From NCBI RefSeq assembly GCF_900101025.1, contig NZ_FMUH01000004.1, positions 1 through 64,000 on the forward strand: DNA of 64,000 bases. Direction: 5' to 3'. Below the pieces are notes generated by a model, which saw nothing but the letters and a program-made list of their open reading frames with translations, was not told the DNA's origin and ran no database searches. Source of the stretch: Klenkia marina (GTDB lineage: Bacteria > Actinomycetota > Actinomycetes > Mycobacteriales > Geodermatophilaceae). Shown here in pieces: positions 1 to 64,000 of the stretch. The stretch's first letter is position 1, and every line of letters begins with the position of its first letter. A program made the translations under genes and the position numbers.

Positions 1-524
1 GCTACAGCGGTGGTTCGGGTGCTCGTGCGGTGATGCAGGCCGACGGCAACCTGGTGGTGTACGGGGGCCGTGGTGAGGCGTTGTGGTCCACGCGGACGTA
101 TGCCTCGTCGGGTGGGTCGGTCCGGTTGTCCGATGACGGTGCGGTGGTGGTGTCGTCGGGTTCGGGGGCTGTGCTGTGGTCCTCGGGGTCCGATGACCGT
201 TCGGTGCTGCGTGCTGGTCAGCGGTTGTTCGGTGGTCAGTCGTTGGTCTCGGCCAACGGTGCGTACCGGTTGGTGGTGCAGGCCGACGGGAACCTCGTCG
301 TGCAGTCCGCTGGCGGTGCCGTCCTCTGGACGCAGGGGGGTGCCCCCGGCGGGAGCCTGATCATGCAGACGGACGGGAACCTCGTGCACTACCGTCCGGA
401 CGGCTCCGCCTCCTGGGCCTCCCGGACCTGGTCACCGAACCTGGCGACTGCACGTCTGCTCGACGACGGCGTCCTCGTGGTCGTCGACGCGGATGCCAGA
501 GCGCTGTGGGCCAGGTCGCCCTAG
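1..524 (+). CDS. B-lectin (bulb-type mannose-binding) domain protein, C-terminal part
   Basis: The reading frame is already open at base 3, so the N-terminus lies outside the window and about 173 residues are visible. At least three copies of the bulb-lectin signature QxDGNLVxx can be read ([30 protein letters not shown]), spaced as in the beta-prism II lectin fold, where each copy is a potential mannose pocket. The family is usually secreted or attached to larger enzymes, so this may be the binding tail of a secreted protein; the catalytic part, if any, is not visible. Its stop codon shares the palindrome CTAG with the stop codon of the convergent carboxylase gene. Fold confident, function unknown. 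Confidence 0.8.
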
Positions 525-2278
525 TCCGTGTCGGCGATGGTGCAGAGGACGGCGCCGCTGGTGACGCCCGCCCCGACCTCGGCGGTGAGGCCGGTGATGG
601 TGCCGGCCTTGTGGGCGACGATGGGCTGCTCCATCTTCATCGCCTCCAGGACGACCACCAGGTCACCGGTCGCGACGGTGGCGCCGTCCTCGACGGCCAC
701 CTTGACGATCGTGCCCTGCATGGGCGAGGTGAGGCTGTCCCCGGACGCTGCCCCACCGCCGGATCCGCCGCCCCGCTTGCGCGGCTTGGCCTTCGCGCCG
801 GCCGCGGGCGCACCGCCACCGGCGGCGAGGCCGGCGGGCAGGGAGACCTCGAGACGGCGGCCGCCGACCTCGACGACGACGGTCTGGCGCTCCTCGGGCT
901 CGTCGGACTCGCCTGCGGCGCCGTAGGGCTGGACCTGGTTGTCCCACTCGGTCTCGATCCACCGGGTGTGCACGGTGAACGGCTCGGACGTGAAGGCTTC
1001 GTCGCGCACCACGGCGCGGTGGAACGGGATGACCGTGGGCATGCCCTCGACGGTCAACTCGTCCAGGGCCCGGGCGGCCCGCTGCAGGGCCTCGGCCCGG
1101 GTCGCGCCGGTGACGATCAGCTTGGCCAGCATCGAGTCGAAGGCACCGGCCACCTCGCCACCGGCGACGACGCCGGAGTCCCAGCGCACGCCCGGGCCCT
1201 GCGGCACCGACAGCGCGGTGACCGGGCCGGGGGCGGGCATGAAGCCGCGCCCGGCGTCCTCGGCGTTGATGCGGAACTCGATGGAGTGCCCGCGCGGGGT
1301 GGGGTCCTCGGTGATCTCCAGCGGCAGGCCCTCGGCGATGCGGAACTGCTGGCGCACGAGGTCCAGACCGCTGGTCTCCTCGCTGACCGGGTGCTCGACC
1401 TGCAGGCGGGTGTTCACCTCGAGGAACGAGATGTCGCCGTCGACGCCGACCAGGTACTCCACCGTGCCGGCACCGACGTAGTCAGCGCCACGGACGATGT
1501 CCTTGGCCGATGAGTGGATGCGGGCCCGCTGCTCGTCGGTGAGGAAGGGCGCCGGCGCCTCCTCCACGAGCTTCTGGTTGCGCCGCTGCAGCGAGCAGTC
1601 GCGGGTGCCGACGACGACGACGTTGCCGTGGGTGTCGGCGAGCACCTGGGCCTCGACGTGGCGGGGCTTGTCGAGGAACTTCTCCACGAAGCACTCGCCG
1701 CGCCCGAAGGCCGACACGGCCTCGCGGACGGCGGAGTCGAACAGCTCGGGGATCTCCTCCATCGTCCGGGCGACCTTCAACCCGCGCCCGCCACCGCCGA
1801 ACGCGGCCTTGATGGCCACCGGCAGGCCGTGCTCCTCGGCGAAGGCGACGACCTCGTCGCCGTTGGCCACGGGGTCCTTCGTGCCGGGCACGAGCGGGGC
1901 GCCGGCCTTGGTGGCGATGTGCCGGGCCTGCACCTTGTCCCCGAGGGCGATGATCGCGGCGGGGGAGGGACCGATCCAGGTCAGCCCGGCGTCGAGGACG
2001 GCCTGGGCGAAGTCGGCGTTCTCGGAGAGGAACCCGTAGCCGGGGTGCACGGCGTCGGCGCCGGACCGCTGCGCGACCTCGATGATCTTCTCGATCACCA
2101 GGTAGGACTCACCCGGGGTGTTGCCACCGAGCGCGAAGGCCTCGTCGGCCACCCGCACGTGCAAGGCGTCGCGGTCGGGGTCGGCGTAGACGGCGACGCT
2201 GGTCAGGCCGGCGTCCTTGCAGGCGCGGGCGACCCGGACGGCGATCTCGCCGCGGTTGGCGATCAGGACCTTCTGCAC
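521..2278 (-). CDS. accA3: Acyl-CoA carboxylase alpha subunit (biotin carboxylase + biotin carrier)
   Basis: ATP-dependent carboxylation of biotin and its transport on the same chain; it supplies carboxybiotin to beta subunits that make malonyl-CoA or methylmalonyl-CoA for fatty-acid and envelope lipid synthesis. The 585-residue protein opens with [13 protein letters not shown], has the ATP-grasp glycine loop FGGGGRGLK near residue 160, the catalytic [10 protein letters not shown] near 287, a Gly/Ala/Pro/Lys-rich linker near 480-515 and a biotinyl site EAMKM with the lysine at about 548. Length and layout match actinobacterial AccA3. GTG start, preceded by GAGGAGG nine bases upstream and a TACAGT -10. 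It is separated from the beta and epsilon subunit genes by a methyltransferase and maf, as in related genomes. Confidence 0.96.
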
Positions 2279-2310
2279 TGCGCACAGCCTCCTCGATGAG
2301 AACCGCCTGG

Positions 2311-2316
2311 ACTGTA
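2311..2316 (-). promoter_or_regulatory. -10 hexamer TACAGT for accA3 (leadered)
   Basis: On the minus strand TACAGT lies 32 bases before the accA3 GTG, giving a predicted leader of about 25 bases that contains a strong GAGGAGG ribosome site. It contrasts with the leaderless genes elsewhere in the window. No convincing -35 was seen. Confidence 0.4.
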
Positions 2317-2496
2317 GCCAGGCGCGGTGCCGTCTGCGACACAGGGCAGCCGTCCCCCGGCAGCTCAGTGGCGCAGCTCACGGGAGGTGAGGTGGGCGGC
2401 CTGTGGCCGCTGGGGCTCGTGCAACGGGACGGACGGACCCCTCCGGCACGACGTCCGCTCCGCGCTGTGGTGCTGGATGCCGGGTGGGTGGGGCCG

Positions 2497-2502
2497 TAGT
2501 TT
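2497..2502 (+). promoter_or_regulatory. -10 hexamer TAGTTT, leaderless start of methyltransferase
   Basis: TAGTTT is followed by only six bases before the ATG at 2509, so transcription would begin at or next to the start codon. There is no Shine-Dalgarno sequence. Confidence 0.5.
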
Positions 2503-2508
2503 GTCGAC

Positions 2509-3225
2509 ATGACGTCTGGACCGAACACGCCGCCGTCCACGGAGCCGCTGAACGCCTCCCACGACGACGACCCCGCCGGGTACGACGAGATGCGCGCGGC
2601 GGGTCACATGGCTCGCCGTCGGCTGGCGTTCTACGACGAGGTGGTCCGCGGCTCGGAGGGCACCGTCGTGGAGATCGGCATGGGTACCGGTGTGCTCCTG
2701 CGCGAGCTCGCCAAGCGCCACCCCGATCGCTCGTTCGTCGGGGTCGAGCCGTTGGCCAACTACGTGGAGTTCGCCCGGGAGCGCGCCGCGGAGGAGGGCC
2801 TAAGGAACGTGCGGGCTGAGGTGGGCACGGGTGAGGACCTCGTCGCGGCCGTCGGGGCGGGCGCCGCGGGACTGGTGATCAGCGTCGACATGCTCCACCA
2901 CGTCGCGGACGTGCGCGAGGTCGCCGACCAGGTGGCCCGGGCCGCAGCCCCGGGCTGCCAGTGGCGGGCGATGGAGCCCAACCGGGTCCACCCCTACGTC
3001 CTGGCCTACCACGTGCTGACCGACGGCGAACGGACCTTCCCCGTGCGGCCCTTCCTGCGCACGGCCGCTGCAGCTGGGTGGCGCCTCCAGGGTCGGCGGA
3101 ACCTGTACCTGTACCCGAGCACGGTGGCCCGCGTCCCTGCGTGGGCCGAGAAGGTCGAGCGGCGACTCGAAGGGCTCCGGCCCGTCGCCGGAGCGGTGGT
3201 GCTGGACCTCCGCAAGGTCGGCTGA
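2509..3225 (+). CDS. Class I SAM-dependent methyltransferase
   Basis: A 238-residue Rossmann-type methyltransferase. Motif I VVEIGMGTGVLL is near residue 54, the acidic end of strand beta-2 is VGVEP near 80, and the motif-IV-like segment ISVDMLHHV near 125 ends in an His-His pair, as in UbiE/Methyltransf_11 enzymes acting on small molecules or lipids. The substrate cannot be told. The unusually plain first 25 residues (Pro, Ser, Asp rich) look disordered. The gene stands alone between accA3 (divergent) and maf (convergent, five bases away). Start chosen at the ATG six bases after a TANNNT hexamer. Confidence 0.8.
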   Translation: MTSGPNTPPSTEPLNASHDDDPAGYDEMRAAGHMARRRLAFYDEVVRGSEGTVVEIGMGTGVLLRELAKRHPDRSFVGVEPLANYVEFARERAAEEGLRNVRAEVGTGEDLVAAVGAGAAGLVISVDMLHHVADVREVADQVARAAAPGCQWRAMEPNRVHPYVLAYHVLTDGERTFPVRPFLRTAAAAGWRLQGRRNLYLYPSTVARVPAWAEKVERRLEGLRPVAGAVVLDLRKVG

Positions 3226-3230
3226 GCTGG

Positions 3231-3833
3231 TCAGCGGGTCCAGAAGTCGGTGATGGTGAGCCCCAACCGACCGAGCTGGACCCGCAGGAGCGGCAGGGAC
3301 AGGCCGACGACGGCGGTGGGGTCGCCCTCGACGCGGCGGACGAAGGGTGCGCCGAGGCCGTCGAGGGTGAAGGCGCCGGCGACCTGCAGCGGCTCACCGC
3401 TGCCGACGTAGGCGTCGAGCTCGGCGTCCGTGGGGACGGCGAAGTGCACGGTGGTCGACGAGACGGCCACGTCCCGCCGCGTGATCGCCCCGTCGCGGAC
3501 GTCGAGCAGGGCCTGACCGGTGTGCAGGACACCGCTGCGGCCACCCATGCGGCGCCACCGCAGCCGGGCGTCGTCGGCGTCGGTCGGCTTGCCTAGCGGC
3601 TGACCGCGGAACTCCAGCACGGAGTCGGCACCGATCACCAGCGCGTCGGTCTCCTGCGCGGCGACCGCCTGCGCCTTCGCGGTCGCCAGCAGCGCGACCA
3701 GCTCGGCGACGCGGGGGGAGGAGATCGCGGTCTCGTCCACGCCGGAGACGACGACCTCGGGGGACAGGCCGGCCTGGCGCAGCAGCTGCAGCCGCGCCGG
3801 GGAGGCGGACCCGAGGACCAGGCGGCGGCTCAT
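3231..3833 (-). CDS. maf: Maf family nucleotide pyrophosphatase
   Basis: Hydrolyses non-canonical or methylated nucleoside triphosphates to monophosphates; some Maf proteins affect septation. The 200-residue length is usual. The N-terminal GSASPARLQLL (residue 8 on), VSGVDE near 34, the catalytic-aspartate segment IGADSV near 67, and the late GAPFVRRVEGDP all match the family. It is the last gene of accD5-accE-maf: its ATG overlaps the accE stop as ATGA, so translation is probably coupled. The same order is seen around Rv3282 in mycobacteria. Confidence 0.93.
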   Translation of the reverse strand: MSRRLVLGSASPARLQLLRQAGLSPEVVVSGVDETAISSPRVAELVALLATAKAQAVAAQETDALVIGADSVLEFRGQPLGKPTDADDARLRWRRMGGRSGVLHTGQALLDVRDGAITRRDVAVSSTTVHFAVPTDAELDAYVGSGEPLQVAGAFTLDGLGAPFVRRVEGDPTAVVGLSLPLLRVQLGRLGLTITDFWTR

Positions 3834-4045
3834 GCGAACCGTCCCGAGGCCCGCCAGCCGCCCGGCCCCGCCTGCAGCGGACGGCGGAACCCGTCGGCCC
3901 GCGACGCCCAGGCGCCGACCGGGGTCGGGCGCACCCGCTCGCGCCGCTGCGACAGCGCGGCGACGACCGCGGTGAGCGCGGCCAGTTCCTCGTCGGTCGG
4001 TGCCCCGGAGACCACCCGTAGCAAGGGTGCGGCCTGCTCGCTCAC
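3830..4045 (-). CDS. accE: Acyl-CoA carboxylase epsilon subunit
   Basis: A 71-residue protein that in actinobacteria bridges alpha and beta subunits of acyl-CoA carboxylases and raises activity. It begins [20 protein letters not shown], the typical 'RVV.G.PT.EELAAL' epsilon pattern, followed by a helix and a Trp-Ala segment ([12 protein letters not shown]) with a basic tail. Its GTG start overlaps the accD5 stop (GTGA) and its stop overlaps the maf start (ATGA). Easily missed because a longer unrelated frame runs through it; position and sequence both support it. Confidence 0.9.
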
Positions 4046-5667
4046 AGCGGGATGTTCCCGTGCTTCTTGGCCGGCAGGGTCTGGCGCTTGTTGGCCAGCA
4101 CGCGCAGGGCCTTGGTGACCTGGATGCGGGTGTGCGAGGGCAGGATGACCGCGTCGACGTAGCCGCGGTCGGCCGCGATGTAGGGGTTGGCCAGCGTGTC
4201 CTCGTACTCGGCGATGAGCTCGGCGCGACGCTCGTCGGGGTTGTCGGCCTCGGCGAGCTCGCGCCGGTACAGGATGCCGACCGCGCCCTGGGCGCCGACC
4301 ACGGCGATCTGGGCGGTGGGCCAGGCGAGGTTGACGTCGGCCCCGAGGTGCTTGGAGCCCATCACGTCGTAGGCGCCGCCGTAGGCCTTGCGCGTGATGA
4401 CGGTGACCAGCGGGACGGTCGCCTCGGCGTAGGCGTAGATGAGCTTGGCACCGCGCCGGATGATGCCGTCCCACTCCTGCGAGGTGCCGGGCAGGAAGCC
4501 GGGGACGTCGACGAACGTGAGCACCGGGATGCCGAAGGCGTCGCACGTGCGCACGAAGCGGGCGGCCTTCTCGCTGGCGTCGATGTCGAGCGTGCCGGCG
4601 AACTGCGTCGGCTGGTTGGCGACCACCCCGACCGGTCGGCCCTCGACCCGGCCGTAGCCGATGAGGATGTTGGGCGCGAACAGCTCCTGGACCTCGAGGA
4701 ACTCGCCGTCGTCGAGCACGTGCTCGATGACGGTGTGCATGTCGTAGGGCGAGTTCGCCGAGTCCGGGACGAAGGTGTCGAGCTCGCGGTCCTCGTCCGT
4801 CACGCCGTCGAGCGACACGTCGACGGGGGCGACGTCGAGCACGGGCAGCGGGTCGAGGTTGTTGGCCGGCAGGTAGGACAGCAGCGTCTTGACGTAGTCG
4901 AGCGCGTCCTCCTCGTCGGAGCCCAGGTAGTGCGCCACACCGGACTTCGTGTTGTGGGTGCGCGCGCCGCCGAGCTCCTCGAGGGTGACGTCCTCGCCGG
5001 TGACGGTCTTCACGACGTCGGGCCCGGTGATGAACATCTGGCTGGTCCCGTCCACCATCACGACGAAGTCGGTGAGGGCGGGGGAGTAGACGTGCCCGCC
5101 GGCGTTGGCGCCCATGATCAGCGAGATCTGCGGGACGACGCCCGAGGCGTGCACGTTGCGCCGGAAGATCTCGCCGTACAGGCCGAGGGAGACCACGCCC
5201 TCCTGGATGCGCGCGCCGCCGCCCTCGTTGATGCCCACGACCGGGCAGCCGTTGGCGATCGCGAAGTCGAGCACCTTGACGATCTTCTCGCCGTAGACCT
5301 CGCCGAGCGCGCCGCCGAAGCTGGTGACGTCCTGGCTGAAGACGGCGACCGGGCGCCCGTCGACGGTGCCGTAGCCGGTGACCACGCCGTCACCGAAGGG
5401 GCGCTTCTTCTCCAGCCCGAAGTTGGTGGAGCGGTGCCGGGCGAACTCGTCGAACTCGGTGAAGGAGCCCTCGTCGAGCAGGAAGGCCACCCGCTCGCGC
5501 GCGGTCATCTTCCCGGCGGCGTGCTGCTTCTCGACAGCCTTCTCCGACCCCGCGTGCAGTGCCTCCTGCTGCCGGCGCTCGAAGTCGGCGATCTTGCCCG
5601 CCGTGGTGTGCACGTCGATGCCGTCGGGGACGCTCTCGCCGGCGTCCTGCAGTTCAGCCGCGCTCAC
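4042..5667 (-). CDS. accD5: Acyl-CoA carboxylase beta subunit (carboxyltransferase)
   Basis: Transfers the carboxyl group from biotin to propionyl-CoA or acetyl-CoA. The 541-residue protein has the two crotonase-like halves of the AccD/PccB family: in the first, [13 protein letters not shown] forms the acyl-CoA oxyanion loop; in the second, [11 protein letters not shown] and [19 protein letters not shown] form the biotin site. GTG start with GGGAGGGCTGAGG upstream. It heads the accD5-accE-maf transcript and is divergent from birA, whose product biotinylates the alpha chain. Assignment to the AccD5 (propionyl-CoA preferring) group rests on synteny, not on a checked specificity residue. Confidence 0.95.
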
Positions 5668-5733
5668 GTGACCTCAGCCCTCCCAGCGAACCGTCGGCCC
5701 CTGCTCCGCTGCGGAGGCCATCCGCACCGGCCG

Positions 5734-5739
5734 TAGCGT
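5734..5739 (+). promoter_or_regulatory. -10 hexamer TAGCGT, leaderless start of birA
   Basis: TAGCGT lies seven bases before the birA ATG at 5747. The AGGGGA in the gap would be too close to act as a ribosome site, so a leaderless message is likelier. Confidence 0.5.
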
Positions 5740-5746
5740 AGGGGAC

Positions 5747-6577
5747 ATGGACGACACCGGCTCGGGGCGCTACCGGGACCTCGACCGCCCCGGCCTCGAC
5801 GCCGTGGCCCTGGTCACAGCTCTGCGGCGCGGTGGCGGGCTGTGGCGCGAGGTCGAGGTCGTCGACGAGATCGGCTCCACCAACGCGGCGCTGGCTGCCC
5901 GCGCCGACGGCGAGGACGAGGGCCTGGTCCTGGTCGCCGAGCACCAGGTGGCCGGCCGTGGCCGGCTCGACCGCACGTGGACGTCCCCGCCGCGGGCCGG
6001 GGTGACCGTGTCGGTCCTGCTGCGGCCCGACGTCCCGGCGGCCCGCCGCGGCTGGTTGTCGATGCTCACCGGCGTCGCCCTGGCCGAGTCGCTGTCGGGC
6101 CTGGCGCGGACGTCGCTCAAGTGGCCCAACGACCTGCTCGCCCCCGACGGCCGCAAGCTCGCCGGCATCCTGGCCGAGGTCGCCGACGGCGGTGTCGTGG
6201 TCGGTGTCGGCCTGAACGTGAGCACCCGTCCCGACGAACTGCCCGACACCGGGACGTCGCTGTCCGAGCTGACCGGCGACGTGGTCGACCGCGCCCCGGT
6301 GCTGCTGGGGTACCTGCGCGAGCTGGAGACGCGCTACCGCCGGTGGGTCGAGCACGCCGGCGACCCGGTGTCCTCCGGGCTGGCCGCCGACTACCTGGCC
6401 TGGTGCTCCACGGTCGGGGCCGACGTCCGCGTGACGATGCCCGACGACACCGTGCTGGACGGCGTCGCCGAGGCCGTCGACTGGGACGGCCGGCTCGTCG
6501 TGCGCACGCCCGAGGGACGGGTGGAGCTGTCCGCCGGGGACGTCCGACACGTACGGCCCGCGTCGCGCGAGCGGTGA
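5747..6577 (+). CDS. birA: Biotin--[acetyl-CoA-carboxylase] ligase
   Basis: Activates biotin with ATP and attaches it to the carrier lysine of AccA3. The 276-residue protein has the biotin/adenylate loop GRGRLDRTW at about 70-78, KWPNDL at 125-130, the lysine of GRKLAGIL near 138, and a small C-terminal SH3-like domain. It lacks the N-terminal winged helix of E. coli BirA, so it should be a pure ligase and not the biotin repressor. Placed divergently from accD5, as in mycobacteria. Confidence 0.95.
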   Translation: MDDTGSGRYRDLDRPGLDAVALVTALRRGGGLWREVEVVDEIGSTNAALAARADGEDEGLVLVAEHQVAGRGRLDRTWTSPPRAGVTVSVLLRPDVPAARRGWLSMLTGVALAESLSGLARTSLKWPNDLLAPDGRKLAGILAEVADGGVVVGVGLNVSTRPDELPDTGTSLSELTGDVVDRAPVLLGYLRELETRYRRWVEHAGDPVSSGLAADYLAWCSTVGADVRVTMPDDTVLDGVAEAVDWDGRLVVRTPEGRVELSAGDVRHVRPASRER

Positions 6578-6596
6578 CGACGGCGCCGTCGTCGGC

Positions 6597-6602
6597 CATC
6601 CT
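6597..6602 (+). promoter_or_regulatory. -10-like hexamer CATCCT before the PH-domain gene
   Basis: CATCCT ends six bases before the GTG at 6609. It departs from TANNNT at the first base but keeps A2 and T6 and the same spacing as neighbouring leaderless starts. Confidence 0.35.
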
Positions 6603-6608
6603 GGTGGT

Positions 6609-7175
6609 GTGGCCTACCCCGACAAGCTGCTGGCCGACGACGAAGAGGTCGTCCGGCACCTGCACCCGCACTGGCTGACCGTCTTCTGGCCGCTGGTCGC
6701 CTTCCTGGCGCTCGTGGGCCTGGGCTCGTTCGGTGCGGCCCTGATCCCCGAGGGCTCGAACCAGGGCGTCTTCCGGCTGGTGGTCCTGGTCGTCGTGCTG
6801 GTGCTGGCCGTGCCGCTCGTCGCCGTCCCGCTGCTGCGCTGGCGGACGACGCACTACATCATCACGACGCACCGGATCCTGCACCGCGTCGGCATCCTGT
6901 CCCGCACCGGCCGGGACATCGGGCTCTCCCGGATCACCGACGTGTCCTACACGCAGACGCTGTGGGACCGGATCATCAACTCCGGCACGCTCACCATCGA
7001 GACCGCGGGGGACGGCGGGTCCACGGTCTGGACGGCGATCCCGGACTCCGACGGCGTGCAGCAGCTGCTCAACCACATGGTCGAGGAGGACGCCGACCGC
7101 CGGGCGCAGGAGAGCGCCGGCTACATCGGGCAGTACTACCGAGGCGACACGGGTCCCTTCGAGCCCGGTCGCTGA
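6609..7175 (+). CDS. Bacterial PH (bPH2/YdbS-like) domain membrane protein
   Basis: A 188-residue protein with two adjacent membrane helices (about residues 20-45 and 55-78) followed by a cytoplasmic bPH2 domain starting at RWRTTHYIITTHRILHRVG. The family sits in the membrane and its role is poorly known; the mycobacterial homologue next to birA is Rv3278c, which supports the same orthologous block. Start is the GTG at 6609, giving MAYPDKLL; there is no ribosome site but a -10-like hexamer six bases upstream. Confidence 0.85.
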   Translation: MAYPDKLLADDEEVVRHLHPHWLTVFWPLVAFLALVGLGSFGAALIPEGSNQGVFRLVVLVVVLVLAVPLVAVPLLRWRTTHYIITTHRILHRVGILSRTGRDIGLSRITDVSYTQTLWDRIINSGTLTIETAGDGGSTVWTAIPDSDGVQQLLNHMVEEDADRRAQESAGYIGQYYRGDTGPFEPGR

Positions 7176-7207
7176 GCACCGCCCACCGTTCTGTCGGTGG
7201 GTCGGCC

Positions 7208-7213
7208 TAGCGT
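7208..7213 (+). promoter_or_regulatory. -10 hexamer TAGCGT, leaderless start of sbcD
   Basis: Seven bases separate TAGCGT from the ATG at 7221. The same hexamer and spacing occur before birA, 1.5 kb upstream. Confidence 0.5.
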
Positions 7214-7220
7214 CGTCGGC

Positions 7221-8372
7221 ATGCGGTTGCTGCACACCTCCGACTGGCACGTGGGCCGGTCCCTGCACGGGACCGACCTGCTGGCCGAGCAGGAGGCCGT
7301 GCTCTCCGGCCTGGCCGCGGTCGTGCGCGCCGAGGGGGTCGACGTCGTCGTCGTGGCCGGCGACGTCTACGACCGCGCGGTGCCCTCGGCCGACGCCACC
7401 GGCGTGCTCGACCGTGTGCTCTCCCGGTTGCGCGGCGCCGGCGCCACGGTGGTGCTCACCCCGGGCAACCACGACTCCGCCCGGCGGCTGGGGTTCGCGT
7501 CGGGCCTGCTCGCCGTGTCCGGGGTGCACGTCCGCGCCACCACCGCCTCCCTCGACGAGCCTGTCCTGCTGGCCGACGAGCACGGCGAGGTCGCGGTCTA
7601 CGGGTTGCCGTTCCTCGAACCGGAGGTCGCCCGGCACGAGCTCGGCGCCGACCTCGCCCGGTCCCACCAGGCGGTGCTGTCCGCGGCGATGGAGAAGGTG
7701 CGCACCGACCTGTACTTCCGTCCCGGCGTGCGGTCCGTGGTGCTGGCGCACGCGTTCGTGCAGGGGGGGCTGCCCAGCGACAGCGAGCGGGACATCGCCG
7801 TGGGCGGGGTCGACGTGGTCAGCGCATCGGTGTTCGACGGCGTCGACTACGTCGCCCTCGGTCACCTGCACCGCCCGCAGACGGTCACGCCCCGGGTGCG
7901 CTACAGCGGCTCCCCGCTGCCGTACTCCTTCGGCGAGGCAGGCCAGCGCAAGCAGGTCTGGCTGGTCGACCTCGACGCCGAGGGGTTGGCCGAGGTCCGC
8001 CCCGTGGCCCTCCCGACCCCCCGCCGGCTCAGCGTCGTCACCGGCGAGCTGGCCGAGCTGCTGGCCGACCCGGCGCACGAGGCGGTCGCCGACGACTTCG
8101 TGTCCGCCCGGCTGACCGACCCGGTACGGCCGACCGACGCCATGCGGCGCCTGCGGGCGAGGTTCCCCCACTGCGTGCACCTCGAGTGGGCCGGTACGCC
8201 CCGCGACGACGACACCCGCAGCTACACCGACCGGTTGCGCGGCCGCGACGACCTGTCGGTGGCCGACGAGTTCGTGCGGCACGTGCGTGGTGGCGTGGCA
8301 CCCTCGGCGGCCGAGCGCGAACTGCTGGGGCGGGCACTGGCAGCCGCCGACCGCGAGGAGGTGACCCGGTGA
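7221..8372 (+). CDS. sbcD: Exonuclease subunit SbcD (Mre11-type nuclease)
   Basis: Metal-dependent nuclease of the SbcCD complex, which opens DNA hairpins and processes double-strand ends. The 383-residue protein starts MRLLHTSDWHVGRSL with phosphoesterase motif I (D-x-H), has VVAGDVYDRAVPS (motif II), TPGNHDS (motif III, catalytic Asn-His), VVLAHAFVQG and ALGHLHRPQ (the later metal histidines). An in-frame start eight codons upstream exists, but the ATG at 7221 gives the family N-terminus and has a -10 hexamer seven bases before it. Its stop overlaps the sbcC start. Confidence 0.96.
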   Translation: MRLLHTSDWHVGRSLHGTDLLAEQEAVLSGLAAVVRAEGVDVVVVAGDVYDRAVPSADATGVLDRVLSRLRGAGATVVLTPGNHDSARRLGFASGLLAVSGVHVRATTASLDEPVLLADEHGEVAVYGLPFLEPEVARHELGADLARSHQAVLSAAMEKVRTDLYFRPGVRSVVLAHAFVQGGLPSDSERDIAVGGVDVVSASVFDGVDYVALGHLHRPQTVTPRVRYSGSPLPYSFGEAGQRKQVWLVDLDAEGLAEVRPVALPTPRRLSVVTGELAELLADPAHEAVADDFVSARLTDPVRPTDAMRRLRARFPHCVHLEWAGTPRDDDTRSYTDRLRGRDDLSVADEFVRHVRGGVAPSAAERELLGRALAAADREEVTR

Positions 8373-11317
8373 GGGTCCACTCGTTGACGTTGAGTGCGTT
8401 CGGCCCCTTCGCCGGCACCGTGTCCGTCGACCTCGACGACGTCGGCCGCGACGGGTTGTTCCTGCTCTGGGGTCCCACCGGCGCGGGCAAGACCACCCTG
8501 CTCGATGCCGTGGTCTTCGCCCTCTACGGCTCGGTACCCGGGCCGCGGGGCCAGGAGAAGCGGCTGCGCAGCGACCACGCACCCGCCGGCGTCCGCACCG
8601 AGGTCTCCTGTGAGGTCACCCTGGGCGGCGAACGGCTCCGGGTCACCCGGCGGCCCGAGCAGGTCCGCCCCAAGAAGCGCGGCACCGGCACGACCACGGA
8701 GCAGGCCCTCCTGCACGTGCAGCGGCTGACCGACGGTGGGTGGGAGCCGGTCAGCACCCGCATCGACGAGGGGTCCGAGCACCTGCGCACGCGGCTGGGG
8801 CTCTCGGCCGAGCAGTTCTGCCAGGTGGTGCTGCTGCCGCAGGGCGACTTCGCACGGTTCCTGCGTGCTGAACCCGAGGACCGCAGCCGGTTGCTGCGCA
8901 CGCTCTTCGACGTCGACCGCTTCGCCCGCGCCGAGGAGTGGCTGGCCGACGAGCGGCGCACCGCCGGTCAGCAGCTCGACCTGGCCCGGGCGTCGCTGGC
9001 CGGGCTGTTGGCGCGGGTCGCCCAGGTCGCGGGGGCCGACCTGCCCGAGGACCTCGCGGTCGACCCGGGCGACGTCGCCGTCGAGCGGTGGGTGCGGGCC
9101 ACCACCCAGGCTGCCCGGTCGAGGGACGAGCAGGCGCATGCCGCGGCCGACGCAACGGGCCACGCGCAGGCCGTGGCCGAGGCGGCGCGGGACGCAGGAC
9201 GGGCGGCCGCCGAGCGGCACCACCGGCTCGACCGGGCCCGTGCCGACCTCGATGCGCTCACCGCCCGCGAGGCGGAGGTGACCGCGGCCCGGCAACGGTG
9301 CGACCGCGCACGGCGCGCCGAACCGGTGCGCGACGCCCTCGAGATGGTCCGCCGTGCAGCTTCGGTGGTCGAGACCGCCGGCGCCGCGCTCCAGGGCGCC
9401 GACCGGTCGTGGGCCCGGGTGGCCGCCGGGCGCACCGCGGACGCGGCGACGGCCCGCGAGCTCCGGGCCGGTGCCGCGGTGGCCGAGGGCATGCTCGCCG
9501 ACGAGCGCCGGGCCGTGGCACTGCAGGAGCAGGTGAGCCGGATGCGGCGGCGGGTGACCGATCTCGACGAGCACCTGGCGCTGGCGCACGGGGCGCTGGC
9601 CGGGTCCCCGGCGCGGCAGGCCGAGCTGGAGGGCAGGGTCGAGCGGGCCGCGGCGGCCGAGGCGCGGGTCGACGGCGCCACCGCCGAGCTCGACCGGCTG
9701 ACCGAGCAGCTCGCGGCCGCCGAGGCAGTCGACAGGCTGGCGGCGCGGGCGACCGCGGGGCAGGCCGAGGTACTGGCGCTGCGCGAGGCGGTCGTCGCCG
9801 CCCGGGAGTCGGTGCAGGACCTGCGTGACGCCCGGCTCGTCGGCATGGCCGCCGAGCTCGCCGCTGCCCTTGCCGAGGGCCACGACTGCCCGGTGTGCGG
9901 CTCGGTCGAGCACCCCCGCCCCGCGTCGCCGGTGGGCCGGCAGGTGACGGCCGAGGCCGAGGACGCGGCGCGGGCCGGGCTCGAGCAGGCGGAGGCGCGG
10001 CTGGCTGACGCCCGGGCCGAGCAGGCCGAGGTCGAGGCTGCGCTGGCCGCGCACCGGGCCGTCGCCGGTGGGTCCGGGGCGGTCGAGCTGCGCGGCCGGC
10101 GCACCGACGCCCGGGCGGCGCTCGAGGACCTCGTCGAACAGGCGGCCGACCTCGGTGCCGCCCGGGCCGCGCTCGACGACCACCTCGCCGACGTCACTCG
10201 CCGGGCCGAGGACCAGTCCACCGCGCAGTCCACGCTGGCCGCGGCCCGCGCCGAGCTGGGGACGACCGAGGCTGCCCGGGCCGACCTGGCCGCCCGGCTG
10301 GCCGAGGTCGTCGGGTCCGACGGGGACCTGCGGGCCCGGCGGCGTCGGCTGCTGGCCGAGGCCGAGTGCTGCGAGGCATGGCTGGAAGCCCATGCCACCG
10401 ACCTGCGGGCCCGTGCCGACCTGGTGCTGGCCGACGAGCGCGCGTCCGGCAAGGTGACGGCGGCCGGTTTCGCCGACCTCCGCGAGGCCGCGGCGGCGTT
10501 GCTCGACCCCGCGGCCACCGCGCGGCTGGCCGAGCGGGTTGCTGAGCACGAGCGTGCAGTGGCCGTCGCCCGGTCCGTGCTTGCCGACCCCGACCTGGCC
10601 GATCCCGGCCCGCGGCCCGACCTCCCGGCCCTCGAAGCAGACCTGCGCGCGGCGGTGCAGCGGCGCGAGGCCGCGGTGGCGCAGGCCGATGCCGCCCGGC
10701 GGTGCGTCGCCGAGCTGGCCCAGCTGGCCGGTGCGCTCACGGCGGCGCGCATCGAGCTCGACGAGCGCCGCGCGGTCGCCGGCCACGTCGCCGACCTGGC
10801 CGACCTCGCCAACGGCCGCGGTGCCAACACGCTGCGCATGCGCTTGCAGTCCTTCGTGCTCGCCGCCCGGCTCGAGCAGGTGGCCGAGGTCGCGAGCTCG
10901 CGGCTGCAGGACATGTCCGGGGGCCGCTACACCTTCCGGCACAGCGACGCCGCCGGCCGCAACGGCGCCCGCGGCGGGCTCGGCCTCGACGTGCTCGACG
11001 AGTACACCGGCCAGCTACGACCTACGAAGACCCTCTCCGGGGGCGAGAGCTTCATGGCGTCCCTGGCCCTCGCCCTGGGCCTGGCCGACGTGGTCACCGC
11101 CGAGTCCGGCGGGGTGCAGATCGACACGCTGTTCGTCGACGAGGGCTTCGGCTCGCTCGACCCGCTGGCCCTCGACGCGGTCATGGGCGTGCTCGACGAG
11201 CTCCGCCGGGGCGGGCGCACCGTCGGCGTCGTCAGCCACGTCGAGGAGCTGCGCACCCGCATCCCGAGCCGCATCGAGATCCGCACCGGGCGCGACGGAT
11301 CCCGGCTGGCGGGGTGA
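8369..11317 (+). CDS. sbcC: Exonuclease subunit SbcC (Rad50-type ATPase)
   Basis: SMC-like ATPase partner of SbcD. In 982 residues it has Walker A GPTGAGKTT at 35-43, two long Ala/Glu/Arg-rich coiled coils, the zinc hook CPVC at 507-510, the ABC signature TLSGGESFMASLAL and Walker B IDTLFVDEGFGSLD near the C-terminus. The GTG start overlaps the sbcD stop as GTGA. A frame that runs further upstream over sbcD is not a plausible start because it would add residues before VRVHSLTLSAFGPF, the conserved N-terminus. The hook is intact and central, so the protein looks functional. Confidence 0.96.
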   Translation: MRVHSLTLSAFGPFAGTVSVDLDDVGRDGLFLLWGPTGAGKTTLLDAVVFALYGSVPGPRGQEKRLRSDHAPAGVRTEVSCEVTLGGERLRVTRRPEQVRPKKRGTGTTTEQALLHVQRLTDGGWEPVSTRIDEGSEHLRTRLGLSAEQFCQVVLLPQGDFARFLRAEPEDRSRLLRTLFDVDRFARAEEWLADERRTAGQQLDLARASLAGLLARVAQVAGADLPEDLAVDPGDVAVERWVRATTQAARSRDEQAHAAADATGHAQAVAEAARDAGRAAAERHHRLDRARADLDALTAREAEVTAARQRCDRARRAEPVRDALEMVRRAASVVETAGAALQGADRSWARVAAGRTADAATARELRAGAAVAEGMLADERRAVALQEQVSRMRRRVTDLDEHLALAHGALAGSPARQAELEGRVERAAAAEARVDGATAELDRLTEQLAAAEAVDRLAARATAGQAEVLALREAVVAARESVQDLRDARLVGMAAELAAALAEGHDCPVCGSVEHPRPASPVGRQVTAEAEDAARAGLEQAEARLADARAEQAEVEAALAAHRAVAGGSGAVELRGRRTDARAALEDLVEQAADLGAARAALDDHLADVTRRAEDQSTAQSTLAAARAELGTTEAARADLAARLAEVVGSDGDLRARRRRLLAEAECCEAWLEAHATDLRARADLVLADERASGKVTAAGFADLREAAAALLDPAATARLAERVAEHERAVAVARSVLADPDLADPGPRPDLPALEADLRAAVQRREAAVAQADAARRCVAELAQLAGALTAARIELDERRAVAGHVADLADLANGRGANTLRMRLQSFVLAARLEQVAEVASSRLQDMSGGRYTFRHSDAAGRNGARGGLGLDVLDEYTGQLRPTKTLSGGESFMASLALALGLADVVTAESGGVQIDTLFVDEGFGSLDPLALDAVMGVLDELRRGGRTVGVVSHVEELRTRIPSRIEIRTGRDGSRLAG

Positions 11318-11321
11318 CCGA

Positions 11322-11327
11322 TAGCCT
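11322..11327 (+). promoter_or_regulatory. -10 hexamer TAGCCT, near-leaderless start of purK
   Basis: TAGCCT lies nine bases before the purK ATG at 11337 and only five bases after the sbcC stop. No ribosome site is present. Confidence 0.45.
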
Positions 11328-11336
11328 GACCGCACC

Positions 11337-12545
11337 ATGGCTGCACCTCTGGACCCCCGAACCGGTACTCCTGTCGTCGCGATGGTGGGCGGTGGTCAGC
11401 TGTCCCGGATGACCCACCAGGCAGCGATCGCTCTCGGCCAGTCGCTGCGGGTCCTGGCGTCGGACCCCGCCGAGTCGGCGGCACTCGTCGCTGGCGACGT
11501 CCGGTTGGGCTCGCACGCCGACCTCGACGACCTCACGGCCTTCGCGCAGGGGGCCACCGTCGTCACGTTCGACCACGAGCACGTGCCCACCGAGCACCTG
11601 CGTTCCCTGCAGGCGGCGGGGGTCCGCGTGGCACCGGGGCCCGATGCCCTCGTGCACGCCCAGGACAAGCTCGTCCTCAGACGCGCCCTCGCCGACGCCG
11701 GTGAGCCGCAACCGGCGTGGGCCCAGGTCGACAGCCCGGGCGACGTGGCCGCGTTCGCCGCCGCCCACGGCTGGCCGGTGGTGCTCAAGACCCCGCGCGG
11801 CGGCTACGACGGCCGGGGGGTGTTCGTCGTCGGGGACGAGGAGGCCGCCGGGGCCCTCCTCGAGCAGCACGGTGCGCTGCTCGTCGAGGAGCGCGTGGCG
11901 ATGGTCCGGGAGCTGTCCGCGCAGGTCGCCCGGTCCCCGTTCGGTCAGGTCGCCGTCTACCCGGTGGTCGAGACCGTGCAGCGCGACGGGGTGTGCAACG
12001 AGGCGCTGGTCCCCGCGCCCGACCTCGACCCCGAGCTCGCCACGCAGGCGCAGGAGCTGGCCGTGCGCGTCGCCGACCGGCTCGGGGTCGTGGGCATGCT
12101 GGCCGTCGAGCTGTTCCAGACCGCTGACGGCGTCCTGGTCAACGAGCTGGCCATGCGGCCCCACAACTCGGGGCACTGGTCGATCGACGGCGCCGTGACC
12201 AGCCAGTTCGAGCAGCACCTGCGGGCAGTGCTCGACTACCCGCTGGGCTCGACCGCCATGACCGCGCCGGTGGTGGTCATGGCCAACGTCCTCGGGGGCG
12301 AGGCGGCCGAGGACCACTGGGCGGGCCCGCCGCTCGACGAGCGCATCCACCACTTCATGGCGCACTGGCCCGACGTCAAGCTCCACTGGTACGGCAAGGG
12401 CCAACGACGGGGCCGCAAGCTCGGCCACGTCACCGCCCTCGGCGCGGACCTCGCCGAGGTCCGTGCCCGTGCCGTCGCCGCGGCCCGCTACCTGGCCGAC
12501 GGGGTGGTCGACCCGGCGTTCGTCTTCGAGGAGGAGCACCACTGA
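11337..12545 (+). CDS. purK: N5-carboxyaminoimidazole ribonucleotide synthase
   Basis: ATP-grasp enzyme of purine synthesis: converts aminoimidazole ribonucleotide and bicarbonate to N5-CAIR. The 402-residue protein has [10 protein letters not shown] near 16-25 (nucleotide fold), [12 protein letters not shown] near 150, [12 protein letters not shown] near 180 and the metal/ATP segment [15 protein letters not shown] near 265. It overlaps purE by one base (TGATG). The leading [12 protein letters not shown] is an unremarkable short extension. Confidence 0.96.
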
Positions 12546-13054
12546 TGGGAACCGCCGTCGTCGGCATCGTGATGGGCAGCGACTCCGACTGGCCGATGAT
12601 GGAGCCGGCCGCGCAGGCGCTCGACGAGTTCGACGTCGCGTGGGAGGCCCACGTGCTGTCGGCGCACCGCACCCCCCGCCGCATGCTCGACTGGGCGGAG
12701 GGCGCCGCGGGGCGCGGGCTGCGCGTGGTGGTCGCCGGCGCCGGGGGAGCGGCGCACCTGCCCGGGATGATCGCGGCGGCCACGCCGCTGCCGGTGATCG
12801 GCGTCCCGCGCCCCCTCGACCGGCTCGACGGCCTGGACAGCCTGCTGTCCATCGTGCAGATGCCGGCCGGCGTCCCCGTGGCCACGGTGTCCATCGGCGG
12901 TGGCCGCAACGCCGGGTTGCTCGCCGTCCGCATTCTCGCGGCGTCGGACGAGGCGCTCCGGTCGCGGGTCGAGCAGTTCCAGGCGGACCTGGCCGCCTCC
13001 GTGGTCGCGCGCGACGCGCAGCTCCAGCAGCGTCTGGCTACCGCCACGGAGTGA
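12545..13054 (+). CDS. purE: N5-CAIR mutase (class I PurE)
   Basis: Rearranges N5-CAIR to 4-carboxy-AIR, the step after PurK. The 169-residue protein has the GSDSDWPMM loop (residues 10-18), SAHRTPRRM near 40 with the catalytic histidine, and [12 protein letters not shown] near 67. Co-translated with purK through the shared A of TGATG. The presence of PurK shows the two-step PurK/PurE route is used. Confidence 0.96.
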
Positions 13055-13062
13055 ACACGGAT

Positions 13063-13068
13063 TAATCT
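13063..13068 (+). promoter_or_regulatory. -10 hexamer TAATCT, leaderless start of acyl-CoA dehydrogenase
   Basis: In the 20-base gap after purE, TAATCT lies six bases before the GTG at 13075, in one of the few AT-rich spots of the region. Confidence 0.55.
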
Positions 13069-13074
13069 CTACCC

Positions 13075-14232
13075 GTGGGTAACGTCGCCGGCGGGCTGTA
13101 CGCGCTGACCGAGGAGCACGAGGCGATCCGGGAGGCGGTCCGCGAGATCGCCGAACGCGAGATCGCCCCCTACGCAGCCGAGTGCGACGCCGAGTCCCGG
13201 TACCCGATCGAGGCGCAGAAGGCGCTGACGGCGGCCGGGTTCCACGCCACCCACATCGAGGAGCAGTACGGCGGCGAGGGCGCCGACGCGATCGCGACCT
13301 GCATCGTCATCGAGGAGGTCGCCCGCGTCGACGTCTCGGCCTCGCTCATCCCCGCGGTGAACAAGCTGGGCTCGGTGCCCGTGATCCTCTCGGCGTCGGA
13401 GGAGCTCAAGCAGAAGGTGCTGCCCTCGATCGCCGCGGGCGACGCGATGATCAGCTACGGCCTGTCCGAGCGCGAGGCCGGCTCCGACGCCGCCGCGATG
13501 AAGACCCGCGCCCGCCTGGACGGCGACTCCTGGGTGCTCAACGGCGCCAAGGCCTGGATCACCAACGCCGGCATCAGCGAGTGGTACACGGTCATGGCCG
13601 TCACCGACCCGGAGAAGGGCGCCAACGGCATCTCGGCGTTCGTGGTCCACCGCGACGACCCCGGCTTCGAGGTGGGCGCCAAGGAGCGCAAGATGGGCAT
13701 CAAGGGGTCGCCCACCTGCGAGCTGCACTTCACCGACTGCACCATCCCCGCCGACCGCATCGTCGGCGAGCCCGGCACCGGCTTCAAGACGGCGCTGCGG
13801 ACGCTGGACTTCACGCGGCCCACGATCGGCGCGCAGGCCGTCGGCGTCGCGCAGGGCGCCCTCGACGCCGCGATCGCGTACACCAAGGACCGCAAGCAGT
13901 TCGGGAAGAGCACGTCGGACTTCCAGGGCGTGCAGTTCATGCTCGCCGACATGGCCATGAAGATCGAGGCTGCCCGGCACCTGGTCTACGTCGCCGCCGC
14001 GCGCGGGGAGACCGGTGGGCCGGACCTGACCATGGTGTCGGCGTCGTCCAAGGCCTTCGCCTCGGACGTCGCCATGCAGGTGACCACCGACGCCGTCCAG
14101 CTGTTCGGCGGGGCCGGGTACACCCAGGACTTCCCGGTCGAGCGCATGATGCGCGACGCGAAGATCACCCAGATCTACGAGGGGACCAACCAGATCCAGC
14201 GCATGGTCATCGCCCGCAACCTGCTCCGCTGA
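13075..14232 (+). CDS. fadE25: Acyl-CoA dehydrogenase (FadE25-like)
   Basis: FAD-dependent alpha,beta-dehydrogenation of acyl-CoA. The 385-residue protein shows LTEEHEAIREAVREIAE at the N-terminus, the FAD/substrate segment SYGLSEREAGSDAA near 125, ITNAGISEWY near 162, the dimer segment DRKQFGKSTSDFQGVQ near 270 and the C-terminal IYEGTNQIQRMV in which Glu369 is the expected catalytic base. Length and position after purE match Rv3274c. Exact chain-length preference unknown. A strong hairpin follows the stop. Confidence 0.94.
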   Translation: MGNVAGGLYALTEEHEAIREAVREIAEREIAPYAAECDAESRYPIEAQKALTAAGFHATHIEEQYGGEGADAIATCIVIEEVARVDVSASLIPAVNKLGSVPVILSASEELKQKVLPSIAAGDAMISYGLSEREAGSDAAAMKTRARLDGDSWVLNGAKAWITNAGISEWYTVMAVTDPEKGANGISAFVVHRDDPGFEVGAKERKMGIKGSPTCELHFTDCTIPADRIVGEPGTGFKTALRTLDFTRPTIGAQAVGVAQGALDAAIAYTKDRKQFGKSTSDFQGVQFMLADMAMKIEAARHLVYVAAARGETGGPDLTMVSASSKAFASDVAMQVTTDAVQLFGGAGYTQDFPVERMMRDAKITQIYEGTNQIQRMVIARNLLR

Positions 14233-14238
14233 TGGATG

Positions 14239-14273
14239 CGCCCCGGGCCGGGTGACTCACCCGACCCGGGGCG
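14239..14273. terminator. Bidirectional hairpin between acyl-CoA dehydrogenase and flippase
   Basis: Arms 14239-14254 and 14258-14273 pair over 16 positions with one mismatch and a three-base loop. It lies between two convergent genes and contains the flippase stop codon (14257-14259), so it can serve both strands. No T-run, as usual in actinobacteria. Confidence 0.75.
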
Positions 14274-15582
14274 GTGGCTCCGCGGGCAGGTCCGTGAGCC
14301 CGCCGCGGACCAGGAAGACGGTGCAGGCCAGGAGGGCGGCCGCCGTCCCCAGTGTGAACCCGAGGCCGGCGCGCAGGACGAGGTCCGGCACCGCGAGGAA
14401 GACGACGAGCCCCACGGCGACGCCCGTCGACCACACGAGGGCGACTCGTCGGTGCTGCTCGGTGGCCACCAGGACCTGGGTCAGCACGATGAGTCCGATG
14501 TGCAGGCCGGCCCCGGCGGCGAGCAGGGCGATCGTGCTGCCGGGCAACCGGTACTCGTCGCCGAAGAGCAGCCCGACCAGCGGCGGCCCGATGAGGTCGC
14601 CGATGACCCAACCCAGCGACGCCGCCGCGGCTGTGCCCGCGATCATGCGCAGCACCACAGCGCGGACGGCTCGGGGCCCTCCCGCCCGAGCGGCGCTGAC
14701 CAGCAACGGGACGAGGGCGCTCTGCAGGGGGACCGCCACGAAGAGCGGCAGCCGGACGAGGGTGAAGCAGGCGACGTAGGCGGCCGCCACGCCGGCCTGC
14801 GTCGCGCCGGCCACTGCTGAGGCGAGGACCGGACCGGAGTTGAGCAACACCTGGGCACTCAGGGTGCCGACCAGGAGGTGGGTCACCGCAGCACCCATCC
14901 GGCTGGCCCCGGTGCCCCCGCGCGGCCCGGCGAGGGCAGGGCCCGGCGGTGTCCCGCCCCGACCCGCCCGGCGCCCCACGAGGACGAGGAGGGGCAGGTG
15001 AGCGAGAGCCACGGCGATCACCGTGGTCCAGGCGTAGACCGCACTGCCGGCGTCGGGAACCACAACCCCCACCAACCAGGCGAGCAGCACGCGCAGACCC
15101 GAGTCGACCAGCAGCACCGTGCCGTGCGCGACGAGCCTGCCTTGCCCGAGCAGCATCCCCCGGAGCAGGAACTGGCCCGCGCTCACGACGACGAGCGCGG
15201 CCAGCGGCGCCAGTGTCGACGATCCGCCCAGGGCCGGCACCAGGAAGGGGCTGGTCGCGGCGATGGCGGCCAGGCACCCCAGCACGAGCCACAGGACCGT
15301 TCGACCCAGACGTGCGGGGACGTCCCCGTCGGGGTGCGCGCTCATCGCCCGTGCCAGCTCCAGCTCCACGGGGAGGAACACTCCGAACGCGACGATGAGC
15401 GCCAGCGACCAGAACGAACCGAACCCCGCGTACTCGGCACTGGGCAGGTTCCGCGCCACCACGGCGAGGTAGCCGTAGGTCAGGACGCTGGCGCCCGCGA
15501 TGCAGACGACCACCCAGGCGAGCCGGAGCGGGGCCCGCCTCGCCGGCGGCTCCCCGCCGGCAGCGCCCGTACCGCCGATCAG
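14257..15582 (-). CDS. Polysaccharide flippase-like membrane protein (Wzx/MATE type)
   Basis: About 440 residues with 12-14 predicted membrane helices, the first beginning [21 protein letters not shown], and the N-R-N-L-P-S-x-E-Y pattern of oligosaccharide flippases just after it. Likely translocates a lipid-linked oligosaccharide. The start is uncertain: no ATG or GTG exists between a far-upstream ATG (15780, which would add an implausible Arg-rich stretch read out of frame over scoB) and a GTG inside helix 1 (15513). The CTG at 15582 overlaps the scoB stop as CTGA and gives a sensible basic N-terminus, so I chose it. Confidence 0.75.
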
Positions 15583-16250
15583 GCGGTCACCGGCAGATGC
15601 ATCTCGTGGACGTCGTCGGCGACGGCCAGGGGTGCCCCGGTGGCGGCGACGACCTGCTCGACGGTGACGCCGGGTGCGGTCTCGCGGAGCACGAATCCCG
15701 TACCGGGGACGACGTCGACCACGGCCAGGTCGGTGACGACGCGGTCGACGCAGCCCTTGCCGGTCAGGGGGAGAGTGCACTCCTCGACGAGCTTGTGCGA
15801 CCCGTCGCGCGCGACGTGCTCCATCATCAGGATGACCTGGCGGGCGCCGTGCACGAGGTCCATGGCGCCGCCCATGCCGTTGACCATCTTGCCGGGGATC
15901 AGCCAGTTGGCGAGGTCGCCGCGGGGGTTGACCTGCATGGCGCCGAGGACGGCGACGTCGATGTGGTGGCCGCGGATCATGCCGAAGGACATCGCCGAGT
16001 CGAAGAACGACGCCCCGGGCTGGAGGGTGACCGTCTCCTTCCCGGCGTTGATCAGGTCGGGGTCCTCGTCGCCGCTGAACGGGTAGGGGCCGACGCCGAG
16101 GATCCCGTTCTCCGACTGCAGCACGACGTGCACGCCGTCGGGGATGTGGTTGGGCACCAGGGTGGGCATGCCGATGCCCAGGTTGACGTAGGCGCCGTCC
16201 TCGAGGTCGAGGGCGACCCGGGCGGCGAGCTGGTCACGGGTGAGCGCCAC
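15579..16250 (-). CDS. scoB: 3-oxoacid CoA-transferase subunit B
   Basis: Class I CoA-transferase small subunit that moves CoA from succinyl-CoA to acetoacetate or a related 3-oxoacid. In 223 residues it has [15 protein letters not shown] near 23 and [11 protein letters not shown], in which Glu47 is the expected covalent CoA-carrying residue. GTG start two bases after the scoA stop, with a perfect AGGAGG (16258-16263) inside the end of scoA. Downstream partner is the flippase gene, an odd metabolic neighbour. Confidence 0.93.
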
Positions 16251-16252
16251 GG

Positions 16253-17017
16253 TCAGACCTCCTGGGTGGGGCGGGGGCGGGTGGTGCGCTTCTCGATGTC
16301 CTTGCCCTCGGGGCCGACCTCGACCACGCGCTGGACGAAGACGCCGGGCAGGTGCACCTGCTCCGGGGGGATCTCGCCGGGCTCCACCAGTCGCTCGACC
16401 TCGGCGACGGTGGTGCGCCCGGCCATGCCGGCCAGGGCGTTGAAGTTGCCGGCTGAGGCGTGGAAGACCAGGTTGCCGTGCCGGTCGCCGACCGCGGCGC
16501 GCACCAGGCCGAAGTCGGCCGTCAGTGCCGTCTCCAGGACGTACTGGCGGCCGTCGAACTCCCTGATCTCCTTGGGCCTGGAGGTCTCGACGACGTTCCC
16601 GTCCGCGTCGTAGCGGACCGGGATACCGCCGTCGGCGACCATCGTGCCGACGCCGGTGGGGGTGTAGAAGGCCGGGATGCCGGCACCGCCGGCGCGCAGC
16701 CGCTCGGCCAGGGTGCCCTGCGGGGTCAGCTCGACCTCCAGCTGGCCCGAGAGGTACAGCCGGGCGAGCTCCTTGTTGCCGCCCACGAACGACGAGATGG
16801 TCCGCGAGATCCGGCCCGCGTAGAGCAGGACACCCAGCGCGGCGTCGTCCACCCCGCAGTTGTTGCTGATGGTGGTCAGCCCGTCCGCACCCTGGGCGAG
16901 GAGGGCATCGATCAGCTTGATCGGCACCCCGCACAACCCGAACCCGCCCACGGCCAACGACGAGCCGGAGCCGATGTCGGCCACCGCCTCGGCAGCACTG
17001 GCGACGACCTTGTCCAT
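16253..17017 (-). CDS. scoA: 3-oxoacid CoA-transferase subunit A
   Basis: Large-subunit partner of ScoB (254 residues). [15 protein letters not shown] followed by [17 protein letters not shown] and the glycine-rich TISNNCG segment are typical; [10 protein letters not shown] near 125 matches the family. I chose the ATG at 17017 because it gives the standard N-terminus and follows GGACGGTGG; an ATG six codons upstream (17035) is possible. Lies 34 bases after the TIGR03089 gene and is probably co-transcribed. Confidence 0.92.
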
Positions 17018-17051
17018 GCAGCAACCACCGTCCATCGAGTGGCTGGGCGGG

Positions 17052-17861
17052 TCAGCTCGCGGCGGGGCGGCCCAGCTCGCGGATCCCGTCGAGCTCGAGG
17101 CCGAGGGTAGCCGTCACCTTCTCCGTCCCCGCCCGGTGCTTCAACTGGCCGGAAGCAGCGTGGCGGCACAGCACGACGGAGGCACCGGCGGCCAGCGGAG
17201 CCAACAACCACGTCACCGGACCCGCCTCGGTCGCTGCTCGCTCGCCGACCAGCAACCGGTCGGCGGCCCGCACCCCCAGGCGGTCGGCGAGTGCCCGGGC
17301 GGTGTCCACCAGGCCGCCGAGGCTGAGCTCGAGACCGCCCACCTGCAGTCCAGGGGCATCGGGGTCGACCTGCTCATGGGGTGCGAAGTGGTCGCCGTGG
17401 GCCCGGACCTCGAGGGCGAAGTCCCGGGCCTCGCCGGTGTAGCCGACCATCCCCAGCCCGAGCGGGTGCAGCGAGAGCCCCAGCACGTCGGGTGCGCCGG
17501 CGTCCGACAGCGCGTCGAGCCTGCCCTGCTCGGCCAGCACGAGATCGATCCCTGCGAGCGACGTCTCGTCCTCGGGCACGGTGTCCACGACGGCCGCGCC
17601 GCAGGACCAGATGCCCAGCAGGACCGCGGCGGTCTGCCAGTGGACGGGCAGGGCAACCGCCACCCTGCTCCCCGGTCCGATGTCGAACTCGTCCTGGAAC
17701 AGGTTGGCCGACTTGGCCACCCAGTTGGCCAGCGTCGCTCCGGACAGCTCCGTCCGCTCCCCGGTGGCGTCGTCGTAGTGGGTGAGGCGAGGTGAGGCGG
17801 CGTCGCGTCGGACGGCGTCGACGAGCAGGTCGGCGGGGACGGCGTGGCGTGCGGGTGCCAT
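17052..17861 (-). CDS. TIGR03089 family protein (adenylate-forming-like)
   Basis: A 269-residue protein of an actinobacterial family that resembles the N-terminal part of AMP-binding (acyl-CoA synthetase) enzymes: the segment LTHYDDATGERTELSGATL followed by NWVAKSANLF is typical of that fold. It lacks the P-loop STGTTG motif and the C-terminal adenylation motifs, so activity as a ligase is doubtful. The M. tuberculosis member (Rv3268) also sits beside an LCP gene. Start at the ATG six bases after a CACCCT hexamer; upstream in-frame start codons give a non-conserved tail. Confidence 0.75.
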   Translation of the reverse strand: MAPARHAVPADLLVDAVRRDAASPRLTHYDDATGERTELSGATLANWVAKSANLFQDEFDIGPGSRVAVALPVHWQTAAVLLGIWSCGAAVVDTVPEDETSLAGIDLVLAEQGRLDALSDAGAPDVLGLSLHPLGLGMVGYTGEARDFALEVRAHGDHFAPHEQVDPDAPGLQVGGLELSLGGLVDTARALADRLGVRAADRLLVGERAATEAGPVTWLLAPLAAGASVVLCRHAASGQLKHRAGTEKVTATLGLELDGIRELGRPAAS

Positions 17862-17867
17862 GGTGCG

Positions 17868-17873
17868 AGGGTG
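17868..17873 (-). promoter_or_regulatory. -10-like hexamer CACCCT before the TIGR03089 gene
   Basis: On the minus strand CACCCT ends six bases before the ATG at 17861. It is of the CANNNT subtype also seen before mtrA and the 51344 gene. Confidence 0.35.
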
Positions 17874-17928
17874 GCACCAGGGCCGTGCCCGTCTGCTCAT
17901 CGGGTCCCCCCGGGGTGGGAGCCGGCAC

Positions 17929-17934
17929 TAGAGT
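17929..17934 (+). promoter_or_regulatory. -10 hexamer TAGAGT, near-leaderless start of PAP2 gene
   Basis: TAGAGT lies nine bases before the ATG at 17944. Divergent from the CACCCT element 56 bases away on the other strand. Confidence 0.45.
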
Positions 17935-17943
17935 CGTCTCCCG

Positions 17944-18480
17944 ATGACCGGAGACCCGGGCGGGCTCGTGCCCCGCCTCGACCACGCGATCCTCCGCACC
18001 ACCCGGGCCCGCTTGGGGAGTACGGCTGCCGTACCGGTCGCTCGCGCCCTGTCGCACTTCGGCGAGCACGCGGCCGGCTGGATCGCCATCGGGTCGCTCG
18101 GGTGGCTGGGGGGGCGCCGCCGGCCCGAGTGGGGTGATGCCGTGGCCGGCGTGGTGGCGGCACACGCGGCGGGGGTCCTGGTCAAGCGCGTCGTCCGGCG
18201 TCCTCGGCCCCGGCTGGTCGACGTCCCGGCTCTGGTGAGCACCCCCAGCACTCTGTCGTTCCCCTCTGCGCACAGCTGCTCGACCGCTGCAGCCGCCGTC
18301 GGGTTCGCGCCCTTCGTGGGGGGCCCGGTGATGGCGGCGGTCACCGGAGCGATGCTGGTGTCCCGTGTCCTGCTCGGGGTCCACTACCCCTCCGACGTCC
18401 TGGCCGGTGCGATGATCGGCGGCGGTGTGGCCACCGGTGTCCGGCGTGGCGCACGCCGCCGCAGAGGAGCTCGGTCGTGA
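17944..18480 (+). CDS. PAP2-family phosphatase, candidate decaprenylphosphoryl-5-phosphoribose phosphatase
   Basis: A 178-residue membrane phosphatase with all three PAP2 motifs: K81-x6-RP (KRVVRRPRP), PSAH at 107-110 and S140R-x5-H147-x3-D151 (SRVLLGVHYPSD). Four or so membrane helices. It overlaps the following UbiA gene by GTGA; the same pair in mycobacteria (Rv3807c-Rv3806c) makes decaprenylphosphoryl-ribose, the precursor of the arabinose donor. The substrate is inferred from that pairing; general polyprenyl-phosphate phosphatase activity is the alternative. Confidence 0.83.
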   Translation: MTGDPGGLVPRLDHAILRTTRARLGSTAAVPVARALSHFGEHAAGWIAIGSLGWLGGRRRPEWGDAVAGVVAAHAAGVLVKRVVRRPRPRLVDVPALVSTPSTLSFPSAHSCSTAAAAVGFAPFVGGPVMAAVTGAMLVSRVLLGVHYPSDVLAGAMIGGGVATGVRRGARRRRGARS

Positions 18481-19430
18481 GCACGCCCGCCGGGCCGGAG
18501 ACGCCGCTCGTTGCACCTGGCCGTGTCCCGCCGCCGCCGCGGACGCCCGGACCGCGGGGGTCGGTGCCCTGGGGGTACGTCCGGTCGTTGAGGCCGCGGC
18601 AGTGGGTCAAGAACGTCTTGGTGCTCGCAGCGCCGCTGGCCGCCGGGGCGGTCTTCCAGGCCGACGTGATCGGCCCGACGGCTGTGGCCTTCGTCCTGTT
18701 CTGCCTGTGCGCGTCCGGGGTCTACCTGGTGAACGACTCGATCGACGTCGAGGAGGACAGGCGCCACCCGCGCAAGCGGTACCGACCCATCGCCGCTGGT
18801 CTCGTGCCGCGTCCGGCTGCGGTGGCGCTCGCCGTGGTGCTCTTCGCCGTGGCGCTCACAGCCGCCGTCGTCCTCACGCGCCCGGCCCTGGCCGGGGTAC
18901 TGGGCAGCTACGTCATGATCCAGCTGGCGTACTGCACCTTCCTGAAGAACCAGCCGGTCATCGACCTCGCGGTGGTGGCGTCCGGGTTCCTCCTCCGCGG
19001 CATCGCCGGCGGCGTGGCCGCCGGGTTGTTGCTGTCGCAGTGGTTCCTGCTGGTGACGGCTTTCGGGTCGCTGTTCATGGTGGCGGGCAAGCGCTACTCG
19101 GAGCTGATCCTGGTCGGTGACGCCGCCGCCACCCGGAAGACGCTGCAGGAGTACTCGGCGAGCTACCTACGCTTCGTCTGGAGCTTGTCGGCGGGTGTCA
19201 CGCTGACCGCGTACAGCCTGTGGGCCTTCGAGATGTCGGAGTCCCAGCCGACGGTGCCGTGGGCCACGATCTCCATCGCGCCCTTCGTCCTGGCGGTCCT
19301 GCGGTACGCCCGCGACGTGGACAAGGGTGCCGCCGGTGCGCCGGAGGAGATCGTCCTGGGGGACCGCGTCCTGCTGGTCCTGGGCATCCTGTGGGCGGCA
19401 ACCGTCGGCATCGGGGTGTTCTTCGGCTGA
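18477..19430 (+). CDS. ubiA: Decaprenyl-phosphate phosphoribosyltransferase (UbiA family)
   Basis: Integral membrane enzyme that attaches 5-phosphoribose from PRPP to decaprenyl phosphate. The 317-residue protein has the UbiA Asp-rich motif NDSIDVEED at 86-94 followed by a cluster of basic residues (RRHPRKRYRP), the second motif near KRYSELILVGD (about 200) and about nine membrane helices. N-terminal 30 residues are Pro-rich and probably disordered. GTG start inside the PAP2 stop (GTGA). It indicates that a decaprenyl-phosphoryl pentose donor is made, hence an arabinose-containing envelope polymer is possible; the epimerase pair DprE1/DprE2 is not in this window. Confidence 0.88.
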   Translation: MSTPAGPETPLVAPGRVPPPPRTPGPRGSVPWGYVRSLRPRQWVKNVLVLAAPLAAGAVFQADVIGPTAVAFVLFCLCASGVYLVNDSIDVEEDRRHPRKRYRPIAAGLVPRPAAVALAVVLFAVALTAAVVLTRPALAGVLGSYVMIQLAYCTFLKNQPVIDLAVVASGFLLRGIAGGVAAGLLLSQWFLLVTAFGSLFMVAGKRYSELILVGDAAATRKTLQEYSASYLRFVWSLSAGVTLTAYSLWAFEMSESQPTVPWATISIAPFVLAVLRYARDVDKGAAGAPEEIVLGDRVLLVLGILWAATVGIGVFFG

Positions 19431-19454
19431 CCGCCCGGTCGCCCGAGCGGTCAG
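19427..19454. terminator. Hairpin between ubiA and LCP gene
   Basis: Perfect 8-base arms CTGACCGC (19427-19434) and GCGGTCAG (19447-19454) with a 12-base loop, overlapping the ubiA stop and lying seven bases from the LCP stop. Could act on both strands. Confidence 0.5.
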
Positions 19455-19460
19455 CCGCCA

Positions 19461-21026
19461 TCAGTTGATGCAGCCGGTGTCGGCCGCCGTGCGCGGGTCC
19501 TCGCCCTGGACAGCGGCCTCGCTCGTCGCGGCCGGGGGTGCTGACAGTGCCTGCCCGATCCCGTTGAAGTCCGACCCGATCACCAGCTGCACCGTGCCTG
19601 CCTCGACGTCGTCCACCTGCGCCGTCGTGGCACCCGGGACCTGTGCGGCGAGGGTGGCGGCCAGGGCCTCGTCGCCGGCGGCGAAGCGGATCTCGGTCGC
19701 GGTGTAGGCCGTCGAGTCGGCGTTGCCGGTGCTGGCCACCTGGAACCCGGCTGCGCTGAGGTCGTCGGCGGCCGAGGACGCCACCCCGGCGACGCCCGAG
19801 CCGTTGAAGACGGCGACCGACACCTCGGCGGGGTCCACGGTGGCCGGGGTGGTCGGCGCTGCCGTGGCTTCCGGCTGGGGCTCGGCGTCGGCCGACAGGT
19901 TGGCGAAGAAGGCGTGCAGCGTGTCCTCGTCCTGCAGCTGCAGGATGTAGCGGCCTTCGTCGTCCTCGCTGTCGCCGACGTAGGGGATCGTCTGGAAGTC
20001 GATGCTGCCCGCCGTGACCGACTGCATCTGGGCGGCCAGCTCGAACAGGTCCAGCGTCTGGTCGACGGTGAGGGAGTTCGCGGCCGCCTCGACGAGCTGC
20101 CGCTGCTTGCCCAGGTCGAGCAGCACGTTGTCCGACAGCATCTTCCGGATCATCGCCGCGATGAAGTACTGCTGGCGGATGATCCGGTCGAAGTCCCCGC
20201 GCGGCAGGCCATGCCGCTGACGCACGAAGGCCAGGGCCTGGGTGCCCTCGATGGTGGAGATGCCCGCCGGCAGGTCGACGCCGGAGAAGTCGTCCTGCAC
20301 CGCGTTGCACAGGTTGACCTCGACCCCACCGATGACCGAGGACAGGTTGAAGAAGCCCAGCAGGTCGACCTCGGCGTAGTGGTCGATGGCCAGCCCGGTG
20401 AGCTGGCTGATCGTCTGGATGAGCAGCTGGGCGCCCGAGGCCTGCTTCTGGGCGTCGGTGGCGCCGTCGGGGGCATCGGCCATCCCGTAGGCGTAGGCGG
20501 CGTTGAGCTTGTCCTGGCCGTGGCCCGGGATGTCGACGTAGGAGTCGCGGGGGAAGGAGACGAACGACGCCGCGGCCCCGTTCGACGGGATGTGCACCAG
20601 GATCATCGTGTCGGTGTTGGTGCCCTCGTTGGCCTCGGTCCCGAGCTCGGCGAGCTCCTCCTCGGTCGCGCTGGCCCGGCTGTCGTTGCCGACCAGCAGC
20701 AGGTTCATCGCCCGGCCGTCGACGCCGTCGCCGTCCTCGTTGCCGGTGGCCGGGATCGCGTCGGTGCGGTTGACGCCCGCCTCGACGACCTGACCCAGGT
20801 ACCAGCCCCAGCCGCTGGTGCCGAGCACCAGGACAGCTACGAGGCCGGCCGCGACCCGGGCGATGACCGCTGCCCGGTTGGGTCGGGCCCGGCGCGGTCC
20901 GGTCCGATGAGTTCGGGATCCCTCGGTCTCCCTGCGGCGTGGGCCTCGGCCACCTCGGGGATCGAGACGGGGCGGGAGCGGGCGTGCGTCAGGGAGGTGG
21001 CGTGCGTGCTGCTCTGGGTCGGGCAT
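19461..21026 (-). CDS. LytR-CpsA-Psr (LCP) family glycopolymer ligase with LytR_C domain
   Basis: LCP enzymes transfer lipid-linked glycopolymers to peptidoglycan muramic acid. The 521-residue protein has a cytoplasmic Pro/Arg-rich tail of about 50 residues, one membrane helix (about 52-75), the LCP domain beginning MNLLLVGNDSR near 107 with DTMILVHI, SFPRDSYVDIPG and DKLNAAYAYG (the conserved Arg/Asp pyrophosphate site), then a Pro/Ala/Thr linker and a LytR_C domain starting VSVAVFNGSGVAGVA near 405. Neighbours (UbiA, PAP2, TIGR03089) and the downstream wbbL/rml genes match the Rv3267 context, where the homologue ligates arabinogalactan. Confidence 0.93.
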   Translation of the reverse strand: MPDPEQHARHLPDARPLPPRLDPRGGRGPRRRETEGSRTHRTGPRRARPNRAAVIARVAAGLVAVLVLGTSGWGWYLGQVVEAGVNRTDAIPATGNEDGDGVDGRAMNLLLVGNDSRASATEEELAELGTEANEGTNTDTMILVHIPSNGAAASFVSFPRDSYVDIPGHGQDKLNAAYAYGMADAPDGATDAQKQASGAQLLIQTISQLTGLAIDHYAEVDLLGFFNLSSVIGGVEVNLCNAVQDDFSGVDLPAGISTIEGTQALAFVRQRHGLPRGDFDRIIRQQYFIAAMIRKMLSDNVLLDLGKQRQLVEAAANSLTVDQTLDLFELAAQMQSVTAGSIDFQTIPYVGDSEDDEGRYILQLQDEDTLHAFFANLSADAEPQPEATAAPTTPATVDPAEVSVAVFNGSGVAGVASSAADDLSAAGFQVASTGNADSTAYTATEIRFAAGDEALAATLAAQVPGATTAQVDDVEAGTVQLVIGSDFNGIGQALSAPPAATSEAAVQGEDPRTAADTGCIN

Positions 21027-21364
21027 GGAGTGGTCCTCACGGGGGCAGGTGCGCCTGGCAGCCGGACGGCCGTGCCGACGTCCACGGACGACTGGCCACC
21101 CTACGGGGGAAGGCTGTGCGTCGAAGCCGGTCCGTGCGACGCGCCGGGCGTCGTCCCGAGTACTGCAGTCGGTGTCGCCAGATCGGCGCCCGCTGTTCAG
21201 TGCGTTGTGACGAAATGTGCCTCCTCGCCCCGACTCGCCAGGTCGAGCTGTTCCGGGTCGGCGATGCCTGGTTCAAGGTGGACCTGCTCCTGGCCGATGA
21301 ACCGGCAGAGCAGAACCGCGCAGAACCCCGTTGCGCGGGCATCGTCACCGGAAGCAGGGAACAC
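21027..21364. other. 338-base divergent intergenic region
   Basis: Separates the LCP gene (minus) from the amidase gene (plus). I see no coding sequence that stands up on either strand. The left third holds a plausible LCP promoter; the right two thirds form a long leader for the amidase with a short direct repeat (CAGAACCGCG/CAGAACCCCG near 21310). No match to the c-di-AMP riboswitch core could be recognised. Confidence 0.5.
21098..21125 (-). promoter_or_regulatory. Candidate promoter of the LCP gene
   Basis: Minus strand TTCGAC (21120-21125) and TAGGGT (21098-21103) are 16 bases apart, close to a sigma-70/HrdB-type -35/-10 pair. It would give a leader of about 65 bases, with TGAGGA before the ATG at 21026. 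Confidence 0.4.
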
Positions 21365-23170
21365 GTGCGTCGCACACTCGGAGGGATCACCGCCTTCCTC
21401 GCCTTCACCGGGGGGCTGCTGGTGCTCCCGGTCTACGCCGCGCCGGCGCCCGCGCCCGAGCCCGTGGAGACCTCCACGGAGCAGGTCGAGATGGGATCGG
21501 TCGATGCACCCGCGCCCGACGCCGAGGTCCAGGAAGGGACGACCGAGCCGGTCGGGGGCGTGTCCCCCGTGGAGCCGACGCTGACCGTGAGCCAGACGGA
21601 CACCGCCGAGTTCTCCCTCGTCGGGGTCACGTGGGCCTACGACGCAGCCGTGACCGGCACCGTCGTGCAGATCCGCGTGCAGGACGAAGCAGGCGCCTGG
21701 GGCGACTGGACTGCGGTCACCGTCGAGGACAGCGACCAGAACACGGGCACGGACTCCGGTGCACCTCGGCGCGGCGGCACGGCTCCGCTGTGGACGGGTG
21801 CGAGCCACGGCGTCGAGGCCGAACTCGTCACGGCCAGCGGGGCCCAGCCCGTCGACGTGACCCTCGACCTGGTCGACCCGGGGACCAGCGATGCCGACGA
21901 CTCCCTCACCGCACCGGACATCCAGGACACGGCGGACGCCGCGACGGCCATGCCGGACGTCTACTCGCGCGCTCAGTGGGGCGCCGACGAGACCATCCGC
22001 ACGTGGGACCCGGAGTACGCGCCCACGATCAAGGCCGCGACCCTCCACCACACGGCGGACACGAACAACTACACCGCGGACCAGGTGCCCGCGATGATGC
22101 GTTCCATCTACCGCTACCACACGGTGAGCAGGGGCTGGGGCGACATCGGCTACAACGTGATCGTCGACAAGTTCGGGCGGCTGTGGGAAGGCCGGTACGG
22201 CGGTCTCGCCAGCACCGTCATCGGGGCGCACGCGGGCGGCTTCAACACCTCCACGTTCGGGGTGTCGATGCTCGGGAACTACGACACGACGCCTGCACCG
22301 CAGGCCATGGTCAACGCGGTCGAGGCCATCATCGCCTGGAAGTTCTCGCTCTACGGGGTCAACCCGTCCGGCACGACGGTCCTGACCTCGAGCGGGGGCG
22401 GTACGTCCAAGTACGCCGCGGGGCAGCGGGTCACCCTGCCGACGATCTTCGGGCACCGGGACGTCGGCAGCACGACGTGCCCCGGTCAGTACGGGTACGC
22501 GCGACTGCCGGAGATCCGGTCGGCCGTCGCGGCCCAGGTCTCGGCATCCCCGTACGTCCGGGCCCTCTACCGCGACATGATGACCCGGGACCCCGACGAC
22601 GGGGGATTGATGATGTGGTCGACGGCTCTGGCCAACGGCTCCCTCGACCGGCGCGGCGCGACGACGGGTTTCGCGACCTCGCTGGAGTACCGGCGACTGA
22701 TCATCACCCAGGCCTACGTCCAGGTGCTCGGGCGAGGCCCCGACCCCAGCGGCATGGACACCTGGCTGCAGCAGCTGAGCCTCGGCAACGTGCGGTTGGA
22801 CAACCTGCGACCCACCCTGATGGCCAGCGCTGAGTTCTACCTCCGTGGGGGCAGCAGCGATGCCGCGTTCGTCAACAACATGTACCAGGCCGCCCTCGGC
22901 AGGTCCGCGGGCTCGAACGAGGTCTCGCACTGGGCCTACGTCCGGCGGCAGGTCGGACCCGAGCCGGTCATCCAGGCCATCTGGGGTTCACCGGAGGCCG
23001 GGATGCGCCGCGTCGACCAGGCGTACCAGTACTACCTCGGACGGGCCGCAGGCGTCTCGGAGCAGCAGTACTGGCTGCCGGTGGTCATGGGCAGCGGCGA
23101 CGAGCGCCTCCGTGAAGAGGTCACCGTCAGCCAGGAGTACTTCCTGCGCGCGCAGTCCCGCTTCCCCTGA
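21365..23170 (+). CDS. Secreted N-acetylmuramoyl-L-alanine amidase (PGRP/Amidase_2) with four-unit DUF4214 tail
   Basis: Cuts the bond between muramic acid and the stem peptide. The 601-residue protein has a signal peptide (RRTLGGITAFLAFTGGLLVL, then APAPAPEP), a Thr/Val/Glu-rich region that looks like a beta domain, and a PGRP-like amidase from YSRAQWGADE (about 199) with zinc-ligand candidates in TLHHTADTN (near 226) and FGHRDVGSTTCPG (near 362). Residues about 396-601 hold four DUF4214-like units of the pattern YxxxLGR...W, ending in RFP. GTG start with CAGGGA seven bases upstream and immediately before the signal peptide. The same tail occurs on the SpoIID protein at 33106. Confidence 0.88.
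   Translation: MRRTLGGITAFLAFTGGLLVLPVYAAPAPAPEPVETSTEQVEMGSVDAPAPDAEVQEGTTEPVGGVSPVEPTLTVSQTDTAEFSLVGVTWAYDAAVTGTVVQIRVQDEAGAWGDWTAVTVEDSDQNTGTDSGAPRRGGTAPLWTGASHGVEAELVTASGAQPVDVTLDLVDPGTSDADDSLTAPDIQDTADAATAMPDVYSRAQWGADETIRTWDPEYAPTIKAATLHHTADTNNYTADQVPAMMRSIYRYHTVSRGWGDIGYNVIVDKFGRLWEGRYGGLASTVIGAHAGGFNTSTFGVSMLGNYDTTPAPQAMVNAVEAIIAWKFSLYGVNPSGTTVLTSSGGGTSKYAAGQRVTLPTIFGHRDVGSTTCPGQYGYARLPEIRSAVAAQVSASPYVRALYRDMMTRDPDDGGLMMWSTALANGSLDRRGATTGFATSLEYRRLIITQAYVQVLGRGPDPSGMDTWLQQLSLGNVRLDNLRPTLMASAEFYLRGGSSDAAFVNNMYQAALGRSAGSNEVSHWAYVRRQVGPEPVIQAIWGSPEAGMRRVDQAYQYYLGRAAGVSEQQYWLPVVMGSGDERLREEVTVSQEYFLRAQSRFP
22553..23167 (+). repeat. Four tandem DUF4214 units in the amidase
   Basis: Units begin near 22553, 22699, 22870 and 23010 and share helix-LGRxxxxxG/E-xxxW. 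The third reads LGRSAGSNEVSHW and the fourth LGRAAGVSEQQYW. DUF4214 is seen in secreted and S-layer-type proteins; its ligand is not established. Confidence 0.7.
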
Positions 23171-23178
23171 TGTGCCCT

Positions 23179-23217
23179 CGACCCGGGCCGCCGTCCCCCC
23201 GACGGTGGCCCGGGTCG
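23179..23217 (+). terminator. Hairpin after the amidase gene
   Basis: Arms 23179-23195 and 23201-23217 pair over 17 positions with one mismatch and a CCCCC loop, eight bases after the amidase stop. Confidence 0.75.
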
Positions 23218-23305
23218 ACCCGTTCCCGGACCTCCGGCTCACCCGCGGTCGGGCGTGAGAGGGTGACCAGGTGATCGGTTCCGCGGAGGGGTCCCCACCG
23301 GCGAC

Positions 23306-25507
23306 ATGTTGATGCTGTTCCTCCTGGTCGTCGGAGCCGTCGTCGTCCTGACGTCCTTCGGCTGGGCCGTCCTGACCCTCGTCCCCGATGAGCTGCGGCG
23401 GCAGGTCCTCCCAGCGGCCCCCGTCGTCGGGATCGCCTTCCTCGTCTGCGGCCTGCACGCCACCGGCATCCTCCTGCCCGTCTCGGTCGGGGTGTGGGTG
23501 CTGGGTGTCGTCGCCGTGGCCCTGATCGCCCGCTTCGTGGTCCGGCACGGGGTCCGCCGCTGGGCGGACCGGACCACGCTCGCCTGGTGCGCAGTGGCCG
23601 TCGCCGTCGGGATCCCGCTCGCCGCGGTCTCGATGGCACCCAGCATCGAACTCGGATCACCGACGGTCGTCAGCGCCACCCCCAGCAACGACGCGGTCTA
23701 CTACGTGTCGGTGACGGGGTGGCTGGAGGAGCACTCCATCCTCGACGCCCCGGCGGTGGCGCCGGTGCCGGCTGGTCAGGAGCCTTCCGGGGCCGTACCG
23801 GGGGACGGCCCGGCGCAGACGGCGCTGGACCTGCCGCTCCGGGTCGGGCAGGAACTGGTCCAGGCTGCGCTGAACGTGCTCACCTCGACGAACCCGACGA
23901 CGACGTTCGTGGCGTGGCTGGGCACCTGGGTGCTGCTGATCCCCGGGGCCTGCGTCGGTGCAGCACGGGTGCTGGGGGCGAGCCGGACGGCAGGTCTGGT
24001 GGCCGGCACGGTCGTCGCCTCCTCCACCGTCCTCGTGCAGCAGGCGTACAACCAGAACGCCGCCTCCGTGCTCGGTGTCGCCCTGGTCCCCCTGGCGATG
24101 GGTCTGTTCGTGGCGTCGCTGCGGCCGGGCACGGACCGGAGGACCCACGTGGTGGCCGCTCTGGTCCTCGGCGCCGTCGTCGGCACCTACTCGGAGTTCG
24201 CGCCCTTCCTGGCGCCGGCCCTGATCGCCGCGGCCGTGGTGCGCAGGACCCACGTCCGGGCGGCCGTGCTGGGGGCTCTGCAGGTCATCCTCCTGGCTGT
24301 GGTCCTGGCGCCGTTGGCCTGGTACCGGGCGGTCGTCTCGCTCCTGGTGGTGGGGTCGGGGGGCGACAACCCGAGCGTCTCGCCCTACCTCGACCCGGAC
24401 GTGCTGGTCGTTGCCGATCGCCTCGTCGGGTTCCCCACAGCGACGTCGAGCACGGGCGTCGCCGTCGCCGGGGGGCTCGCGCTGGTGGTGCTGGGGGGTT
24501 GGGTCGCTGCTGTCCTCGTCGGGCCGGCCCGGGGTCTCGCCACGGGCTTCGCGGTGTCCAGCACGGCCGTCGTCGGGCTGTTGACCGCCGAGGGCCTCGA
24601 CTACGCCCAGCGCCGGGCCGTGGAGATCACCTTCTCGGTCGGGTTGTTCCTCGCCGTCCTCGGGTGGGCCTCCGTCGCCAGCGCCGTGACAGGGTTGGTA
24701 CGGCGGTTCGCCGACCGTCGACGTCCAGCCGTGGCACGGCTGGTGGCTGCCGGCATCGCGTCCGTGGTGCTCGTGTCCCTCGCGGCCTGGGTGTCGCTCA
24801 ACGCACGGTCCTCCCTGGACTCCCTCGACCCCGTGGCGCTGCCCGGTCGGCACGTCGACGGCTCGTTCACCGAGGCGGCTGCCTGGGTCCGCGAACTCGG
24901 CGGCGACGAGGGTGAGGACCTGTCCGTCCTGGTGCCCCAGTTCTTCGACCAGCAGTGGATGACCTTGGTCCTGGCCGACGAGGACGACGTGGAGTACCCC
25001 GCACTCCGGCCTGACTACCTCCGGGTCTCGTCCTACTGGTCCGGCGGCACCGACCGGTACTGGCTGGTCGGGGACGGGGTGCAGGTGGCCGCTGACCCGG
25101 GGGTCGTCATCCGGCAGAACGACCGGTTCCGGTTGCTCGATCTGGACCGTGGCGAGGCTGTGGTCGTCGCACCGTACGACCTCCTGAACTGGAACCTGTT
25201 CGTCCGGCCCGGCGGTGGTTTCGCGACGGTGGGCGACGCCAGTGCCCTGGTGGTGCGCACCCCGGGGGTGTCGCAGCAGATCCAGCTGACCGTCCGGGGG
25301 GAGTCGACCGCGCCGCTGGACGTGGTGGTGTCCACCGGCCGGGGGATTTCGACCTCGGTGGACGGGTTGACCGCCGACCCCGAGCAGGTCGTCGTCGACC
25401 TGCCGTCCGGATCCGCTCCCGTGGTCGTCTCCATGCAGGTCGACAGCCCCAGTGACCCTGCTGCTGCCCGGTGGGTCGTGCTGTCCGGGGTGACGCGGCA
25501 GAACTGA
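23306..25507 (+). CDS. Large polytopic membrane protein, GT-C-like
   Basis: A 733-residue protein with about 12 hydrophobic helices in its first two thirds and a soluble C-terminal domain of about 220 residues. After helix 4 an extracytoplasmic loop carries TPSNDAVYYVSVTGWL, an acidic residue in the place where GT-C glycosyltransferases hold their catalytic Asp. That, and its setting among glycosyltransferases, suggests a polyprenyl-phosphate-sugar-dependent transferase, but no family motif settles it. ATG at 23306 preceded by GGAGGGG. It is convergent with the Wzt gene, 20 bases away. Confidence 0.65.
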   Translation: MLMLFLLVVGAVVVLTSFGWAVLTLVPDELRRQVLPAAPVVGIAFLVCGLHATGILLPVSVGVWVLGVVAVALIARFVVRHGVRRWADRTTLAWCAVAVAVGIPLAAVSMAPSIELGSPTVVSATPSNDAVYYVSVTGWLEEHSILDAPAVAPVPAGQEPSGAVPGDGPAQTALDLPLRVGQELVQAALNVLTSTNPTTTFVAWLGTWVLLIPGACVGAARVLGASRTAGLVAGTVVASSTVLVQQAYNQNAASVLGVALVPLAMGLFVASLRPGTDRRTHVVAALVLGAVVGTYSEFAPFLAPALIAAAVVRRTHVRAAVLGALQVILLAVVLAPLAWYRAVVSLLVVGSGGDNPSVSPYLDPDVLVVADRLVGFPTATSSTGVAVAGGLALVVLGGWVAAVLVGPARGLATGFAVSSTAVVGLLTAEGLDYAQRRAVEITFSVGLFLAVLGWASVASAVTGLVRRFADRRRPAVARLVAAGIASVVLVSLAAWVSLNARSSLDSLDPVALPGRHVDGSFTEAAAWVRELGGDEGEDLSVLVPQFFDQQWMTLVLADEDDVEYPALRPDYLRVSSYWSGGTDRYWLVGDGVQVAADPGVVIRQNDRFRLLDLDRGEAVVVAPYDLLNWNLFVRPGGGFATVGDASALVVRTPGVSQQIQLTVRGESTAPLDVVVSTGRGISTSVDGLTADPEQVVVDLPSGSAPVVVSMQVDSPSDPAAARWVVLSGVTRQN

Positions 25508-25527
25508 TCAGGGCAGGGCCCGCGCCG

Positions 25528-26715
25528 TCACCTCACCAGCGTCGGCGTGCTGCCCAGCAGACCGACGGACACGCCGCCGTTGGACACGGAGAAGTTGGCG
25601 GCCTGGGGCAGGCGGTGCAGCTCCGGACCGGACCAGATGGCGAGGGCGCCGTGCAGCTCGTACCGGCCCGGGCCGAGGCACACGTTGTCCAGGCGGATCT
25701 CGAACTGCTGACGGCCGCGCAGCACCGGCATCCGCTGGCCGAGCAGTTGGGTGTTGGTCCCGAACACGCTCATGCCCGACGGGGTGTCGATGCCGATCCC
25801 GAGCACCCAGTCGTCCAGGGGCGCCGGCGACTCGACGTCCACCTGCACCCGGATGGACTGCCCGGCGGACAGCTCGCGGAACTCCTGCCCGTCCTCGTCG
25901 AGCGCGCGGACCGCCAGCACACGCGCACCAGGAGCGGTGGACGCGGACGGCGAGCTGTCGGCCTCGGCGCGACGAGCCGTCTCGAAGTCGTCGCGCAACG
26001 TCCGGGTGGCGACCGTCGGTTCCCCGTCGACGACGACGCGCCCCGACTCGAGGACCACGGCCCGGTCGCACATGTCGACCACCTGGTCCAGGGCGTGGGT
26101 GACCAGCACGATGGTGCGCCCGTCCTTCTGGAACGAACGGATCTTGTCCAGGCACTTGCGTTGGAAGGGTTCGTCGCCGACGGCGAGCACCTCGTCGACC
26201 AGGAGCACGTCCGGGTCGACGTGGACGGCGACGGCGAAGGCCAGCCGCACGTACATCCCGGACGAGTAGAACTTGACCTGGGTGTCGATGAACTTCTCGA
26301 TGCCGGAGAAGTCGACGATCTCGTCGAAGTAGCGGTCGGTCGTGGCTCGGCTCAGGCCGAGGATCGACGCGTTCAGGTAGACGTTCTCGCGCCCGGTGAG
26401 ATCGGGGTGGAACCCCGCCCCGAGCTCCAGCAGGGCGGCGAGTCGACCGCGGCGCTCGACGGTGCCGGAGGTCGGCTGCAGGATCCCGCCGATCGTCTTC
26501 AGCAGGGTGCTCTTCCCCGAGCCGTTGGGCCCGATGAGCCCGACGGTGGTGCCGGCGTGGATGTCGAGGTCGACGTCGCGCAGAGCCCAGAAGTCCTCGC
26601 GGTGCTTCCGGGAGCGAGCCGCGTTGACCAAGCGCTCCTTGAGCGATTTGTCCTTGCGGATGACGAAGCGCTGCGACACGTCGCGCAGCCGGACGACGGT
26701 GGGTGTGGTTGTCAT
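25528..26715 (-). CDS. Polysaccharide ABC exporter ATP-binding protein (Wzt/TagH type) with C-terminal domain
   Basis: Powers export of a lipid-linked glycan with the permease encoded next to it. In 395 residues: Walker A GPNGSGKST at 62-70, the signature YSSGMYVRLAFA near 150, Walker B VLLVDE near 171 and the AVGDEPFQRKC segment that marks the Wzt/TagH branch. Residues about 255-395 form an extra beta-rich domain (ending NFSVSNGGVSVGLLG) like the Wzt C-terminal glycan-binding domain that recognises a finished chain end. ATG one base after the permease stop. An upstream extension of the frame over the permease gene was discarded. Confidence 0.93.
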   Translation of the reverse strand: MTTTPTVVRLRDVSQRFVIRKDKSLKERLVNAARSRKHREDFWALRDVDLDIHAGTTVGLIGPNGSGKSTLLKTIGGILQPTSGTVERRGRLAALLELGAGFHPDLTGRENVYLNASILGLSRATTDRYFDEIVDFSGIEKFIDTQVKFYSSGMYVRLAFAVAVHVDPDVLLVDEVLAVGDEPFQRKCLDKIRSFQKDGRTIVLVTHALDQVVDMCDRAVVLESGRVVVDGEPTVATRTLRDDFETARRAEADSSPSASTAPGARVLAVRALDEDGQEFRELSAGQSIRVQVDVESPAPLDDWVLGIGIDTPSGMSVFGTNTQLLGQRMPVLRGRQQFEIRLDNVCLGPGRYELHGALAIWSGPELHRLPQAANFSVSNGGVSVGLLGSTPTLVR

Positions 26716-26716
26716 C

Positions 26717-27655
26717 TCACAGTTCCTGGGCGAAGTTCGCCTCGAGCCGGGCGAAGAGGCGTTGCGCGAGCCACAGCAGGACCAAACCGACGGCCAGCAT
26801 GACGCCGAGCCGTGCGGCCATGCCGTCGGGGAAGGGTTGATCGGCCCCCGCGACCCAGAAGGCACGCTGCATGCCCAGCACCGCCGCGGTGATCGGGTTG
26901 GCCAGGTAGAGCTGTTGCAGGGTCGGGTGGTCCACCACCCGACTGACCAACTCCCACGAGTAGACGACGGGGGTGGACCAGAACATCACCGTCAGGCCGA
27001 TCTCGACCAGGTACTGCACGTCCCGCAGGTAGACGTTGACCGCGGCCAGGACCAGGGCCAGTGCCGTGGCGTAGACGATCAGCACCGACAGGGCCAGGGG
27101 TGCGTACAGCAGGCGGGAGCTCGTCGGGACGGCACCGGCTGCGACCAGGGCCAGCAGCAGGATGACGAACTGGGTGGCGAAGGTGAACATGGCCGAACCG
27201 ACCACGCTGAGGGGGAAGACCTCCCGCGGTAGGTAGACCTTCTTGATCAGACCCGCGTTGCCGACGATGCATCCAGTTCCGCCGGCGACGACCTCGGTGA
27301 AGAACTGCCACACCGTCAGGCCCGTGAAGATGTAGATGGCGAAGTCCGGGATGGACCGCTCGGCGCCCAGGAACTTGCCGATCGCGATGTAGTACACCAA
27401 CAAGATCGCCAGCGGACGGATGAGGCTCCAGAGGAAACCCAGGGCGCTGTCCTTGTACCTGGCCTTGAGCTCGCGCCGGACGAGGAGGGACAGCAACTCC
27501 CGGTAGGCCGCGAGGTCCCTCAGGGAGTGCAGCGTGCCCCGGAAGAACCCACGCACGGACCCGGCCGGGACGAGCGGTTCCTCGGCGAGCCGGGTCATCC
27601 GCGCGCTCGCCTCGTCGTTCAGCGGGGTGGCTGGGCGATCGCCGATCGAGGTCAT
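26717..27655 (-). CDS. Polysaccharide ABC exporter permease (Wzm/TagG type)
   Basis: A 312-residue ABC2-type permease. The N-terminal amphipathic region (RGFFRGTLHSLRDLAAYRELL) leads to LVRRELKARYKDSALGFLWSLIRPL, the conserved entry segment of O-antigen and teichoic-acid permeases, followed by six helices. Its ATG overlaps the stop of the upstream glycosyltransferase gene (ATGA), so five genes from the methyltransferase at 31654 to the ATPase at 25528 form one tightly coupled operon. Confidence 0.92.
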   Translation of the reverse strand: MTSIGDRPATPLNDEASARMTRLAEEPLVPAGSVRGFFRGTLHSLRDLAAYRELLSLLVRRELKARYKDSALGFLWSLIRPLAILLVYYIAIGKFLGAERSIPDFAIYIFTGLTVWQFFTEVVAGGTGCIVGNAGLIKKVYLPREVFPLSVVGSAMFTFATQFVILLLALVAAGAVPTSSRLLYAPLALSVLIVYATALALVLAAVNVYLRDVQYLVEIGLTVMFWSTPVVYSWELVSRVVDHPTLQQLYLANPITAAVLGMQRAFWVAGADQPFPDGMAARLGVMLAVGLVLLWLAQRLFARLEANFAQEL

Positions 27656-29175
27656 GGGGTCTTCTCGCTCTGCGCTAGGTGCTGCCAGGTGTCTCGGGCG
27701 TACTCGTCCCAGGTGCGGCGAGGCCGGGCGGCGGCTGCCTTCCGGAGCTCCTGGTAGTGGTCCTCGTCGACGAGGACCCGCCGCAGGCCGTCCCTGATCG
27801 AGGCGTCATCACGCGGGTCGACCAGTTCGGCGCCGCCTGCTGACGCGATCTGCGCCATGCTCCCGAAGTCGGAGGTGACGATGGGTGTGCCGCAGGCGAG
27901 GGCCTCGGCGATGGGGAGGCCGAACCCCTCGTTCAGCGACGGGAAGACGACGCAGCGGCTCGCCCGGTAGGCGGCCCACAGCTGGTCGTCGGTCACGCTG
28001 CTGAAGTTCTGGACCGGCCTGCCCTGTGCACGCAACGAGCTGAGGGTCTGGTCGAACGCCCGGCTGTTCCAGGCGTGCCCACCGATGAAGGCCAGGCTGA
28101 AGCGCACCCCGTCGCGCCACAGGAGCTCGCACGCGTGGAGCACGGCGAGGTGGTTCTTGCGCGGTTCGTGCGTGCCCACGCAGAGCACCACGGGCAGCGT
28201 GCCCGTCCGCAGCTCGTCCCGGGCCCACACCAGACCCTCCTCGGAGGCGTCGACGGGCTCGACGGGCAGGACGACGGGGTCGATGGTCGGCCCCGACCGA
28301 CCGATCGCCGACAGCATGTGCCGCCAGCCGCGGTACTCGATCGCGGCCGCTTCGGAGATCGCCGCGACGGTGGTGAAGTCGCGGACCGCCACCAGGTTGT
28401 TGGCGAAGGACTCGCTGACACCTGCGTCGGTGGTCTCGGCGGAGCTGATCGGCACGCAGTCGAAGCCGATCACGCCGGTGCGGGTCCGGGCATGGCGGGC
28501 GAGGGCGGCCAACCTGCTGGTGCGGTCCCGTTCGGGGGCCAGCTCGGGCAGCAGGTACGTGGCGCCCCAGGGGACGACGAGGTCCGCCGTCCCCCGTTCC
28601 CCGCTCGGCGCCTCGGTGCCGTGCAGGGCACGTGCCGACTCCCCCCGGTCCAGCCGGCGCAGGGCGCGTTGCCCCTCCCACCCCACGAGGACGACGTCGT
28701 GGTCGCGGGCCCAGCGACGCGCGGTCTCGCGCGCGACGCGCTGGATGCCCGTGGCGAGCGAGGTCCTGCTGGTGTGCTCGAGGTCCACGAGGACCTCGTC
28801 GGTCACGACCTCGACCCGGGGTTCGGGCAGCCGTCGCCGCAGCCGACGGAGACCGGCTCGGAGGACGAGGTCCTGCAGGACGACCTCAGGGCCGTCCAGC
28901 CGGATGCGCCGCACCTGCCGGACGACGTCCTCCAGCTCCGGCAGCTCGGCCTGGAGCACCGCCAGCGCGAGCCAGACCTCGTCGGGGTCCGGGGCGCGGA
29001 AGCGGTCGTGCATCGCGACGACGTCGTCGTGGTCGGGGCGTCCGCCGCTGTGCGCCACGTCCAGGACGCGGGCCACCAGCGCGAACCGCTCGCCCAGGGC
29101 CGCCCATCGGTCACCCGGGGACCGGAACAGCTGGTCGAGCGGGACCGATGCCGCCACCCGGCTCCGCAGGCTCAC
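27652..29175 (-). CDS. GT4 glycosyltransferase with helical N-terminal module (twin B)
   Basis: A 507-residue GT-B enzyme. Residues 1 to about 125 are a helical module of unknown role. The catalytic part starts VLVDLEHT and shows GIQRVARETARRW, then the donor-domain segments GTHEPRKNHLAVLHACELL and NEGFGLPIAEALACGTP (the E-x7-E pattern of GT4). It is a tandem paralogue of the next gene upstream, sharing the GIQRVxRETxxRW segment and overall layout. GTG start within the stop of that gene (GTGA). Donor and acceptor unknown; GDP-mannose-type donors are made in this window. Confidence 0.87.
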   Translation of the reverse strand: MSLRSRVAASVPLDQLFRSPGDRWAALGERFALVARVLDVAHSGGRPDHDDVVAMHDRFRAPDPDEVWLALAVLQAELPELEDVVRQVRRIRLDGPEVVLQDLVLRAGLRRLRRRLPEPRVEVVTDEVLVDLEHTSRTSLATGIQRVARETARRWARDHDVVLVGWEGQRALRRLDRGESARALHGTEAPSGERGTADLVVPWGATYLLPELAPERDRTSRLAALARHARTRTGVIGFDCVPISSAETTDAGVSESFANNLVAVRDFTTVAAISEAAAIEYRGWRHMLSAIGRSGPTIDPVVLPVEPVDASEEGLVWARDELRTGTLPVVLCVGTHEPRKNHLAVLHACELLWRDGVRFSLAFIGGHAWNSRAFDQTLSSLRAQGRPVQNFSSVTDDQLWAAYRASRCVVFPSLNEGFGLPIAEALACGTPIVTSDFGSMAQIASAGGAELVDPRDDASIRDGLRRVLVDEDHYQELRKAAAARPRRTWDEYARDTWQHLAQSEKTP

Positions 29176-30680
29176 GCCGTCTCCTCCACGTGCTCGGCGA
29201 CCAGGACACGCCACGACTCGGCCGCGTAGTCGTCCCAGGTCCGGGTGGGTCGTGACGCGGCCTGTGCCTCGAGCTCGCACAGGAGGTCGTCGTCGGTGAG
29301 CAGTCGCCGCATCCCCGCCATGAGGGCGTCGTCGTCGCGGGGGTCGACGGTGAGGGCGCCACCCTCCGCGGCGATCTCGGCTGTGCTCCCGTAGCCGGTC
29401 GTGAGCGCTGGTGTGCCGTGCGCCAGGGACTCGGCGACGGGGAGCCCGTACCCCTCGTGGAGGCTGGCGAAGACGGTGAACCGGGCGTCGGCGAAGGCCT
29501 GCCACAGTTCGCGGTCCGAGAGACGGACGGCGATGTCGACGTCGCGACCTCGGGCGGCCAGACGGTTGAGCTCGGCGTCGAACTCGGTCCGCCAGCCGCC
29601 ACCGCCGATGAACCGCAACCGGAACCGGTGCCCCTCGCGCCACAGGCGCTCAGCGGCGTGGAGCACGGCCAGCTGGTTCTTCCTGGGCTCGAAGCTGCCC
29701 ACCGCGATGACCAGGGGCGCGCCCGTCGGCGACGGCCGGGCCTCGACCTCGGGCACCTGCATGGGCAGGGCCACCTCGACGACGGCGGGACCGGTGAGGC
29801 CTTGGGCGCCCATCATCTGGGAGAAGCCCTCGAACTCGTCGCGGGCCGAACTCGAGATCGCGGCGACCGTGCGGGCGTGCTTGACCAGGTGCAGGTAGCG
29901 CATGAACCGGTCCGGCAACCCGGGGTGGATCAGCTCGGGACTGACGACGGGGATGCAGTCGTACCCGAGGACGGTGGCGGTGTTGCCGCTCAGCTCGGCC
30001 AGCGCGGCGAGTGCGGGGCACCGCTGCGGCTCCGGGTTCTCCGGGAACACGACCACCGACCGCCACGGCACGACGAGCCGGGGTCGGGTCGGGCCGTCCA
30101 CGGTGCGGGCGGCCGAGGACGTACCCCACCGGATCACCCGGTCGGTCTCGCTGCCCGTCAGGCGACGGGTGGCCCCGCCGGCTGCGGTCCACGCCACCAG
30201 CGTGAGGTCGTGGTCGCGCACCCACCGGGGGACGGTCTCCCGGACGACGCGCTGGATGCCGGTGTGGTGGTCGCTTGTCGCGCAGAAGTCGACGTCGACG
30301 ACGACGCCCTGGTCGAGGACCTCGAGCTCCGCGTCGGGGGAGCCGCCGCCGACGACGGCGGACAGGCCCGCCTCGAGCAACCACTGCACGGACCCGAGCG
30401 TGTCGGTGAGCTCGAGGTGCCGACGCATGGAGGCGAGTTCGTCGTGCGTGGGGAAGGCCCCGGTCAGCGCGGTCCACACCAGCCACGCCTTCGATGCATC
30501 GGCGCGGGAGCGCAGCTCCTCCACCAGGGTGGTGAGCACGGTTCCGGCATCCTGCTGCGGAACCGGGTCGGCGTCCGGCACGGCCTCGACGACGAACGGC
30601 GCGACGGCACGGAGACGCTGCGCCAGAGCGGCGCCGACGCCGTGGACGGAGGGCGCCTCGGGGGCGTGGGCGGAGGTCAC
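29172..30680 (-). CDS. GT4 glycosyltransferase with helical N-terminal module (twin A)
   Basis: A 502-residue paralogue of the downstream enzyme. N-terminal helical module up to about 125 with AWLVWTALTGAFPTHDEL, then VVVDVDF and HTGIQRVVRETVPRWVRDHD, donor-domain GSFEPRKNQLAVLHAAERL and HEGYGLPVAESLAHGTP. The start is the GTG at 30680, which overlaps the methyltransferase stop as GTGA; the frame runs on upstream only as noise. Twin order and spacing suggest a gene duplication followed by divergence of acceptor specificity. Confidence 0.87.
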   Translation of the reverse strand: MTSAHAPEAPSVHGVGAALAQRLRAVAPFVVEAVPDADPVPQQDAGTVLTTLVEELRSRADASKAWLVWTALTGAFPTHDELASMRRHLELTDTLGSVQWLLEAGLSAVVGGGSPDAELEVLDQGVVVDVDFCATSDHHTGIQRVVRETVPRWVRDHDLTLVAWTAAGGATRRLTGSETDRVIRWGTSSAARTVDGPTRPRLVVPWRSVVVFPENPEPQRCPALAALAELSGNTATVLGYDCIPVVSPELIHPGLPDRFMRYLHLVKHARTVAAISSSARDEFEGFSQMMGAQGLTGPAVVEVALPMQVPEVEARPSPTGAPLVIAVGSFEPRKNQLAVLHAAERLWREGHRFRLRFIGGGGWRTEFDAELNRLAARGRDVDIAVRLSDRELWQAFADARFTVFASLHEGYGLPVAESLAHGTPALTTGYGSTAEIAAEGGALTVDPRDDDALMAGMRRLLTDDDLLCELEAQAASRPTRTWDDYAAESWRVLVAEHVEETA

Positions 30681-31654
30681 GGACGACGGCTCCGCCGCAG
30701 CTGGGCCGACCGCACCGACCGCAACGGCGCGGTGATGCGCCAGGACAGCGTCCTCTGCAGGGCGTCGAGCTCCTGGCGGAGGTGACCGTTGTCGGACGAG
30801 CCCCTCGCGGAGGTGGCGGTGCGCGCGGCCTTGGCCCACTGCTCCAGGACCCGTCCCCGCCACGAGACCACCTGGCGGGTGAGCTCGGCGTTCTCCAGGC
30901 GCACCCCGCCCAGCTCTGCGTCCAGGCTCTCCACCCGTCGTTCGGCCACGAAGGTGCGGATCGGGACCCAGGAGTCCAGCGGGCACGCCGGGTGGTCGAG
31001 CTCGGGCAGCAGGTCGACGTGCTCCTGCGCCACGTACCACTGGGAGAGGCCGTCGAACATGGCGTGGACGTAGCCGTTGCCCAGGACGATGTGCTCCCAC
31101 TCGTGGTGCGTGCGGTCGCGGCTGCGAGGGGCGGTGGCCTCGACGACGAGGACCCACGGGCGGTGCACGGACAGGTCGATGCTCCGGAGGACGTCGTGCT
31201 CGGCGCCCTCCACGTCGACCATCAGGAAGTGGATCTCCTCGCCGGCGGGGACGTGCTCGACGAGGACGTCGTCCAGTCGGCGGGCCGGTACCCGGACCTC
31301 GGTCGCCTCGATGCCCGATGCCTCGTGGCCGGCGCTGATGTCCTCGCGCACGGTCGACAGCCCGGTGCCCTCGAAGACGTGCAGGACGACTTCCTGCTCC
31401 GCGGCGTCGGTGACGGCGGCCTCCACGACGACGTCGCGGGGTCGGGCCTCGCGGTAGGCCTGGGCGAAGGCGGGTACGGGTTCGACGGCCACCCCGGCCC
31501 AACCGCGGTCGTAAAAGGCCTTGCTGATGGAGTCGACCGCAGGGTGGTTGGCGCCGACCTCGACGTACCGCCCGTTCTGCACAGAACCCAGGGCGCGCCA
31601 CAGCACCACGTCCTCGGCGTTCTGTGCGTGGGACACCAGCAGCTCTTCGCTCAC
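30677..31654 (-). CDS. FkbM-family methyltransferase with C-terminal coiled coil
   Basis: First gene of the exporter operon, 325 residues. The N-terminus SEELLVSHAQNAEDVVLWRAL is typical of FkbM-type O-methyltransferases near glycan clusters; GRYVEVGANHPAVDS is the SAM loop and HFLMVDVEGAEHDVL is the motif holding the family Asp-Val-Glu-Gly. After residue 245 come a short coiled coil and the tail LSWRITAPLRSVR, a conserved end found on many envelope glycan enzymes. It could methylate a sugar, capping the chain for Wzt recognition. I chose GTG 31654 because a TATGGT hexamer ends seven bases before it; ATG 31666 would lie inside that hexamer. Confidence 0.85.
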   Translation of the reverse strand: MSEELLVSHAQNAEDVVLWRALGSVQNGRYVEVGANHPAVDSISKAFYDRGWAGVAVEPVPAFAQAYREARPRDVVVEAAVTDAAEQEVVLHVFEGTGLSTVREDISAGHEASGIEATEVRVPARRLDDVLVEHVPAGEEIHFLMVDVEGAEHDVLRSIDLSVHRPWVLVVEATAPRSRDRTHHEWEHIVLGNGYVHAMFDGLSQWYVAQEHVDLLPELDHPACPLDSWVPIRTFVAERRVESLDAELGGVRLENAELTRQVVSWRGRVLEQWAKAARTATSARGSSDNGHLRQELDALQRTLSWRITAPLRSVRSAQLRRSRRP

Positions 31655-31661
31655 GGCGGCC

Positions 31662-31667
31662 ACCATA
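31662..31667 (-). promoter_or_regulatory. -10 hexamer TATGGT, leaderless start of the exporter operon
   Basis: On the minus strand TATGGT is followed by seven bases and the GTG at 31654. The alternative ATG start codon at 31666 is part of the hexamer itself. Confidence 0.45.
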
Positions 31668-31843
31668 CGTCGGCTGCCCCCTCTCCTCCGGGGACCTCGG
31701 CAGTGGCGCGGGGCACCCCACCCACCCTCCGGGCTACGGTCCTCCGTGTCACAGCGGCCCGGACGGCAGGCTGCGTCGGCTCTCGGCCAAGGCCCCGGCG
31801 AGGCGCGCCACACCGTCCGTCGGCCGGCCACCGAGGAGGCCCC

Positions 31844-32983
31844 ATGACCCAGCGCACCATCACCCACGACGTCGTCATGGGCCTGACCTACTACTCGCCC
31901 TACGTGAGCGGTCTGACCGAGGCGGCCCGGCTCGTCGCCGAGGGGTTGGCCGCCCGGGGCAAGCGTGTCCTCGTGGTGGCGACCAGGCACGAGGCGCACC
32001 TGCCTGCGCACGAGGTGCTCAACGGGGTGGAGGTCCGCCGCACCCCGGTCGTCGCCCGCCTGGGCAAGGGGGTCATCAGCCCCACGTTCCCCGCGGTGGT
32101 CGCCAGAGCCGCCCGGCGCTCGCGGGTGCTCAACCTGCACATGCCCCTGCTGGAGGCAGGTGCGGTCGCGCTGCTGTCCGGGTCGACCCCGACGGTGCTG
32201 ACCTACCAGTGCGACGTCTCGATGCAGGGGACGCGGCTGGACCGCGTGCAGCAGCGGGTGATGGACCTCTCGTCGGCGGCAGCCATGCGCCGCAGCGACG
32301 TCGTCGTGCCCTCCAGTGACGACTACGCCGTGCACTCCCGTCTGCGCCCGGCGATGGAGGGCAGGACCCGCGCCATCGCTCCGCCGTGCGTCGACCGGAG
32401 GGGGGGCGCCCCCGCGTTCCGGGACGGCGCGGGGCCGCACGTCGGGTTCGTCGGGAGGATCGTCGAGGAGAAGGGGTTGGAGTTCCTGGTCGAGGGCTTC
32501 CGCCGCCTCGAGGACCCGACGGCCCGGCTGCTGATCGCCGGCGACCACGCCCGGGTCGCCGGGGGGAGCGTCGTCGAGCGGGTCCGCGCTGCGGTGGGGG
32601 CGGACCCGCGGATCCGTCTGCTGGGGTTCCTGCCCGACGACCGACTGGCCGATCTGTACGCCTCGTTGGACGTCTTCGCCCTCCCCTCCGTCAACTCCTT
32701 CGAGGCCTTCGGCATCGTGCAGGTGGAGGCCATGCTGGCCGGGGTCCCCTCCCTCGCCAGTGACATCCCGGGGGTGCGCATCCCTGTCCAGCGGACGGGG
32801 TTCGGCGTGGTCGTGGCTCCTCGTGACCCGGATGCCGTGCACCGCGGGCTGCGCGACCTGACCCTCGACCTGTCCGATCGCGTCGACGGTGCCCGCCGCA
32901 CCGCCGAGCTCTACGGGCTCGAGCGGACGCTGGACGAGTACGACGCGGTCTTCGAGTCCGTGGCGCGGCCCGGAGGTCGCTGA
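31844..32983 (+). CDS. GT4 glycosyltransferase
   Basis: A 379-residue GT-B enzyme similar in layout to mannosyltransferases of the PimA/WcaI kind. The N-terminal half has YYSPYVSGLTEAARLVAEGL, the donor half FVGRIVEEKGLEFLVEGF and the E-x7-E segment SFEAFGIVQVEAML. ATG start preceded by GAGGAGG (31833-31839) at four bases. Divergent from the exporter operon with 189 bases between starts. Specificity unknown. Confidence 0.88.
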   Translation: MTQRTITHDVVMGLTYYSPYVSGLTEAARLVAEGLAARGKRVLVVATRHEAHLPAHEVLNGVEVRRTPVVARLGKGVISPTFPAVVARAARRSRVLNLHMPLLEAGAVALLSGSTPTVLTYQCDVSMQGTRLDRVQQRVMDLSSAAAMRRSDVVVPSSDDYAVHSRLRPAMEGRTRAIAPPCVDRRGGAPAFRDGAGPHVGFVGRIVEEKGLEFLVEGFRRLEDPTARLLIAGDHARVAGGSVVERVRAAVGADPRIRLLGFLPDDRLADLYASLDVFALPSVNSFEAFGIVQVEAMLAGVPSLASDIPGVRIPVQRTGFGVVVAPRDPDAVHRGLRDLTLDLSDRVDGARRTAELYGLERTLDEYDAVFESVARPGGR

Positions 32984-33029
32984 CCGTCGTCGCTCCTCAA
33001 GGAACCCCGGCGTGCTGCCGACACACAGT

Positions 33030-33088
33030 GGAGAGCGGCCGGTGACCCCGGCTGCGTCCACCTGAGCAGCGGAGACCTTCCGCTCTCC
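33030..33088 (+). promoter_or_regulatory. Structured leader upstream of the SpoIID gene
   Basis: GGAGAGCGG (33030-33038) can pair perfectly with CCGCTCTCC (33080-33088); the enclosed bases contain a smaller GCTGC/GCAGC stem. The fold ends just before the GAAGAGGGG ribosome site of the next gene. No known riboswitch consensus was recognised. Confidence 0.35.
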
Positions 33089-33105
33089 CGACGAAGAGGG
33101 GTCCC

Positions 33106-34929
33106 ATGTCGACCGCCCGCCGCTTCCCCCGGCCGGGGCTCGTCAGGTCCGCCGTGGCCGCGCTGGCCACGCTCCTGCTCGTCTCCGCAGCACCCACGGG
33201 TGCGGCGTCCGCCGCACCCGGCGACGTCACGATCTCGGGCCACGGGTACGGCCACGGCCGCGGGATGAGCCAGTGGGGGGCCTACGGCTACGCCGTGGAC
33301 CTCGGGGCCGACCACGCCAGCATCCTGGACCACTACTACGGGGGCACGACGGCCGCTTCGGACGCCGGGAACCCCGTGGTGAGCGTGGAGCTGCTCAGCC
33401 TGCGCAACCGGGAGACCGTGCTGACCGGGCCGGACCTCACCCTGAACGGTGCGCCGATCGGCCGCGCGGCCGTCCGCATCCGGGGCGTGGCCAGCAACAC
33501 CTTCGAGGTCCTCGTGGGTGACAGCTGCAGCGGTCCCTGGACGGTCCTGGGCGCGACCCCCCGGGTGTCGTCCGGCGCGACCGTGGGCGGCGAGGTCCGC
33601 TCGTGCGAGTCGGGCCAGGTGCGCGCCTACCGCGGCACGATGTCGGTGGTGGACGGCGGCGGTTTCCAGACCACCGTCAACAACGTCTCCATCGACGACT
33701 ACCTCCGCGGGGTGGTCCCCCGCGAGATGCCGGCCAGCTGGGCCAACGCCGGTGGAGGCCGCGGCGCCGAGGCCGTGAAGGTGCAGGCGGTGGCTGCCCG
33801 CAGCTACGCGCTGGCGTCCCAGTGGACCTCCTACGCGAAGACGTGCGACACGACGAGCTGCCAGGTGTACGGCGGTGCGTACACGCAGCCGTTCGGCGGG
33901 GCGGTCACGTGGCTCGAGGACTCCCGCACCAACTCCGCGATCGCGGCGACCTCGGGACAGGTCCGCCGGACGCCCGGTGGGGCCGTCGTCCGGACCGAGT
34001 TCAGCTCCTCCTCCGGCGGGTTCACCGCCGGCGGGGCGTTCCCGGCGGTCGAGGACCGGGGCGACGCCACGGCTGGCAACCCCAACCACAACTGGTCGGT
34101 GTCCATGTCGTTGGCCGACATCGGCAACCGTCTCGGGCTGGGCTCCGTCACCGGGATCGCCGTCACGCAGGCCAACGGGCTCGGGCCCGACGGCGGGCGG
34201 GCCCTGCAGGTGACCGTGTCGACCGCAGGCGGGTCGCGGACCTACACCGGCAACCAGATCAGGTCGGCGCTGGGGCTGAAGAGCGACTGGTTCACCTTCA
34301 CCAACCGCGGCGCATCGGCCATGGTGCAGGCGCTCTACGCCGACGTCCTGGGTCGTCCGGCCGATGCCGGCGGCGTGTCCTACTGGACCGCCCAGCTGGC
34401 GTCCGGGCAGAGTTCCCAGTCCGTGGCGCAGGGCTTCGCAGCCTCCTCGGAGCGGTTCGGGCAACTGGTGCGCACCGCCTACGTCCAGGGTCTGAGGCGC
34501 GCTCCCGACCCCGGCGGACTGGCGACCTTCACGAACTACCTGTCCGGGGGCGGCAGCCCCAACGAGCTCACGGTCGCGATCTGGTCCACCCCCGAAGCCG
34601 TGCAGGCGCAGGGCGGCGACCGGCTCTGGATCGAGGGGCTCTACCAGGCCCTGCTGGGTCGATCGGCCGGGGAGGACGAGCGTGACTTCTGGCAGGGCCG
34701 ACTCGCCTCCGGGCCGCGCGCCGCGGTCGTGCGCGAGATCACGACGTCGGCCGAGGCCCGCGAGCTGAGGCTGGGGATCTACTACCAGGTCCTGCTCGGT
34801 CGGGCCGTCGATGCGGGGGGCCGGGCATCGTTCCTGCCGGCACTCGCGCAGCGCGGGGACGTCGACGTGGTGGCGGCGCTCGCCTCGAGCGCGGAGTACG
34901 CCCAGCGGGCCGCGGCCCGCTTCCCCTGA
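33106..34929 (+). CDS. Secreted SpoIID/LytB-domain protein with four-unit DUF4214 tail
   Basis: SpoIID proteins are lytic transglycosylases that cut glycan strands stripped of peptides. The 607-residue protein has a signal peptide (to about residue 36, ASAAPGD), GHGYGHGRGMSQWGAYG near 45 and the SpoIID core with YLRGVVPREMPASW near 200 (the glutamate is the expected catalytic acid), VKVQAVAARSYAL and FSSSSGGFTAGG. From about 405 to the end there are four DUF4214 units ending in RFP, matching unit by unit the tail of the amidase at 21365. ATG start with GAAGAGGGG upstream. Followed by an exceptionally strong terminator. Confidence 0.9.
   Translation: MSTARRFPRPGLVRSAVAALATLLLVSAAPTGAASAAPGDVTISGHGYGHGRGMSQWGAYGYAVDLGADHASILDHYYGGTTAASDAGNPVVSVELLSLRNRETVLTGPDLTLNGAPIGRAAVRIRGVASNTFEVLVGDSCSGPWTVLGATPRVSSGATVGGEVRSCESGQVRAYRGTMSVVDGGGFQTTVNNVSIDDYLRGVVPREMPASWANAGGGRGAEAVKVQAVAARSYALASQWTSYAKTCDTTSCQVYGGAYTQPFGGAVTWLEDSRTNSAIAATSGQVRRTPGGAVVRTEFSSSSGGFTAGGAFPAVEDRGDATAGNPNHNWSVSMSLADIGNRLGLGSVTGIAVTQANGLGPDGGRALQVTVSTAGGSRTYTGNQIRSALGLKSDWFTFTNRGASAMVQALYADVLGRPADAGGVSYWTAQLASGQSSQSVAQGFAASSERFGQLVRTAYVQGLRRAPDPGGLATFTNYLSGGGSPNELTVAIWSTPEAVQAQGGDRLWIEGLYQALLGRSAGEDERDFWQGRLASGPRAAVVREITTSAEARELRLGIYYQVLLGRAVDAGGRASFLPALAQRGDVDVVAALASSAEYAQRAAARFP
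34319..34926 (+). repeat. Four tandem DUF4214 units in the SpoIID protein
   Basis: Units begin near 34319, 34459, 34624 and 34765. Unit 1 reads LYADVLGRPADAGGVSYW, unit 3 LGRSAGEDERDFW, unit 4 LLGRAVDAGGRASF. Same number and order as in the amidase. Confidence 0.7.
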
Positions 34930-34930
34930 G

Positions 34931-34989
34931 CGACGGGACGAGCCGCACGGCACCTGCTCCGAGCAGGAGCCGTGCGGCTCGTCCCGTCG
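34931..34989. terminator. Exceptionally strong bidirectional terminator
   Basis: Arms 34931-34951 and 34969-34989 are perfectly complementary over 21 bases; inside, CCTGCT/AGCAGG forms a second short stem beyond an A-A mismatch. It fills the gap between the convergent SpoIID gene and the GT4 gene (stop at 34991). Confidence 0.85.
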
Positions 34990-34990
34990 A

Positions 34991-36088
34991 TCACCGGTCC
35001 TGGGCGGCGTCCTCGTAGGCGCGCAGGTGCGCCGACGCGGAGATCGACCACGTGAAGCCGGCTGCGTGTGCACGTCGGGAGCCGGTGTCGCCCGGGGCCG
35101 AGGCCGGGTTGCCCAGAGCCGAGGCCCAGCAGTCCGGATCGGCCGGGTCGAGCAGCTGCGCCTGCCCCCCGGCCACCTCGCGGTGCGCCGGTATGTCGCT
35201 GGCCAGCACCGGGCGCCCGGCGGCCAACGCCTCCAGGACGGGGAGGCCGAAGCCCTCGTAGTGGGAGGGCATGCAGACCGAGGTCGCCCCGGCCACCACG
35301 GACCGGAGGTCCTCGTCCGGCAGGTAGCCGGCCAGCACGACGTCGGCGGGGTCCGGCTCGGCGCCCTGCCAGCGGTCCCCCCAACCAGCGGGGCCGACGA
35401 GCACCAGGGGTGGCACCCCGGGGTCGGAGCGTCGGGCTGCTCGATGCGCGGCCACCAGCATGCCGAGGTTCTTGCGGGGCTCGAGGTTCCCGGTGAACAG
35501 GTGGTACTCGGGCGGGAGCCCGAGCGCAGCCAGCTGCCCGGGGGTCGCAGGCGTCGCCGCGGACCACTCCGGGTCCACCCCGTGCGCTGCCACGTGCACC
35601 CGGTCCGCCGGGAGGCCGTACTCGTCCCGGATCTCCTCCGCCATGGCGTGCGTCACCGCGAGCACGTGGGCGCCCCCGTCCAGAGCCCGCGGAACCAACC
35701 GGGCGTAGTGCTCCGCGTCGCCCGTGACCGTCTGCGGGTAGCGCAGGTAGGCCAGGTCGTGCACGGTGACCAGCCGCCCGGCCCGCGCAGTGGGGGGCGC
35801 GACGAAGTTCGTCCCGTGGAACACCGCCACCCGACCGGTGAGCAGCTCGGCCGGGGGGAACCGGGTGTGCGCCCAGGTCCGGCGCAGCAGGCGGGCCGGT
35901 GCTCGACGGGGCGCCGGGCGGACGGTGGCCGACGACGCCACGGGGACGGACCCCCGGATGCTGAACAGGGTGAGCAGCACCTCCGGGGCCTCGGGCAGCT
36001 GCTGCAGGCCGGCGACCAGGCCGGCGACGTACCGACCCACCCCGCTGCGCTGCCCGAGGAGCGGGGTCGCGTCCAGACCGATGCGCAC
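34991..36088 (-). CDS. GT4 glycosyltransferase
   Basis: A 365-residue GT-B enzyme starting RIGLDATPLLGQRSGVGRYV, the usual opening of mannosyl- or rhamnosyl-type GT4 enzymes, then HGTNFVAPP, TVHDLAYLRYPQ, FTGNLEPRKNLGMLV and HYEGFGLPVLEALAAGRP (E-x7-E). GTG start with AGGAG four bases upstream. Divergent from gmd. Similar in length and motifs to the enzymes at 38151 and 41102, so these three are probably a paralogous set acting on one glycan. Specificity unknown. Confidence 0.88.
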   Translation of the reverse strand: MRIGLDATPLLGQRSGVGRYVAGLVAGLQQLPEAPEVLLTLFSIRGSVPVASSATVRPAPRRAPARLLRRTWAHTRFPPAELLTGRVAVFHGTNFVAPPTARAGRLVTVHDLAYLRYPQTVTGDAEHYARLVPRALDGGAHVLAVTHAMAEEIRDEYGLPADRVHVAAHGVDPEWSAATPATPGQLAALGLPPEYHLFTGNLEPRKNLGMLVAAHRAARRSDPGVPPLVLVGPAGWGDRWQGAEPDPADVVLAGYLPDEDLRSVVAGATSVCMPSHYEGFGLPVLEALAAGRPVLASDIPAHREVAGGQAQLLDPADPDCWASALGNPASAPGDTGSRRAHAAGFTWSISASAHLRAYEDAAQDR

Positions 36089-36161
36089 GGGGCTCCTGGG
36101 GCGAGGTGGGGTGACGGGGCGTCCGTCGGGTGACGGAACCGCCGTCCTGTGAGGGCACCGT

Positions 36162-36167
36162 TACGCT
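36162..36167 (+). promoter_or_regulatory. -10 hexamer TACGCT upstream of gmd
   Basis: TACGCT lies 35 bases before the gmd ATG at 36203, giving a leader of about 28 bases that carries the ribosome site GAAGGA (36194-36199). No clear -35 seen. Confidence 0.35.
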
Positions 36168-36202
36168 AACCCGCGTTCCAGGCCTCGAGGATTGAAGGAC
36201 TC

Positions 36203-37189
36203 ATGAAGCGCGCACTCGTCACCGGGATCACCGGCCAGGACGGTCTCTACCTCTCGGAGCTGCTGCTGTCCAAGGGGTACGAGGTCTACGGCCTCATCCG
36301 AGGCCAGAACAACCCGAAGGCCGACCTGGTCCGCGAGACCGTCCCCGACGTCAAGCTCCTGACCGGCGACATCACCGACCTGTCCAGCCTCATGCGTGCC
36401 TTCGGCGAGGCGCGGCCGGAGGAGGTCTACAACCTGGGCGCCATCTCCTTCGTCGCCTACTCGTGGGAGAACGCCAAGCTGACGTCGGACGTCACCGGCC
36501 AGGGCGTGCTGAACATGCTCGAGGCGACCCGGCTCTACGCGGGCGACGACCTGTCGAGCGTCCGCTTCTACCAGGCGTCCAGCTCGGAGATGTTCGGCAA
36601 GGTCCAGGACGTCCCGCAGCGCGAGAGCACGCTGCTGTGGCCGCGGTCGCCGTACGGCGTGGCCAAGGTCTTCGGCCACTACATGACGATCAACTACCGC
36701 GAGTCCTACGGGATGCACGCCTCGTCGGGCATCCTGTTCAACCACGAGTCGCCCCGCCGCGGACCGGAGTTCGTCACCCGCAAGGTGACCCAGGCGGTCG
36801 CCCGCATCTCGCTGGGTCTGCAGGACACCATCTCGTTGGGCAACCTCGACGCCAAGCGCGACTGGGGTTTCGCCGGCGACTACGTCGACGCCATGTGGCG
36901 CATGCTCCAGCAGCCCGAGGGCGACGACTACGTGGTCGCAACGGGCGAGACCCACTCGATCCGCGAGCTGCTGGACGTGGCGTTCACCCGCGTCGGCATC
37001 GACGACTGGGAGTCCAAGGTCGTCCAGGACCCCCGGTTCTTCCGGCCCGCAGAGGTCGACCTCCTGATCGGCGACCCGGCCAAGGCCAAGGAGAAGCTCG
37101 GCTGGGAGCCGCAGGTGGGCTTCGAGCAGCTGGTCCAGATGATGGTCGACTCCGACGTCGCCGAGCAGAAGAAGCTCTCCGGCAGGTGA
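36203..37189 (+). CDS. gmd: GDP-mannose 4,6-dehydratase
   Basis: Converts GDP-mannose to GDP-4-keto-6-deoxymannose. The 328-residue short-chain dehydrogenase has the NADP loop GITGQDGLYLSELLL, SSSEMFGKVQ with the catalytic Ser/Thr-Glu region, YGVAK as the Tyr-x3-Lys pair, and the Gmd signature LFNHESPRRGPEFVTRK. Substrate is supplied by ManA, ManB and ManC in this window. ATG with GAAGGA upstream. Its stop overlaps the start of a second Gmd-like gene. Confidence 0.93.
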   Translation: MKRALVTGITGQDGLYLSELLLSKGYEVYGLIRGQNNPKADLVRETVPDVKLLTGDITDLSSLMRAFGEARPEEVYNLGAISFVAYSWENAKLTSDVTGQGVLNMLEATRLYAGDDLSSVRFYQASSSEMFGKVQDVPQRESTLLWPRSPYGVAKVFGHYMTINYRESYGMHASSGILFNHESPRRGPEFVTRKVTQAVARISLGLQDTISLGNLDAKRDWGFAGDYVDAMWRMLQQPEGDDYVVATGETHSIRELLDVAFTRVGIDDWESKVVQDPRFFRPAEVDLLIGDPAKAKEKLGWEPQVGFEQLVQMMVDSDVAEQKKLSGR

Positions 37190-38145
37190 CCGCGGCACGG
37201 GCGCTGGTCACCGGTGCCACCGGTCAGGACGGCAGCTACCTGGTGGAGCAGCTGCTCGACGAGGGCACCGAGGTCCACGCGATGGTCCGGGAGGGCGACG
37301 GGGTCGCCCTCCCGGAGGGGGTCGTCCGGCACGTCGGGGACCTGACCGACGGTGCGGGGCTGGAGGCGTTGGTGGCCGACGTGGAGCCCACCGAGGTGTT
37401 CAACCTCGGCGGGCTGAGCTCGGTGGCGCTCTCGTGGGCGGAGCCGGCCCTGACCGCACAGGTCACCGGCGTCGCGGTCGGGCACCTGCTCAAGGGGTCC
37501 TGGGACCTCCAGGAGCGCACCGGTCATCCGGTGCGGTTCGTGCAGGCATCCAGCGCAGAGGTGTTCGGCTGGGCGGGGCCGCCGCAGGACGAGCGCACAC
37601 CCATCGCCCCGGTCACCCCCTACGGTGCGGCCAAGGCCTTCGCCCACCACCTCGTCGCCGTGTACCGGCGGCGGGGACTGCACGCATCGAGCTGCATCCT
37701 GTTCAACCACGAGTCACCGCGACGACCGGAGGCCTTCGTGACGAGGAAGATCACGGCCGGTGTGGCCCGCATCGTCGCAGGCCAGCAGGACGAGCTGTCG
37801 ATGGGGAACCTCGACGCCCGCCGGGACTGGGGGTGGGCACCGGACTACGTCGACGCCATGGTGCGGGCGCTGCGGCACGGGACACCGGGGGAGTACGTCG
37901 TGGCCACGGGTGCTTCCCACAGCGTGCGTGACTTCGTCGCCGCCGCGTTCGCCGCGGCCGGGGTCGATCGGTGGGAGCACCTGGTCACGCTGGACCCCCG
38001 CTTCGCCCGGCCTTCCGACGCGCCCGAGCAGCGAGGTGACCCGTCGAGGGCGGCGGCCGAGCTCGGGTGGGCGCCGACGGTGCCCTTCGAGGAGCTCGTG
38101 GCCCGCATGGTGCGTCACGACCTGGACCTCGTGCGCGCGGGCTGA
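37186..38145 (+). CDS. Second GDP-mannose 4,6-dehydratase-like SDR
   Basis: A 319-residue paralogue of the upstream Gmd, joined to it by GTGA. It keeps the NADP loop GATGQDGSYLVEQLL, SSAEVFGW, YGAAK and FNHESPRRPEAFVTRK, so it is closer to dehydratases than to the reductase RMD. Compared with its neighbour it has a shorter first third and replaces MTINYRESYGMHAS by LVAVYRRRGLHAS. It may be a second dehydratase with a different nucleotide sugar, a subunit of a heteromer, or an enzyme that has drifted to a follow-on epimerase or reductase step. Confidence 0.82.
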   Translation: MTAARALVTGATGQDGSYLVEQLLDEGTEVHAMVREGDGVALPEGVVRHVGDLTDGAGLEALVADVEPTEVFNLGGLSSVALSWAEPALTAQVTGVAVGHLLKGSWDLQERTGHPVRFVQASSAEVFGWAGPPQDERTPIAPVTPYGAAKAFAHHLVAVYRRRGLHASSCILFNHESPRRPEAFVTRKITAGVARIVAGQQDELSMGNLDARRDWGWAPDYVDAMVRALRHGTPGEYVVATGASHSVRDFVAAAFAAAGVDRWEHLVTLDPRFARPSDAPEQRGDPSRAAAELGWAPTVPFEELVARMVRHDLDLVRAG

Positions 38146-38150
38146 GACGG

Positions 38151-39251
38151 TCAGCCGGCTGCCTCGCGCAGCACGGCCACGGTCTGCGCGGCGGCTCGGC
38201 TCCAGCTGAGCTGGGCCGCCCGCGCCCGTGACGCGGCGGCCAGGGCCGGGTGCGCCCCGGGCCAGATCGCCTCGACGATGCCGCGCCCGATGTCGTCCTC
38301 GTCCATCGGGTCGACGAGCACGGCGGCGCCGTCGGACACCTCCTCCATGGAGGTCCCCCGGGACGTGACCACGGGGACGCCGTGCGCCATCGCCTCGGAG
38401 ACCGGCATGCCGAACCCTTCCCGCACCGACGGGTAGCAGAAGACGTGGGCGCCTGCGTAGGCGGCGGAGAGATCGGTGGCGGGCAGCCGTCCGAGCACCC
38501 GCACACGGTCCGCCGACACCCCGGCCAGCCGGTCCCGCTCGTCGCCCCAGCCGTCCGGTCCGACCAGCACGAGGTCAAGGTCCGCACCGGCCCGCACTGC
38601 CGCGGAGAAGCCGGCGACCAGCCGGGGCAGGTTCTTGCGGGGTTCCCGGGTCCCGGCCCACAGCACGTACGGACGGACGAGCCCGTGCCGGGCCCGGAAG
38701 GTCGCGACGCCGGCGGGATCTGCCGCACCCGCCCGCACACCGTGCAGGACGACGTGCACCCGTTCCGGCTCGATCCCGGCGGCCACGCAGTCGGCGGCGG
38801 TGGCCGAGGACGGGACGACGACGGCGGCAGCCTCGTCCCGCACGATGGCCAGCCCCCGCTCGAAGAAGGCGACGCCGTTCGGGGTGAAGTGCTGCGGGTC
38901 GTGGCGGAACGCGAGGTCGTGGACGGTGGCGACGAGCGGGGCGCGTCGCCCGGGCACGGCCCAGGTGCTCGCGTGGACCACGTCGGCCCCGCCGGTGCGC
39001 GGGAGGCGGGCCTGCTGCCACGAGCGGTAGAGCAGAGCGCGGGGCAGCGGCACGCGACGAACCGGGACGGGGAGCGGACCGTCCTCGGGCGGGGAGCCAC
39101 GGTGCCAGGCGGAGATGCCCGTGACGGACAGGTCGTCGAGCTCCGCGTATGCGCGGAGCAGCTCCCTGATGTACGTGCCCGACCCGCCGGGCGCGGGTTG
39201 CCAGCACTGCTCGACGGTCATGGCCACGCGCAGGGACGGCTCGACGGGCAC
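38151..39251 (-). CDS. GT4 glycosyltransferase
   Basis: A 366-residue GT-B enzyme with GGSGTYIRELLRAYAEL near the N-terminus, VHASTWAVP, TVHDLAFRHDPQHF, WAGTREPRKNLPRLVAG and REGFGMPVSEAMAHGVP (E-x7-E). Close relative of the 34991 and 41102 enzymes. The GTG at 39251 is six bases from a TAACGT hexamer, so it is probably leaderless. Convergent with the second Gmd-like gene, five bases away. Donor unknown. Confidence 0.88.
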   Translation of the reverse strand: MPVEPSLRVAMTVEQCWQPAPGGSGTYIRELLRAYAELDDLSVTGISAWHRGSPPEDGPLPVPVRRVPLPRALLYRSWQQARLPRTGGADVVHASTWAVPGRRAPLVATVHDLAFRHDPQHFTPNGVAFFERGLAIVRDEAAAVVVPSSATAADCVAAGIEPERVHVVLHGVRAGAADPAGVATFRARHGLVRPYVLWAGTREPRKNLPRLVAGFSAAVRAGADLDLVLVGPDGWGDERDRLAGVSADRVRVLGRLPATDLSAAYAGAHVFCYPSVREGFGMPVSEAMAHGVPVVTSRGTSMEEVSDGAAVLVDPMDEDDIGRGIVEAIWPGAHPALAAASRARAAQLSWSRAAAQTVAVLREAAG

Positions 39252-39257
39252 GGCCCG

Positions 39258-39263
39258 ACGTTA
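39258..39263 (-). promoter_or_regulatory. -10 hexamer TAACGT, leaderless start of GT4 gene
   Basis: On the minus strand TAACGT is followed by six bases and the GTG at 39251. Confidence 0.5.
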
Positions 39264-39334
39264 CCCATCCCCCCGGACCGCGGGTTCCCGGACGAGGTCC
39301 GGGCCGTCGGGCAGGGCCTGCCGTGGTCCTCGCC

Positions 39335-39340
39335 TACGCT
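39335..39340 (+). promoter_or_regulatory. -10 hexamer TACGCT, leaderless start of GT-C-like gene
   Basis: TACGCT is followed by six bases and the GTG at 39347. This argues against the in-frame start 24 bases further upstream, which lies before the promoter. Confidence 0.5.
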
Positions 39341-39346
39341 GGCGCC

Positions 39347-41065
39347 GTGTCGGGGTCGTCAACTGAGGTGGTGGGCGCCGAGTCGGCCGGACGTCCAGCA
39401 GGGCGCACCCGCCGGATCCTCCGCAGCCGCAGCGCCGCCGGGCTGGGGTTGGCCGTGATGACCGTGCTGGTGTGGGCGCGCCCCGTGCTGTCGGACTTCG
39501 CCGGAGCACGGTTGTCCAACCCCGGGGACTCGGAGTCCTTCGCCTTCTACCTCGCGTGGAACGTGCACGCCGTGCTGAACGGCGAGAACCCGTTCACCAC
39601 GCCGAACATGTACGCGCCGCAGGGCATGGACCTCGGGAACGCCATCTCGATCCCGGCCGTGTCGGTGCTCGTGGCGCCCGTGACCCTGCTGTGGGGAGCG
39701 ACCGCCGGCTACAACGTCGCCTTCCTGGTAGCCATCCTGGCCGCGGCCGTCGCCGTCCTCCTGCTGGCCAGGGAGTGGACCGGTTCGGCGTCCGGGAGCC
39801 TGGTCGCCGGGGCGCTCGTCGTGGTCAGCCCCTACTTCTCCGGGCACGCGCTCGGCCACCTCAACATGATGTGGGTGGTCGCCCTGCCCGGGGTGGCCTT
39901 CCTCGTCGTACGCCACGTCCGGGGTCGCATGCGGGGCAGGTGGTTGGTCGTCGGCACAGCGGTGCTGGTCGCCTTCACCCTCGGCGCCTCCACCGAGCTG
40001 ATGGTCACGCAGGTCGTCTTCGGAGCCGTCGCCCTCGGGGTCGGCCTCCTGTTCGCCCCCGCGGGCCCGCGCCGCAGGATCCTCGCCTGCATCCCCCTGC
40101 TGGCCGCCGGTGGAGCGGGGGGCGCGGTCCTCGCCGCGCCGGTGATCTGGGCGGCGCTGCGCACCGGGGTGCCGGAGGCCGCCGCCAACCCTCCTTCGCA
40201 GTTCTCCACCGACCTCACCAACCTCGTCGTGCCGACGCCGAACGTGCTGATCGGGGACTCGTTCTTCCAGGACCTCCGGTCGCACTGGATGGGCAACGTC
40301 GCCGAGAACACGGCCTACGTGCCGCTGACCATGCTGGTGCTCGCCGGGGTCGCGGTGGTCTGGGTCCGGAACCGACTGACGCTCGGCCTGGCTGCGTTCG
40401 CCGCGATCAGCTTCGTGCTCAGCCTGGGTCCCGTGCTGACCATCGCGGGCTACCCCACCGTCCCGATGCCGTGGCGTCTCGCCGAGCTGCTGCCCGGTCT
40501 GAACCACGCCCTGCCCGGTCGGTTCTCGGCATTCGTGTTCATGGCCTTGGCCGTCCTGGTGGCCATCGCGTGGTCCACGTGGCGGTCCCGCCTCCCCCGG
40601 CTCGCGGTCGGGGTCGGGATCGCCGTCTCCTGCGTGCTGCTCCTGCCCTCTCCGTCGCTGGGGTGGCCGGTGTACCCGACCCCCACCCCGGTCGCGGCGT
40701 ACGTGTCGAGCGGGCAGTTGACCGACGACACCCAGCCCGACGAGAACGTCCTGGTGCTGCCGTCGGGTCAGTGGGGCCCAGGTCTGCGGTGGATGGAGGT
40801 CCTGGACTTCTCGTTCCGGACGCCGACGGGCAACGGCGGCGGTGCTGCACCACCGCCGCAGCTGAAGGACCCCACGGCAGCGGCCCTGTTCAACCGGGAC
40901 CTCGCCTACGACTACGCCGACCGTCTCCTCCCGTACCTGCGCAGCGTGGGGGTCCAGCTGGTGCTGGTGGACGAGGGGCACCCCGAGTGGCGCGCGGTGA
41001 TGGACGCGGTCCTGCCGGGCCAGGGTCGGTCGGTGGGCGGAGTTCTCGTGTACCGGGTTCCGTGA
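39347..41065 (+). CDS. Polytopic membrane protein, GT-C-like glycosyltransferase candidate
   Basis: A 572-residue protein with an Arg-rich cytoplasmic start, about 11 helices and a soluble extracytoplasmic C-terminal domain of about 130 residues. After helix 1 the loop reads NPGDSESFAFYLAWNVHAVL, with Asp and Glu placed like the catalytic acid of GT-C enzymes that use polyprenyl-phosphate sugars; NPFTTPNMYAPQG follows. The family cannot be named from sequence alone. Start chosen from the TACGCT hexamer. Sits between two GT4 genes, so a role in the same glycan is likely. Confidence 0.68.
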   Translation: MSGSSTEVVGAESAGRPAGRTRRILRSRSAAGLGLAVMTVLVWARPVLSDFAGARLSNPGDSESFAFYLAWNVHAVLNGENPFTTPNMYAPQGMDLGNAISIPAVSVLVAPVTLLWGATAGYNVAFLVAILAAAVAVLLLAREWTGSASGSLVAGALVVVSPYFSGHALGHLNMMWVVALPGVAFLVVRHVRGRMRGRWLVVGTAVLVAFTLGASTELMVTQVVFGAVALGVGLLFAPAGPRRRILACIPLLAAGGAGGAVLAAPVIWAALRTGVPEAAANPPSQFSTDLTNLVVPTPNVLIGDSFFQDLRSHWMGNVAENTAYVPLTMLVLAGVAVVWVRNRLTLGLAAFAAISFVLSLGPVLTIAGYPTVPMPWRLAELLPGLNHALPGRFSAFVFMALAVLVAIAWSTWRSRLPRLAVGVGIAVSCVLLLPSPSLGWPVYPTPTPVAAYVSSGQLTDDTQPDENVLVLPSGQWGPGLRWMEVLDFSFRTPTGNGGGAAPPPQLKDPTAAALFNRDLAYDYADRLLPYLRSVGVQLVLVDEGHPEWRAVMDAVLPGQGRSVGGVLVYRVP

Positions 41066-41087
41066 CCGTCTCCGGTCGGTGTGTCGG

Positions 41088-41093
41088 TAGTGT
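41088..41093 (+). promoter_or_regulatory. -10 hexamer TAGTGT, near-leaderless start of GT4-wbbL-manC
   Basis: TAGTGT is followed by eight bases and the ATG at 41102, first gene of a three-gene overlapping operon. Confidence 0.45.
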
Positions 41094-41101
41094 CGCCGAC
41101 G

Positions 41102-42265
41102 ATGGATGCGCGGGAAGGAGCTGACCTGAGGGTCCTCGTCGACGCGACCGCCGTCCCCGCCGACCGCGGCGGCGTGGGGCGCTACCTCGACGCGCTGCTG
41201 CCCGAGCTGGTCCGACCGGGTGTGGACGTCGAGGTGGTCGTGCAGGAGCGGGACGTCGCCCTGGTCGAGTCCGCCGGCGCGGCCGTGTCCGTCGTGCCGG
41301 CGTGGGCCCGGCACCCGGCCGCCCGGCTGGTGTGGGAACAGGTCGGTCTGCCGTGGCTGGCGACCCGTCGGCGTCCTGACGTCGTGCTCAGCCCCCACTA
41401 CACGATGCCGCTGCTGGCGCCGGTCCCCGTGGTCGTGACCCTGCACGATGCGACCTTCTTCACCGACCCCGACCTGCACTCCCCGCTCAAGGCGCGCTTC
41501 TTCCGCATGTGGACCCGCCTGGCCGGCCGGCTCGCAGCCGGTCTGGTGGTGCCCTCGGCCGCCACGGGTGCCGAGGTCGCACGGGAGGCCGGGGTCGACC
41601 CCGCCCGGACGACCGTGGCCCACCACGGGGTGGACCGCGACCTGTTCGGCCCGCCCTCCGCGGCCGACGTCGACAGGGTTGCCCGATCCCTGGGGCTCGC
41701 CGGCCGGAGCTGGGTGGCCTTCCTGGGGACGATCGAGCCCCGCAAGAACGTGCCCGCGCTGGTGCGCGGCTGGGTGGGAGCGGTCGGTGACCTCTCTGAC
41801 CCTCCGGCGCTGGTGCTCGCCGGGGGACGAGGCTGGGACGACGAGGTCGATGGGGCCGTGCGTGCGGTTCCCCCGCGCCTCACGGTCGTGCGGCCGGGCT
41901 ACCTGCCGTTGGCCGACCTGCCGGCCCTGCTGGGCGGAGCCGACGTGGTCGCCTACCCGAGCCTGGGCGAGGGGTTCGGGCTGCCCGTCCTGGAGGCCAT
42001 GGCCTGCGGTGCCGCCGTGCTGACCACGGACCGGCTCGCGTTGCCGGAGGTGGGCGGTGACGCGGTGGCGTACACCGATGTCGACGACCGGGCCATCGGC
42101 GACGCCCTGGGTGCGCTGCTCGCCGATCCCGCCAGGCGGGCTGCGCTGGGCGGGGCAGCCCGGGCGCGCGCGGCGGGCTTCACCTGGTCCCGTGCGGCCG
42201 ACCAGCACGTCGAGGCGTTCCGCGCCGCCCGCGGCCGCGGGCCGTGGTGGAGGAGGCAGGCATGA
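41102..42265 (+). CDS. GT4 glycosyltransferase
   Basis: A 387-residue GT-B enzyme with LRVLVDATAVPADRGGVGRY, LSPHYTMPLLAP, TLHDATFF, LGTIEPRKNVPALVRGW and GEGFGLPVLEAMACGAA (E-x7-E). First gene of an operon with wbbL and manC, joined by ATGA. This coupling to the rhamnosyltransferase suggests it adds a sugar next to the linker or main chain. Start at the ATG eight bases after TAGTGT. Confidence 0.88.
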   Translation: MDAREGADLRVLVDATAVPADRGGVGRYLDALLPELVRPGVDVEVVVQERDVALVESAGAAVSVVPAWARHPAARLVWEQVGLPWLATRRRPDVVLSPHYTMPLLAPVPVVVTLHDATFFTDPDLHSPLKARFFRMWTRLAGRLAAGLVVPSAATGAEVAREAGVDPARTTVAHHGVDRDLFGPPSAADVDRVARSLGLAGRSWVAFLGTIEPRKNVPALVRGWVGAVGDLSDPPALVLAGGRGWDDEVDGAVRAVPPRLTVVRPGYLPLADLPALLGGADVVAYPSLGEGFGLPVLEAMACGAAVLTTDRLALPEVGGDAVAYTDVDDRAIGDALGALLADPARRAALGGAARARAAGFTWSRAADQHVEAFRAARGRGPWWRRQA

Positions 42266-43173
42266 CGGAGCCGCTGCGGGTCGTCGTCGTCACCTACTCA
42301 CCCGGTCGGTCCTTGCCGACCTTCCTCGACAGCCTCTCCGGTGCCACCCGGCGGCCCGTGGACGTCGTGCTCGCGGACAACGGGTCCACCGACGGGGCAC
42401 CCGAGGCCGAGGCCGCGACCCGGCCCGGGGTCCGGGTCCTGCGCACGGGCGGGAACATCGGCTACGGGCCTGCGGTGAACGCCGGCCTGGACGACGTGCG
42501 CAGCGGATGGGCGCTGGTGTCCAACCCCGACGTGGTCCTCGACCCGGGCAGCGTCGACGAGATGCTGGCCGCCGCCGCCCGGTGGCCCAGGGCCGTGATG
42601 GTGGGGCCGGCGATCCGCACCACCGAGGGCGACCTGTACCCGTCGGCCCGCGACCTGCCCTCCCTGTCCACCGGGGTGGGGCACGCCGTGCTCGGCTGGT
42701 TCTGGCCGGCCAACCCCTGGACGGCGCGGTACCGCCGGGAGCGCGAAGCCCCACGCGAACGGTCGGCCGGCTGGCTGTCGGGCTCGTGCTTCCTCGTCGA
42801 CACGGCGGCCTTCCACGCGGTCGGCGGCTACGACCCGGGGTACTTCATGTACTTCGAGGACGTCGACCTCGGGGAGCGGCTCGGGCGAGCAGGCCACCTC
42901 AGCGTGTACGTCCCGTCGGCCACCGTCACCCACGAGGGCGGCCACGCAACCCGCCGTCAGTCCCACCGCATGCAACGGGTCCACCACACCAGCGCGCTGC
43001 GCTACCTCTCGGGCCGGTACCCGGGGCGCCGGTACGCGCCTCTGCGGACCGCTCTGCGAGGAGGGCTGGGCGCGCGGATGCTCGTGGCCTACGTCAGCGG
43101 CCGGGTCGGCGCGGGCGCCCGCCCCCAGCAGCACCTCGACACCCCCATCCCCGACGAGAGGCACCACCCGTGA
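42262..43173 (+). CDS. wbbL: Rhamnosyltransferase WbbL-like (GT2)
   Basis: In mycobacteria WbbL adds L-rhamnose from dTDP-rhamnose to decaprenyl-PP-GlcNAc, making the linker that joins arabinogalactan to peptidoglycan. The 303-residue GT-A enzyme has VVTYSPGRSLPTFL, VLADNGSTDG (donor Asp), TGGNIGYGPAVNAGL, LVSNPDVVL (D-x-D-like), WLSGSCFLVD and FMYFEDVDLGERLG (catalytic Asp). ATG overlaps the upstream stop (ATGA), ribosome site GGAGGAGG. Located beside manC as in Rv3265c-Rv3264c, with all rml genes 2 kb away. Confidence 0.9.
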   Translation: MTEPLRVVVVTYSPGRSLPTFLDSLSGATRRPVDVVLADNGSTDGAPEAEAATRPGVRVLRTGGNIGYGPAVNAGLDDVRSGWALVSNPDVVLDPGSVDEMLAAAARWPRAVMVGPAIRTTEGDLYPSARDLPSLSTGVGHAVLGWFWPANPWTARYRREREAPRERSAGWLSGSCFLVDTAAFHAVGGYDPGYFMYFEDVDLGERLGRAGHLSVYVPSATVTHEGGHATRRQSHRMQRVHHTSALRYLSGRYPGRRYAPLRTALRGGLGARMLVAYVSGRVGAGARPQQHLDTPIPDERHHP

Positions 43174-44261
43174 GGCACGCAGTGATCATGGCCGGCGGAT
43201 CCGGGACCCGGTTGTGGCCGCTGTCCCGGTCGGCCCGTCCCAAGCAGCTGCTCGACGTCGTCGCCGAGGAGTCGGGCGGCGCGCACAGCCTGCTCGCCGA
43301 GGCCTTCGCCCGGCTGCAGGCCGTGCTGCCCACCGAGCAGATCTGGGTGTGCACCGCGGCCCGGTACGGCGACGCGGTCCGGGCGGCGCTGCCCGAGCTC
43401 GGCGCCGACCGGCTGATCCTGGAGCCGGTGGCCCGGGACACCGCCAACGCCGTGGGGCTCGCCGCTGCCCTGGTCGCCGACGCAGATCCCGACGCAGAGC
43501 TGGCGGTGGTCTCGGCCGACCACGTGATCCGTCCGGTCGAGCGGTTCGCCGACGCGTTGCGCACGGCCTACGACTGCCTCGCCGCCCGGCCGCGGTCCTT
43601 GGTCACCCTGGGCATCACCCCGACCTCGCCGGCCACCGGTTTCGGTTACGTGCAGAAGGGCGACCCGACCGAGGTGCCCGGTGCCGCCGAGGCGGCCTCG
43701 TTCCGCGAGAAGCCGGACCTGGCCACCGCGCAGGAGTACCTGGCGTCGGGGGAGTACCTGTGGAACTCGGGCATGTTCGTGTGGCGGGCGCAGACCGTGC
43801 TCGACGCGCTGCGTGACCACCTGCCCGAGACCGCCGCCGGGTTGGCCCGCATCGTCGCCGCCGAGGACCGGGACGCCGAGCTGCAGGAGGTCTTCCCGAC
43901 GTTGCAGAAGATCAGCGTCGACTACGCCGTGCTGGAGCCCGCGGCCGCTGAGCCCGGTCGTGTGCTGGTCGTCGACCTCGACGTCGACTGGCTGGACGTC
44001 GGCTCGTGGCCGGCGCTGGCGCACACCCTCGACGCCGACGAGCAGGGGAACGCCGTCCGGGGGCTGGTCGTGGCCCTCGACAGCTCGGGGAACGTCGTGC
44101 TGTCCGACGACCCCGACCACCTGGTCGCCCTCGTCGGGGTTCGCGACAGCGTGGTCGTGCACACCGCCGACGTCACCATGGTGTGCCCGGTCGGGGATGC
44201 CGAGCGGGTCAAGCAGCTGCTCGCCGCCGCCGAGGAACGGTTCCCCGGGCGGTACGCCTGA
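43170..44261 (+). CDS. manC: Mannose-1-phosphate guanylyltransferase (GDP)
   Basis: Makes GDP-mannose from mannose-1-phosphate and GTP. The 363-residue protein begins RHAVIMAGGSGTRLWPLSR followed by RPKQLLD, the GMP pyrophosphorylase signature, and has VSADHVI near 110, FGYVQKGD near 155, FREKPD near 174 and WNSGMFVWRA near 195. It lacks the C-terminal isomerase domain of bifunctional ManC/AlgA; isomerase is the separate manA at 58064. GTG start within the wbbL stop (GTGA). In M. tuberculosis the orthologue Rv3264c is called manB. Confidence 0.94.
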   Translation: MRHAVIMAGGSGTRLWPLSRSARPKQLLDVVAEESGGAHSLLAEAFARLQAVLPTEQIWVCTAARYGDAVRAALPELGADRLILEPVARDTANAVGLAAALVADADPDAELAVVSADHVIRPVERFADALRTAYDCLAARPRSLVTLGITPTSPATGFGYVQKGDPTEVPGAAEAASFREKPDLATAQEYLASGEYLWNSGMFVWRAQTVLDALRDHLPETAAGLARIVAAEDRDAELQEVFPTLQKISVDYAVLEPAAAEPGRVLVVDLDVDWLDVGSWPALAHTLDADEQGNAVRGLVVALDSSGNVVLSDDPDHLVALVGVRDSVVVHTADVTMVCPVGDAERVKQLLAAAEERFPGRYA

Positions 44262-44267
44262 GGGGCC

Positions 44268-44273
44268 TACCCT
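44268..44273 (+). promoter_or_regulatory. -10 hexamer TACCCT, leaderless start of AlkA-like gene
   Basis: TACCCT begins seven bases after the manC stop and is followed by seven bases and the GTG at 44281. Confidence 0.5.
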
Positions 44274-44280
44274 CGGTGCG

Positions 44281-45207
44281 GTGACCGGCCTGCGCGAGCT
44301 CCCGCGGGAGCGCTCCTGGCAGCCGACCTGGCCGCTCGACGTCCGCCGGGCGCTGTCCCCGCACCGGCGGGGCGCCGGTGACCCCGCACTGCAGTACGCG
44401 CCCGACGGCGCGCTCTGGCGCACAACGAGCACGCCGGACGGGCCGGCGACGGTGCGGCTGGCCGTCCGGGCCGGAGTGGTGCACGCGCAGTCGTGGGGCC
44501 CCGGGGCGTCCTGGGCGCTCGAGGTGGTGCCCCGGTGGCTGGGCGCCGAGGACCGGCCCGACGGGTTCCCGGCCCACCTGCACCCGCTGGTCGACCGGCT
44601 GCACCGGTCCTCGCCCTGGCTGCGGATCGGTGGCACCGGCCGGGTGTGGGACGCGCTCGTCCCCGGGGTGCTCGAGCAGAAGGTGACCGGCATCGAGGCC
44701 CACCGCACGTGGCGTCAGCTGCTGCACCTGGCCGGGGAACCGGCACCGGGGCCGGCGCCGGACGGCATGCGCGTGGTCCCCACGGCCGAACGGGTCCGCG
44801 CGGTGACCGATTGGGATTGGCACCGGTGCGGCTTGGACGGCGCCCGCCGGCGGGCCCTGCTCGCCGTCGCGTCGGTGGCCGACCGGCTCGAGTGCGACGA
44901 CCACACCGACTGCGAGGACCTGCGCCGCCGGTTGCGGTCGGTGCCCGGCATCGGGGTCTGGACGGCGGCGGAGGTCGCGCAGCGTGCCATCGGGTGCCCG
45001 GACCAGGTCAGCGTCGGTGACTACCACCTGAAGAACCTGGTGGGCTGGTCCCTGGCCGGCCGGAAGACCGACGACGCCGGGATGCTCGAGCTGCTCGAGC
45101 CGTGGCGGGGCCACCGGCAGCGGGTCGTGCGGCTGCTGGAGGTCGGCGGCTCCCGCCCGCCCAAGCGCGGGCCGCGGATGGCCCCGACCGACTACCGCCG
45201 GCTCTGA
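44281..45207 (+). CDS. DNA-3-methyladenine glycosylase 2 family protein (AlkA-like)
   Basis: Base-excision glycosylase of the helix-hairpin-helix superfamily. The 308-residue protein has GVLEQKVTGIEAHRTWRQL near 125 and the HhH-GPD motif LRSVPGIGVWTAAEVAQRA near 220, followed by DQVSVGDYHLKN with the expected catalytic Asp. The N-terminal 100 residues are unlike classic AlkA. It has its own leaderless promoter, so it is not part of the glycan operon. Its end overlaps the convergent rmlC gene by 16 bases. Confidence 0.88.
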   Translation: MTGLRELPRERSWQPTWPLDVRRALSPHRRGAGDPALQYAPDGALWRTTSTPDGPATVRLAVRAGVVHAQSWGPGASWALEVVPRWLGAEDRPDGFPAHLHPLVDRLHRSSPWLRIGGTGRVWDALVPGVLEQKVTGIEAHRTWRQLLHLAGEPAPGPAPDGMRVVPTAERVRAVTDWDWHRCGLDGARRRALLAVASVADRLECDDHTDCEDLRRRLRSVPGIGVWTAAEVAQRAIGCPDQVSVGDYHLKNLVGWSLAGRKTDDAGMLELLEPWRGHRQRVVRLLEVGGSRPPKRGPRMAPTDYRRL

Positions 45208-45803
45208 GCCCGCAGCTCGTCGTACCGCGCGGTGCACTGCTCCATGGTCGGCAGCAACCCCTGCTGCCGGGCCTCCTCGAGCGTCGGGGCGGCGGTGTCC
45301 TTGGCCGACAGCTCGAACTCGACGTCCTTCGGCCACGGCAGGTCGAGGTCGGGGTCCATGGGATGGATGCCGAACTCGCGACCCGGGGAGAAGGCGCTGG
45401 AGAGCAGGTAGGTCACCGACGACCGGTCCTCCAGCGACACGAAGGCGTGCCCGAGGCCCTCGGACAGGTACACCGCCCGGGGCCGCTCGCCCCCCAGCTC
45501 GACGGCGTCGACCGTGCCGAAGGTGGGGGAGCCCACGCGGACGTCGACGACGACGTCCAGCACCCGGCCGGCCGGGCAGTAGACGTACTTGGCCTGGCCG
45601 GGGGGGACCAGCGCGAAGTGCACCCCGCGCAGGGCGCCGCGGGCGGACACCGAGTGGTTGGCCTGGGCGAGGTCGACACCGTGCCCGACGGCGTCGGTGA
45701 GCACGTCGGTTCGGTACCACTCGGTGAACCCACCGCGGCTGTCCCCGTGGGTGACGAGGTCGACCACGTAGGCGTCGGGCACGGCCAACTCGCGGATGTT
45801 CAC
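45192..45803 (-). CDS. rmlC: dTDP-4-dehydrorhamnose 3,5-epimerase
   Basis: Third step of dTDP-L-rhamnose synthesis. A 203-residue cupin with [32 protein letters not shown] (catalytic His region), [18 protein letters not shown] with the catalytic Asp environment, and [19 protein letters not shown] containing the substrate Tyr/His. GTG start overlaps the rmlA stop (GTGA). Confidence 0.95.
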
Positions 45804-46672
45804 GAACGCACCTCCGCGAGCAGCCCCAGCAGGTAGGCGCCGTAGCCGCTCTTGGCCAGCGGTTCGGCGACCCGGCGCAGGGCGTCGTCGTCCAGCCAGC
45901 CGTTGCGCCAGGCGACCTCCTCGATGCAACCGACCTTGAGGCCCTGCCGCTCCTCGACCACCGAGACGAACTCGGTGGCCTGGCGCAGCGACGTGAACGT
46001 GCCGGTGTCCAACCACGCGGTGCCGCGGTCCAACGCGGTCACCGTCAGCCGCCCGGCACGCAGGTAGTGCTCGTTGACCGCGGTGATCTCCAGCTCGCCC
46101 CGTGCGCTGGGGGTGATCGACCGGGCGACGTCGACGACGTCCGCGGCGTAGAAGTACAGGCCGGGGACGGCGTAGGAGCTCTTGGGGACGGCGGGCTTCT
46201 CCTCGATCGAGAGCACGCGGCCGGCGTCGTCGAACTCCACGACGCCGTACTCGCCGGGGTTGGCCACGTGGTAGGCGAACACGTGCCCGCCCGCAGGCTC
46301 GGGCAGCCGGGCCAGGGCGGTGCCCAGGCCGGCGCCGTAGAAGATGTTGTCGCCCAGCACGAGGGCCACCGACTGGTCGCCGATGAACTCGGCGCCGATC
46401 AGGAACGCCTGGGCCAGGCCCTCCGGCCGGGGCTGCGCGGCGTACTCGATGCGCATGCCCAGCCGGGAACCGTCGCCGATCAGGTGCTCGAAGGCGGTCT
46501 GGTCGGCCGGGGTGGTGATCACCAGCACCTCGCGGATGCCGGCCATCATCAGGGTCGACAGCGGGTAGTAGACCATCGGCTTGTCGTACACCGGCATCAG
46601 CTGCTTGCTGACCGCCTGCGTGATCGGGTAGAGCCGGCTCCCGGTGCCCCCGGCCAGGATGATTCCGCGCAT
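45800..46672 (-). CDS. rmlA: Glucose-1-phosphate thymidylyltransferase
   Basis: First step of dTDP-rhamnose synthesis. The 290-residue protein starts [19 protein letters not shown] followed by [12 protein letters not shown], the classical signature, with VLGDNIFYG near 110 and EKPAVPKS near 160. Leaderless-type promoter, TACCGT seven bases before its ATG. Divergent from rmlB. Confidence 0.96.
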
Positions 46673-46679
46673 CGACCAG

Positions 46680-46685
46680 ACGGTA
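46680..46685 (-). promoter_or_regulatory. -10 hexamer TACCGT, leaderless start of rmlA
   Basis: Minus strand TACCGT, seven bases, then ATG at 46672. The divergent rmlB uses the identical hexamer. Confidence 0.5.
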
Positions 46686-46761
46686 GGGCACGGGCGAGCC
46701 CGCGAGGTCGACCCCTCGCCCGTCGGGGTGAGAGCTCCGCGGTCTGCGGGGCCGGGCCCGA

Positions 46762-46767
46762 TACCGT
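46762..46767 (+). promoter_or_regulatory. -10 hexamer TACCGT, leaderless start of rmlB
   Basis: Plus strand TACCGT, six bases, then ATG at 46774. Confidence 0.5.
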
Positions 46768-46773
46768 CCCGGC

Positions 46774-47769
46774 ATGCGCGTCCTCGTCACCGGCGGTGCC
46801 GGCTTCATCGGCTCCCACTACGTGCGCACCATGCTCACCGGCGGCTACCCCGGGTTCGAGGACGCCGAGGTCACGGTCTTCGACAAGCTGACCTACGCCG
46901 GCAACCTGGCCAACCTCGCGTCGGTGGCCGACAGCCCTCGCTACCGCTTCGTGCAGGGCGACATCTGCGTCCCCGCCGACCTCGACGCCGCCCTGCCCGG
47001 GCACGACGTCGTCGTCAACTTCGCCGCCGAGTCCCACGTCGACCGGTCGATCACCGGCGCCGCGGAGTTCGTGCTCACCAACGTCCTCGGCGCCCAGCAG
47101 GTGTTCGAGGCGTCGCTGCGGCACGGCGTCGGCCGCGTCGTCCACGTCTCCACCGACGAGGTCTACGGCTCCATCGACGAGGGCTCCTGGGTCGAGGACC
47201 ACATCCTCGAGCCCAACTCCCCGTACTCGGCGGCCAAGGCCGGCAGCGACCTGATCGCCCGTGCCTACGCCAAGACCTACGGGCTGGACATCTCGATCAC
47301 CCGGTGCAGCAACAACTACGGTCCGTACCACTTCCCCGAGAAGGTCATCCCGCTCTTCGTGACCAACCTGCTGGACGGGAAGAAGGTGCCGCTCTACGGC
47401 GTGGGCGCCAACGTGCGCGACTGGCTGTTCGTGGACGACCACTGCCGCGGCATCCAGCTCGTCGTCGAGAAGGGCGCGCCGGGGGAGTTCTACAACATCG
47501 GCGGCGGCCGCGAGCTGTCCAACCGCGAGCTCACCGAGCAGCTGCTGGCCGCCACCGGCCGCGACTGGAGCTACGTCGAGGAGATCGTCGACCCCCGCGG
47601 CGGGGGGCACGACAAGCGCTACTCGGTCGACCACTCCAAGACCGGTGAGCTGGGCTACGCGCCGCGCATGACCTTCGAGGACGGGCTGGCCCTCACGGTG
47701 CAGTGGTACCGCGACAACCGCGCCTGGTGGGAGCCGCTCAAGGCCGCCGCCGCGACGGCCCGGTCGTGA
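46774..47769 (+). CDS. rmlB: dTDP-glucose 4,6-dehydratase
   Basis: Second step of dTDP-rhamnose synthesis. The 331-residue SDR has the NAD loop [22 protein letters not shown] near 92, STDEVYG near 127 with the catalytic Asp-Glu, YSAAK as the Tyr-x3-Lys pair and [14 protein letters not shown]. Overlaps rmlD by GTGA. Confidence 0.96.
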
Positions 47770-48662
47770 GCGCCGCCGGCTCCCGCACCGCCTGGTTGGT
47801 CACCGGCGCCCGCGGCCAGCTGGGCCGTGACCTCCTCGACCACCTGTCCCGCCGCGACGGCGACGTGGTCACCGCGGTCGGTCGCGCCGAGGTCGACCTC
47901 ACCGACGAGGCGTCGGTGCGCGGGGCGGTGCGCGGGTGGGTCGCGTCGGCTGCGGCCGACCGGCTCGTGCTGGTGAACGCCGCGGCCTACACCGCCGTCG
48001 ACGCCGCCGAGACCGACGAGGGCACGGCGCTGATCGTCAACGGCCACGCGCCCGGCTGGCTGGCCGAGGAGGTGGCGGGGCACGGCAGGCTGGTCCACGT
48101 GTCCACCGACTACGTCTTCGACGGCACCGCGACCGAGCCCTACCCCGTCGACGCCCCGGTGGCACCGCGGTCGGCCTACGGGCGGACCAAGGCGGCCGGC
48201 GAGGCGGCGGTCGCGGCCGTGGACGCCGATGCCTCCGTCGTCCGCACCGCCTGGGTGCACAGCCGGCACGGCGGGAACTTCGTGGCCACGATGACCAGCC
48301 TGGAGGGTCAGCGCGAGACGGTCTCGGTCGTCGATGACCAGGTCGGGTCGCCGACCTGGTCGTGGGACCTCGCCGGCGGCCTGGTCGCGCTCGGCGCGGC
48401 CACCCGGGCGGTGCCGCCCCTGCTGCACTACACCGACGAGGGGCAGGTGTCCTGGCACGGGCTCGCGCAGGCGGTGTTCGAGGAGCTGGGCGCCGACCCG
48501 GCGCGGGTGCTGCCCACCACCTCGGCCGACTTCGTCCGGCCCGCACCGCGCCCGGCCTGGTCGGTCCTCGACGGCAGCACCTGGGACGCCGCCGGCCTGC
48601 TGGCCCGCCGCGGGTGGCGGACGGCGCTCGCCGAGGCCATGCAGGCCGGCCCCCGCGGCTGA
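47766..48662 (+). CDS. rmlD: dTDP-4-dehydrorhamnose reductase
   Basis: Last step of dTDP-L-rhamnose synthesis. The 298-residue SDR has VTGARGQLGRDLLDHL, NAAAYTAVDAAE near 77, STDYVFDG near 106, YGRTKAAGE (Tyr-x3-Lys) and VVRTAWVHS. GTG start in the rmlB stop. Convergent with fbiB, 22 bases apart, with only a weak GACCCC/GGGGTC hairpin between. Confidence 0.94.
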   Translation: MSAAGSRTAWLVTGARGQLGRDLLDHLSRRDGDVVTAVGRAEVDLTDEASVRGAVRGWVASAAADRLVLVNAAAYTAVDAAETDEGTALIVNGHAPGWLAEEVAGHGRLVHVSTDYVFDGTATEPYPVDAPVAPRSAYGRTKAAGEAAVAAVDADASVVRTAWVHSRHGGNFVATMTSLEGQRETVSVVDDQVGSPTWSWDLAGGLVALGAATRAVPPLLHYTDEGQVSWHGLAQAVFEELGADPARVLPTTSADFVRPAPRPAWSVLDGSTWDAAGLLARRGWRTALAEAMQAGPRG

Positions 48663-48684
48663 CCCCGGGGGTCGACCGGTCGGC

Positions 48685-49749
48685 TCAGCCGGCGGCGGCG
48701 CCGAGCCGGACGCGGCCGACCAGCGAGGAGCCGCCGGGGGTGCCCACGGGTTCCCACCGGGTGGCCCAGCCCTCGGCGTGCAGCTGCACCAGCGCGGCCC
48801 CGACCAGCGCGCCGAGGTTCAGCGCGGTGACGACCGACGGCGCGTCGGTGAGGTGCACGTCGACGACGTCGGGGGTGTCGCCGCCGTAGGCGAACACGAC
48901 CGGGAACTCCGGCAGCGCGGCTGTGGCGACGCGGAAGGCGGCCGCGACCGCGTCGAGCGCGCCGGGCCGGGGCGCCACGTCGGGCGCCGCCGTCCGGGCC
49001 GGGACGAGGTCGCGGGTGCCCAGGGCGAAGAGGTCTCCCGGGCCCAGCCGCACGAGGGGTCGGGTGCCGTGGTCGTCGTCCGGCGCGGTCCAGCGCCACC
49101 CGCGGACGACGGCGACCGGCACCCCGCCGAGCTTGCCCTTGACCAGGTCCGCGGCTGCGGCGAGCTCGTCGACGACGGCGACCTGGGTGGTCTCGAGCCG
49201 GTTGCCGTGCGCGTCGACGTCGCCCCGGTGGTCGAGCAGCGCGGGCAGACCCGCAGCGCCGACCGCGACGTCGGTGAGGCCGTCGCGCCAGGTGCGGCCG
49301 AACGTGTCGCTCACGACGACGCCGACGGTCACCCCGAGTCGCTGGTGCAGGCCGGCCCGCAGGCGGCGGGCGGACTCGTCGGCGTCGGCCGGCAGGAGCA
49401 CCAGGCTGTCGGCGGCGGTGTTGGACGCGTCGATGCCCGCGGCCGCCACGACCCACCCGTGGTGGGTCTCGACGATCTTCAACGGGCCCCGCCGGGCCAC
49501 CACCCGCACCGTCTCGGCGTCGATGGCCCGTTGGCGCACCGCCTCCCGGTCGGCACCGGGCGGCACCGCCACCAGGTTGCCCTCGACCTTGGAGACCACC
49601 TTGGAGGTCACGACGACGACGTCCCCGTCGGCCAGCCACGGCGCCGCGGTGGCGATCGCGGCGACCAGGTCGTCGCCGGGGCTGAACTCGGGCAGACCGG
49701 GCACGGGGTGGACGGTCAGGCCCGGTGGTGCCTCATGCGCGTGCGGCAT
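48685..49749 (-). CDS. fbiB: Coenzyme F420:L-glutamate ligase, FbiB with shortened C-terminal domain
   Basis: Adds gamma-linked glutamates to F420-0. Residues 1 to about 245 form a full CofE domain: [58 protein letters not shown]-type GWRWTAP and the ending [12 protein letters not shown]. Mycobacterial FbiB continues with a nitroreductase-like FMN domain of about 200 residues that reduces dehydro-F420. Here only about 105 residues follow, with no SIRRF-type FMN entry, yet [18 protein letters not shown] resembles the family's last third. The ATG at 49749 overlaps fbiA by 17 bases. Confidence 0.88.
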
Positions 49750-50683
49750 GCAGTGCAGCCTGCGCCATCGCCTGCGTGGCGGCGAGGTCGGTCATGAGCA
49801 ACGGCACCGTGCGGACGTCGACGCCGGGCACGTCGGCGGTGTCGCCCTCGTGCACGACCCAGGCGTCGAGCAGGCCGCCGTCGGACCGGGCGCCGTAGTG
49901 CCGGCCGACGCCCTCGGCGCTCACCTGGACACCGACGGCGGGCAGGCAGCGGTCGGCCATCCCGCGCACCGGGGCGTCGCCGACGATGGGCGACAGCCCG
50001 ACGATCCGCGACGGGGTGGCCAGCAGGGCCTCGCGCAGGCCGGGGACGCCGAGCACGGTGCCGATGGACACCACGGGGTTCGAGGGCGCGAGGAGGACGG
50101 CGTCGGCACCGGCGAACGCCTCCACGACCCCGGGCGCCGGTCGGGCGTCCTCGACGCCGACCTGGACGAAGGCGTGCGGCTCGGGCGCGGCGCGGTGCCG
50201 CACCCACCACTCCTGGAAGTGGATGGCCTGCCGGCGTCCCGTGGCGGGGTCGTCCACCACGACGTGGGTCTCGACCCGCTGGTCGCTCATGGGGACGAGG
50301 TCGACGCCGGGCTGCCACCGCTGCGCGAGCGCGGCCGTCACCTCCGACAGCGGGTAACCGGCGTCGAGCATGCGGGTGCGCACGAGATGGGTGGCGAGGT
50401 CGCGGTCACCCAGTCCGAACCACGTCGGATCGGCCCCGTAGGCAGCCAGTTCGTCCTTGACGACCCACGTCTCGTCCCGTCGGCCCCATCCGCGGACCGG
50501 GTCGGTTCCGTCACCGAGCGTATACATCACCGAGTCCAGGTCGGGGCAGATCCGCAACCCGTGCATCGTGACGTCGTCGCCGGTGTTCACGACGGCGGTG
50601 ATCGTGGCGTCCGGGGCCGCCGCACGCACCCCGAGGAGGAAGCGGGCTCCGCCGACGCCGCCGGCCACGACCACGATCCGCAT
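49733..50683 (-). CDS. fbiA: 2-phospho-L-lactate/phosphoenolpyruvyl transferase
   Basis: Joins the phospholactyl or phosphoenolpyruvyl group to Fo in F420 synthesis. The 316-residue protein starts [18 protein letters not shown] (nucleotide loop), has [20 protein letters not shown] with the metal/Fo Asp residues, [11 protein letters not shown], and [15 protein letters not shown], all CofD/FbiA hallmarks. Start chosen at ATG 50683, the usual N-terminus; an ATG three codons upstream is also in frame. Order fbiA-fbiB and the neighbour whiB2 match mycobacteria. Confidence 0.94.
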
Positions 50684-50690
50684 GCACACC

Positions 50691-50711
50691 ATGGTGCCTG
50701 ATGGCAAATTA
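50691..50711 (-). promoter_or_regulatory. Candidate fbiA promoter elements
   Basis: Minus strand TAATTT (50706-50711) lies in a rare AT-rich patch and would give a leader of about 16 bases or less. CACCAT (50691-50696) lies seven bases before the ATG at 50683 and could serve a leaderless message. I cannot tell which is used. Confidence 0.35.
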
Positions 50712-50986
50712 GGTTGTTCCCACCGGACCGGTGTCGGAATGATCTGTACCAAAACCTGGGGTTCCGTGGGCAGATCCTGTGGTCGGGTGCGGCGTGTCTC
50801 CGGCTTTCGTGACGCTGTCGAGACCCTGCGTGACACCTGTGACGCGTGATGCTCCACGGACCATCTGCTCGACTTGACCCCACCCGGACGACACGCGTGT
50901 AATTCCATCGATGTCACCGAGTGCGGCACGTCGGGAGTGGCCCGATGATCACGCACTGTGACGAAGGCGAGAGGGGACGCATCGTC
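50697..50986. other. About 290-base intergenic region between fbiA and whiB2
   Basis: Divergent promoter region, visibly less G+C-rich near 50700-50760. No coding sequence is convincing. Length fits the elaborate regulation known for whiB genes, but I could not identify operators or a -35/-10 pair for whiB2 with confidence. Confidence 0.4.
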
Positions 50987-51313
50987 ATGGCCGAGGTGTC
51001 GTGGTTGAGCGACTACAAGCAGCAGCAGGGTGTCGACACGGGGTCGGCGCTGGGGTTCTCCGGCCTGGACTGGTCGGCGGGCCTCGACGAGGAGGACCAG
51101 GGCTGGCAGGAGCGCGCACTGTGCGCCGAGACCGACCCCGAGGCCTTCTTCCCGGAGAAGGGCGGGTCGACCCGCGAGGCCAAGAAGATCTGCACCGGGT
51201 GCGACGTCCGGGTGGAGTGCCTGGAGTACGCGTTGGGCAACGACGAGCGGTTCGGCATCTGGGGCGGGCTCTCCGAGCGCGAGCGTCGTCGCCTGCGCCG
51301 CCAGGCCGTCTAG
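50987..51313 (+). CDS. whiB2: WhiB-family iron-sulfur regulator (WhiB2/WhmD-like)
   Basis: Small [4Fe-4S] transcription partner that binds the primary sigma factor; WhiB2/WhmD affects division and septation. The 108-residue protein has the four cysteines C-x22-C-x2-C-x5-C (ALCAETD, KKICTGC, VECLEY), the turn FGIWGGLSERERRRLRRQA and the WQERALC entry typical of WhiB2. ATG at 50987 gives MAEVSWLSDYKQQ, with GAGAGGGG upstream; an ATG at 50945 would add 14 residues. Location beside fbiA and the zincin gene matches Rv3260c. Confidence 0.94.
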   Translation: MAEVSWLSDYKQQQGVDTGSALGFSGLDWSAGLDEEDQGWQERALCAETDPEAFFPEKGGSTREAKKICTGCDVRVECLEYALGNDERFGIWGGLSERERRRLRRQAV

Positions 51314-51331
51314 GTCCGCACCGCCGGCTGG

Positions 51332-51337
51332 CACGAT
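51332..51337 (+). promoter_or_regulatory. -10-like hexamer CACGAT before the 51344 gene
   Basis: CACGAT, six bases, then GTG at 51344. CANNNT subtype. Confidence 0.35.
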
Positions 51338-51343
51338 GAGCAG

Positions 51344-52162
51344 GTGTTCATCCGTGTGGCCGAGGGGCGCGCCCCGGTGGTGCGGGAGATCCGCGCCGCC
51401 GCCCCGCTGCTCGCCGGGCTGACCGCGCCGACCACCGCCCGCGGCCCGTGGCTCACCGCCGCGCTGGGCGCCGCACCCGCCCCCCGGGTCCGGCACCGAG
51501 CCGTGGTCGTCGAGCACCACCGCCAGGGCCGCCCCGCCGGGCTGGCCCTGGTCACGTCCCGGCGCGAGCTGCGTCGGGGACTCCCGACCACCGTGGTCCG
51601 GCTGCTCGGTGAGGGCGGACCGCCGGGCCCGCCCGGCCCGGCCCCCCGTCGACTCCCCGCTGCCTCTCCGGAGGTGGCCGAGCTGCTGGCCGACGGCCTG
51701 GTCGACCTCCTCGCCGCCGTGCGCGGCCCGTGGGAGCTCTCGCTCACCGGGCTGCCGATGGGGGACCCGGTCCTGCGGGCGCTGAGCGCCCGGCTCGGCA
51801 CCGGCTCGCGCTTCCGCACCGTGCGCGCGCGGGGCCTGGTCGACCACCTCGACGACCTGGGTGAGGTCACCCGGTCCACCGACCCGGTGGCGCTGGAGCG
51901 GTGGCTCCCGGTCTTCCTCGACCACCGGCCGGCCGGAGCGCGGCTGGTCGACCTGCGCGCGCTGGCCCGCGTGCACGCCGCCACCGGCGTGCTGGAGCAC
52001 GCGGTCGTACGGTCCGCCGGCCGGCCGGTCGGCGGCCTCCTCACCCTGCTCGAGGGGCCCGTCCGCCTCCCCTGGTGGGGGTTCGGCGACGTCGTGGCGG
52101 GGACGGCTCCCGGGCCGCCGCACGTGTCGCTGGGCGCGGCGTCGTGGACCGTCAGCCCCTGA
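51344..52162 (+). CDS. Hypothetical protein, possible GNAT-like fold
   Basis: A 272-residue soluble protein I do not recognise. It is rich in Ala, Leu, Arg and Pro, has no signal peptide or membrane helix, and contains a Gly/Pro-rich break (GEGGPPGPPGPAP) near residue 92. Segments such as LVDHLDDLGEVTRSTDPVAL and AGRPVGGLLTLLEGP could fit an acyltransferase-like alpha/beta fold, but no catalytic motif is visible. GTG start six bases after CACGAT. Its 3' end overlaps the convergent gene by 11 bases. Confidence 0.6.
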   Translation: MFIRVAEGRAPVVREIRAAAPLLAGLTAPTTARGPWLTAALGAAPAPRVRHRAVVVEHHRQGRPAGLALVTSRRELRRGLPTTVVRLLGEGGPPGPPGPAPRRLPAASPEVAELLADGLVDLLAAVRGPWELSLTGLPMGDPVLRALSARLGTGSRFRTVRARGLVDHLDDLGEVTRSTDPVALERWLPVFLDHRPAGARLVDLRALARVHAATGVLEHAVVRSAGRPVGGLLTLLEGPVRLPWWGFGDVVAGTAPGPPHVSLGAASWTVSP

Positions 52163-53231
52163 CGGTCCCCCCGGGGAGCACCGCGGCCTCGCCGCCGCCG
52201 AGCCTCAGCGTGCCCGTCGCCCCGGTCGGTGACGACCCCACCTCGACCTCGACGGCGTAGCTGCGCCCCGTGTAGACCGGGGCGGAGCCGTTCGGTCGGG
52301 TGTAGGTGGCGAAGGTCCCCCGCAGGGCCGCGCCGTCGGCGGAACGGTCGACGACGAGGTCGGGCGAGCCGAGGTCGGCGTACTCGGTCAGCGATCGTGT
52401 GCACTGCGCGGCGGCGGGGTCGGCGGGCGGGTCGGCGGCCAGGCAGTTCCAGACCGGCAGCTCGAGGTGCGCCACCGCGCGGGAGCCGTCGCTGCTGGCG
52501 GTGAGCACGGGGTAGGCGACGGTGACCCCGACCGCACGGGGCTCGAGGACGATCCCGGCGAAGGTCAGCGATGCGGTGAACCCGTCGACCCCGGGTGGCA
52601 CGTCGGTCCCGGCCAGGCCGCCCGCCGCGGTCGCGGTGAGCGGGGCGGGCTGCGGGGTGGGGGCCGCGGACGGCGCCGTCCCCGTGCGCGACGGCTCGGC
52701 GGGTGCGGGTGCGGGTGCGGGTGCGCGGGAGGACGCCCCGCCGGGGCCGCGGTCGCCGGTCAGCACCACGCCCCCGGCCACGAGGCCGCCCAGGACGAGC
52801 AGGGTCAGCGCGACGACGGCGCCCCGCCGGGCTCCGCGCCGGCCGCGGCCGGCCGGGACGTCCGCCCCGGGCCCCGGCGTCGCAGGGACGGCCGCCGGTG
52901 CGTCGGGGACTGCGCCTGCAGGCAGAGCTGTGGGCGACCCCGGTGGCCGGTCGAAGAAGTCGCGCAGGTCGTCCACCTCGCGGACCGACCGGGGTGCCTG
53001 TGCGGCCGAGGGGTCCGTCGACGGGGCCGTGGCCGAGGAGCGGGCGGCGCTCCGGGCGCGGGTCGCCCCCGCCCGTCGTGCGCGGACCACCGGGACGCCG
53101 ACCACCGTGCCGACCGCCGCGGCGGTCGCCGCGCCCGCCCACAGCCACGGCACGCCGAGGACCACGGCCAGCACGGCCACCACCACGGCGACCACCGCCG
53201 CGACCGCGACCGTGCGTTGCGTCCCCCGCAT
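52152..53231 (-). CDS. Membrane-anchored protein with Pro/Ala linker and extracytoplasmic domain
   Basis: A 359-residue protein of unknown function. Two membrane helices come first (about residues 8-27 and 30-48), then a charged Ala/Ser/Pro-rich cytoplasmic stretch, a third helix (VVALTLLVLGGLVAGGVVL, near 140) and an Ala/Pro linker (APAPAPAPAEPSRTG). The C-terminal domain of about 150 residues looks beta-rich and holds two cysteines (WNCLAAD, QCTRSL) that could form a disulfide outside the cell. ATG at 53231; the frame upstream is not supported. Situated between whiB2 and the zincin gene. Confidence 0.65.
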   Translation of the reverse strand: MRGTQRTVAVAAVVAVVVAVLAVVLGVPWLWAGAATAAAVGTVVGVPVVRARRAGATRARSAARSSATAPSTDPSAAQAPRSVREVDDLRDFFDRPPGSPTALPAGAVPDAPAAVPATPGPGADVPAGRGRRGARRGAVVALTLLVLGGLVAGGVVLTGDRGPGGASSRAPAPAPAPAEPSRTGTAPSAAPTPQPAPLTATAAGGLAGTDVPPGVDGFTASLTFAGIVLEPRAVGVTVAYPVLTASSDGSRAVAHLELPVWNCLAADPPADPAAAQCTRSLTEYADLGSPDLVVDRSADGAALRGTFATYTRPNGSAPVYTGRSYAVEVEVGSSPTGATGTLRLGGGEAAVLPGGTVRG

Positions 53232-53262
53232 GACCTGCCCCCCGTTCCTCGCCGCGAGTGTG

Positions 53263-53718
53263 TCAGCCGGCGGGGTCGATCTCCTCCGGGTCGCGCCCCA
53301 GCAGGACGGCCACCTGGTCCACCACGACGTCGCGCACCAGGTCGGCGAGGTCCTCGGGGTCGTGGGCGCGGATCTCCAGCGGCCGGCGGTAGACGATGAT
53401 CCGAGGAGCGTGCTCGACGCCACCCTCGCGCCGGCCGGGCAGCACCCGCGCCAGCGGCACGCTGCCGTCGTCGAGGACGTCGGCGTCGAGCACCACCTCG
53501 TCGGGGCTGCTGTGGTCGACCCACGGCACGTCCTCGACCGCGAACTCCACGCCGGCCAGCTCCCGCTCCCACCGTCGCTCGATGTCCTCGACCGCGTCGA
53601 GGACGAGGTCGTCGAACTGCTCGGCGCGGCTGCGGGAGAGCGGCACGCCCGGCGGGACCAGCGGCCCGCGCAGGCCTCGACCGTGGCGGTCGCGGCGTCG
53701 GGCGGGTGGTCGGTCCAT
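53263..53718 (-). CDS. Zincin-like metallopeptidase family protein (Rv3259-like), active-site motif lost
   Basis: A 151-residue protein matching the small 'minimal zincin' family next to whiB2 in actinobacteria: basic RGLRGPLVPPGVPLSRSR, then FDDLVLDAVEDIERRW and VEFAVEDVP, and the RIIVYRRPLEIRA strand. At the place where the family has HExxH the sequence reads VRDVVVDQVAVLLG, so none of the zinc ligands is present. It is therefore probably not a protease. ATG at 53718. Function unknown. Confidence 0.75.
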   Translation of the reverse strand: MDRPPARRRDRHGRGLRGPLVPPGVPLSRSRAEQFDDLVLDAVEDIERRWERELAGVEFAVEDVPWVDHSSPDEVVLDADVLDDGSVPLARVLPGRREGGVEHAPRIIVYRRPLEIRAHDPEDLADLVRDVVVDQVAVLLGRDPEEIDPAG

Positions 53719-53798
53719 GGCGGCTGCGAGCCTACGGCCCGGCGCGGCGCACCCGACCTCGCCGGTGTGCCTCCCTGACGAACCGGCCTCGGCGGGGC

Positions 53799-53804
53799 TA
53801 GGGT
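53799..53804 (+). promoter_or_regulatory. -10 hexamer TAGGGT upstream of a mini-ORF and the DUF3499 gene
   Basis: TAGGGT, seven bases, then GTG at 53812, the start of a five-codon frame; the DUF3499 start is 11 bases further on. Confidence 0.45.
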
Positions 53805-53811
53805 GCCAGCC

Positions 53812-53829
53812 GTGAGGAACCGGTGGTGA
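53812..53829 (+). other. Five-codon leaderless mini-ORF coupled to the DUF3499 gene
   Basis: Reads GTG AGG AAC CGG TGG TGA. Its stop overlaps the second GTG of the DUF3499 start region (GTGA), the same overlap used between genes of operons here. The codons include GAGGA, so the segment may instead be just a ribosome site. Confidence 0.3.
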
Positions 53830-54176
53830 GGCAGTCCCGTCGCTGCTCGCGCAGTGGGTGCGCGCAGCCGGCGGCGGCCACGCTGACCTACGTCTACGCA
53901 GAGTCCACGGCCGTCGTCGGCCCGTTGGCGACCTACTCCGAGCCGCACAGCTACGACCTGTGCGAGTTCCACGCCGAGCGGCTCACCGTCCCGCGCGGCT
54001 GGGAGGTCGTCCGGCACGAGGTCGACACCGACGACGCCGGTCCGACCGGCGACGACCTCCTGGCGCTCGCCGACGCCGTGCGCGAGGCGGCCCGCCCCGA
54101 GCCCGAGCGCGACCCGGCCGACGACGGCTCGGGCACTCGGCGGGGACACCTGCGGGTGCTCCCGAACCTCCCCTGA
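53823..54176 (+). CDS. DUF3499 family protein
   Basis: A 117-residue actinobacterial protein of unknown function, orthologue by position of Rv3258c. It opens with SRRCSRSGCAQPAAATLTYVY, where two cysteines plus SYDLCEFHAERL further on give a C-x4-C...C-x2-H set that could bind zinc. The last 40 residues are acidic and probably disordered. GTG at 53823, with GAGGA five bases upstream; the next codon is also GTG. Confidence 0.85.
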   Translation: MVRQSRRCSRSGCAQPAAATLTYVYAESTAVVGPLATYSEPHSYDLCEFHAERLTVPRGWEVVRHEVDTDDAGPTGDDLLALADAVREAARPEPERDPADDGSGTRRGHLRVLPNLP

Positions 54177-54266
54177 CCTTCCGGGGGCGGGTCGCCGTGC
54201 CTCGTCGCTAGGGTCTGACCACGGCCTCCGGTGCGGTGTGCCGAACACGACCCGAGGTGGACTTCA

Positions 54267-55643
54267 GTGCCCGACCTGTCGACGATCATCAAGGCCTACG
54301 ACGTACGGGGCGTGGTCCCCGACCAGTGGGACGAGACGGTCGCCCGGGCGATCGGTGCGGCCTTCGCCGAGTTCGTGCACGCCGAGACCGGTGCGTCGGC
54401 CGTCGTGACCGCCCACGACATGCGCGACTCCTCCGTCCCGCTGTCGCGCGCCTTCGCCGAGGGGGTGCTCAGCCGCGGTCTCGACGTGGTCGAGGCCGGC
54501 CTGGGCTCCACGGACATGCTCTACTTCGCCGCCGGCAGCCTCGACCTGCCCGGCGCCATGTTCACCGCCAGCCACAACCCGGCCCAGTACAACGGCATCA
54601 AGATGTGCCGCGCCGGGGCCGCACCGATCGGCCAGGACTCCGGTCTCGCCCAGATCCGCACCTGGGCCGAGCAGCAGCTCGACGGCGAGGCCGTGTTCGA
54701 GCGCGTGGTCGACGCACCCGGCACCTCGAGCACCCGCGACGTGCTCGGCGAGTACTCCGACTACCTGCGCGGTCTGGTCGACCTCTCCGGCATCCGACCC
54801 CTGAAGGTCGTCGTCGACGCGGGGAACGGCATGGGCGGGCACACCGTGCCGGTGGTGCTGAGCGGGCTGCCGTTGGAGGTCGTGCCCATGTACTTCGAGC
54901 TCGACGGGTCCTTCCCCAACCACGAGGCCAACCCCCTCGACCCGGCCAACCTCGTCGACCTGCAGCGGGCGGTCCCCGAGCACGGCGCCGACATCGGCCT
55001 GGCCTTCGACGGCGACGCCGACCGGGTCTTCGTCGTCGACGAGCGCGGCGAGCCGGTCAGCCCGTCGGCGGTCACCGCGCTGGTCGCCGTCCGCGAGCTG
55101 GCCCGGGGGGTCGGGACGACGATCATCCACAACCTGATCACGTCCTCCGCGGTGCCCGAGATCGTCCGCGAGCACGGCGGCGAGCCCGTGCGCACCCGGG
55201 TGGGGCACAGCTTCATCAAGGCCGAGATGGCCCGCACCGACGCCGTCTTCGGCGGTGAGCACTCCGCGCACTACTACTTCCGCGACTTCTGGCGTGCCGA
55301 CACCGGCATGCTGGCCGCGATGCACGTCCTGGCCGCGCTCGGCGAGCAGACCCGGCCGCTGTCGGAGCTCGCCTCCGCCTACAGCCGGTACACCGCCTCG
55401 GGTGAGATCAACTCGACGGTGACGGACGCGCCGGGCCGCGTGGCCGCGGTCCGCGAGTCCTACGAGGGGGACGGCGTCACCGTCGACGAGCTCGACGGCC
55501 TGACCGTGCAGCTCCCCGACGGCGCCTGGTTCAACCTGCGTGCCAGCAACACCGAGCCGCTGCTGCGGCTCAACGTCGAGGCCCCCGACGAGGCCCGCAT
55601 GACCACGATCCGCGACGACGTCCTGGCGAAGGTGCGCGCATGA
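54267..55643 (+). CDS. manB: Phosphomannomutase/phosphoglucomutase
   Basis: Interconverts mannose-6-phosphate and mannose-1-phosphate. The 458-residue protein has IIKAYDVRG near 7, the phosphoserine loop FTASHNPAQYNG with Ser102, the metal loop FDGDADRVF near 247, and the sugar-recognition GEHSAHYYF near 335, the GEHS form seen in PMM/PGM. GTG start with GAGGTGG seven bases upstream. First gene of an operon with the Trm112 protein, a SIS protein and a CDF transporter; the ATGA and GTGA overlaps indicate coupling. Confidence 0.94.
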   Translation: MPDLSTIIKAYDVRGVVPDQWDETVARAIGAAFAEFVHAETGASAVVTAHDMRDSSVPLSRAFAEGVLSRGLDVVEAGLGSTDMLYFAAGSLDLPGAMFTASHNPAQYNGIKMCRAGAAPIGQDSGLAQIRTWAEQQLDGEAVFERVVDAPGTSSTRDVLGEYSDYLRGLVDLSGIRPLKVVVDAGNGMGGHTVPVVLSGLPLEVVPMYFELDGSFPNHEANPLDPANLVDLQRAVPEHGADIGLAFDGDADRVFVVDERGEPVSPSAVTALVAVRELARGVGTTIIHNLITSSAVPEIVREHGGEPVRTRVGHSFIKAEMARTDAVFGGEHSAHYYFRDFWRADTGMLAAMHVLAALGEQTRPLSELASAYSRYTASGEINSTVTDAPGRVAAVRESYEGDGVTVDELDGLTVQLPDGAWFNLRASNTEPLLRLNVEAPDEARMTTIRDDVLAKVRA

Positions 55644-55852
55644 CCACGGCCCACCCCGACACGCTGGGCATCGACCCGGCCCTCCTGGCCATCCTGGCCT
55701 GTCCCGATGCGCACCACAGCCCCCTGACCCTCGACGCCGGGGCGGGCGAGCTGCTGTGCACCGGGTGCGACCGGGCCTTCCCGGTCCGCGACGGCATCCC
55801 GGTGCTGCTGCTCGACGAGGCCCGCCGCCGCGGAGGTGGCGCAGGGGCATGA
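55640..55852 (+). CDS. Trm112 family small zinc-ribbon protein
   Basis: A 70-residue protein. LLAILACPDAHHSPL followed by LLCTGCDRAFPVRDGIPVLLLDEA is the Trm112 layout; Cys21, Cys40 and Cys43 are kept and a His stands where the fourth ligand would be. In other organisms Trm112 proteins stabilise methyltransferases; the bacterial role is unclear. Sits between manB and the SIS gene with ATGA overlaps at both ends, as in mycobacteria. Confidence 0.85.
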   Translation: MTTAHPDTLGIDPALLAILACPDAHHSPLTLDAGAGELLCTGCDRAFPVRDGIPVLLLDEARRRGGGAGA

Positions 55853-57009
55853 CCTCCCCCGAGCTGGTCGAGGAGGTCCTGGACGACCCGCAGCTGCTGC
55901 GGGCACGGGACCCCCGTGGCCTCCTGCCCGCGGTCGCCGGCGCCGGCGCGCAGGTGCGCGAGACCGCCAGCCTCACCGACGAGGCCGGGCTCGGCCGCAT
56001 CACCGACGCCGGTCGCCCCCGGGGACTCGTGGTGGTCGCCCGGCGGGAGGGCGCGGTGGCCGGTGGCCTGCTGCGCGCCCTGCTGGGGCCGGGCAGCCCG
56101 GTCGCGGTCGACGTCGTCCCCGGGCCCCGGCTGCCGGTGTGGACCGGTGCCTCCGACGTCGCCGTCGTCGCCACCCGGACCGGCGCGGGGTCCTACGCCG
56201 TCGCGCCCGCGTACGAGGCGCTCCGCCGGGGGGTGGCGGTGCTCGGCATCGGCGCCGACGGGGCACCGCTGCACGCCGCGTGCGCGGGCGGTCGCGCGCC
56301 CTACGTCCCGCTGCCGCCGAGCCGGGTCCAGCACACGAGCCTGTGGTCCCTCCTCACCCCGATGCTGCAGCTGGCCGGCGGGCTGGGGCTCCTCCCGGAC
56401 GGCGCAGCGGGCACCGACGAGGTCGCCGCGGCGCTCGACGCCGTCGCGGCCGACTGCGGTCCGGTGGTGCCCACCTACGCCAACCCGGCCAAGACCCTCG
56501 CCCTCGAGCTGCTCGACGCGCTCCCGGTCGTCGTGGCCGAGGGTCCGCTGGCCGCTGCGGCCGGCGGCCGGGTCGCCGACCAGCTGGCGACGCTGGCCGG
56601 CCTGCCCGCCGCGGCCTACCGCCTACCCGAGCAGCGAGCGGCCGCCTGCACGGTGCTGGGGGGCCCGCTGGCCCCCGTCGACGGCGACGACTTCTTCCGC
56701 GACCGCGCCGACGACACCGGCCGGCGACTGCGGCTGCTGACCGTCCGCGACGAGGCGGCCGGTGCCGACGACGGCCCCGCCGAGCGCGACCCGCGGTCGG
56801 CGGCCGACGCCCTGCGCCAGGTGCTCACGACCGCGACCGCGCGCACGGTGCCGGTCAGCGGCCTGGCCGACCGGGCCGGTGGTGAGGGCGACGCACGGCT
56901 GGCCCGCGTGGCACGCCAGGTGGCGGTGGGCGACTTCGCTGCGGTCTACCTGGCGTTGGCCCTCGACGCCGAGCGCGGCCGCGACCCCGGGAGCACACTC
57001 CTCCCGTGA
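55849..57009 (+). CDS. SIS-domain protein (Rv3256c/TobH-like)
   Basis: A 386-residue protein with sugar-isomerase (SIS) folds: PRGLVVVARREGAVAGGLLRAL near 60 and SDVAVVATRTGAG near 105 resemble the phosphosugar-binding first half, and VVPTYANPAKTLALELLDALPVVVAEG near 205 the second half of a phosphoglucose-isomerase-like enzyme. Homologues lie between phosphomannomutase and manA in many actinobacteria; catalytic activity is not established. ATG in the Trm112 stop. Confidence 0.78.
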   Translation: MTSPELVEEVLDDPQLLRARDPRGLLPAVAGAGAQVRETASLTDEAGLGRITDAGRPRGLVVVARREGAVAGGLLRALLGPGSPVAVDVVPGPRLPVWTGASDVAVVATRTGAGSYAVAPAYEALRRGVAVLGIGADGAPLHAACAGGRAPYVPLPPSRVQHTSLWSLLTPMLQLAGGLGLLPDGAAGTDEVAAALDAVAADCGPVVPTYANPAKTLALELLDALPVVVAEGPLAAAAGGRVADQLATLAGLPAAAYRLPEQRAAACTVLGGPLAPVDGDDFFRDRADDTGRRLRLLTVRDEAAGADDGPAERDPRSAADALRQVLTTATARTVPVSGLADRAGGEGDARLARVARQVAVGDFAAVYLALALDAERGRDPGSTLLP

Positions 57010-58037
57010 CGCAACCACCCGATCGCCCGTCCGCACCCGCTCCGGCGGCGACGACGGAGGGCGATGGGCAGGGAAGCGGGCAGGGGAGCGGGCACGGTGG
57101 CGGGGGCGCAGCGATCATCGCCGCGCTGCTGGCCAACCTCGGCATCGCGGCCGCCAAGTTCGTCGCCTTCCTGGTCACCGGGGCCTCCTCGATGCTCGCC
57201 GAGGCGATCCACTCGGTGGCCGACTCGGGCAACCAGGTCCTGCTGCTGGTCGGCGGCCGCACGTCCCGGCGGCGCCCCACGGCGGAGCACCCCTTCGGCT
57301 TCGGGCGCGACCGCTACGTCTACGGCTTCCTGGTGGCCGTCGTCCTGTTCAGCGTGGGTGGCCTGTTCGCGGTGTACGAGGGCGTGCACAAGGTGCTCGA
57401 GCCCGAGGAGCTCACCAGCCCGGGCTGGGCCTTCGGCGTGCTCGGCGTCGCCGTCGTCCTGGAGTCGTTCTCGCTGCGCACCGCGATCAGGGAGACGAAC
57501 GAGGTCCGGCAGCCGGGCGAGAGCTACTGGGCCTTCATCCGGCAGGCCCGGGCGCCCGAGCTGCCGGTGGTGCTGCTCGAGGACTCCGCGGCGCTCACCG
57601 GCCTGGTGTTCGCCCTCGCCGGCGTCGGGCTGACCGCAGCGACCGGCAACGGGGTGTACGACGGCCTGGGCACCGTCGCGATCGGGGTCCTCCTGGTGGC
57701 CGTCGCCTCGGTGCTGGCGGTGGAGACCAAGAGCCTGCTGGTCGGCGAGTCGGCCACCCCGGCCGCCCGGCGGGCCATCGAGGACGCCCTCGCCGGCGGG
57801 GAGCACGTCGAGTCGGTGATCCACCTGCGCACGCAGCACCTCGGCCCCGAGGAGCTGCTGGTCGCCGCGAAGATCGCCGTCCGGCACGACGACACGGCCG
57901 AGGCGGTGGCCCGGGCCATCGACGAGGCCGAGGCGCGCGTGCGCAGGGCCGTCCCGATCGCGACCGTGATCTACCTGGAACCCGACATCCGGCGACGCTC
58001 AGGTTCTCCCACGGGTGCGCCGATGACCGAGGGGTGA
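57006..58037 (+). CDS. Cation diffusion facilitator (CDF) transporter
   Basis: Proton-coupled exporter of divalent metals (Zn, Mn, Co or Fe). The 343-residue protein has a Gly/Ser-rich start, six membrane helices, the helix-2 segment AEAIHSVADSGNQVLLL with the His and Asp metal ligands, HPFGFGRDRYVYGF in the loop, LEDSAALTGLVFA in helix 5 and a cytoplasmic C-terminal domain (HVESVIHLRTQHLG). GTG start in the SIS gene stop (GTGA). Its place inside the mannose operon hints at metal supply for the metal-dependent ManA/ManB, an inference only. Confidence 0.9.
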   Translation: MTQPPDRPSAPAPAATTEGDGQGSGQGSGHGGGGAAIIAALLANLGIAAAKFVAFLVTGASSMLAEAIHSVADSGNQVLLLVGGRTSRRRPTAEHPFGFGRDRYVYGFLVAVVLFSVGGLFAVYEGVHKVLEPEELTSPGWAFGVLGVAVVLESFSLRTAIRETNEVRQPGESYWAFIRQARAPELPVVLLEDSAALTGLVFALAGVGLTAATGNGVYDGLGTVAIGVLLVAVASVLAVETKSLLVGESATPAARRAIEDALAGGEHVESVIHLRTQHLGPEELLVAAKIAVRHDDTAEAVARAIDEAEARVRRAVPIATVIYLEPDIRRRSGSPTGAPMTEG

Positions 58038-58049
58038 CCCGCACCCCGG

Positions 58050-58055
58050 TAGCCT
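58050..58055 (+). promoter_or_regulatory. -10 hexamer TAGCCT, near-leaderless start of manA
   Basis: TAGCCT, eight bases, then ATG at 58064. It lies 12 bases after the CDF stop, so manA can be transcribed independently. Confidence 0.45.
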
Positions 58056-58063
58056 CGCGGACG

Positions 58064-59245
58064 ATGTGGCAGCTGACGAACACCATCCGGCACTACCCCT
58101 GGGGTAGTCGCACCGTCATCCCGGAGCTCCTGGGTGAGCCGTCCCCGGCGCCCGAGCCGTGCGCCGAGCTCTGGATGGGCGCGCACCCCGACGCACCGAG
58201 CGTGCTGGCCGACGGCCGAGGCCTCGACGCCGCCATCGCCGCCGAACCCGATCGGCTGCTGGGCCCGCTGGTCCGCCAGCGCTTCGGCGACCGGTTGCCG
58301 TTCCTCATGAAGGTGCTCGCCGCCGACGCGCCGCTGTCGCTGCAGGCCCACCCCACGACGGCGCAGGCCGAGGTGGGGTTCGCCGCGGAGGAGGCAGCGG
58401 GCATCCCCAAGGACGACCCGACCCGCACCTTCAAGGACCCGCACCACAAGCCCGAGATCCTGCTGGCCCTCACCCCGGTCGAGGCGCTGTGCGGGTTCCG
58501 GCCGGTCGAGGAGTCCCTGCACTGCCTGGCCAAGCTCCAGCTGCCCGAGCTCAAGCCCACCATCGCCGCCCTGGCGCGGGGCGGCCTGCAGGTGGCCATC
58601 CCGCAGCTGCTGGCGCTGTCCGTGCGTCGCCGCCAGTCGCTGGTGACCGCGGTGGCGGAGAAGGCCGCGACGTTCGTGGCCGCGCACGACCCCGAGTTCA
58701 TCAACACCTACCGCTGGGCGGCGTCCCTCGCCGACACCTACCCGGGCGACATCGGCGTGGTCATCTCGCTGCTGTGCAACCACCTCACCCTCGACCCGGG
58801 CGAGGCGGTCTTCCTCCCGGCCGGGAACCTGCACGCCTACCTCTCCGGGGCGGGGGTCGAGGTCATGGCCAGCTCCGACAACGTGCTGCGCGGTGGCCTC
58901 ACCGGCAAGCACGTCGACCTGGCCGCGCTCGTCGAGGTGCTCGACTTCGCCGACGGCAAGGTCCCCGTCATCCGACCGGTCCTGGGCCCCGGCGGCCTCC
59001 GCTACCCCGTGCCGGTCGAGGACTTCGACCTGACCCGCGTCGAGCTGGGCGCCGACCCGGGCAGCCTGCGCACGGCGGGACCGCAGGTGCTGCTGTGCAC
59101 CGAGGGGACCGTCGTGCTCGGCACGGACGACGGCGAACTCGTGCTCCAGAAGGGGGAGTCGGCCTTCGTGCCGGCGAACGCCCAGCTCAGCGCCCAGGGG
59201 CCAGGGGTCCTCTACCGCGCCACCACGGGGCTGCGCGCCGTGTGA
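58064..59245 (+). CDS. manA: Mannose-6-phosphate isomerase, class I
   Basis: Zinc enzyme linking fructose-6-phosphate and mannose-6-phosphate, entry to GDP-mannose. The 393-residue protein has [17 protein letters not shown], the zinc ligands in [13 protein letters not shown] (Gln, His), [10 protein letters not shown] (Glu) and [13 protein letters not shown] (His), and the late [12 protein letters not shown] domain. ATG chosen by the standard N-terminus and the TAGCCT hexamer. Confidence 0.95.
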
Positions 59246-59390
59246 TCCTCGTCGGTCCTGGCACCGGGGCGTGACGAACCGGTACCGTGGACGACGGCAC
59301 GAGCCCCGCCGAAGCCTCGGCATGCTCGCTCACGAACAGACACCGACGCAGCCGCAGCCCCTCTGGCGCGGCCGGGACATCTGGAGCGAC

Positions 59391-60878
<1,488 letters not shown>

Positions 60879-60883
60879 AAGGA

Positions 60884-60935
60884 CCTGCCTTCCCCCCACG
60901 ACGTGCTCCGCACGCCGCGGGACCCTGAAGGCAGG
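60884..60935 (+). terminator. Stem-loop just after sahH
   Basis: CCTGCCTTC (60884-60892) pairs perfectly with GAAGGCAGG (60927-60935); the loop holds a further CGTGC/GCACG hairpin. Starts six bases after the stop codon. Confidence 0.5.
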
Positions 60936-60977
60936 CCGGGGCCGGGCACGCTGACGGCCTCGGCGACGCGCTGACAC

Positions 60978-61014
60978 CTGCACCCCGGCCGGGGGAGACC
61001 TGGCCGGGGTGCAG
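60978..61014 (+). terminator. Second hairpin upstream of mtrA
   Basis: Perfect 13-base arms at 60978-60990 and 61002-61014 with an 11-base loop, ending 22 bases before the mtrA -10 hexamer. Likely insulates mtrA from sahH read-through. Confidence 0.65.
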
Positions 61015-61035
61015 TGCTGTCGGGGGCCCTGCGCG

Positions 61036-61041
61036 CACAAT
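61036..61041 (+). promoter_or_regulatory. -10-like hexamer CACAAT, leaderless start of mtrA
   Basis: CACAAT, six bases, then GTG at 61048. CANNNT subtype. Confidence 0.45.
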
Positions 61042-61047
61042 GGGCAC

Positions 61048-61746
61048 GTGCCGTCTCCTGCTCCCACCGCCCGCGGACGCGTCCTGGTCGTCGACGACGA
61101 TGCGGCGCTGGCCGAGATGCTCGGCATCGTGCTGCGCCGGGAGGGGTACGAACCCGCCTTCGTCGCCGACGGCGCCCGCGCGCTGGCCACCTTCCAGCAG
61201 GTGCGCCCCGATCTCGTGCTGCTGGACCTCATGCTGCCCGGCCGCAACGGCCTGCAGATCTGCGGCGACATCCGCGCCCAGTCCAGCGTGCCGATCATCA
61301 TGCTCACCGCCAAGGGCGACACGATCGACGTCGTCCAGGGGCTCGAGGCCGGTGCCGACGACTACGTCACCAAGCCGTTCAAGCCGGTCGAGCTCGTGGC
61401 CCGGGTCCGGTCCCAGCTGCGCCGCGGCGAGACCGGGCAGGCCGAGACCCTCGGCATCGGTGACCTGACCATCGACGTCCCCGCCCACCAGGTCAGCCGC
61501 GAGGGCCAGCCCATCGCGCTGACCCCGCTGGAGTTCGACCTCCTGGTGGCCCTGGCCCGCAAGCCGCGGCAGGTGTTCACCCGCGAGCTGCTGCTCGAGC
61601 AGGTGTGGGGCTACCGGCACGCCGCCGACACCCGGCTGGTCAACGTGCACGTGCAGCGGCTGCGCGCCAAGGTCGAGCGCGACCCCGAGCGGCCCGAGGT
61701 CGTGCTGACGGTGCGCGGGGTGGGCTACAAGGCCGGTCCCGCATGA
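61048..61746 (+). CDS. mtrA: Two-component response regulator MtrA
   Basis: OmpR-type regulator controlling cell-wall and division genes in actinobacteria. The 232-residue protein has RVLVVDDDAALAEML, phospho-acceptor Asp60 (LVLLDLMLPG), Lys109 (DDYVTKPFKP) and the winged helix ending ADTRLVNVHVQRLRAKVE and TVRGVGYKAG. GTG chosen from the CACAAT hexamer and the standard N-terminus. Its stop overlaps a four-codon mini-ORF that leads into mtrB. Confidence 0.96.
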   Translation: MPSPAPTARGRVLVVDDDAALAEMLGIVLRREGYEPAFVADGARALATFQQVRPDLVLLDLMLPGRNGLQICGDIRAQSSVPIIMLTAKGDTIDVVQGLEAGADDYVTKPFKPVELVARVRSQLRRGETGQAETLGIGDLTIDVPAHQVSREGQPIALTPLEFDLLVALARKPRQVFTRELLLEQVWGYRHAADTRLVNVHVQRLRAKVERDPERPEVVLTVRGVGYKAGPA

Positions 61747-61757
61747 CCGCTCGGTGA
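61743..61757 (+). other. Four-codon mini-ORF bridging mtrA and mtrB
   Basis: Reads ATG ACC GCT CGG TGA. Its ATG overlaps the mtrA stop as ATGA and its stop overlaps the mtrB GTG as GTGA, so ribosomes could be handed through it. No other start for mtrB lies nearer to mtrA in the mtrB frame. Confidence 0.35.
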
Positions 61758-63361
61758 CGCTCCGGGCCCGCCTGCGGGCGTGGAGCGCGGCCGGCTGGCA
61801 CGCGTGGCGCTCGTCCCTGCAGCTGCGCATCGGCGCCATCACCATGCTCGTGGCCGGCGTCGTCGTCGTGGTGGTCAGCGTGGTGCTCTTCCGGCAGATC
61901 AGCGGCCAGCTGCTCGAGGTGAAGCGCGACGCCGCCATCGACCAGGCCCAGTCCGGGGTGGCCTACGCCCAGTCGCAGGTCTCGGGCATCGCCACCGGCG
62001 ACGCCGCGAGCGTGCGCTCGACCCTGGCCCGCACCGTGCGCGAGCTGCAGAGCCGCAACGGCGAGGCCGGGAACTTCGACACCGTGCTCGTCTACCGCAC
62101 CGGCGACACGGCCCGGCCCGCGGCGAGCCGGCCCAGCCTCTACCCGGCCCTCCCGCCCGAGCTGGTCGCCGCGGTCGACGGCGGCGCGCAGGTGTGGCAG
62201 TACGCCTCGATCCCCGACGGCGCGTCCGGCACCGTGCCCACGTTGCTGGTCGGGGTGCCGGTACCGCTGGACGGGCAGGGCGGCGAGCAGGTCGACCTGT
62301 ACTACGCCTTCCCGCTGGACCAGGAGCAGGAGACCCTCTCGCTGGTGCGCAGCACGGTGGCCATCAGCGGCATCGCGCTCACGCTGTTCGTCGTCGGCAT
62401 CGGGGTGCTGGTCACCCGGCTGGTGGTCGACCCGGTGCGCCGGGCCGCGAGCAGCGCCCAACGGCTGGCCGAGGGGCAGCTGGAGGAGCGGCTGGCGGTG
62501 AACGGCGAGGACGACCTCGCCCGGCTGGCCACCAGCTTCAACGCCATGGCCGACAGCCTGCAACGGCAGATCACCCAGCTCGAGGGGTTGTCCCAGCTCC
62601 AGCAGCGGTTCACCTCCGACGTCTCGCACGAGCTGCGCACCCCGCTGACCACCGTGCAGATGGCCGCCGAGGTGCTGCACGAGTCGCGGTCGGACTTCGA
62701 CCCGCACGTGGCCCGCTCGGCCGAGCTCCTGTACGCCGAGGTCAACCGGTTCGAGTCCCTGCTGTCGGACCTGCTCGAGATCAGCCGCTACGACGCCGGA
62801 GCAGCCGAGCTGGAGGCCGAACCCACCGACCTGGGCCCGCTCGTCCGCCGGGTGGCGGCGGACATGTCCAGCCTGGCCGACCGCCTCGGCTGCCGGCTCG
62901 AGGTGCGCGCGCCCCAGCGACCGGTCATCGCCGACGTCGACGCCCGGCGGGTGCAGCGGGTGCTGCGCAACCTGGTCGGCAACGCCGTCGAGCACGGGGC
63001 CGGCCGCCCGGTCGAGCTGACCCTGGCCGCCAACCGCACGGCCGCCGCGGTCACCGTGCGCGACCACGGCATCGGCCTGACCTCGGAGGAGGCCGCGCAC
63101 GTCTTCGACCGCTTCTGGCGCGCCGACCCCGCCCGGGTGCGCACCGTGGGCGGCTCCGGGCTGGGCCTGTCGATCAGCCTGGAGGACGCCCGCCTGCACG
63201 GGGGCTGGCTGCAGGTCTGGGGCCAGCCCGACCAGGGAGCCCAGTTCCGGCTGACCCTGCCGCTGAACGCGGGGGACGATCTGACGGGCTCACCGCTGCC
63301 GCTGCGCCCGGTGGTCGTCCGCCGCCGCCCCGACAGCCGCCGTCCGGAGGGACCCCGATGA
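61754..63361 (+). CDS. mtrB: Sensor histidine kinase MtrB
   Basis: Membrane kinase partner of MtrA. In 535 residues: a short basic start, helix 1 (about 24-47), an extracytoplasmic sensor domain of about 140 residues, helix 2 (about 195-217), a HAMP domain (VVDPVRRAASSAQRLAEGQ), the phosphorylation box FTSDVSHELRTPLTT with His292, and the ATPase boxes NLVGNAVEH, VRDHGIGLT, VFDRFWR and GGSGLGLSI. Ends with a Pro/Arg-rich tail. Joined to lpqB by ATGA. Confidence 0.95.
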   Translation: MTLRARLRAWSAAGWHAWRSSLQLRIGAITMLVAGVVVVVVSVVLFRQISGQLLEVKRDAAIDQAQSGVAYAQSQVSGIATGDAASVRSTLARTVRELQSRNGEAGNFDTVLVYRTGDTARPAASRPSLYPALPPELVAAVDGGAQVWQYASIPDGASGTVPTLLVGVPVPLDGQGGEQVDLYYAFPLDQEQETLSLVRSTVAISGIALTLFVVGIGVLVTRLVVDPVRRAASSAQRLAEGQLEERLAVNGEDDLARLATSFNAMADSLQRQITQLEGLSQLQQRFTSDVSHELRTPLTTVQMAAEVLHESRSDFDPHVARSAELLYAEVNRFESLLSDLLEISRYDAGAAELEAEPTDLGPLVRRVAADMSSLADRLGCRLEVRAPQRPVIADVDARRVQRVLRNLVGNAVEHGAGRPVELTLAANRTAAAVTVRDHGIGLTSEEAAHVFDRFWRADPARVRTVGGSGLGLSISLEDARLHGGWLQVWGQPDQGAQFRLTLPLNAGDDLTGSPLPLRPVVVRRRPDSRRPEGPR

Positions 63362-64000
63362 GGGCCGGCCGCCGGGCCGCCGCGGCCGTGGCCGCGGCGG
63401 CGGCGCTGCTGGTCGCCGGCTGCACCACCGTGCCCACGAGCTCGACGCCGGTCGAGATCACCCAGGTCGCCGACCCGCCCGACGACGTCGGCATCGAGGC
63501 CCTGCCGCCGGTGCCCGGTGCCGGCCCGGAGGAGGTCGTGCGCGGCTTCGTCGACGCGATGGCCAGCACCACCCGCAACCACCCGGTCGCCCGCCAGTTC
63601 CTCACGGCCGGTGCGGCCGACACCTGGAGCGACACCGACGGCGTGACGGTCATCAGCGCCGACTACGCCCCGGTGGCCGCCGACGACGGCACCGTCGTCC
63701 TCACCGCCGGCCTGGTCGGCCGGGTGGACCCCGGTGGGGTGTTCAGCACCGGCGCCGGTCAGCCGTACTCCGCGACGTTCGACCTCGTGCAGGAGGACGG
63801 CGAGTGGCGCATCGCCTCGCCGCCGGACGGCCTGGTCCTGCTCGAACCCGACTTCATCCGCACCTACGACCAGGTGAACGCCTACTTCGTGGACCCGACG
63901 GGCACCCGCGTCGTCCCCGACCCACGGTTCCTGGTGTCGGGTGGTTCCCAGGCCACGGCCCTGGTCGACCGGCTGGTCGCCGGGGCCTCCACGGCGGTGG
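63358..64000 (+). CDS. lpqB: Lipoprotein LpqB, N-terminal part
   Basis: Third gene of the mtrAB-lpqB operon; in mycobacteria the lipoprotein binds the MtrB sensor domain and tunes signalling. Visible are the signal peptide RRAAAAVAAAAALLVAGC with lipobox LVAGC (Cys22), a Thr/Ser/Pro linker, and the start of the GerMN/Sporulation-type domain (EEVVRGFVDAMASTTRN). The ATG overlaps the mtrB stop. The gene runs past the window end, so about 214 residues of an expected near-600 are seen. Confidence 0.93.
   Translation, partial: MRAGRRAAAAVAAAAALLVAGCTTVPTSSTPVEITQVADPPDDVGIEALPPVPGAGPEEVVRGFVDAMASTTRNHPVARQFLTAGAADTWSDTDGVTVISADYAPVAADDGTVVLTAGLVGRVDPGGVFSTGAGQPYSATFDLVQEDGEWRIASPPDGLVLLEPDFIRTYDQVNAYFVDPTGTRVVPDPRFLVSGGSQATALVDRLVAGASTAV

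Follow-up and report, generated by a model that had tools for sequence, protein, structure and literature searches.

A predicted amidase and a SpoIID/LytB protein with matching tails as a probable wall-cutting pair in a surface-glycan locus of Klenkia marina

Why do two secreted enzymes with unrelated catalytic parts, encoded on either side of a glycan export operon, carry the same C-terminal tail, and what might this tail bind? The question is raised by a 64,000-nt stretch of DNA (the window) from the soil actinobacterium Klenkia marina (Geodermatophilaceae), in which a Wzt/Wzm export operon lies within the 9.9 kb that separate an amidase gene from a SpoIID gene. The features concerned are the following:

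19461–20828, minus strand: LCP (LytR-CpsA-Psr) glycopolymer transferase with LytR_C domain, divergent from the amidase gene
21365–23170, plus strand: secreted Amidase_2 (PGRP-type) protein of 601 aa, with the Amidase_2 domain at residues 221–375 and a DUF4214 tail at about 385–601 (tail with linker, window 22499–23167)
23306–25507, plus strand: 733-aa protein, with the amidase on one side and the export operon on the other
25528–26715, minus strand: Wzt, an ABC ATPase with Wzt_C domain
26717–27655, minus strand: Wzm, an ABC-2 type membrane protein
27652–29175, minus strand: glycosyltransferase (Glycos_transf_1), 507 aa
29172–30680, minus strand: glycosyltransferase (Glycos_transf_1), 502 aa
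30677–31666, minus strand: FkbM-type methyltransferase
31844–32983, plus strand: glycosyltransferase adjoining SpoIID
33106–34929, plus strand: secreted SpoIID/LytB protein of 607 aa, with a DUF4214 tail at about 397–607 (window 34294–34926)
34991–36088, minus strand: glycosyltransferase downstream of SpoIID
36203–38145, plus strand: GDP_Man_Dehyd gene pair for nucleotide-sugar supply (36203–37189, GDP-mannose 4,6-dehydratase-like; 37186–38145, its paralogue)
43182–44261, plus strand: ManC-like nucleotidyltransferase, probably for GDP-mannose supply

The 733-aa protein matched none of the Pfam and NCBIfam profiles and has relatives of 46–48% identity in two other genomes (G079 and G101).

The amidase, whose GTG start at 21365 coincides with the start in orthologues, matches PF01510 (Amidase_2) at residues 221–375 with 59.4 bits (cut-off 26) and PF13946 (DUF4214) with 98.2 bits (cut-off 23.2). 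Its catalytic domain aligns to the PGRP structure 4z8i, including the ghrdvGstacpG stretch. In a pattern count over 75 amidase cores, HHT/S was present in 74 and an HRD..CPG-like pattern in 66; HHT... and GHRD...CPG are presumably the zinc-site motifs of Amidase_2. The protein is expected to strip stem peptides. Its counterpart matches PF08486 at residues 189–286 (73.8 bits, cut-off 23), the SpoIID/LytB domain family TIGR02669 (140.6 bits, cut-off 83.3) and PF13946 (100 bits, cut-off 23.2), and it stays below the SpoIID equivalog cut-off (87.8 vs. 234.75). The motif GYGHGRGMSQWGA is found at residues 47–59, and GVVPREMP includes Glu207. The catalytic Glu in GVVxxE, a motif that passages of PMC6934232 name for SpoIID, is kept in all 75 SpoIID cores by alignment count, and two Cys are kept in 68 and 70 of them. 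Unlike in solved SpoIID, the segments stand in permuted order: query residues 176–387 correspond to 59–269 of 4rwr and query residues 26–69 to 274–316, and GHGxGMSQxGA, which follows the catalytic Glu in solved SpoIID, is N-terminal here. This order recurs in 75 of 75 aligned SpoIID cores; segment order is no criterion of the curated SpoIID/LytB models, and the literature searched holds no text combining SpoIID with 'circular permut'. The protein is expected to cut the bare sugar strand.

The original prediction of unrelated catalytic parts joined to a common DUF4214 tail was borne out. The two tails align end to end with 75 identities over 208 aligned positions and a global score of 245 (shuffled mean −39, SD 15, 300 shuffles), and the catalytic parts do not align, their local score of 39 lying at the shuffled level (mean 46, SD 6.6, 200 shuffles). 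Both tails also contain LGRSAG-x2-E in unit 3 and end in RFP, as had been claimed. For the proposed four units, three stretches per protein are recognized by PF13946; the fourth comes from the alignment and an all-alpha model and has no Pfam score. The whole window genome contains five DUF4214 matches, all within the amidase and SpoIID genes. The two tails are, however, not each other's closest relatives, which the prediction would have required. Cellulomonadaceae SpoIID tails are nearer to the SpoIID tail of the window than the window's own amidase tail is, and a single clade of Geodermatophilaceae amidase and SpoIID tails is rejected (AU p 0.0008; 10 rows vs. 45). Hence, recent copying of the tail inside this genome is ruled out and both tails are old, which leaves a shared function untouched.

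The pairing itself extends well beyond the window. Among 80 SpoIID loci, which are the best of 272 relatives and over-represent proteins close to the SpoIID of the window, 48 encode an amidase like that of the window within 10 kb of SpoIID (39 at up to 500 bp, three at 0.5–2.5 kb, six at 2.5–10 kb), and in two it is fused to SpoIID. A further 13 loci lack an amidase despite at least 5 kb to either side, although in L144 (from G079) it lies just beyond the stretch, and the remaining 17 are truncated within 5 kb. Fused genes were seen in two lineages, as amidase–SpoIID in family f13 (two loci) and as amidase–SpoIID–single tail in Geodermatophilaceae MAGs (two loci). They strongly support that amidase and SpoIID form a conserved unit. 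The expected co-occurrence of the two genes holds in one direction. Among 26 Geodermatophilaceae genomes matching the SpoIID core, 23 encode the amidase as a fusion or no more than 11 kb away, including one with a SpoIID remnant only (G027); in the other three, none was present in the stretch seen (G075), the stretch ends at a contig end (G071) or was not fetched (G068). The amidase, in contrast, often stands alone: for 70 Geodermatophilaceae genomes whose amidase was typed, a selection in which SpoIID is over-represented, the fetched stretches contained SpoIID in 21 and no SpoIID near the amidase in 49, and one genome (G100) has a DUF4214 amidase and no SpoIID-core match. Across the order, with up to three candidates scored per genome, profiles matched amidases in 306 and SpoIID in 92 of 397 genomes, some by the tail only.

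What relatives share is the matching of the two tails rather than DUF4214. Six tail types are spread over 70 pairs, and the two partners agree in type in 67 of them (shuffled mean 18.8, maximum 31, 2000 shuffles), with type models seeded by tails from the same set. The pairs derive from 75 loci in which a single fetched stretch spans both genes; four fusions and two loci (L120, L186) with one partner lacking a real tail stay outside the count, the G079 pair, which is split between the stretches L032 and L033, was included manually, and the broken amidase of G032 (L038) is among the matches through one fragment. This per-domain typing was used in place of single-linkage clustering, which gave 68 of 70 and was rejected for merging DUF4214 with another repeat via two-domain Acidimicrobiia amidases. 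Tail types also match in 17 of 20 representatives with SpoIID cores less than 50% identical. With fusions counted as labels and mismatched pairs left out, the matched label changes at least 13 times on the amidase-core tree and at least nine times on the SpoIID-core tree, and the two trees disagree. The types seen, at least six in number, include DUF4214, LGFP, DWDG propeller, R95, T5 and DGG; in the literature searched, no text combines SpoIID with LGFP. DUF4214 is thus not the essential recruiting element for which it had been taken, being one of several. The idea of a vegetative two-step pair stands as far as a conserved unit is concerned, with amidase and SpoIID close or fused in 50 of the 80 SpoIID loci and tails that match; the order of the two steps and their place of action are putative.

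Matching tails could also arise if each tail were simply the surface anchor of its lineage, placed on many exported proteins without any special recruitment of two enzymes. Any wall protein of a given genome would then have the tail seen on its amidase and SpoIID. The genomes searched contain 7–11 matches to DWDG (eight genomes), 2–8 to R95 (five) and 7–60 to LGFP (five), counted as stretches and not as genes, with several further open frames per genome bearing such tails, and DUF4214 occurs on a subtilase in G032 and G101. Since the same anchor is found on other proteins, the matching partly reflects one anchor type per genome as opposed to pair-specific recruitment. Yet DUF4214 is confined to the pair in the window genome, G079 and G028 (G000 and G079 have DUF4214 and no match to LGFP, R95 or DWDG), and the closeness and fusions show the two enzymes to be specially linked, over and above a common anchor. 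We regard a mere general anchor as unlikely.

Tail type may also follow the glycan exported next door. In Geodermatophilaceae, a long Wzt accompanies all 14 DUF4214 or R95 genomes vs. 4 of 34 with other tails (Fisher 6e-9, uncorrected). The underlying table covers 70 genomes and 69 cores (G032 omitted), and the count excludes 21 of the 69 whose fetched stretch contained no exporter; G070 (T5 tail) is absent, its genes having been missed by the gene caller, and family amidases were fetched in part. A protein was classed as 'long' from 350 aa upwards, this length serving as a proxy for the Wzt_C domain (PF14524); DUF4214 genomes were set to 'long' by rule, which had no effect, the five counted being 395–403 aa. 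Independent contrasts between tail and exporter number two on supported branches and six on all branches, too few to reach significance. The predicted tie between tail and surface-glycan locus is therefore upheld by the raw association and not by the contrasts. Exporter subtype does not fully predict tail type, since LGFP and DWDG both occur with the short-ATPase subtype.

As tail and cassette are physically linked, linkage alone could make both travel together. The amidase gene would then mark one end of a glycan cassette that undergoes horizontal exchange, its conserved head facing the core genome and its tail the cassette, and recombination within the head would swap tail, SpoIID and exporter as a block, so that no functional fit would be needed. 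The amidase head is indeed 66–85% identical to those of six genomes of the genus, with tails of other types at 28–35% (26–29% for shuffled tails) and variable inner genes, and LCP or core genes lie head-side in most family loci compared. Passages of PMC8753576 likewise describe an exchange of wall teichoic acid cassettes including lytC and lytB in B. subtilis. Block exchange is at odds, however, with Geodermatophilaceae genomes of the R95 and LGFP types, in which a SpoIID core of another lineage (42–48% identical to that of the window) nevertheless has the tail type of the amidase. It also sits poorly with G025, where the 3' ends of the neighbouring amidase and SpoIID genes agree in 1273 of 1280 positions over a 1280-bp stretch (99.5%) and the tail was copied between them, and with Rhodococcus, where tails match even though the genes are divergent. 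Linkage as the sole cause hence appears improbable.

The closest known arrangement is the lytRABC divergon of B. subtilis, in which, according to passages of PMC2632651 and PMC8753576, the LytC amidase, the SpoIID/LytB modifier LytB and a divergent LCP gene (LytR) lie in the wall teichoic acid cassette, which bears tagH and is exchanged by recombination. The window likewise combines an amidase and a SpoIID/LytB protein, here 9.9 kb apart, with a divergent LCP gene and a wall-glycan cassette. It differs in its amidase, which is of the Amidase_2/PGRP type (LytC represents another amidase class), and in its tails, which are DUF4214 and C-terminal, with at least five other types in relatives. By analogy with a proposal for LytB, SpoIID might stimulate the amidase as a modifier without itself cutting glycan in a second step. 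Such a role would still be compatible with the conserved catalytic Glu and Cys residues, which nonetheless argue against it within the 75 cores compared; we consider it rather doubtful. An SpoIIDMP engulfment machine of sporulation is ruled out because SpoIIP was found in none of nine genomes of the genus (one 73% complete; B. subtilis control positive), even if the amidase–SpoIID pair and the GVVxxE motif recall SpoIID/SpoIIP and the order described for engulfment in passages of PMC6934232 is amidase, then SpoIID on denuded glycan.

With respect to the anchors, passages of PMC5842191 liken both LytC and LytB to clostridial CWB2 wall-binding domains and report that the Clostridioides difficile CWB2 (Cwp) repeat anchor binds PSII, whose synthesis and export locus adjoins. 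A repeat anchor near a glycan export locus is common to both systems; DUF4214 is another Pfam family, and its glycan binding is putative. No CWB2 (PF04122) was found in window proteins at E 0.1. One Acidimicrobiales SpoIID (L176) carries CWB2. Among the closest systems by fold is the phycobilisome linker (PF00427); such linkers belong to phycobilisomes, and no phycobilisome context exists here. The N-terminal domain of RsaA from the Caulobacter S-layer binds O-antigen, and the likeness of the DUF4214 tail to it offers a weak fold lead only. Together with the exporter association, this lead suggests that the lineage-specific tail may bind the exported wall glycan.

Taken together, gene pairing, fusions, tail matching, motif conservation and the raw tail–exporter association, all observed directly, probably reflect a vegetative two-step peptidoglycan-cutting pair with matching, predicted glycan-directed anchors inside a surface-glycan locus. 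The amidase would first remove stem peptides from peptidoglycan, leaving a bare glycan strand for the SpoIID/LytB enzyme to cut next. Both would be kept at the same wall sites by C-terminal anchors of one kind (four DUF4214 units in the window), which most likely bind a wall-linked polysaccharide made by the surrounding genes, exported by Wzm/Wzt and attached by LCP. In relatives, the anchor type changes while the catalytic heads persist, with both enzymes sharing one type.

More tentatively, and with somewhat less confidence than an even chance would allow, the pair may represent an engine for wall cutting, conserved across Actinomycetota, whose glycan-reading tail can be exchanged. A mobile surface-glycan cassette would have its border at the amidase gene, with a constant head and a cassette-specific tail, and copying or recombination would provide SpoIID with a tail of the matching type. 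DUF4214 and four repeat types without a name (DWDG propeller, R95, T5 and DGG) would then be candidate anchors for wall polysaccharides, hitherto undescribed as such, and each would fit the polymer that the neighbouring genes export. Most of what is known of SpoIID-type enzymes comes from sporulation; the evidence presented here points to them as standing partners of amidases in actinobacteria. Comparing tail type, enzyme pair and exporter type genome by genome offers a route to domain–polysaccharide assignments, which could yield a first function for DUF4214 and several unnamed repeats, and provides a model, open to testing, of the way in which wall cutting may be directed to glycan-decorated wall.

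The window amidase (601 aa) combines an Amidase_2 domain, and the SpoIID protein (607 aa) a SpoIID domain, with a C-terminal DUF4214 tail that scores far over the Pfam cut-off, and both start with an apparent signal peptide, as judged by eye. The original prediction of a shared four-unit tail on otherwise unrelated enzymes is borne out: full-length alignment of the tails gives 75 identities at 208 aligned positions, and the catalytic parts align at the level of shuffled sequences. Three units per protein are scored by Pfam and the fourth is seen in the alignment and the structure model; unit 3 reads LGRSAG-x2-E and the C-terminus RFP in both proteins, as had been noted. DUF4214 is present in 8 of 112 Geodermatophilaceae genomes, and a whole-genome profile search of the window genome recovered it in these two genes only. 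Both enzymes are likely active. The amidase can be aligned with PGRP amidases, CPG motif included, and the catalytic Glu is kept in 75/75 SpoIID cores, with the two Cys of a zinc-like motif found in 68/75 and 70/75. The SpoIID domain is circularly permuted, with GHGxGMSQxGA being N-terminal here and C-terminal in the solved Firmicutes SpoIID, and all 75 cores share the order of the window protein (profile positions 26-69 and 176-387, alignment A2). From left to right, the locus comprises:

leftmost, minus strand: LytR-CpsA-Psr (LCP) glycopolymer transferase
21365-23170, plus strand: amidase
23306-25507: 733-aa protein
next, in this order: Wzt (ABC ATPase), Wzm (membrane protein), two glycosyltransferases of ~505 aa, FkbM methyltransferase
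next: glycosyltransferase
33106-34929, plus strand: SpoIID protein
next: another glycosyltransferase
right end: genes of nucleotide-sugar supply, among them two GDP-mannose dehydratase-like genes and ManC

Given the dehydratase-like genes and ManC, the exported polymer probably contains a GDP-mannose-derived sugar; the first dehydratase reaches 413.9 bits against TIGR01472, slightly under the cut-off of 415. The 733-aa protein looks hydrophobic, was without match in Pfam and NCBIfam searches and, among the family loci compared, has relatives (46-48% identity) only in G079 and G101. A window-like layout is found in G079, where 10 kb separate amidase and SpoIID; the distance is 6.8 kb in G101, and the two genes adjoin in G028 and G032. 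All four pairs lie next to close kin of the window Wzt and Wzm. G100 has a DUF4214 amidase, and a SpoIID-core match was not found there. In the one-contig genome G032, amidase and Wzt are each broken into several frames (L038 5179-6973 and 8992-10202), reflecting either sequencing errors or decay. Tail comparison identified a secreted subtilase as a third DUF4214 protein in G032 and G101 (L036 10591-12474 and L041 9398-11245); Pfam, run on the protein from G032, scored fn3 and four DUF4214 units there.

The predicted two-step system implied co-occurrence of the two genes, which holds in one direction: an amidase near SpoIID is a general arrangement, but amidase without SpoIID is common. Of 272 relatives in the genome collection, the best 80 supplied the SpoIID loci compared; in 39 of these the same type of amidase is found no more than 500 bp away, in three at 0.5-2.5 kb and in six at 2.5-10 kb, and in two it is fused. 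Thirteen loci lack it despite at least 5 kb on each side, although these include the G079 locus (L144), whose amidase falls just beyond the stretch, and 17 end within 5 kb. Conversely, 49 of 70 family genomes have the amidase without SpoIID, and order-wide the amidase profile matched in 306 and the SpoIID profile in 92 of 397 genomes, with up to three candidates scored per genome. In Rhodococcus loci where both genes were found, they are divergent. Two Geodermatophilaceae MAGs (L175, L177) encode both in one protein with a single tail, and in another family (f13) both catalytic domains form one tailless protein (L115 6615-9371 and L116 7380-10166; Pfam run on L115). A SpoIID protein of an Acidimicrobiales MAG (L176 680-2716) bears CWB2 repeats, the tail type of clostridial wall proteins; this amidase type was not found on its 9.7-kb contig.

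The match between the partners extends beyond DUF4214. Other tails consist of LGFP repeats (PF08310), a DWDGDG repeat (DWDG; predicted to be all-beta, a probable propeller), a 'GWALDPD' repeat of ~95 residues (R95), a 'DGGIFAFGDA' repeat (DGG) or a further unnamed repeat (T5). Representatives of DWDG, R95, T5 and DGG received no Pfam name at E 0.01, with the exception of the DGG-type L194 amidase (RCC1_2, 23.8 bits versus a cut-off of 22). Since the type models were seeded from tails of the same set, their scores are inflated, yet the calls are clear. Both partners carry the same type in 67 of 70 pairs with two tails, compared with a mean of 18.8 and a maximum of 31 in 2000 partner shuffles; the others are L117 (two different types), L142 (neither typed) and L164 (DGG versus DUF4214). 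Among representatives whose SpoIID cores are <60, <50 and <45% identical, 30/33, 17/20 and 10/12 match.

With mismatched pairs left out and fusions labelled separately, the matched tail label requires at least 13 changes on the amidase-core and 9 on the SpoIID-core tree; the family amidase-core tree alone requires 11 tail changes. In this family tree, G079 is the partner of the window core (support 98), in a group that also holds LGFP-tailed G076 and G080, G100, and R95-tailed G105. The window SpoIID core, unlike the amidase core, groups with those of Cellulomonadaceae and Promicromonosporaceae in a clade whose members have DUF4214 tails. SpoIID cores of R95 and LGFP family genomes, just 42-48% identical to it, form a separate, fully supported group and nonetheless bear the tail type of their own amidase. 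In G025 (L107 6711-11710), the amidase and SpoIID genes are neighbours whose 3' ends differ at 7 positions over 1280 bp; this is a recent copy of an LGFP tail, for which eight repeats are scored in the amidase. The amidase and SpoIID tails of Cellulosimicrobium (L151) are sisters. The window tails, in contrast, are not each other's closest relatives: the SpoIID tail clusters with Cellulomonadaceae SpoIID tails, the amidase tail with family amidase tails, and a single clade for amidase and SpoIID tails is rejected (AU p 0.0008). The window match is therefore either old or put together from two sources.

Tail type also shows a raw association with the exporter. In 14 relatives compared, amidase heads are 60-85% identical to that of the window, whereas identity drops to 21-35% for tails of a different type, with 25-29% for shuffled ones. 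Wzt is 67-79% identical to the window protein in the other DUF4214 genomes (5/5) and 40-45% in R95-tailed ones (9/9); a short ATPase is present in DWDG-tailed genomes (253-260 aa; 9/9 with one found, out of 13) and in 21/24 LGFP-tailed genomes, with the long form in 3/24. DUF4214 or R95 tails thus accompany 14 long and no short exporters, and other tails 4 long and 30 short ones (Fisher 6e-9, kinship ignored). Independent contrasts on supported branches number two (mean agreeing 1.7, opposing 0), too few for significance. In the exporter tree, a branch (88/69) separates the six DUF4214 genomes from the rest, R95 occurs in two groups, and LGFP and DWDG are intermixed.

The general plan has precedents. 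The wall teichoic acid cassette of B. subtilis, described in PMC8753576, includes lytC, lytB, tagU and tagH and is swapped by recombination. According to PMC5842191, where LytB and LytC are given each other's roles, the LytB/LytC-like CWB2 domains of clostridial wall proteins bind PSII synthesized from the adjacent locus. A 1992 paper (in the reference list of PMC10653849) concerns, by its title, a modifier homologous to autolysin and SpoIID, and SpoIID requires denuded glycan, as stated in PMC6934232. The general plan of the amidase/SpoIID pair is thus already known; the open-licence literature searched yielded no description of its form in actinobacteria, of the joint changes of tail type, of the fused proteins or of the DUF4214 anchor.

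Among nine genomes of the window's genus searched for LGFP, it is absent from G000, G079, G078 and (incomplete) G081 and present in five, and R95 occurs in G078 and G083 out of four searched. As G083 (C4:3235607-3237016) holds both an R95-tailed amidase and a 958-aa frame with LGFP repeats, a genome nearly, but not strictly, has a single anchor type; in G092, too, a BNR/sialidase-like protein with four DUF4214 units (L039 10304-12556) exists alongside a DWDG-tailed pair. A glycan cluster of G006 includes a protein of 271 aa that has two DUF4214 units and lacks an evident signal peptide (L034 10272-11087), an example of another use of the domain. Further open frames also bear the tail domain in those DWDG, R95 and LGFP genomes that were searched, with several of these frames sharing a contig, and in the window genome the DUF4214 anchor is on the pair only. 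On the simplest reading, the tails represent each lineage's own surface anchor, which other proteins carry as well as the pair. The proposed recruitment of two peptidoglycan-cutting enzymes to one site by DUF4214 is upheld in part and widened; its decisive step would be glycan binding by DUF4214, a putative function.
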